Positions 1 through 22,709 of a DNA stretch of 22,709 bases are shown here, piece by piece. The position numbers were made by a program, and so were the translations under genes. Positions within the stretch are counted from its first letter, which is position 1; every line of letters begins with the position of its first letter. Under the pieces are notes generated by a model. That model was given only the letters and a program-made list of their open reading frames with translations, did not search any database and was not told where the DNA came from. Source of the DNA: a virus; the IMG/VR virus record IMGVR_UViG_3300040801_001010, positions 1 to 22,709 of that record. The stretch is one strand, 5' to 3'.

Positions 1-1023
1 AATTACAAAGATATTGATTCTTTGATATGGAAGAAGCAAGTAATAGATAGAGACATTACTCTAAGTGATGAATCCGAGGGGGTTTTTAAAACTTTTATAT
101 GGAAGGTTTCAGGAGAGGATATAGATCGTTATTACACTTTAAAATCTGTTATAGGTTATTTGTTACATTCATATCAAAATGATGCAAAACCAAAAGCTAT
201 TATTTTTAATGATGAAATGATTTCAGAAGACATACCTAACGGTGGTAGTGGTAAGGGTTTAATTCATAAGGCTATTGGGCATATAAAAAACGTTGTTATT
301 GAAGATGGTAAACGTTTTGACCCTAAAGCACAATTCGCATATCAAAAAGTAAACAAAGACACTCAGATTTTTCTAATGGATGATGTATCAAGAAACTTTA
401 ACTTTGAAAGTCTTTTTAGCATTGTTACTGAGGGAATGACCGTGGAGAAAAAAGGTAAGGATTCTTTTCAAATACCATTTAATGAAAGCCCAAAGTTAAG
501 CATTACAACAAATTATACTGTAAAAGGGGAAGGAGCTTCTTTTAATAGAAGGGTTTTTGAAGTTGAGATAGCCAACTTTTTTAATGATAAACACACTCCA
601 GAAGATGAGTTTGGTCATCAATTTTTTAGTGAGTGGGATGAGAAAGAATGGCAAAGGTTTGACAACTTTATGATTAGATGTTTGCAGTACTTTTTAATTA
701 ATGGACTTGTTGAAAGTGATAAAGTTAACTTAGAACTTAGAAAATTAAGAAATAGCGTAGGAACTGAATTTATGGAATTTATGGAACTTTTAGACCTATC
801 AGATTACAGGGTTGGAAGAAAAGAGCTTAGGGATGACTTTAACAAATCATACCCAACCGTGGCAAGATATAACACGCCTCAAAAGTTTAATAAGAAAGTG
901 AAAGATTATTGTAGTCATTTTAAAATAGATTTAGACGAAACTAAATACAACGGTATAGTATCTTTTTATTTTAAAAATGGTGATGTAGTTGAAGAAATAG
1001 AAGATGACGGACTAGATTTTTAA
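1..1023 (+). CDS. SF3 helicase, C-terminal part of a phage primase-helicase (5' end outside window)
   Basis: The reading frame is open to the left edge, so the gene is truncated by the window; an internal TTG at 22 is not a likely start. Numbering from that TTG, the visible part carries a superfamily 3 helicase core: a P-loop GGSGKG (about residues 74-79), a Walker B strand IFLMDDV (116-122), a sensor-like KLSITTNYT ending in Asn (158-166) and an arginine-finger pair NRR (175-177). SF3 helicases of this type are usually the motor half of phage primase-helicases that unwind the fork during replication; the primase part would lie upstream. The P-loop ends Lys-Gly instead of the usual Lys-Ser/Thr. 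The C-terminal ~150 residues look like a DNA-binding extension. It is followed 3 bases later by a second helicase, consistent with a replication operon. Helicase assignment is firm; the primase fusion is inferred. Confidence 0.8.
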   Translation, partial: NYKDIDSLIWKKQVIDRDITLSDESEGVFKTFIWKVSGEDIDRYYTLKSVIGYLLHSYQNDAKPKAIIFNDEMISEDIPNGGSGKGLIHKAIGHIKNVVIEDGKRFDPKAQFAYQKVNKDTQIFLMDDVSRNFNFESLFSIVTEGMTVEKKGKDSFQIPFNESPKLSITTNYTVKGEGASFNRRVFEVEIANFFNDKHTPEDEFGHQFFSEWDEKEWQRFDNFMIRCLQYFLINGLVESDKVNLELRKLRNSVGTEFMEFMELLDLSDYRVGRKELRDDFNKSYPTVARYNTPQKFNKKVKDYCSHFKIDLDETKYNGIVSFYFKNGDVVEEIEDDGLDF

Positions 1024-1026
1024 CAC

Positions 1027-2253
1027 ATGATACAACTAAGACCACACCAAATAAAATACAGTCAAGAATTAGCAGAGGTTGTTAAGCGTTTTAGAATCGG
1101 ATATCTTTTTGGCGAAGTCAGAAGCGGTAAGACACTTACCGCACTTAACACCGCTCAACTACTAAACATTACTAATGTTTTAATCGTTACAAAAAAAAGT
1201 GCAATACCTTCAATACTCAAAGACTATAAGGCTTTCGGATTTACTTACAATTTAGATGCTATTAACTACGAATCATTGCATAAAATTAGCGGTTCTTATG
1301 ACTTAATTGTATATGATGAAAGTCACAGTCTATCTGCATATCCAAAGCCCTCTAATCGCACCAAATTAGCTAAGAAACTATTTTATAACGTCCCTTGTAT
1401 TTTAATGACAGGCACACCAGCCGTCGAATCCGCATCGCAATTTTATCACCAATTTTATGTTAGTGCCTTTAGCCCCTTCAAACAATACACTAACTTTTAC
1501 AAATGGGCTAATGACTTTGTGGATAAAAAGCAAATGAAACTACCAACGCATACGGTTACAGACTACTCAAACGCCAAACTAAATAAAATCACACCAATAT
1601 TAAAGCCGTATATTGTTAAGATGACACAGCGGGACGCAAATTTTGAATCCAAAGTAACCGAGCATTTTATAAAAGTTAAGACCCCTGAAAATTTAGTAAG
1701 GTTGGCTAAACTTTTATTAAAAGATAAAGCGGTAGAGGGTGCATCTGGCTATATCCTAGGAGATGCGCCCGCTAAACTGCAAAGCAAAGTTCATCAACTA
1801 ATAAATGGGCATTGTATCATTGAGACCGCTACTGGTGACAACTTCACTAAGATATTCAGCCACTATAAAGCAACGTTTATAAAGGAGTATTTTGAAAATA
1901 AGAAGATAGTTATCATGTATTTTTACCAGGCAGAATTAGAGATACTTAATAGCGTGTTTGACAATCTTGCAACGGATATAGAAGATTTTAATAATTCAAA
2001 CAAAAATATAGCCGTTCAGCAAGTCGCAACCGAGGGTATGAACCTATCTAAAGCGGATGCGATTGTGTATATGAATCTAGGTTTTAGCGGTGTTGCGTTC
2101 CTTCAATCCAGAGACCGACTAACAATAAAAGGACGTTTAGAAAATAATGTTTATTTTGTTTGCGAGGATTTTGGAATGACTAAGAAGATAGTTGATACCG
2201 TGACCAAAAAGAAGTCTTACAACTCGAAATTATTTATAAAAGATTATGGCTAG
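1027..2253 (+). CDS. SF2 DEAD-like DNA helicase
   Basis: A 408-residue protein with the motifs of superfamily 2 helicases in order: RPHQ near the N-terminus (5-8, Q-motif-like), Walker A GEVRSGKT (29-36), DESH box (97-100), TGTPA motif III (128-132), a motif V-like EGMNLSKAD (336-344) and a motif VI-like QSRDRLTIKGR (360-370). Both RecA-like lobes are therefore present and it appears complete. The arrangement resembles SNF2/DEAD-type phage helicases that act in replication or recombination, remodelling or unwinding DNA with ATP. The start lies 3 bases after the preceding helicase, and its end overlaps the nuclease gene by 8 bases, so the three are probably co-translated. A perfect 9-base match to the DnaA-box consensus lies inside it (complement at 1518-1526) but may be chance. 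Confidence 0.85.
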   Translation: MIQLRPHQIKYSQELAEVVKRFRIGYLFGEVRSGKTLTALNTAQLLNITNVLIVTKKSAIPSILKDYKAFGFTYNLDAINYESLHKISGSYDLIVYDESHSLSAYPKPSNRTKLAKKLFYNVPCILMTGTPAVESASQFYHQFYVSAFSPFKQYTNFYKWANDFVDKKQMKLPTHTVTDYSNAKLNKITPILKPYIVKMTQRDANFESKVTEHFIKVKTPENLVRLAKLLLKDKAVEGASGYILGDAPAKLQSKVHQLINGHCIIETATGDNFTKIFSHYKATFIKEYFENKKIVIMYFYQAELEILNSVFDNLATDIEDFNNSNKNIAVQQVATEGMNLSKADAIVYMNLGFSGVAFLQSRDRLTIKGRLENNVYFVCEDFGMTKKIVDTVTKKKSYNSKLFIKDYG

Positions 2254-2485
2254 TCGTCAACAAACACGTCTTATAAAGCAATGGCAGTCTAAAGGATATT
2301 TTGTTGTAAATTTAGTTAAAATAACCCCCAGCGGATTGCCTGACTTAATTGCAATTAAACCTGATGAGGTTATATTTATCGAATCAAAAGAAAAGTGGGA
2401 TAGACTAAGCGCACTTCAAAAGGTAAAAATAAAAATGCTCAAACAATTAGGCTTTACGGTCTATGTAAATGAAGAAAAAAAATGA
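2246..2485 (+). CDS. VRR-NUC domain nuclease
   Basis: A 79-residue protein made almost entirely of a VRR-NUC fold (PD-(D/E)XK superfamily). Visible elements are the G-L-P-D-L-I stretch with Asp33, the I-E-S-K strand giving the Glu46-x-Lys48 pair, and the L-S-A-L-Q segment (Gln58) followed by a helix and the closing strand G-F-T-V-Y-V. Stand-alone VRR-NUC proteins of this size are common beside phage helicases, where they are thought to cut branched or structured DNA during replication and recombination. The ATG overlaps the end of the SF2 helicase by 8 bases and its stop overlaps the next ATG (ATGA), which points to translational coupling and to a joint role with the helicase. Family call confident; the actual DNA substrate is unknown. 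Confidence 0.85.
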   Translation: MASRQQTRLIKQWQSKGYFVVNLVKITPSGLPDLIAIKPDEVIFIESKEKWDRLSALQKVKIKMLKQLGFTVYVNEEKK

Positions 2486-2691
2486 TAAAATTAGACCCAA
2501 ATATCATACAAATAGGCAAGAAAGGTGATCCGTTTAAAGTTATTGCCGTTTCTAAAGGTGAAAATGAAAAGTGGATAAACGGCACTCTTAAATTCAACTA
2601 TACCGTACTTATACGATACGTAGGCACAAACAACTACAAAACCTTATATTTTAACCATAATGACGAAATTTATGACCCTCGATCAACTTAA
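2482..2691 (+). CDS. Small hypothetical protein
   Basis: A 69-residue protein that I do not recognise. Alternating hydrophobic and polar residues suggest a small all-beta fold (segments F-K-V-I-A-V, Y-T-V-L-I-R-Y-V and T-L-Y-F); there are no cysteines, membrane segments or known motifs. The start ATG overlaps the stop of the nuclease gene (ATGA), and its 3' end overlaps the next gene by 32 bases, so it is a link in the replication operon and is probably expressed with it. An accessory role in DNA metabolism is a guess from position only. Confidence 0.6.
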   Translation: MIKLDPNIIQIGKKGDPFKVIAVSKGENEKWINGTLKFNYTVLIRYVGTNNYKTLYFNHNDEIYDPRST

Positions 2692-3094
2692 AAGCATATT
2701 TGACGAAGCGTATGGCTTTGATATAGCTAGAAAGACACGTAAAAGAAATTACGCTTATGCACGTAAAAATTACGTCTATACCGCCTATAAATTGCACTTC
2801 ACTCTAGCATATATTGGCACAACGCTAAAGTGCAATCACGATTTGGTTCACTACCACGTCAATACCATACATTCTATAAATGACTATGATAAGCTAATTT
2901 TTAATAAAATAGTTCAAAAATACGATTTAGGATTGGAGACTTATGAAATGAAAAAATATACGTATATTGGTAATTTTCCTGAACTAGAGCAATTGACCCC
3001 TGAACAAATTGAACACTTTAGAGAGACTAGAGTAAAACCATATATTTTAATGTTAAAACATCATGAAAAAACCAATACACCTACTGCAAGATAG
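2660..3094 (+). CDS. Small protein with a DnaA domain IV-like DNA-binding region
   Basis: A 144-residue protein. Residues about 24-73 resemble the C-terminal DNA-binding domain of DnaA: a basic helix K-T-R-K-R followed by A-R-K-N-Y-V-Y-T-A-Y-K-L, then L-A-Y-I-G-T-T-L, then N-H-D-L-V-H-Y-H-V-N-T-I, which parallels the DnaA signature (Asp-His-Ser/Thr-Thr-Val-x-His-Ala). No AAA+ ATPase region is present. In DnaA this domain binds DnaA boxes by a helix-turn-helix; here the protein could mark the phage origin or regulate transcription. An in-frame ATG at 2672 would shorten it by four residues; the first ATG gives a 32-base overlap with the gene before. The C-terminal ~45 residues are charged and unassigned. 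The resemblance is by eye, without a profile search. Confidence 0.6.
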   Translation: MTKFMTLDQLKSIFDEAYGFDIARKTRKRNYAYARKNYVYTAYKLHFTLAYIGTTLKCNHDLVHYHVNTIHSINDYDKLIFNKIVQKYDLGLETYEMKKYTYIGNFPELEQLTPEQIEHFRETRVKPYILMLKHHEKTNTPTAR

Positions 3095-3305
3095 ACTATT
3101 AGAAATTACTGAAAGTCTAAGGGATGCTTTGAATAATGAATTAGATGCCGAATCTATAAATCAATTAGCAAACCACTACAATAGCTACTACGTTGCTTTA
3201 CAATTGTTAGACCTACATACTGAAATTGACTATTATTTTGACACATTGCACATAACACCTAAAGGCAATATCAGTTATTTTAAAGAAAAAATCAAAAATA
3301 ATTGA
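3063..3305 (+). CDS. Small hypothetical protein, helical
   Basis: An 80-residue, acidic, predominantly helical protein with no motif I recognise. The first half is a leucine- and glutamate-rich amphipathic helix (about residues 8-40), the middle is tyrosine-rich, and the end is lysine-rich. It overlaps the DnaA-like gene by 32 bases, so it is the last gene of the left cluster; the next start is 67 bases away and has its own promoter. Function unknown; position suggests a small accessory protein of the replication cluster. Confidence 0.55.
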   Translation: MKKPIHLLQDRLLEITESLRDALNNELDAESINQLANHYNSYYVALQLLDLHTEIDYYFDTLHITPKGNISYFKEKIKNN

Positions 3306-3314
3306 AATTTATAG

Positions 3315-3344
3315 TTGTTTATTTCAAAAATCTTTGTATATTTG
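3315..3344 (+). promoter_or_regulatory. Bacteroidetes-type sigma factor promoter
   Basis: TTG at 3315-3317 (-33 element) and TATATTTG at 3337-3344 (-7 element, consensus TAnnTTTG) are separated by 19 bases, inside the known range for the primary sigma factor of Bacteroidota. It lies in a 67-base gap and would start transcription about 20 bases before the ATG at 3373. It is the clearest promoter in the window. Confidence 0.65.
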
Positions 3345-3372
3345 TAGGGTAATAAATTAACAACTAGAAATT

Positions 3373-3747
3373 ATGAAAATCAACAAAGACAACTTTTTTA
3401 TAAAAACAAACGGTAGATTTATAGAGTGTGAAATACCAAGTAGACCAGCCGACTATATTTCAAAAACACCTTGGGGAGATGTCAGTTCTGTTTACTACTA
3501 CACAAACGAGGGTGTGATTAGAGTTTCAGACCACTGGGGAGGGGTTGCATCTTGTCAATGGAATCTAAACACCGTTAATACATTTAGATTTGATAAATGT
3601 AGAAAAACAGAGTTAAAAGCAGGGTATATATCTTTTAAAGAATTAGAGGAAAATTACAATCTTGGACAGGATTTGTTAATAGCTGTTTCAAAAAATGACA
3701 AAGTAAAAGCGGACGAAATTAGAGAGCAGCTAAAAAATAAATTTTAA
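3373..3747 (+). CDS. Hypothetical phage protein with R-V-S-D-H-W-G motif
   Basis: A 124-residue soluble protein rich in aromatic residues. The middle has an antiparallel-strand look, with V-Y-Y-Y-T-N-E-G-V-I-R-V-S-D-H-W-G-G-V followed by C-Q-W-N-L-N; the C-terminal third is helical and charged. I have an impression of similar H-W-G proteins in other flavobacterial mobile elements but cannot name a family or function. It stands first after a good promoter (TATATTTG at 3337-3344) and two bases before the next gene, so this pair probably forms the start of a separately expressed unit. No signal peptide or membrane helix. Confidence 0.6.
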   Translation: MKINKDNFFIKTNGRFIECEIPSRPADYISKTPWGDVSSVYYYTNEGVIRVSDHWGGVASCQWNLNTVNTFRFDKCRKTELKAGYISFKELEENYNLGQDLLIAVSKNDKVKADEIREQLKNKF

Positions 3748-3749
3748 TT

Positions 3750-3986
3750 ATGAAACCACACGAAAAAGCAGAAGAGCTGACAAAAAAGTTCGGTATTAAA
3801 GCACTGGAGATTCTTGAAAATACATTCGAGGTCTGGAATATCAAAAGAGATATAGAAATTGAAAGAATCAATAATGGTGATGAAAATCTTCGAGGCTTGA
3901 AAATTTGCAACTGCACCTTAAGCTATTGGACGAAAGTAAAAAACCTAATACAAAATGAAGAAATTAATAAACATGGTCGAGCTTAG
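3750..3986 (+). CDS. Small hypothetical protein
   Basis: A 78-residue protein, helical and charged, that I cannot assign. It starts 2 bases after the preceding stop and shares the promoter at 3315-3344. The pattern K-A-L-E-I-L-E-N-T-F-E-V-W-N followed by a charged helix and a short C-N-C-T-L-S-Y-W segment is visible. Its 3' end overlaps a very small ORF by 32 bases. The reverse strand of the same region is also open for 65 codons but has no supporting features. Confidence 0.55.
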   Translation: MKPHEKAEELTKKFGIKALEILENTFEVWNIKRDIEIERINNGDENLRGLKICNCTLSYWTKVKNLIQNEEINKHGRA

Positions 3987-4128
3987 TCGACTACTAGCAA
4001 ACAACGATACAAGTATATCCGCTAACCGCATACCTAAAAAATACCAAGCAAAAGTAGATAGTCTAATCAATAAAATCAATGAATGGTATGAATCTAACAA
4101 TCACAATACCCAAAAATTGGAATCCTAA
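3955..4128 (+). CDS. Very small hypothetical ORF (57 aa)
   Basis: A short frame from ATG 3955 (or in-frame ATG 3973) to TAA 4126-4128. The product starts M-K-K-L-I-N-M-V-E-L-S-R-L-L-A-N and has a lysine-rich helical second half with N-E-W-Y-E. The ATG at 3955 overlaps the preceding gene by 32 bases, the same overlap length as three other gene pairs here, which favours it being real. No function can be suggested. Confidence 0.4.
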   Translation: MKKLINMVELSRLLANNDTSISANRIPKKYQAKVDSLINKINEWYESNNHNTQKLES

Positions 4129-4195
4129 CAATCCAAAGCATTTTAATAATTGGATTGAAAAAATTTATAAACAGTATAGAAAATCAAAAAAATAA
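4079..4195 (+). CDS. Very small hypothetical ORF (38 aa)
   Basis: A 38-codon frame from ATG 4079 (or ATG 4088, 35 codons) to TAA 4193-4195. The product contains the tryptophan-rich stretch P-K-N-W-N-P-N-N-P followed by an amphipathic basic helix W-I-E-K-I-Y-K-Q-Y-R-K. It overlaps the 57-aa ORF and ends 45 bases before the terminator hairpin. Too short for coding statistics; tentative. Confidence 0.3.
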   Translation: MNGMNLTITIPKNWNPNNPKHFNNWIEKIYKQYRKSKK

Positions 4196-4240
4196 GTGTA
4201 TATTGCAATAAGTTTTTTCATAAGGTTAGTTAATTTTTAA

Positions 4241-4274
4241 AAGGTGAACAATCTTATGACGTTCACCTTTTTTT
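4241..4274 (+). terminator. Strong intrinsic terminator-like hairpin just before the terminase genes
   Basis: A perfect 9-bp stem AAGGTGAAC (4241-4249) / GTTCACCTT (4261-4269) with an 11-base loop runs into T-run 4268-4274. It lies only 12 bases before the terminase small-subunit ATG. It would end the early transcript from the left, yet leaves no room for a promoter before the terminase, so read-through or antitermination is implied. Confidence 0.8.
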
Positions 4275-4286
4275 ATCTAAAAAACA

Positions 4287-4697
4287 ATGGCATACTCAAA
4301 AGAGCAAATTGATACTATCTTTAATATAATTTGTCAAAGAATTATAAATGGGGAGTCGGTAAAGTCTATTTTAAGAGATAAAGATATGCCATCTACTCAA
4401 ACTTTTTGGGATTGGTTAAAAAATGATAAAATAAAATCAAACCAATACGCACGCGCAAAAGAGATAATGGCAGAACGTATTTTTGAGGATATTATACTAA
4501 TTGCAGACGGTACGGATGATGATATATATGTTGATGAGAATGGTATTGAGCAAACAAATCATAATGTTATTCAAAGGGATAGGCTAAGAATAGACGCTCG
4601 TAAATGGAATTTGTCTCGTATGTTTCCAAAAAAATACGGTGAAAAAATTGATATGACTTCGGGAGGTGAAAAGATTAGTATTAATTTCAAAGATTAA
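4287..4697 (+). CDS. terS: Terminase small subunit
   Basis: A 136-residue protein with the layout of DNA-recognising terminase small subunits: an N-terminal helix-turn-helix region (I-I-N-G-E-S-V-K-S-I-L-R-D followed by T-F-W-D-W-L), the Y-A-R-A-K-E-I-M-A-E-R motif (54-64), an acidic I-A-D-G-T-D-D-D segment, then R-D-R-L-R-I-D-A-R-K-W and F-P-K-K-Y-G-E-K near the C-terminus. TerS binds the packaging site and delivers DNA to the large subunit. Its stop is immediately followed by the ATG of the large subunit, the usual pairing. The start ATG is preceded by an A-rich leader and no Shine-Dalgarno; a strong terminator-like hairpin ends 12 bases upstream. Confidence 0.88.
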   Translation: MAYSKEQIDTIFNIICQRIINGESVKSILRDKDMPSTQTFWDWLKNDKIKSNQYARAKEIMAERIFEDIILIADGTDDDIYVDENGIEQTNHNVIQRDRLRIDARKWNLSRMFPKKYGEKIDMTSGGEKISINFKD

Positions 4698-5954
4698 ATG
4701 GACATTGAAATTACCAAGCCTAACTTAACCTCATACCAAAAGGATTTTCTTTATAATAATTCACGCTTTACAATCACTGAGGCTTCTACTAAAGTAGGAA
4801 AGACGTTTTCCCATATTTGGTGGATATTTGAAAGAGCGCACGAGAGTTGGAATAAAGAAGGGTATAACCATTGGTGGGTTGCGCCCGTTTACTCTCAAAC
4901 AAAAATAGCTTTCAAAAGATTACGGACAAAATTAGGACCTACAGGGGTTTATAAAATAAATGAATCTAATCTTACAATCACTTGCCCTAATGGTTCAGTA
5001 ATACATTTCAAATCCGCAGATAAACCCGACAATCTTTTTGGTGAGGATGTTTATTCTATCGTTTTTGACGAAGCACCGAGAGCAAAAGTCGACGCTTTCT
5101 ATGCGCTGAGGTCGACAATTACAGCCACTAAAGGTGAGATGAAATTAATAGGTAATTTCGGAGGTTTGGCTAATTGGATGCATCAATTAAAAGACAAAGC
5201 TAAGACCGACAAAGAGTATGCTTATTTCAAGATAACAGCATGGGACGCAGTTAATGAGGGGATATTAGACGAATCTGAAATAATACAAGCGCAGAAAGAT
5301 TTACCAACTAAAATATTCAAACAATTGTACCTAGCAGAACAAGAGGAGAGCGATAGCCAGTTGTGTAGCTATGAAAAAATAAAAGACCTTTGGACGAATT
5401 CCTTTGTTCCAAAAGGCGAGATGTATCTTAGCTGCGATATAGCTATGTTAGGAAGTGATAAGTTTGTAATATTTGTTTGGTGTGGGTTAAGGATAGTCGA
5501 CTATCTAATCAAAGACAAAACAGACGGAAAAGAGATTGAGAATATAATTAAAAGCGTAGCCGAAAAATACAATATCCCAAGGTCGCATATAGTATACGAT
5601 GCCGATGGTGTGGGTGGGTACTTGTCTAGTTATCTTGAAGGTGCTATTGCTTTTCATAACGGATCTAAGGCTAAGAATGGTAATTACAAAAATTTGAAAA
5701 ACGAGTGCGGTTATAAATTAGCTGAAAAGATAAACGCTAATCAGATTTACATAAATTGCGATATCCAAAAAGAATTAGTCATAAAAGAATTAGAGTGTTT
5801 GCAGTCGGATATGTTAGACAACGAGGGCAAAATACAGTTGATGTCAAAGAAAAAAATAAAAGAGATTATAAGTCATAGTCCCGATATATTAGATGCTTTA
5901 CTTTTAAGAATGTATTTCGAATTAGTACCAAACGCAGAGTTATGTTTAGCCTAG
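4698..5954 (+). CDS. terL: Terminase large subunit (ATPase-nuclease)
   Basis: A 418-residue packaging motor. The N-terminal ATPase shows a Walker A E-A-S-T-K-V-G-K-T (28-36), Walker B S-I-V-F-D-E-A (120-126) and a coupling motif I-G-N-F-G-G (151-156). The C-terminal RNase H-like nuclease shows acidic residues at Y-L-S-C-D-I-A (Asp247), I-V-Y-D-A-D-G-V-G (Asp301/Asp303) and S-P-D-I-L-D-A (Asp396/Asp399), typical of TerL. It cuts concatemers and pumps DNA into proheads through the portal. The gene abuts terS without a gap and overlaps the next by 13 bases. Unusually, the portal gene lies more than 10 kb downstream and not next to it. Confidence 0.93.
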   Translation: MDIEITKPNLTSYQKDFLYNNSRFTITEASTKVGKTFSHIWWIFERAHESWNKEGYNHWWVAPVYSQTKIAFKRLRTKLGPTGVYKINESNLTITCPNGSVIHFKSADKPDNLFGEDVYSIVFDEAPRAKVDAFYALRSTITATKGEMKLIGNFGGLANWMHQLKDKAKTDKEYAYFKITAWDAVNEGILDESEIIQAQKDLPTKIFKQLYLAEQEESDSQLCSYEKIKDLWTNSFVPKGEMYLSCDIAMLGSDKFVIFVWCGLRIVDYLIKDKTDGKEIENIIKSVAEKYNIPRSHIVYDADGVGGYLSSYLEGAIAFHNGSKAKNGNYKNLKNECGYKLAEKINANQIYINCDIQKELVIKELECLQSDMLDNEGKIQLMSKKKIKEIISHSPDILDALLLRMYFELVPNAELCLA

Positions 5955-6388
5955 AAAATTTAAAAGCAGGGGATTTTATAGATGTTGAAAATTATTATTT
6001 TCAAATGGTCAAACATACTGATACACCAGACGTTGAGACAGCAACAAAGTTTTATAAAATCTTAGTAGGTGGGCTTCCAAAAAGAGAAAAAGATTATCTT
6101 AAAATATTAGAGGAATTTCAAAAGCAACTACTAGAAATAAAGGAAACTTATATTTGGATATACAACCCTCCTCAATTGCCTAGCAGTACCGAACAGCATA
6201 ACCCTAGTCCATCAGATAGTCTTAAACAGGAATTTGCAGAAGATTATGGCGGTTATATCGAAATAATTTATTTACTTTGTAGCGCTAACTTGTTGAATGT
6301 AAACAAGGTTTTGAAAATGAAAGCTAAAGACTTTCTATTTTGGGGCGAGTATGCGGTACGTAAACGACTAATTGAATCTGTAAAATGA
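5942..6388 (+). CDS. Hypothetical phage protein, possibly tail assembly
   Basis: A 148-residue protein in two parts: an N-terminal segment (about 1-70) and a C-terminal helical segment (about 95-148) ending K-M-K-A-K-D-F-L-F-W-G-E-Y-A-V-R-K-R, joined by a Ser/Pro-rich linker (L-P-S-S-T-E-Q, P-S-P-S-D-S). The alpha-helical C-terminal part recalls phage tail assembly chaperones, but I could not confirm this. It overlaps terL by 13 bases and the next gene by 4 (ATGA), placing it at the head of a run of small virion-completion genes. No frameshift signal typical of chaperone G/GT pairs was seen. Function uncertain. Confidence 0.6.
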   Translation: MFSLENLKAGDFIDVENYYFQMVKHTDTPDVETATKFYKILVGGLPKREKDYLKILEEFQKQLLEIKETYIWIYNPPQLPSSTEQHNPSPSDSLKQEFAEDYGGYIEIIYLLCSANLLNVNKVLKMKAKDFLFWGEYAVRKRLIESVK

Positions 6389-6837
6389 TAGCTAAAATAA
6401 CAAATTATATAATAAATAGGTTCAATGCCGATGGTATGGTAAATACTATAACGCTAAGGGATGAAGATGTTATTGATATTGAAAAGGAAAATATATATCC
6501 TTTAGTAGCTATACAGATACTACCGAGGTCAGAAGATGCGGAGAATGATTTGTATGTTTACAACTACCGTATCCACATTTTACAACAAAGAGATACTAGA
6601 AAAGAGATACAACCCTCTAAGTTAATGAAAGATACCAACTATCTTGACAACTTAGCGGAGTGCGAGAGTATAGCTAATGCTTTTATTAACCACATCGAAC
6701 GTTTTGAGATTGATGAAAATATCAATATTGATACGTTGACATCTTTAGCCCCTCTGTATGACTATGCGGGTGCTAGTTTAGACGGGTGGAATTTTGATAT
6801 TGGATTAAGTTATCCTAATACTGGGTGTTGTGAATAG
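6385..6837 (+). CDS. Probable tail-completion or tail-terminator-like protein
   Basis: A 150-residue alpha/beta protein. The N-terminus has a helix (N-Y-I-I-N-R-F-N) and strand (Y-P-L-V-A-I-Q-I-L-P, 39-48), then Y-V-Y-N-Y-R-I-H-I-L, and near the end the segment L-D-G-W-N-F-D-I-G-L-S-Y-P-N (132-145). This helix-strand-helix-strand layout with a closing W-x-F-D-I strand resembles siphophage tail terminator / minor tail proteins that cap the tail tube. It sits among gp10-like proteins, which usually neighbour tail terminators in head-tail joining clusters. It overlaps both neighbours (4 and 8 bases). Assignment is by fold impression and context. Confidence 0.5.
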   Translation: MIAKITNYIINRFNADGMVNTITLRDEDVIDIEKENIYPLVAIQILPRSEDAENDLYVYNYRIHILQQRDTRKEIQPSKLMKDTNYLDNLAECESIANAFINHIERFEIDENINIDTLTSLAPLYDYAGASLDGWNFDIGLSYPNTGCCE

Positions 6838-7234
6838 GTTGGACGTATTAGCAGATAAGCCTTTAATGGCGATTTGCCGTGAGATTGTAAGCAAGTCTAA
6901 AGCATCAGCTAAAGTTGATACTGGACGCCTAAAAAGGTCTATATCTTATGTCATAGACTTGCAAGGTGTGCCAACTTTTACAGAAGTATTTTACGGGCAG
7001 TTTTTAGAAAATTCAGACCTTGAAGAAAATATAAAAGCAATGATGCCGAGTGATGTCGCTTGGAAACTAATATACACCGATGACAATGGTCAGCCGTTCC
7101 AAGTTATAAGAGCAACAGCATCAGGACGTATTGCAACGACAAAAGCAACTAAGGCAACGACTAGGAATAGCTTAGGAATTGCAGGAATTAGAAACTTTTT
7201 AAAAAGGATAAGCGATGGCAAAAAGGAGGACTAA
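6830..7234 (+). CDS. HK97-gp10-like head-tail joining / tail protein (copy 1)
   Basis: A 134-residue protein whose N-terminal region A-S-A-K-V-D-T-G-R-L-K-R-S-I-S-Y (about 26-41) matches the hallmark of HK97 gp10-like tail-completion proteins (a helix followed by Asp-Thr-Gly-x-Leu-x-x-Ser-Ile). The C-terminal half is Thr/Ala-rich with a run A-T-T-K-A-T-K-A-T-T-R, less typical. The GTG start at 6830 gives an 8-base overlap with the preceding gene; an in-frame ATG at 6866 is the alternative and would drop 12 residues. The next gene carries a second, diverged version of the same motif. These proteins act at the junction between head and tail. Confidence 0.6.
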   Translation: MNRLDVLADKPLMAICREIVSKSKASAKVDTGRLKRSISYVIDLQGVPTFTEVFYGQFLENSDLEENIKAMMPSDVAWKLIYTDDNGQPFQVIRATASGRIATTKATKATTRNSLGIAGIRNFLKRISDGKKED

Positions 7235-7544
7235 AGAGCAGATAGCAGCCGACAAAATTATAAAAGCTAACTTAAATATTTTAGGTGAGCAGATTTATAG
7301 AGATGCTAGACGTACAACTAGAGTTTTAACTGGAGCTTTGAAGAATAGTATCAACTACGCTGTGAAACCAGATACAACTTTGACGATGTTTCAATTAGAC
7401 TATGGTTCAGACGTTAGACCAGCAGGGCAAGACTCAGGAGAAAAAGATGCGTTATTTATAGCGGTGAAAAAAAACCTACCTAAAGGCGTTGAGGTTATAA
7501 AAAAGGAATTGACGGAAAGTATTTTATTTCCGTTTAGAAAATAA
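7215..7544 (+). CDS. HK97-gp10-like head-tail joining / tail protein (copy 2)
   Basis: A 109-residue protein with the same hallmark as the gene before it: I-Y-R-D-A-R-R-T-T-R-V-L-T-G-A-L-K-N-S-I-N-Y (about 27-48). The following beta region, ending in Q-L-D-Y-G-S-D-V-R-P, and a C-terminal helix complete the small fold. It overlaps copy 1 by 20 bases and stops 6 bases before the next start. Two adjacent gp10-like genes suggest tandem duplication followed by divergence, one perhaps acting at the head-tail interface and the other in tail completion. Family call moderate; division of labour is inference. Confidence 0.6.
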   Translation: MAKRRTKEQIAADKIIKANLNILGEQIYRDARRTTRVLTGALKNSINYAVKPDTTLTMFQLDYGSDVRPAGQDSGEKDALFIAVKKNLPKGVEVIKKELTESILFPFRK

Positions 7545-7550
7545 AAAGAT

Positions 7551-8687
7551 ATGGCAATAACACCTTTTGCAATTGAAACAGAAGACCAGATATACTTATG
7601 TGGTTCACCGATACATATTGCTGTATCTAACTCTAGTCAAGATACTAGCATTGTTAAAGCTGAAATTGAATTATACATTTGGAGCGGTCAACTAAACAAC
7701 CCACCTAGCCTACCTAACTACATTTTAGAATCTAATAAAGTATCGCAAAATGACACGTATATTAGCTTTCAAATAGCTGAGAAGTTAGAAGCTGAAATTG
7801 ATAATACAAGATTTGCATGGGTTCAGGGTTCTAACTTTCCGGAGGTTCGTGGCGAGGGTGTTTTTTGGCAAATAAAAAAGATTATAACCAATACCAACGG
7901 TACTGAAATTATCGAGGGTGTTACCAACTTTACTACTAGAGGTTATCGTTATGATTTTGAGCAAGTCGGAAATATACCAAACAAGCAACAACCTTATCTT
8001 GGATTGAAACCTATAGATTACAATCGATATTATACGGATAAAATCAAGTATGTTAGACGTTCTTTTGACTTTACGCAATCTTTAGCAAATTGCACGTCTG
8101 AAAATATTATCAAAAAGGAATTCATAAACCCAACAGAATGTAAGGCGCAATTAGGTGAGCGGTTTTTGATTGTTTACCTTAACCGTTGGGGCTTGTTTGA
8201 CTACTTCACGCCTTATGGTAAAGTGACAAATCCTATAAGTATAGATTCTGAGGATGGCACGAAACTATACCGAAATCCTAATGCTATTAATAACAGTATT
8301 ATTCACCATAAGCGAAGATTAATAAATGAAGTGGCGTTGAAATACGTCATCAATACAGGTGGTTTACATGAAAATATGGTCGAGCAAGTTGAAGAGGTCA
8401 TGTATTCGCCGTTAATTTATTTAGTGAAATTCACAGGCGAAACGTTTACGACTGAACGTATAGGCTTGACAGTAGATAGTACAACAATATCAGTAGATAG
8501 TACGGAAATTACGGTAGACGCTATTACCATAACCGTTGATGACGTTGGTTTATTTTCAGAATTTCAACAGATACCAGTTATCAACGCAAACAAATCTTTT
8601 GATATTAAGACCCGACTAACAGACAAAGGAAAAATTAATTATGATTTAGAGTTTGAGAGCGGCAACCGAATTAACAACTTGAAATAA
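7551..8687 (+). CDS. Probable tail structural protein with V-D-S-T heptad repeats
   Basis: A 378-residue, beta-rich protein that I do not recognise by family. It begins with an Ig-like stretch (F-A-I-E-T-E-D-Q-I-Y-L) and contains W-x-Q-I-K-K strands; no signal peptide or membrane helix. Near the C-terminus, residues 307-331 form three and a half repeats of a seven-residue unit T/S-V-D-S/A-T/I-x-I, likely an elongated beta segment. Position between head-tail joining genes and the tape-measure region, and overlap of its TAA with the following ATG (TAATG), argue for a virion tail or baseplate role. Large size and beta content fit a distal-tail or adhesin-bearing component, but this is inference. 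Confidence 0.55.
   Translation: MAITPFAIETEDQIYLCGSPIHIAVSNSSQDTSIVKAEIELYIWSGQLNNPPSLPNYILESNKVSQNDTYISFQIAEKLEAEIDNTRFAWVQGSNFPEVRGEGVFWQIKKIITNTNGTEIIEGVTNFTTRGYRYDFEQVGNIPNKQQPYLGLKPIDYNRYYTDKIKYVRRSFDFTQSLANCTSENIIKKEFINPTECKAQLGERFLIVYLNRWGLFDYFTPYGKVTNPISIDSEDGTKLYRNPNAINNSIIHHKRRLINEVALKYVINTGGLHENMVEQVEEVMYSPLIYLVKFTGETFTTERIGLTVDSTTISVDSTEITVDAITITVDDVGLFSEFQQIPVINANKSFDIKTRLTDKGKINYDLEFESGNRINNLK
8469..8543 (+). repeat. Tandem 21-base coding repeats (V-D-S-T heptads)
   Basis: Three and a half 7-codon units, each encoding T/S-V-D-S/A-T/I-x-I, lie in frame near the 3' end of the preceding tail gene. The first two units share gtagatagtac; the later ones have diverged. This looks like expansion of a small beta-strand unit. 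Confidence 0.7.
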
Positions 8688-10903
8688 TGCTTTATAACGT
8701 CGAAGTCTACATATCGAAAGACAATCTGAACTTTAGTAAAATAGAGTTAAAAGATAAAGAGTCTATTGATCTTAAGTATATTTTGAAAGATACTAAAGAC
8801 TTGACAAAGGTATATAGTCCCTTTTCAAAATCTTTCACTTTTGGTGGTTCACCAGCAAACCAAAAAGCGGTTGGATTTATAGGTGACAATAAACTAAAGC
8901 GTTCCATTCAATCTAACATTTTCTTTTGCAAAATCTACATAAATAAGCAACTATCTGAAAATGGTAAATTAAAGATACGAGAGATTAGAGAAGATAGTGG
9001 GCGTATCCAATCTTATACAGCCAATTTTACTACAAGCCTTTTATCTTTAGCCAATCGCATGGGCGATGACTTAATAAACGATTTGCCACCTAACAAGCAG
9101 CTTATACAATGGCGTGGGAATACCGTGCAAAATTACGTTCGTTCAAAGCAGCAAATGCCAAGACCCTTAGCCAATGGGTTAATAGGTAGATTTTACACAC
9201 CCCTAATATCAAACAAAAGAGTATGGCAATTTAGCGAAGATTCTAACCGTAATTTATTAGACAATATTAGCAGGGTTGCAAATACCAATCCTAATGACGA
9301 AAATAGTATAAAGGTTAATGAATTAAGGCCAGCTATACAGGGGCGTACTATAATTGACTTAATAAAATTAAAATACAACTTAGATATTGTAATACCTTTA
9401 GAAGATAACGATTATTATAACGATTGGTATATTTATTGCAATGCTGAAAATATCACAAGCGATGAGCCAATGACTTATGATGTGCTGAATGGCTTTAGTG
9501 ATTTTATCATTACAAATCAATTCAACCCTACAAGACAAAGAAAATACAATATTACAACCTCTACTTTTAACGATACATTTTTATTATCACGCCAATCCCC
9601 ATGGGATGTTGATTTTGACGATGAGGTTAAATTGATAGTGAAATTTGAAAATGTTATAAATACAATTAGTGATGCAGATGCTGAGATTTTAGTTTTTTTA
9701 GAATTGCTGAACGGCTTTATTTTTAACGAAGTTTCGGCAACGGTAAGCAATGGCGATATTATTTGCGAGTTTGTAATACCAGATACTTTTTTTCAAGCCA
9801 ATTTCAATCAACTTAATTTTAAAATCAAAGTAAAACCTAGCACCCCTGTTACGTGGACTAATTCAAGCGTTAAAATTTATTATAATTACAGAAGTATTTC
9901 GCCATTATCGTTTGCTACAATTTCAAAAGAATCTATAAATGACAACTCTAATGCGATGCAATCGTCGAATATAGATTTATACAAAGCTATTCCAGAGACG
10001 AAATGCATTGATTTTATAAAGAGTTTTTTTAAAACTTTTAATATTTCGGTTTACCAAAATGACACAACGGACGGGCGTTTGTTTTTCTTAACGCCCGAGG
10101 ATTTAAAAGCTGAAAACAAAGAGTATTCAAAAAAAGAGGTCGACTATACACCTTATGTATGGTCGAAAAAAATAAATAAAGAGATACCAACAGAGTATAA
10201 TTTTTATAATTTCAAGCATAAAAATACTAAGTATAAGTCTAATATTGACTATAAGAATGCGAGGGGTGTTGAGTTTGGACAATTGACATATCCAACAACC
10301 CCACCTGAAAGCGACAAAGAGGAGTTTATAATTCAGACCGATTTTAGTATTATACCTACCGTTCCTTTGTCTGGGCTTTCAGAACTACGCACTAGCTACG
10401 GGTTTACGAATGACACCCCTACAATCGCTCCAAATGGTGCTTTAAGATATACGCCAAACTTAGGGGAGTTGACTATGTTTTTTGGAAATACTTTACAAAA
10501 CCTATCTAAACCTTTAGGCTTTCAGGTAGTTGCCGTGAGTGGGCAAATGCTAGTATCAAATATCACGTCTTATATTCCAACATCGCCAGTTCATGAAAGC
10601 GGTTTTAGTTTAGGTTTCGGATTGATTGAGCAATCCACAGTACAATCGCTTTACAACTCATTTTATAAAGAGCAGACCGAAAGGCTATTAGACCCGAATG
10701 TATTAGAATCTACGTTTATGTTGAAACTACCAGCGTCAGAGTTGGTAATTTCAAAAAGCAATGACATACAAGGACAGTCTAATATACCTAACGGGTTCAG
10801 ACTTCAAAATGATATTATCATTCAAGAAAATAAGTATAGCATTTTAGAGGCGACTATTGATAAAACAACGGGCAATACTACACTTAAATTATTAAACTAT
10901 TAA
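8687..10903 (+). CDS. Large tail/baseplate hub-like structural protein
   Basis: A 738-residue protein. The N-terminal region has D-L-T-K-V-Y-S-P-F-S-K-S-F-T-F-G-G-S-P-A-N-Q (38-59), a pattern I associate with large structural proteins of flavobacterial phages that carry a similar S-K-x-F-x-x-P-x-S-x-x-N motif. The rest is beta-rich with repeated Y-N-F-Y-N-F and aromatic segments and no enzymatic motif that I can see. Its start overlaps the preceding stop by one base, and the tape measure starts 4 bases after its own stop; distal tail and hub proteins normally lie beside the tape measure. It probably belongs to the tail tip or baseplate. A muralytic domain was looked for and not found. Confidence 0.55.
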   Translation: MLYNVEVYISKDNLNFSKIELKDKESIDLKYILKDTKDLTKVYSPFSKSFTFGGSPANQKAVGFIGDNKLKRSIQSNIFFCKIYINKQLSENGKLKIREIREDSGRIQSYTANFTTSLLSLANRMGDDLINDLPPNKQLIQWRGNTVQNYVRSKQQMPRPLANGLIGRFYTPLISNKRVWQFSEDSNRNLLDNISRVANTNPNDENSIKVNELRPAIQGRTIIDLIKLKYNLDIVIPLEDNDYYNDWYIYCNAENITSDEPMTYDVLNGFSDFIITNQFNPTRQRKYNITTSTFNDTFLLSRQSPWDVDFDDEVKLIVKFENVINTISDADAEILVFLELLNGFIFNEVSATVSNGDIICEFVIPDTFFQANFNQLNFKIKVKPSTPVTWTNSSVKIYYNYRSISPLSFATISKESINDNSNAMQSSNIDLYKAIPETKCIDFIKSFFKTFNISVYQNDTTDGRLFFLTPEDLKAENKEYSKKEVDYTPYVWSKKINKEIPTEYNFYNFKHKNTKYKSNIDYKNARGVEFGQLTYPTTPPESDKEEFIIQTDFSIIPTVPLSGLSELRTSYGFTNDTPTIAPNGALRYTPNLGELTMFFGNTLQNLSKPLGFQVVAVSGQMLVSNITSYIPTSPVHESGFSLGFGLIEQSTVQSLYNSFYKEQTERLLDPNVLESTFMLKLPASELVISKSNDIQGQSNIPNGFRLQNDIIIQENKYSILEATIDKTTGNTTLKLLNY

Positions 10904-10907
10904 TAAA

Positions 10908-12941
10908 ATGGCGGACGATTTAGAAAATATTAAAATTACGTTCGACACGAATGCGGACGACGTTAAGAAATCGACAGATAGCCTAAACGCATCAGTTGAA
11001 AAGAATATCAGTACCAACCAGAAGTTGGGCAAGTCTAATAAAGACGTTAAGAAAACGCAGGACGATGTAAGTAAAAGTAGCGGTCAACAAAAGGCAAGTT
11101 TTGAAGATTTAGGCGGGGGGATTGGTCAAGCTATCCAAAGCGTAAAAGGGTTATCAAAAGCATTTTTAGCTTTATTAGCAAATCCAGTAGTGTTGGTGAT
11201 AACTGCAATTGTAGGTGCGGTAACGTTATTGTTCAAAGCGTTCACATCCACAAAGGCAGGTGGTGAGCAACTGGATAGGGTTATGGCAGGGCTTGGTGCG
11301 GTTATGGACGTGTTGCGTGACAATGTATTGAGGTCTGTAAGTGCTTTTAAGAATTTAGTTACGTTAAATTTCAAGGGGTTAATTGGCGACTTAAAAGAGA
11401 TAGCGGGTTCGGGTACTGAGATAGTAGATGAATTTAACAAAGCATCAGAAGCGATGCGTACACTTCAAGAGGTCTCAGATACCACAAGGGAGTTGAGTGT
11501 GGCACGTGCAAAACTTAATAGAGATTTAGCGGAGAGTGAGCGTATTTTAACGGATGAAAATGCAACGTTAGAAGAAAAACGTAAAGCATTAGAAAAGGTT
11601 AAGGATTTAGAGGGTAAGCAAACAGAGCAGGAATTAGCAAACGCACGTAAAAGGGTCGAGGCAATACAAGCGCAAAATGATTTAAGCGATCCAGATGCAG
11701 AAGCAGAAGCTTTACAAGCGCTAGCGGAAGCACAAATAGCTTTATTTGATTTAGAAAAAAAGAGTGCCGAAGACAGACGTAAGATAAGCGAATTCAACAA
11801 AAGAATAGACGGCGAAGAAAAGGCACGTAAAAAAGAGATAGCCGACCAAGCGAGAGCGCAGTACGAGGAGCGAAAAAAGCAACGAGAGCAAGAGCAAAAA
11901 GAGATTGAAGAATTTAATAAGTCCGTAAAAGATAAAGAAGCGGAACTTTTAAAGCAGTTGCAAGATTTACAGGATGAAACAGACCAGCAAAGATTAGACC
12001 GACAACGTAAAAGAGATTTAGCAGAGATTGAAGCGTTACGAAAAAAGGGTGCGGATGTTTCTAAAATTCTTGAAACTACCAATAAAATCTATTTAGAAAA
12101 GCAAAATGATTTAAACGATAAGCTGAAAGAAATACAAGATAAAAAAGACGAAGAAGAACAAGCCAAAAGAGATGCTTTCTTAAAACAGTTTGAAGATAAT
12201 ACAGAGTTAAACTACCTAAAGGCTAGAAACGAAGCTGAAATTGAAGAAATTAGACTACATAACGAAAGGTTATTACAGCAAAAACTAGATGCTAAAATAG
12301 CAGAAAGTGATGCTTTGGGTGGAACTGAAGCAGAAAGGTTAGAGCGAGAACAGCTCATAAGGGATGAATTTAATCAGAATTTCTTAGACAATCAACAAAA
12401 CGCTAATGACGCGAAGATAGCACAAGAGCAAGCCTTACAACAAGCTATCGCAAGTGTTGGAGATAATGCCATAGCCACAGCCAAAAATATATTTGCTAAA
12501 AATAAAGAGGTTCAAAAAGGTATTATTTTAGCCGAGGGCGGTGTAGCTTTAGGAAAGGTAGCAGTCAATACCGTTGAAGCGGTTAAGAAATCTAACGCAG
12601 CATCGCCTTTAACGTTTGGTATGCCATGGTCAGGTGTTCATATTGCCACAGGAATCACAAGCGCATCATCTATAATTTCAAGCACTCAAAGAGCATTGAA
12701 AGCCGTTGGCGGTGGGGGTTCAATTTCAGCAGGGGCGCAACCTAATGTTGCGACAGCTAGAAGTGCTGGAGTTTCAGCAACTCCACAAACAGGATTCCAA
12801 GCGAGTAGCGAAAATCAGATAGCGACAAGTATAAGCCAAGCCCAAACAGAACAGCCACCAATTAGAACGTATGTTGTTACGTCAGACGTTACAACTGGTC
12901 AAAATTTAGACGATGCCTTAATACAAGAAAATAGTTTTTAA
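10908..12941 (+). CDS. Tail tape measure protein
   Basis: A 677-residue protein with tape-measure architecture: a polar N-terminus (I-K-I-T-F-D-T-N-A-D-D-V), a hydrophobic segment A-L-L-A-N-P-V-V-L-V-I-T-A-I-V-G (88-103), a long Glu/Lys/Gln-rich coiled coil from about 180 to 520, an Ala-rich helical region and a Gly/Ser/Ala-rich C-terminus ending in R-T-Y-V-V-T-S-D-V-T-T-G-Q-N-L-D, a tail seen in Bacteroidota phage tape measures. The protein sets tail length and is ejected with DNA; using the usual ~0.15 nm per residue the tail would be about 100 nm. No peptidoglycan hydrolase domain is evident. It is the last gene before a 141-base gap. Confidence 0.88.
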   Translation: MADDLENIKITFDTNADDVKKSTDSLNASVEKNISTNQKLGKSNKDVKKTQDDVSKSSGQQKASFEDLGGGIGQAIQSVKGLSKAFLALLANPVVLVITAIVGAVTLLFKAFTSTKAGGEQLDRVMAGLGAVMDVLRDNVLRSVSAFKNLVTLNFKGLIGDLKEIAGSGTEIVDEFNKASEAMRTLQEVSDTTRELSVARAKLNRDLAESERILTDENATLEEKRKALEKVKDLEGKQTEQELANARKRVEAIQAQNDLSDPDAEAEALQALAEAQIALFDLEKKSAEDRRKISEFNKRIDGEEKARKKEIADQARAQYEERKKQREQEQKEIEEFNKSVKDKEAELLKQLQDLQDETDQQRLDRQRKRDLAEIEALRKKGADVSKILETTNKIYLEKQNDLNDKLKEIQDKKDEEEQAKRDAFLKQFEDNTELNYLKARNEAEIEEIRLHNERLLQQKLDAKIAESDALGGTEAERLEREQLIRDEFNQNFLDNQQNANDAKIAQEQALQQAIASVGDNAIATAKNIFAKNKEVQKGIILAEGGVALGKVAVNTVEAVKKSNAASPLTFGMPWSGVHIATGITSASSIISSTQRALKAVGGGGSISAGAQPNVATARSAGVSATPQTGFQASSENQIATSISQAQTEQPPIRTYVVTSDVTTGQNLDDALIQENSF

Positions 12942-12972
12942 AAAAAAATGTAAATTATATTAATTTTTTTTG

Positions 12973-12979
12973 TAATTTG
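12973..12979 (+). promoter_or_regulatory. Weak -7-like promoter element
   Basis: TAATTTG at 12973-12979 resembles the Bacteroidota -7 element (TAnnTTTG) with one base fewer, in an AT-rich gap after the tape-measure gene. No good -33 TTG lies 17-23 bases upstream. It is followed by a 5-bp inverted repeat CAGAA/TTCTG (12980-12991). Tentative. Confidence 0.25.
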
Positions 12980-12992
12980 CAGAAAATTCTGT

Positions 12993-13046
12993 ATGAAGAT
13001 GTACAGCACCAACAAAAATAAGCATAAATATAGCCTTTCTAGTTAA
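12993..13046 (+). other. Possible 17-codon leader ORF
   Basis: ATG 12993 to TAA 13044-13046 encodes 17 residues rich in Lys, Ser, Asn and Tyr. The frame covers the 5' arm of the hairpin at 13032-13059 and stops in its loop, an arrangement like transcription-attenuation leaders. Too short to judge as a coding gene. Confidence 0.2.
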
Positions 13047-13063
13047 TTCTGGACAGGCTTTTT
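13032..13063 (+). terminator. Terminator-like hairpin before the protease gene
   Basis: AGCCT (13032-13036) pairs with AGGCT (13055-13059); inside, CTAG (13039-13042) pairs with CTGG (13049-13052, one G-U) around the loop TTAATT. A T-run 13059-13063 follows. The hairpin ends 19 bases before the ATG at 13083, leaving no space for a promoter. Confidence 0.55.
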
Positions 13064-13082
13064 GTGCTTTATAGTGATTTAT

Positions 13083-14120
13083 ATGAAGACATATAAGATA
13101 TTACCAATGGACGAAAAGGGGTTGCTTAGAACCTCGTTAGTATTAGACCCTGCTATCAAGCAAAATTTAATGGCTTTTTCAGAAGAAGCCGATCCGATGC
13201 GCTTTTTAGACGAAGAACAGCAAATAATTTTTGCACCTGCATTAATTCCAAATCAAAAAATCTTTAGAAAAAGTATTAAAGGCGAACCAGCTGAGGTGTA
13301 TTTCGATGCGGAAACAATCAAAGACTTACATATTAGAGGGTCACGCCACGGTTACGACAGCAAGATTAACCTCAACCATGAGGAGGCTAATACTGAGGGT
13401 GTATTTTGTTTTGAGAATTGGATAGTTGAAGATGAAAAACTAGACAAGGCTTATAAAATGGGTTTTGAAGTACCAGTCGGAACATTAATGAAAGGTTATA
13501 AGATTGACAATCCGGATGTTTGGGCAAAAGTGAAAAGCGGTGAAATAACAGGCTTGTCAATTGAAGCTTACTTAGATACCATAGAAGATGAAACACTTAA
13601 TTTTAATAATCAACAAATGAATAAAAAGAGCGTGTGGGAGCACATAAAAAGTCTATTTGCTGGAGAGGACAGCAAAGAGTATGCAACTGGATATTTCGGT
13701 CAATCTTTAGAAGAGGGGTCAATTATCACAGATGCAGAAGGTAACGCCAAGCCTAATGAAACGTTTGAGTACGAGGGCAAAAAGTACACAACAGATGACA
13801 TGGGCGCAATCTCTAAAATTGAAGCTATTGATGTGGAAGATTTAAAAGATGATGGTGAAGATTGGGAAAAGCGTGTAGCGGATTTAGAAGCTGAAAACGC
13901 AGAGTTAAAAGCTAAGCTAACCGAGTGGGAAGCTAAGGCAAGTGAGGACGAAAAAACAAAAATGAGTGCTGAAAAGTCTATTGAAGAAAAAGACAATGAA
14001 ATCGCTAAGTTAAAATCAGAATTGATTGAACTTAAAGAGATTCCAAAAGCACCAGCGTTTGTTGAAGATAGCGAGTACCAAAAGCGTTTACAGAAAATGA
14101 AAAAAAATAGAGGACTATAA
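13083..14120 (+). CDS. XkdF-like prohead serine protease with scaffold-like C-terminus
   Basis: A 345-residue protein. The N-terminal ~170 residues match the XkdF-type phage protease: F-A-P-A-L-I-P-N (50-57), L-N-H-E with candidate catalytic His99, W-I-V-E-D-E-K-L-D-K-A (113-123), G-T-L-M-K-G-Y-K-I-D-N-P-D-V-W (133-147) and S-G-E-I-T-G-L-S-I-E-A with candidate Ser159. The C-terminal part (about 262-318) is a long charged coiled coil like a scaffolding protein. Such fusions mature and shape the procapsid. An internal ATG at 13617 in a favourable A-rich context could yield a separate 167-residue scaffold. Start chosen at ATG 13083; an upstream in-frame TTG at 13062 would start inside the hairpin. 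Its TAA overlaps the next ATG. Confidence 0.8.
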   Translation: MKTYKILPMDEKGLLRTSLVLDPAIKQNLMAFSEEADPMRFLDEEQQIIFAPALIPNQKIFRKSIKGEPAEVYFDAETIKDLHIRGSRHGYDSKINLNHEEANTEGVFCFENWIVEDEKLDKAYKMGFEVPVGTLMKGYKIDNPDVWAKVKSGEITGLSIEAYLDTIEDETLNFNNQQMNKKSVWEHIKSLFAGEDSKEYATGYFGQSLEEGSIITDAEGNAKPNETFEYEGKKYTTDDMGAISKIEAIDVEDLKDDGEDWEKRVADLEAENAELKAKLTEWEAKASEDEKTKMSAEKSIEEKDNEIAKLKSELIELKEIPKAPAFVEDSEYQKRLQKMKKNRGL

Positions 14121-14332
14121 TGGCACGAAAAAAAACACAAGTTGAGCCAAAAGAATCAGTAGAGTTTCTAAACCCTTTTAACAAAGGTGTCTCATTCGCT
14201 CAATTTGTAGAAGCAATCAAACAATCAGGGAAAAATTTAGACGAGTATTCTAAAAATAAATTATCAGGCGAGCAAATCGCTTGGCTAAAAAAAGAAATCA
14301 AAATCTTAAACACACTAAATAATGGCAATTAA
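14120..14332 (+). CDS. Small hypothetical head-region protein
   Basis: A 70-residue basic protein between the protease-scaffold and the major capsid gene. It opens with A-R-K-K-T-Q, then a helical K-G-V-S-F-A-Q-F-V-E-A-I-K-Q segment and G-E-Q-I-A-W-L-K-K-E-I. Genes of this size in this place are often decoration, scaffold-related or head-completion proteins, but no family is recognised. It is tightly coupled: the ATG overlaps the protease stop (TAATG), and its 3' end overlaps the capsid start by 11 bases. Real by context; function unknown. Confidence 0.55.
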   Translation: MARKKTQVEPKESVEFLNPFNKGVSFAQFVEAIKQSGKNLDEYSKNKLSGEQIAWLKKEIKILNTLNNGN

Positions 14333-15359
14333 TTACAGCGGCACAAAAACCGAAACCACAGAATTACAGGAGATACAATCAGAGTTATATCTTCAATCGA
14401 ACACCTTTGTTGATAGAGTTATCGACATTCAGGAGGGTCACAAGTCAGGCGCAGACGTTTATGAAAGTAGAGTAGATGTTGAATTTTCAGCAGCTAGTTC
14501 AGCAGGCGTAACAGCTACTGGAGACGTTACTTTGGATGTTAAGAAAACTAAAGTAGATCTGCAAACTTTTGAAGTAAAAGATGTTATAGATGAAACTACT
14601 TTGAAAGGCACACGCTTCGAGCGTTCAATCGCAGCAGGGGCGTTTAGCCACATTTCAGATGAGTTTGACAGACGTGTTCTAATTGATATGCAACCAGCTA
14701 TTGGTCGTAAATTAGACCAAAATATATGGAATGGCGCAACGGCAGAAACTAAAACAGCAATCGCAGCGCTAATAGCAGGAGCAGGGCAAGGGTCTATATC
14801 AGCAAGTGCAAAAGCATTAGTAGCAGCGATGCCAACTACTTTGTTTGATAGTTTAGCGGCTAAAATCTTATACAACGACTCACAAGCTAAGGTTGGACCA
14901 GGTGCTGGACCAGGTGGTGGATTGGGTGACTATGTGAAAGTTGCTGGAACGACAATCACTAAAGACAACATCGCTGAGGAGTATGCTAAGTTATATTTAG
15001 GTAGTCCAGATGAGGTGTTGAATGGTATCGAAGAGCCTAAGATATTTGCACCTTTCAAAGATGAACAATTAATGATGGCAGCTAACAACTCAGTTGGTGC
15101 AGCATCAAACCAAAACTTTGTGTTTGAGGGTGGCAAGGCTTACTACAATAGTATCGAAGTTGTATTCGTTCCTTTGGTAGGATTCAGAATTTTAACCGTT
15201 CCTAAGTATTTGAAAGTACTTATGGATTTAGTAAGTGATATGAGTTTACTAAACATAGGGCAAATGGCAAACGGAGCGCAACAGCGATATATTAAGAATA
15301 TCCAAACCATTGCGACTTTCGTAACAAACCAAAGGTACATCACGCTTTACGGTGGATAA
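14322..15359 (+). CDS. Major capsid protein
   Basis: A 345-residue protein placed directly after the protease-scaffold and a small gene. It has the look of an HK97-fold coat protein: an N-terminal extension with Q-E-I-Q-S-E-L-Y-L-Q-S-N-T-F-V (16-30), an A-A-S-S-A-G-V-T-A-T-G-D-V segment, the E-F-D-R-R-V-L-I-D-M-Q-P-A-I-G spine-like helix (114-128), an Ala-rich region, and A-Y-Y-N-S-I-E-V-V-F-V-P with K-Y-L-K-V-L-M-D near the C-terminus. A Gly-Pro-rich insert (G-P-G-A-G-P-G-G-G-L-G, 192-202) interrupts the middle. Codon choice is more Ala/Gly-rich than neighbours, as expected for an abundant protein. A strong hairpin follows the stop, consistent with high expression. Confidence 0.82.
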   Translation: MAINYSGTKTETTELQEIQSELYLQSNTFVDRVIDIQEGHKSGADVYESRVDVEFSAASSAGVTATGDVTLDVKKTKVDLQTFEVKDVIDETTLKGTRFERSIAAGAFSHISDEFDRRVLIDMQPAIGRKLDQNIWNGATAETKTAIAALIAGAGQGSISASAKALVAAMPTTLFDSLAAKILYNDSQAKVGPGAGPGGGLGDYVKVAGTTITKDNIAEEYAKLYLGSPDEVLNGIEEPKIFAPFKDEQLMMAANNSVGAASNQNFVFEGGKAYYNSIEVVFVPLVGFRILTVPKYLKVLMDLVSDMSLLNIGQMANGAQQRYIKNIQTIATFVTNQRYITLYGG

Positions 15360-15371
15360 TATTAATTAAAG

Positions 15372-15397
15372 ACCGCTCTTTAGTTAGGGCGGTTTTT
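15372..15397 (+). terminator. Strong terminator-like hairpin after the major capsid gene
   Basis: ACCGCTCT (15372-15379) pairs with AGGGCGGT (15386-15393, one G-U pair) around the loop TTAGTT, followed by T-run 15393-15397. This is an 8-bp GC-rich stem, good for an intrinsic terminator. It ends 17 bases before the next ATG, so the gene downstream cannot have its own promoter between hairpin and start. Confidence 0.75.
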
Positions 15398-15414
15398 ATA
15401 AAACTTAAAAAATT

Positions 15415-15933
15415 ATGTGCGGAACGACATTAACGGCATCAAGAAAAAAAAGCGGATATGCTAAACCAAAAGGCTATAAGGCTATATCTTTTGCTGTTTG
15501 GGATAGTGCCAATTTAATACAAACAACAGCAGCAGGGGTTGTTGAATTGCCAACTGGACTGGTTGAGATTTATAGATTCGAGGTTAAAAATACAGCCGAC
15601 AATTTTATCGAAACAGCAACAAAAGACAGGGCAACAATGACAGCGGATAAGGTAGGTGCAGGAACGTTTGCGCTTATGTACTGCGATAGAATCAAAAACT
15701 TAACAGATGCACAGGCGTTGTTAGACGGTGTATTCAATGTATTTTTTGAGGGCAACGACGGCAGTACAATTGTTGCTGGATCGGTAAATGGAGCAGAGAT
15801 TCTAACGGTAGTTGAAAGTACAGATGCGCAAGGCTTTGTATTTACTTTAGAAACTATCGAGCCTATTTTTGCTCAAACATTGACTGAAACAGCGGTCGCA
15901 GACTATAAGACTGCATTAGTAGCAACAGCCTAA
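15415..15933 (+). CDS. Probable major tail tube protein
   Basis: A 172-residue beta-rich protein. Segments of interest are Y-R-F-E-V-K-N-T-A-D-N-F-I-E-T-A-T-K-D-R-A-T (53-74), F-N-V-F-F-E-G-N-D-G-S-T-I-V-A-G-S-V-N-G-A-E-I (107-129) and G-F-V-F-T-L-E-T-I-E-P (140-150). This strand layout, with a D-G/N-G-containing loop and a late G-x-x-x-T-x-x-x-x-E-P strand, is that of phage tail tube proteins I know from Bacteroidota phages. It follows the capsid gene and a hairpin, fitting a highly produced structural protein, although the tape measure lies upstream, not downstream. A decoration protein is the main alternative. Confidence 0.55.
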   Translation: MCGTTLTASRKKSGYAKPKGYKAISFAVWDSANLIQTTAAGVVELPTGLVEIYRFEVKNTADNFIETATKDRATMTADKVGAGTFALMYCDRIKNLTDAQALLDGVFNVFFEGNDGSTIVAGSVNGAEILTVVESTDAQGFVFTLETIEPIFAQTLTETAVADYKTALVATA

Positions 15934-16268
15934 TGAAAGTATTGCAAATCGAGACAACCAACGGCGTTGAGGTCGTTGTGAGACATGAGCCTTTGACGTC
16001 GGATGTCTTGATTTTACAATTAAGAAACGAAACAACCGACGAAACGGATAGCAATACTGTAGGTTGGGTTAAACAAAGAGACAGGCTTGTTATTAGTATT
16101 CCAACTAACGAGCCTTTTTTCAAATTAGGTGCTAAATACGAGATGACTTTGCGAAATGGCGATACAGTCATATATAGAGGCAAAGCAATTGTAGTAGCAC
16201 AAGGTACGGATATTCAAAACTACACACCATCGAAACACAAGATACAGCGGTTCAAGACCAAGGACTAA
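15933..16268 (+). CDS. Hypothetical phage structural-region protein
   Basis: A 111-residue protein, mostly beta-strands (V-L-Q-I-E-T, V-E-V-V-V-R-H-E-P-L, R-L-V-I-S-I-P, K-Y-E-M-T-L, V-I-Y-R-G-K-A-I-V-V-A). No catalytic motif or membrane helix. The ATG overlaps the preceding TAA (TAATG), and the portal starts 5 bases after its stop. Small beta proteins in such places may be virion components such as head-tail connectors or stoppers, but I cannot assign it. Confidence 0.55.
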   Translation: MKVLQIETTNGVEVVVRHEPLTSDVLILQLRNETTDETDSNTVGWVKQRDRLVISIPTNEPFFKLGAKYEMTLRNGDTVIYRGKAIVVAQGTDIQNYTPSKHKIQRFKTKD

Positions 16269-16273
16269 CTTTA

Positions 16274-17320
16274 ATGACGTTTTCGGCTTTTATGCCGAGT
16301 ATAACTGACATTGTTCAGGGTACTAAGTACGTTTTGAACGGTGATAACAATAAAAATTACAAGTTGTTTGCTGATGCATATGAGGATAGCGTTACTAATT
16401 CAGCTTGTATAAACGATATTGTAAATCTTATCATTGGTGAGGGACTTGTTAATAACACAAAAGATAGTATCAACCCTAATAAAATCTTATCTTCTTATGA
16501 TTTAGGGCTAATAGCTTTAGACTACCGCATACAGGGTATAGGTTCGTATCAGGTTATTTGGTATGAAAATAAGGTAGTGAAAATTAAGCACGTACCAATA
16601 CGTAATATTGCGTTTAATTTAGACGACAATATGCGTGAAACAGGGTACTGGTATAGTTACGATTGGACACAACGGTATAAGTATAAGCCAGTTTTATACA
16701 ATAAATTTGACGGTACAGAGCCTGAAAATGGCATTAATATAGCGGTTATAAAAAGACCGTCTAATGAGCCTATATTTCCACGTCCTGCATGGTATTCCGC
16801 TCTAAAATGGGCGCAAGATGAAGGCTTATTAGCGCAACACTCTTACCAAGATGTTGGCACTGGTTTTTCAGGGCAAAAGCTCATCAACTGGGTAGGCGGT
16901 CAAGGTTTAGACGCAGATGCTAAGCGTGAGTTAGCAGGTAAATTGCGAGATAAATTCACAGGTATCAACGGTCAACGATTAGTTGTTTCAATTAACAACA
17001 GCGTTGAAAATGCGGTAATAGTTGATAATATAGACCCCCCGAATGTAAATGCAACTTATGTAAACTATACAGAAGAGGCAGAGCGCAAAATATTAATAGC
17101 ACACAGCTATCCGCATATCTTATTAGCAGGAAGTAAGACAGGATTTTCAAGCAATGCGGATGAAATAGCAGTGGCAACGAAGTCGGTATATCGTAGGGTT
17201 ATAAGACCAGAAAGAGAAGTTATATTGGCGAGTTTTACAAAGGTTTTCAAAACTATCGATGCGACTTGTGATTTAGACTTTAAGGATTTTGAAGAGAAAA
17301 AAATTGATAGCAATGAGTAG
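16274..17320 (+). CDS. Portal protein
   Basis: A 348-residue protein with portal hallmarks: S-A-C-I-N-D-I-V-N-L-I-I-G-E-G-L (43-58), I-Q-G-I-G-S-Y-Q-V-I-W (86-96), H-V-P-I-R-N (106-111), G-Y-W-Y-S-Y-D-W-T (124-132), F-P-R-P-A-W-Y-S-A-L-K-W (168-179) and G-T-G-F-S-G-Q-K-L-I-N-W (195-206). The order and spacing match small portal proteins of Bacteroidota siphophages. The portal forms the ring through which DNA enters and leaves and to which the terminase docks. It is compact compared with classical portals (~400-500 residues). It is followed by a connector gene overlapping by 8 bases. Its separation from the terminase is unusual. Confidence 0.8.
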   Translation: MTFSAFMPSITDIVQGTKYVLNGDNNKNYKLFADAYEDSVTNSACINDIVNLIIGEGLVNNTKDSINPNKILSSYDLGLIALDYRIQGIGSYQVIWYENKVVKIKHVPIRNIAFNLDDNMRETGYWYSYDWTQRYKYKPVLYNKFDGTEPENGINIAVIKRPSNEPIFPRPAWYSALKWAQDEGLLAQHSYQDVGTGFSGQKLINWVGGQGLDADAKRELAGKLRDKFTGINGQRLVVSINNSVENAVIVDNIDPPNVNATYVNYTEEAERKILIAHSYPHILLAGSKTGFSSNADEIAVATKSVYRRVIRPEREVILASFTKVFKTIDATCDLDFKDFEEKKIDSNE

Positions 17321-17792
17321 TCAGACAATTTTAATGATAGAACCAAATGACGTTATAGCCTTGACGGCTTTAGACGGTAATATTGACGTCGATAATATTA
17401 AGCCCCTAATTTTCATTGCTCAAACAACCTATTTACAGTCTTTTTTAGGAATAAAATTGTATGATAAAATTTATAGCGACTTTATAAATGATAGTTTAAG
17501 TGGCAACTATCTGACTATTTTTAATAAATTTGTAAAAGACCTACTATCTTATAAGACTAGCAGCTTATATGTTGAGTTTGGAGGTTACAAAGTTAGCGAA
17601 AATGGCATTCATAAAATTGTGACTGCCAATCGTGAGACGTTACAAGAGAGTGAGACTGATGCTTTAGCATTAAGGTACAATAAGTTAGTCGCAAATGTAG
17701 AGACTAATTTTAAAGAATTTACTAAAGATTTAGGTATATCAGAGTTAGACGGTGTAGAGGTAACAATTAATAATGATTTTCCATGGCATTAA
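17313..17792 (+). CDS. gp6-like head-tail connector
   Basis: A 159-residue, mostly helical protein. The N-terminal pattern D-V-I-A-L-T-A-L-D-G-N-I-D-V-D-N-I-K-P, followed by I-A-Q-T-T-Y-L-Q-S-F-L-G-I-K-L-Y-D-K-I, matches the gp6-like connector family that joins portal to neck. The C-terminus ends in E-V-T-I-N-N-D-F-P-W. The start ATG at 17313 gives an 8-base overlap with the portal stop (pattern ATGxxxTAG); an upstream in-frame TTG at 17289 would give a longer, less likely form. It overlaps the tail fibre by 10 bases. Its place right after the portal is the normal order. Confidence 0.7.
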   Translation: MSSQTILMIEPNDVIALTALDGNIDVDNIKPLIFIAQTTYLQSFLGIKLYDKIYSDFINDSLSGNYLTIFNKFVKDLLSYKTSSLYVEFGGYKVSENGIHKIVTANRETLQESETDALALRYNKLVANVETNFKEFTKDLGISELDGVEVTINNDFPWH

Positions 17793-19966
17793 TAGAAAAT
17801 ATAAACGTATCAACCCCTGATGACGGGCAAGGCGACACTTTAAGAGATTCGCAAATTAAGGCGAACAATAATTTTGAGGAATTAAATCAAAAAAAAGTTG
17901 AGAAAGAGAACGGCAAGGGGTTAAGTGACAATAATTTGACTGATGCTTTAGTTAACCAGATTTCGGCTAATAGCAACTTACAAGAAAATGTACAGGCAAA
18001 TTGGAATCAAAGCGATGAAACGCAACCTGATTTCATATTGAACAAACCTGCATTGGGCAATGTTTACTACGATGTTTTCAAAATATTTTTTAACGTTGCC
18101 AATGACTTGAGTGGGGTTGTTACTAATGCAGATTTTAATATTTTCAAAACCTTAAACGGTAATTTATACTTTGTTCAAAAAAGAACGAATACGGATAGCT
18201 TAGACAATTGTAGAGTAGAGGTTAGTATTTTGAATGAGCGTTTTGATTTAGGCGTTTCGCTTAAGGATAATATCAATTATTACTACTGGCAAATTTCACT
18301 ACCTAATAATGAAAATTTAGTTGATAATTCTATTTACGAGTTCAATTTTTGGCGACGTGTTGGCGGTGGTGATTTTCTACCTACTGGCGGTTACACAGGA
18401 ACGGCGCAAGATATAGTTGACGACATTCCAACAAACAACAATCAATTGACGAATGGCGCAGGTTATATCACAAATGCAAACGGTGGTAATGCTGCGACTT
18501 TAGATAATTTAGATTCAAGTCAGTTTTTAAGAAGTGATATTAATGACATTTATAATGGAACTCTACTAAAGATGAATGACAAAATTTCTTTAGGTTTGAG
18601 TTTAAATACATCAAAGGGTCTTGTTATTGATAATAGATTTACTAGTATTACTGGTTGGGTTAGAGGATTAAATGTAGAAAATGGTATAACTAATACCACA
18701 ACTGCTGGGGCTGGATTTTTTGGCGTTGAACAATCTTTGAATGGTTATTACATAGGTTTTCAATCAACTTATTGGGGTAGTTCAGCACAATTTCAATTTT
18801 TACCTACTGGTAATTTTATAGCTAGTGGGGAAATTAGAAGTAGTGCTTATAGGATTAACAATAGCTGGGGAGTGATTGAATATGACGCTTCATCAGCTAA
18901 CAATCTAGATAGAGGTGTAGTTATAAGAGAAAATTTAACAACTTCACGAGGCATTCATTTTGAAAACATAAATGGAGATAGAAATTTCAGCTCTTATGGA
19001 AATGGTGATGCTACTATTAGAGGCAACGTAGGAATAGGTACAACATCACCGAATGAAAAGTTAGATGTAAACGGTAGAATCGCTTTGTCAAAAATTACAA
19101 GTGGTGGTGTACCCAACTCAATCAGAAATGGTGGTGATGCAATTTACTACACAGACGAAAATGGTATTGAATCGCAATTAGGTGGTGGTAGTTCTGGGCA
19201 AATTATATGTCATAATTTTGGGTATATAGTTAATTTCAATGCTGATGGTCGTTGGGCAACTTTAGCAGGATTAAAAAGTGACAACGGAGATGGAATTATA
19301 GGCAATGGATTTACAGGCGTAAACCCCAGTTTTAATAATTTTGGTAATGCAATTTTGACAATGCCTACTGGTTCTAAATTGATAAAACTTTTTATAAACA
19401 TGGGGCGGGAAAACACCACAGATGTAACATCTTTTGAAGTTGCATTGTATCAAAATGGAGAAGGGCAGTCTTATAGTTTTAATACACCTGTCGAAGTTTA
19501 TCGAGCAAAATTATATCCAAATAATGGCGCTGAGTTTATGAATTTTAATGAGTTTTTTGAACTAGATTTACCAAAAGCCGTCATAACAAGTCCTAAGACA
19601 CTGCAAATAGCAGTAAAACAAGAACAGACGACATTAAGCACGTTCGTAAGCTACTGCTCATTTCAACTCTACTACGAATTACCATCAGATTTCACAACTA
19701 GAGTAATACCAATACCAACACCACCGTTGACAGCTATCACATTAACAGCAGCACAGACAACGGCAGCTTTAGCTTGTGCAGCAACTGTAAATGTAGCACT
19801 TTTTACAACAGGTACTACTATCCCGCAAAATGGTGATGTGCTTTATATAGATGCGACAAGTGGGCTTTTGGTGCAAGGTGGAAATCAATTTTATTCAACA
19901 GGTGATTTTTCATTCCAAGTTGATAATAATGGAGTTATTTCAAATTTACAAACGTGTCCAATATAA
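17783..19966 (+). CDS. Tail fibre / receptor-binding protein
   Basis: A 727-residue protein assembled from fibre modules. The N-terminus has G-D-T-L-R-D-S-Q-I-K-A-N-N-N-F-E-E-L-N (17-35), which I associate with attachment to the tail. Then come N-W-N-Q-S-D-E-T-Q-P-D-F-I-L-N-K-P (73-89), Q-L-T-N-G-A-G-Y-I-T-N (221-231), A-T-L-D-N-L-D-S-S-Q-F-L-R-S-D (238-252) and N-V-G-I-G-T-T-S-P-N-E-K-L-D-V-N-G (415-431), repeated elements of fibres in marine and other phages. The last ~75 residues form a separate beta domain (L-Y-I-D, F-Y-S-T-G-D-F-S-F-Q-V-D, ending C-P) like tips of flavobacterial surface proteins. No S74 chaperone motif was seen. It is the host-recognition candidate. Confidence 0.75.
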   Translation: MALIENINVSTPDDGQGDTLRDSQIKANNNFEELNQKKVEKENGKGLSDNNLTDALVNQISANSNLQENVQANWNQSDETQPDFILNKPALGNVYYDVFKIFFNVANDLSGVVTNADFNIFKTLNGNLYFVQKRTNTDSLDNCRVEVSILNERFDLGVSLKDNINYYYWQISLPNNENLVDNSIYEFNFWRRVGGGDFLPTGGYTGTAQDIVDDIPTNNNQLTNGAGYITNANGGNAATLDNLDSSQFLRSDINDIYNGTLLKMNDKISLGLSLNTSKGLVIDNRFTSITGWVRGLNVENGITNTTTAGAGFFGVEQSLNGYYIGFQSTYWGSSAQFQFLPTGNFIASGEIRSSAYRINNSWGVIEYDASSANNLDRGVVIRENLTTSRGIHFENINGDRNFSSYGNGDATIRGNVGIGTTSPNEKLDVNGRIALSKITSGGVPNSIRNGGDAIYYTDENGIESQLGGGSSGQIICHNFGYIVNFNADGRWATLAGLKSDNGDGIIGNGFTGVNPSFNNFGNAILTMPTGSKLIKLFINMGRENTTDVTSFEVALYQNGEGQSYSFNTPVEVYRAKLYPNNGAEFMNFNEFFELDLPKAVITSPKTLQIAVKQEQTTLSTFVSYCSFQLYYELPSDFTTRVIPIPTPPLTAITLTAAQTTAALACAATVNVALFTTGTTIPQNGDVLYIDATSGLLVQGGNQFYSTGDFSFQVDNNGVISNLQTCPI

Positions 19967-19967
19967 T

Positions 19968-20492
19968 ATGAGAAAAGAATTTATCCCAAACGATTTACAG
20001 GAATTAGTAAACACTATTGAAAATGTGCGTCCTGAACTTGCAAAATTACCAATACCTAGACATCCTGATTTACCTTTCAATCAATTCATGGTAGTACATG
20101 GGGTGGTCATTGCTTTGCGTTCAAACTATTTAAAGGTACACTACTCACGACAGTTTGAAGATGACAACGGCAAAATCATTAACATCACAAAAGAAAGTCC
20201 AGAGTGGGTTATAACTGAACAGACTACTACACCCATTTTAGATGCAGAAGGCAAACCTTTTATAATTGATGTTGAAAATACTATACAAAAGTTAGACGAT
20301 GAGGGTAATGTAATTTTAGACGAACAAGGCAACCCAGTTACCGAAACAACCACAACCAAAGAGCCGAAGCGGATCAGTACAATTAAGTACCTGACGTATT
20401 TGCAGCAAACTAATAAGGTGTCATTAATTGATTTAGTGTCGATGTATGCGGTGCAATTTATAAATGATAATTTACAAGAATTTAACAAATGA
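19968..20492 (+). CDS. Hypothetical protein downstream of tail fibre
   Basis: A 174-residue protein starting 1 base after the fibre stop. Its N-terminus R-K-E-F-I-P-N-D-L-Q-E-L-V-N-T-I is followed by a beta-rich middle and a C-terminal helix ending Q-E-F-N-K. Residues around T-P-I-L-D-A-E-G-K-P-F and D-E-G-N-V-I-L-D-E-Q-G-N-P form repeated strand-turn units. Genes in this place often encode tail-fibre assembly chaperones or fibre accessories, but no family is recognised. The frame also opens upstream inside the fibre gene, but those codons are clearly a shadow; ATG 19968 is the start. It overlaps the next gene by 4 bases (ATGA). Confidence 0.55.
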   Translation: MRKEFIPNDLQELVNTIENVRPELAKLPIPRHPDLPFNQFMVVHGVVIALRSNYLKVHYSRQFEDDNGKIINITKESPEWVITEQTTTPILDAEGKPFIIDVENTIQKLDDEGNVILDEQGNPVTETTTTKEPKRISTIKYLTYLQQTNKVSLIDLVSMYAVQFINDNLQEFNK

Positions 20493-20887
20493 GCATAATT
20501 TTATCCATATTAGCATTAGTTATCTTTGTAATAGTACATATTTTGTACAATATTATAATGCTTTTCACTAATGTAAAGGGTCGAAAATGGTATCAGCTAA
20601 TAGACCAAAGGGCGTTTACTTTAGCTTATAATATTGATGTATTTGGCAACTATCAATACGCTAGGTTTTGGGAGTTAATATTCTCAAAAGGGGGTTACTC
20701 TTTTGGCAGATTTGGCGAAACCATATCGAGTGCATTGGGCAAAAAGCAACTAGAAAAAAGCCTATCTATGGGGGGCTGGGTTATCGTTGTAATATTATTT
20801 ATTATCGACGTGCCAAAATGGTTTCAACGAGGGCATTGCATCGCCTCAATTCAAACGGATGCAGAGATAAATAATTTTATTAAATGA
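20489..20887 (+). CDS. Membrane protein, possible lysis cassette member
   Basis: A 132-residue protein with two hydrophobic segments: residues 3-26 (I-I-L-S-I-L-A-L-V-I-F-V-I-V-H-I-L) and about 95-108 (G-G-W-V-I-V-V-I-L-F-I-I-D). Between them is a soluble stretch with Y-A-R-F-W-E-L-I-F-S-K-G-G-Y-S-F-G-R-F-G-E-T-I-S-S-A-L-G-K (57-85), which looks conserved but has no function I can name. It opens the group of membrane and lysis genes before the M15 peptidase. Candidate roles are a holin, an anti-holin or a host-modifying membrane protein. It overlaps the next gene by 4 bases. Confidence 0.55.
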   Translation: MSIILSILALVIFVIVHILYNIIMLFTNVKGRKWYQLIDQRAFTLAYNIDVFGNYQYARFWELIFSKGGYSFGRFGETISSALGKKQLEKSLSMGGWVIVVILFIIDVPKWFQRGHCIASIQTDAEINNFIK

Positions 20888-21189
20888 TAGATTTTATTAA
20901 TCCATATTTACCTGAAATTATTACCTTTCTAGCTGGTGCAGGGGCGTGGGGTTACGAGCGAAATAAGCGCAAGCAAGAACTAAAAGCAGCAGAAACTAAT
21001 AATAATAAGTCGATAATGGATTTGTACCAAGAGGCTCTGAATGACCTGAAATTAAGGTATGACAACGACCTTAAAGAGTTGCAACAAAAGTATGATGAAA
21101 AATTCAAGGAGATGGAATCACGATATTTTTCTTTAAAGACAGCATTTGAAAATTATAAGAAAAAACATGAAACTAACAAAAAACTTTAG
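20884..21189 (+). CDS. Holin- or spanin-like membrane protein with coiled coil
   Basis: A 101-residue protein with one short N-terminal hydrophobic segment (L-P-E-I-I-T-F-L-A-G-A-G-A-W-G, 9-23) followed by basic residues (R-N-K-R-K) and a long charged coiled coil to the C-terminus (about 30-95, L-K-E-L-Q-Q-K-Y-D-E-K-F and similar). This topology fits class III-like holins or inner-membrane spanins with a single helix. It lies between a membrane protein and the endolysin, overlapping the endolysin gene by 23 bases (ATG 21167). Lysis role inferred from topology and position. Confidence 0.55.
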   Translation: MIDFINPYLPEIITFLAGAGAWGYERNKRKQELKAAETNNNKSIMDLYQEALNDLKLRYDNDLKELQQKYDEKFKEMESRYFSLKTAFENYKKKHETNKKL

Positions 21190-21538
21190 TTTAGCTGAAT
21201 TTGAAAGTAAGGACGGTGCAAAGATGCCAGAGGAGGTGTTTCATAATATTCAGAAATTAGCTAATCAACTACAAACATTAAGGAATCACCTAAACAGACC
21301 TATTACGATCAATAGCGGTTACAGAAGTCCCGAGCATAACAAAGCCGTTGGGGGTACTATTTTATCACAACACACTAGGGGTAAGGCTGCGGACATTGTT
21401 GTAAGTGGGTTGTCTACTAAAAGGGTTGCAGAAGCTATTGAAATGCTGATAAAAAATGGTGATATGCTTCAGGGTGGTTTAGGTGTTTACAAAAATTTTA
21501 TTCATTATGATATTCGAGGGCGTAAGGCACGTTGGTAA
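21167..21538 (+). CDS. Peptidase M15-family endolysin (L,D/D,D-peptidase)
   Basis: A 123-residue single-domain peptidase of the M15 type. Key motifs are S-G-Y-R-S-P-E-H-N-K-A-V-G-G (50-63), S-Q-H-T-R-G-K-A-A-D-I with His69 and Asp76, and F-I-H-Y-D-I-R-G with His113 (zinc ligands: His69, Asp76, His113). Such enzymes cut stem peptides in peptidoglycan and serve as endolysins or as cell-wall tools of phages. Its start is preferably ATG 21167; the frame also opens at TTG 21146. The neighbours (membrane/coiled-coil protein before, lipobox/membrane protein after) support a lysis role. It overlaps the following gene by 32 bases. Confidence 0.85.
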   Translation: MKLTKNFSLAEFESKDGAKMPEEVFHNIQKLANQLQTLRNHLNRPITINSGYRSPEHNKAVGGTILSQHTRGKAADIVVSGLSTKRVAEAIEMLIKNGDMLQGGLGVYKNFIHYDIRGRKARW

Positions 21539-21965
21539 ATTGTTGATTCTACTTCTACTATTTTGTAGTTGCGACATTCAGAAAAGAGCAATTAAAAATA
21601 AAGAAGATAGGACAGTTACTGAAACGGTAGAGGTTAGAAGTAAGCGTATAGGCGATACGGTAACGTTTACCATTCCTAAATTTACTTATAAGGACACAAC
21701 TATATACACGGTCAATAGACAGGGTACAACTCTTAAAACGGTGTTTGATACAAAAGGGCAGGTATCTGAAATAGATTGTTTTTCGTCGATCATTGATGAG
21801 GTTTTGAAAAGTAATAAAATTTTAGTGGAATCCATAAAAGAAAAAGACCGTGAAAAGACAGAGGATTTTGATAGTTCTGTAATTCTCTACGGCTTATTAG
21901 TTCTTATTTTATTAGTAGCTATTATTGCTTTTTTTGGTTTTAGATATTTGAAAAATCCAATATAA
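21507..21965 (+). CDS. Putative unimolecular spanin-like lipoprotein with C-terminal membrane helix
   Basis: A 152-residue protein, counting from ATG 21507. The N-terminus has a positively charged head and a hydrophobic run (L-L-I-L-L-L-L-F, 12-19) ending C-S-C-D, a lipobox-like site with Cys22. A beta-rich middle follows (D-T-V-T-F-T-I-P-K-F-T-Y-K-D-T-T, 50-65), and a strong C-terminal transmembrane helix lies at 124-145 (S-V-I-L-Y-G-L-L-V-L-I-L-L-V-A-I-I), then F-R-Y-L-K. This two-anchor layout is that of unimolecular spanins, which bridge the outer and inner membranes at the end of lysis. The lipobox is imperfect (Phe at -3, Cys at -2). It overlaps the endolysin by 32 bases, and its 3' end converges with the gene on the other strand (26-base overlap). 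Confidence 0.6.
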   Translation: MIFEGVRHVGKLLILLLLFCSCDIQKRAIKNKEDRTVTETVEVRSKRIGDTVTFTIPKFTYKDTTIYTVNRQGTTLKTVFDTKGQVSEIDCFSSIIDEVLKSNKILVESIKEKDREKTEDFDSSVILYGLLVLILLVAIIAFFGFRYLKNPI

Positions 21966-22182
21966 ATAATTTTCCTATCATTTTAATATAAGGCTCATTA
22001 GTTGATTTGAGTCTAGCTTCAACACCTTGAGGGGATATTTTTTGTAACCTTGCGTATTCACTTTTTGAAATGAAGTTGTATTTTGAAACTAAATGTTTTA
22101 TCATTCCTAATTCCTCATCCATTGTGAATTTTCTATTATTTGACGCATCAATAAAACGCCTTAATTTTGTTAGTTTTTCCAT
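21940..22182 (-). CDS. Small helix-turn-helix DNA-binding protein
   Basis: An 80-residue protein on the opposite strand. Its C-terminal half reads Y-N-F-I-S-K-S-E-Y-A-R-L-Q-K-I-S-P-Q-G-V-E-A-R-L-K (35-59) followed by Y-I-K-M-I-G-K-L-F-I-L-D-F, a layout of excisionase/MerR-like winged helix-turn-helix proteins where I-S-P-Q-G-V is the recognition region and I-K-x-x-G-K-L-F-I the wing. It may be a phage regulator or an excisionase-like factor. It ends inside the spanin-like gene (26 bases of convergent overlap), and the structured 170-base gap lies upstream of its start. No own promoter could be identified. Confidence 0.65.
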   Translation of the reverse strand: MEKLTKLRRFIDASNNRKFTMDEELGMIKHLVSKYNFISKSEYARLQKISPQGVEARLKSTNEPYIKMIGKLFILDFSNI

Positions 22183-22214
22183 AGCTTTAATTTTGTAAGT
22201 GTTTATATACTGTA

Positions 22215-22337
22215 GTTATGTGTAATGGTGGTTTAAGTTTGTTGCAGTTCGTTTCACAATCCTCATTGCCAACGTATTTTCGCTAGACTAGACTAGTGCA
22301 TTAAAACCACCACTACAAGCGCAAAAGCGCACATAAC
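22215..22337. repeat. Long inverted-repeat element in intergenic DNA
   Basis: GTTATGTG (22215-22222) matches the reverse complement of CACATAAC (22330-22337). Inside it, TGGTGGTTT (22226-22234) pairs with AAACCACCA (22304-22312). Next to the right arm lies a small hairpin GCGC-AAAA-GCGC (22319-22330). The arms could fold a 123-base stem-loop on either strand. The rest of the 170-base gap (22183-22352) holds no ORF I can support. Function unknown; candidates are an operator, a recombination site, a non-autonomous mobile element or a structured RNA. Confidence 0.65.
22283..22296. repeat. CTAGA short tandem repeat
   Basis: CTAGACTAGACTAG consists of nearly three 5-base units with three CTAG palindromes, in the loop of the inverted-repeat element. 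CTAG is often rare in bacterial DNA, so three in 14 bases is noticeable. Confidence 0.6.
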
Positions 22338-22352
22338 AACGTATAACAAAAA

Positions 22353-22505
22353 TTACTTGCTATTCGTTTCTTTATGAAGTTTGTTTATCATATAGCTTAT
22401 CAGCCCACTAAAGTTTTCAGACCCAAGCACCAAAACAGATAAATTATTACCTTTTTGGTGCATTTCGTCTGTAATTGTAATTGTTACTTTTTTAGTTTTA
22501 GGCAT
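22353..22505 (-). CDS. Ribbon-helix-helix (Arc/MetJ-like) small protein
   Basis: A 50-residue protein on the - strand. The N-terminus K-K-V-T-I-T-I-T-D-E-M (5-15) looks like the RHH beta-strand followed by helix A (about 16-29), and S-E-N-F-S-G-L-I-S-Y-M-I-N-K-L (29-43) like helix B. RHH proteins dimerise and bind operator DNA with the beta ribbon. It starts inside the end of the 59-aa gene (8-base overlap), so the two are co-transcribed. It may be a repressor of the early genes or a regulator acting on the inverted repeat just downstream. The fold is inferred by eye from a short sequence. Confidence 0.55.
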   Translation of the reverse strand: MPKTKKVTITITDEMHQKGNNLSVLVLGSENFSGLISYMINKLHKETNSK

Positions 22506-22677
22506 TTTTTAAGTTTTTTATACATTCCTCGCAATGCTTTATTTGAGAATCTATTTCAAACTTCATATCAGAATAAAAACCACCGTTTAAATTTTCTGTT
22601 TCATCATATAATTTACGCATTGCTTTAAGTCGTTCAATGTCTTTTTGATAACTTGCTATTTTAATTAAAGTACCCAT
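22498..22677 (-). CDS. Small coiled-coil hypothetical protein
   Basis: A 59-residue protein on the - strand with two helical stretches: K-I-A-S-Y-Q-K-D-I-E-R-L-K-A-M-R-K-L (6-23) and F-E-I-D-S-Q-I-K-H-C-E-E-C-I-K-N-L-K (40-57), separated by N-L-N-G-G-F-Y. The second helix holds a C-E-E-C pair, which need not bind metal. It shares 8 bases with the RHH gene downstream and is therefore likely expressed with it. No function can be proposed; such proteins are frequent in early regions of flavobacterial phages. Confidence 0.5.
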   Translation of the reverse strand: MGTLIKIASYQKDIERLKAMRKLYDETENLNGGFYSDMKFEIDSQIKHCEECIKNLKNA

Positions 22678-22709
22678 AATTTATCTGTTTTTAATTGTTT
22701 ACTTGCCAA

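Follow-up and report, generated by a model that had tools for sequence, protein, structure and literature searches.

Conserved RNA hairpins shortly upstream of start codons in flavobacterial viruses and their possible role as attenuators

Comparative sequence analysis revealed that, in marine and freshwater flavobacterial viruses, several genes are preceded by a conserved RNA hairpin located approximately 16 nt upstream of the start codon. Three such hairpins were identified in the window, by which we mean the complete stretch of 22,709 nucleotides analysed here (virus record IMGVR_UViG_3300040801_001010), and these three hairpins are three different things. We lean slightly towards a reading in which hairpins 1 and 2 act as attenuators within transcribed 5′ leaders, hairpin 3 being a different, intercistronic element.

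Three hairpins before three genes

When all positions on both strands of the window were scanned, the best three hairpins with a T-tail on the + strand, to which all coordinates given below refer, displayed energies of -13.3, -12.3 and -12.0 kcal/mol. Their cores span 4239-4271, 13032-13059 and 15372-15393. All three are located in intergenic gaps, and the transcribed gaps yielded fold z-scores of -3.2, -4.2 and -4.4 relative to dinucleotide shuffles. Each is a stable hairpin directly followed by a T-run, which is the arrangement of an intrinsic terminator. The hairpins reported in an earlier note on this DNA are therefore real, being the strongest hairpin/T-run structures of the + strand. A recheck of the window also verified their coordinates and their spacings of 12, 19 and 17 nt to the ATGs at 4287, 13083 and 15415, as well as the view that this space is too small for a promoter. 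A scan of the window with a simple terminator consensus found 9 sites where 10.4 were expected, the three hairpins not being among them, so that a bare consensus count is uninformative here. The position relative to the start codon, however, sets the phage hairpins apart from those of Bacteroidia hosts, since 55 of 181 phage hairpins but only 2 of 68 host hairpins were located 12-20 nt before an ATG (Fisher, 4e-7). The distance of about 16 nt is fixed in leader and intercistronic hairpins alike.

Hairpin 1 precedes the gene for the terminase small subunit (terS; 4287..4697) and hairpin 2 the prohead protease gene (13083..14120), the first gene of the head operon. Both identities, which had been assigned before, are borne out by matches to PF20901 (E=1.9e-34) and phrog_1482 for terS, and to PF14550 (Peptidase_S78_2; E=1.3e-12) for the protease. 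Hairpin 3 is located behind the putative major capsid gene (14322..15359). This gene gave no match in Pfam or PHROGs; its assignment is based on its place behind the protease gene and on a homologue in Cellulophaga phage phi46:1, a virion structural protein seen by mass spectrometry to which it has 33% identity (tblastn). The following gene (15415..15933), a putative 'tail tube' according to the earlier note, likewise had no match in Pfam or PHROGs, and its conservation in relatives was detected by tblastn.

The idea of one control step shared by the three genes did not hold up, as the three gaps represent three different upstream arrangements: a small hairpin with a GAAG loop (HpI) before the protease gene, a segment complementary to the hairpin loop before terS, and nothing behind the capsid gene. 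Likewise, the motif TAGTTAAT, reported as shared between gaps, is at chance level, with 4 occurrences in the window versus 2.45 expected and at least 4 in 25 of 100 shuffles. Since the same leader arrangement was also found before replication genes, it is not a signature of late genes.

The leader of the head operon

The hairpin before the protease gene is part of a conserved 5′ leader, which comparison with relatives resolved into a predicted -7 box, HpI, hairpin 2 (HpII), about 16 nt and the ATG. In the window, HpI (12989..13006; CTGTA-TGAAGATG-TACAG) gave a match of 44.7 bits to model R1, and it was present in 42 of 44 non-redundant leaders. Pair counts in the relatives showed that five of its seven pairs change on both sides, while the GAAG of the six-nt loop, GAAGNN closed by U-G or U-A, is invariant or near-invariant. 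Indeed, in a check free of selection, exactly one TGA[AT]G was detected in 42 of the 44 leaders, each flanked by 5-6 bp. HpII (13032..13059), as delineated by hairpin scan, folding and comparison, carries the loop TTAATT, is followed by TTTTTG and can be extended to 13020-13069. Its stems are unrelated in sequence between relatives, with 12 of 13 pairs changing on both sides, and 95.6% of its alignment cells are paired, as against at most 49% when slid; TTAATT is also the commonest loop (17 of 42). The distance from HpII to the protease ATG was 13-20 nt in nearly all of the 42 HpI-bearing leaders, with one at 8 nt. A T-tail follows HpII in all 42, and a mechanical T-tail test understates this T-run because, as in the window, the stem of the minimum-energy fold runs on into it. 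The leader has the hallmark of a cis-regulatory leader RNA, a structure that covaries and keeps its place ahead of a gene. The compensatory changes that the earlier note had proposed to look for in relatives thus exist, and on this comparative evidence HpI and HpII before the protease gene are RNA structures kept by selection.

The gap upstream of the hairpin in the protease leaders, about 70-140 nt, contains the -7 box and HpI. The Bacteroidota -7 box TAHHTTTG, located 12-26 nt upstream of HpI, was observed in 33 of 41 protease leaders versus 0.9 in shuffles, and the wider form TAHHTTT[GA] in 39 of 41 versus 3.5. In the window, the predicted box of the head-operon promoter, TAATTTGC (12973..12980), occupies the same position as the box of the relatives, and a start site would be expected near 12985. 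Both boxes predicted in the window have the TTGC form rather than the consensus, a point against the attenuator reading, and TAATTTGC corresponds to TAnnTTGY, which has been described as promoter motif SM5 in F. psychrophilum (PMC9723704). As the published +1 lies four to five nt after the -7 box (PMC6847099), HpI is predicted to form the very 5′ end of the mRNA. Hairpin 2 would then be located inside the gene's own 5′ leader, behind a predicted Bacteroidota-type promoter. A sigma-70 promoter scan of the window was dropped, since this promoter type is wrong for the host group.

Other arrangements were observed as well. In four leaders without HpI and with the hairpin further upstream, a TAnnTTT box is located between hairpin and ATG. 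Eight relatives carry HpI on its own, without HpII, at a distance of 5-11 nt from the ATG of tail genes, and some of these copies have no visible promoter. Each genome has one strong HpI, at the head-operon leader, with several hairpins downstream in the same operon, while three relatives possess a capsid family with the same downstream hairpins and no HpI. The HpI model had no match in 119 Bacteroidia genomes, a set without a positive genome and hence uninformative.

The leader before terS and the loop-pairing class

A second promoter of this type is probably located upstream of hairpin 1, so that this hairpin, too, probably lies inside a 5′ leader, that of terS. The predicted -7 box TATATTGC (4199..4206; TAnnTTGY type), with a start site expected near 4211, is weak on its own, as TA[ACT][ACT]TTGC occurs 6 times in the window. 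Downstream of it, segment X (TCATAAGGTT; 4218..4227) can pair over 10 nt, including one G-U, with the loop of hairpin 1 (4239..4271), which scan and folding define as an 11-bp stem with the loop AATCTTATGA (4250-4259; X′), followed by a T-run and located 15 nt from the terS ATG. This complementarity had a p-value of 0.01 in 200 shuffles, and the own upstream segment ranked first as partner of the loop.

The pre-terS hairpin thereby probably falls into a second class of leaders, in which the hairpin loop is complementary to a 5′ segment of the leader. In this class, complementarity to the own loop reached 17.0 versus 13.3 for mismatched combinations (0 of 5000 permutations), and 17.7 versus 12.1 when only the stretch behind the -7 box was considered (0 of 5000 permutations). 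In contrast, the HpI leaders showed no such excess (12.7 versus 12.8 mismatched), and kissing between HpI and HpII was rejected. Cultivated Muminvirus phages display an exact double compensation, with X changing from GTGAGACG to GTGGAACG and the loop from CGTCTCAC to CGTTCCAC. In the cultivated Flavobacterium phage filifjonk9-1, which grows on strain LMO9, the leader occupies 13880-13974 of NC_048831. Judged by these comparisons, the pairing between 5′ segment and HpII loop is kept by selection in related phages of the second class, whereas for the window's terS leader it is based on one complementarity. The leader with hairpin 1 was absent from the seven terS leaders of the same family that were seen; in one relative, terS is preceded by a hairpin and then a TAnnTTT-type box close to the ATG. 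A tblastn search with terL, intended to locate terS in full relatives, failed as terL is too diverged.

Attenuation and its alternatives

The earlier note had argued that each of the three genes must be reached by read-through. This is needed at the protease gene and probably at terS, but its source would not be the upstream operon only, given the predicted promoters of their own. Because hairpins 1 and 2 would lie behind these promoters, attenuation or antitermination, as proposed previously, is more plausible there. Hairpin 3 (15372..15393; TTTTT tail; extending to 15367-15398 by scan and folding), on the other hand, fits better with protecting or balancing mRNAs, as considered previously, or with weak termination, since the T-run is often missing in relatives: this hairpin was found in 51 of 52, with a T-run of 4 or more in only 20 of the 51. 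In the cultivated Cellulophaga phage phi46:1, whose host is C. baltica NN016046, post-capsid hairpins are located at 2476-2499 and 3115-3145. Hairpin 3 is, therefore, not obligatorily a terminator, and most likely represents a partial terminator or an mRNA-protecting hairpin. By contrast, 42 of 42 HpI leaders have a T-tail, so that the T-run persists at the place for which an attenuator is postulated. One gene further downstream, the hairpins had a T-tail in 38 of 47.

In the mechanism that we favour, the leader would comprise a promoter, a promoter-proximal RNA element, the terminator-like HpII, about 16 nt and the ATG. HpII would act as an attenuator: through intrinsic termination it would end some or all of the transcripts ahead of the gene, and the promoter-proximal element would decide on read-through. 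In the head operon this could involve a factor binding the conserved GAAG loop of HpI, and in the second class loop-loop pairing. Termination, start sites and read-through at these leaders are all predictions from sequence. Fixed behind the capsid gene, hairpin 3 could, as a partial terminator or 3′-protecting hairpin, let the capsid message exceed the messages downstream.

A rather doubtful alternative gives the hairpins a part in the stability, processing or translation of the mRNA instead of in termination. A hairpin bordering the ribosome footprint on its upstream side might guard the 5′ side of the message or leave the A-rich start region accessible; hairpin 3 might protect the 3′ end of the capsid message. 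The fixed distance to the ATG in both leader and intercistronic hairpins, the HpI copies standing alone before ATGs, the post-capsid hairpins kept without a T-run, and the dependence of Flavobacterium translation on an unstructured start region (PMC6847099) are consistent with this. The T-tails of the protease leaders and of most hairpins one gene beyond hairpin 3, for which stability or translation alone would have no need, argue against it. Processive antitermination is less likely still. Here HpI, located where the head-operon transcript begins, would load a factor onto RNA polymerase or modify it directly, in the manner of lambda nut or HK022 put. Such a polymerase would run through HpII and also through the terminators that follow the capsid gene and the gene after it, while stray polymerases would stop there. 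The single strong HpI ahead of several hairpins, its constant loop on a variable stem, as for a protein or polymerase target, and the precedents of put and conAn (PMC9378689, PMC8955417) fit this scheme; the HpI copies directly before tail genes, in part lacking a visible promoter, the three relatives with the same downstream capsid hairpins and no HpI, and the lack of an identified candidate antitermination protein do not. Plain operon-end terminators with leaky read-through, close to ATGs merely by compact packing, are improbable: the capsid gene and the gene after it are followed by short gaps (medians 54.5 and 67 nt), so that a hairpin there is necessarily near both ends, but the protease-leader hairpin is tied to its downstream ATG while roughly 70-140 nt, with the -7 box and HpI, lie upstream, Bacteroidia host hairpins lack such a position, and HpI and the loop pairing would be left unexplained.

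At the gathering score, no Rfam family was found in the window or in stretches of seven relatives; weaker matches up to E=1 (eukaryotic snoRNAs, a plastid 3′UTR element and one sRNA) were discarded. No description of these leaders was found in the open-access literature, and searches on Bacteroidota phage antitermination, Flavobacterium or Cellulophaga phage transcription and protease leaders gave nothing on point. In lambda, pR′-tR′ with Q and N-nut likewise place a late or early promoter and then a terminator before the first gene. The lambda nut site for N protein consists of boxA and boxB with a GNRNA pentaloop, and boxB of nutL is a small hairpin with a GAAGA-like loop that may be comparable to HpI. 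The phage leaders differ by the hexaloop of HpI and by their Bacteroidota promoter, and among the features identified here none was a boxA or an N or Q homologue. The two stem-loops of HK022 put contact the zinc-binding domain of polymerase beta′ and act without a protein factor. Like the phage leaders, putL RNA is structured and located just downstream of a promoter, early in the transcript and upstream of terminators; compared by description, however, put comprises about 70 nt with two stem-loops and no terminator of its own (PMC9378689), whereas the second hairpin of the phage leaders is itself terminator-like and adjoins the gene. The conAn element of pLS20-type conjugative plasmids (PMC8955417) is likewise a control RNA that opens an operon with several intrinsic terminators, but in different hosts, and no ConAn1-like protein was found for the phage leaders. 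Loop-loop pairing on a terminator-type leader recurs in pT181-type attenuators and plasmid kissing-loop antisense control (PMC3753616). In those systems an antisense RNA acting in trans supplies the second loop; in the phage leaders both loops would belong to the same leader. Lastly, both attenuation in leaders and partial termination have been described in Flavobacterium (PMC9723704), although for host genes with other structures.

Tentatively, these leaders may constitute an undescribed RNA family at the operon heads of flavobacterial phages. One class would be an intramolecular kissing-loop attenuator, formed by a 5′ hairpin loop and the loop of a start-codon-adjacent terminator, and the other, with the GAAG hairpin, would recruit a phage or host factor for polymerase entry into the capsid operon, possibly as the first processive antitermination-type RNA of Bacteroidota. 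Phages of Bacteroidota rank among the most abundant in the sea and the gut, and little is known of how their transcription is controlled; the leaders are found repeatedly at the heads of replication and capsid operons. Their covariation is strong enough for the design of exact mutants, and their presence in cultivated Muminvirus phages makes termination, antitermination and loop-loop pairing directly testable. If the attenuator reading is true, they would provide small, orthogonal RNA switches for bacteria without Shine-Dalgarno control.

Two observations on position count against an attenuator: a terminator does not require a constant 16-nt distance to the ATG, and a pure attenuator has no need of HpI without HpII before tail genes. 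The latter points to a function in translation or to a distinct regulator at these genes.

Three hairpins and the genes behind them

Every position on both strands of the window was scanned for a single hairpin with a T-rich tail, and ranks 1, 2 and 3 on the + strand were taken by intergenic hairpins before terS (hairpin 1, 4239-4271), before the protease gene (hairpin 2 or HpII, 13032-13059) and behind the capsid gene (hairpin 3, 15372-15393). The earlier note had placed all three correctly, with coordinates that we confirmed, and its identification of terS and the protease was borne out by Pfam. The folding z-scores of the transcribed gaps were -3.2 (terS), -4.2 (protease) and -4.4 (post-capsid). 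We regard the gene at 14322 as the capsid gene on account of its position and because a Cellulophaga phage phi46:1 virion protein is homologous to its product, and the gene at 15415 matched no family. The window is a virus record, and among named viruses phages of marine Flavobacteriaceae are its closest relatives.

The position of such hairpins relative to the start codon was then compared between phages and hosts. Of 181 non-redundant intergenic T-tailed hairpins from 25 phage sequences, 55 ended 12-20 nt before an ATG, compared to 2 of 68 from Bacteroidia chromosomes (Fisher 4e-7), the latter being a rough control because the host set is small, spans a broad phylogenetic range and in part has a higher G+C content. 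About 200 viral loci were gathered with the capsid, terminase and protease proteins as queries, and the sequence of 23 related contigs was obtained in full or for the most part. The comparison for compensatory changes that the earlier note had suggested was carried out on these relatives: the same gaps again held hairpins, with stems of unrelated sequence.

The protease leader

A T-tailed HpII was present directly 5′ of the protease ATG in 44 non-redundant leaders. In the 42 leaders that also carried HpI, a small GAAG-loop hairpin (12989-13006 in the window), the distance from the end of HpII to the ATG was 13-20 nt, with one case at 8 nt. Among the 26 leaders with a six-base loop, both sides had changed in 12 of the 13 HpII stem pairs, and 95.6% of the stem cells were paired, as opposed to at most 49% once one arm was slid. 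The HpII loop read TTAATT in 17 of the 42 leaders and a close variant in several others; this loop was absent among the 68 terminator-like hairpins from Bacteroidia chromosomes. A TTAATT-loop hairpin was also seen in the cultivated Nonlabens phage P12024L (L209 9865-9892), ~25 nt 5′ of gp16 and after a TATATTTG box.

HpI is located between the predicted promoter and HpII and consists of 5-6 bp with the loop U-GAAGNN-G. Exactly one TGA[AT]G motif occurred in 42 of 44 leaders, every one flanked by complementary arms, and both-sided changes were found at 5 of 7 HpI pairs. TAHHTTTG, 12-26 nt 5′ of HpI, was found in 33 of 41 leaders versus 0.9 in shuffles, and a wider set of boxes, including TAATTTGC of the window (12973-12980), in 41 of 41 versus 4.7. 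Based on the position of this predicted Bacteroidota -7 element and the published start-site spacing (PMC6847099), HpI would start at most ~10 nucleotides from the mRNA 5′ end, which places hairpin 2 inside the protease's own leader, 3′ of the predicted promoter. In those relatives that lack HpI and have the hairpin farther from the protease ATG (L116, L140, L047 and L166), a TAnnTTT box lay between the two, which is the ordinary order of terminator followed by promoter. The presence of HpI is associated with the opposite arrangement, promoter-HpI-hairpin-gene.

A box-plus-HpI covariance model found the protease leader as the sole strong site in almost all contigs having one. Weaker second sites (24-34 bits) were detected in several relatives 5-11 nt 5′ of a tail-gene ATG, and HpII was absent there. 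The two tail genes concerned are homologues of window genes 7551 and 6385; of their non-redundant copies, 6 of 24 for one gene and 2 of 33 for the other had the site. Hence, HpI by itself is probably a recognition site. These lone copies were seen at L249 11162, L248 3755, L251 5316, L258 10282 and L262 near 4320, and in L246/L247, L239 and L236. In the window, the protease start codon itself lies within an HpI-like hairpin, TTATA-TGAAGACA-TATAA (13079-13096), which may be due to chance since the start regions read in relatives mostly open with ATGAAA; conceivably, this hairpin could also be recognised by a factor that binds HpI.

The second leader class and the terS hairpin

In the relatives, other genes too are preceded by a box and a leader, with a T-tailed hairpin ~16 nt from the ATG and no HpI. 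The 5′ part of these leaders was complementary to the loop of their own hairpin, scoring 17.0 (mismatched leaders, 13.3; 0 of 5000 permutations) and, when limited to the stretch 3′ of the box, 17.7 versus 12.1; the first of these tests showed no such effect in HpI leaders. Loop pairing is established in this second class, and it could take the form of a kissing pair, since the 5′ segment often forms the loop of a small hairpin. Genes behind such leaders include those for replication-initiation proteins, primase/helicase and endonuclease. Cultivated Flavobacterium phages carry this type of leader as well (44 records). Comparison of filifjonk9-1 with mumin6-1 showed a change from GTGAGACG to GTGGAACG in the 5′ segment and from CGTCTCAC to CGTTCCAC in the loop, giving two exactly compensatory changes within almost identical surrounding DNA. 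The longest complementarity in any of these leaders, 18-19 nt (GCTAGTAGGCGATGGTCG), was seen between leader and hairpin before a 174-aa gene (L226; contig G010, minus strand 35697).

Judged from its sequence, the terS hairpin of the window fits this class: it is preceded by a TATATTGC box (4199-4206), and 4218-4227, which ranks first as partner of its loop, is complementary to loop positions 4250-4259 (p = 0.01, 200 shuffles). Hairpin 1 was not found before the related terS genes seen. Unrelated terS genes on other contigs had hairpins 12-28 nt upstream, two of these genes being assigned by a look at the sequence only.

The post-capsid hairpin and possible functions

A strong hairpin was present in 51 of 52 non-redundant post-capsid gaps, ~11 nt from the stop codon and 18 nt from the next ATG. 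A T-run of at least 4 after the last G-C pair followed in 20 of 51, as compared to 38 of 47 one gene further; the hairpin of the window carries TTTTT. The hairpin is therefore kept while the terminator property is not, and a 3′-protecting or weak terminator role fits hairpin 3 best. The single control step that the earlier note had proposed for all three hairpins found no support. In one sub-clade (L070, L084, L063 and relatives), a conserved stretch around TTTTTTGCCAC, possibly a further promoter or signal, lies in the gap ~600 nt behind the capsid gene, between the terminator-like hairpin that follows the next gene and an ATG.

The structures of the leaders, their covariation and their fixed position are established, and their promoters and start sites are predictions. 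We propose that HpII would attenuate transcription and that the 5′ element of the leader would decide on read-through at HpII. Alternatively, the hairpins could act in mRNA stability or translation, and the lone HpI copies near tail-gene ATGs leave room for a translational role. Processive antitermination via HpI would be another explanation, and plain leaky terminators a third. Leader attenuators are already known, as are nut/put sites and partial terminators; the leaders of these phages matched no Rfam family and were not described in the open-access papers found, the subscription literature being mostly outside the search.

Some further features of the window were observed. The late gene order (4287-17320) is unusual, with the tape-measure gene preceding the protease and capsid genes and the portal gene following the capsid gene. 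A 144-aa protein (2660-3094) matched the DnaA C-terminal helix-turn-helix domain weakly, with a score below threshold. Outside 22333-22496, the window had no near match. These 164 bp share 92.7% identity with Polaribacter phages Danklef_1-5 and 86.5% with Tenacibaculum phage JQ, span most of a 50-aa minus-strand ORF (22353-22505) at a place where Danklef carries no annotation, and look like a recent transfer.
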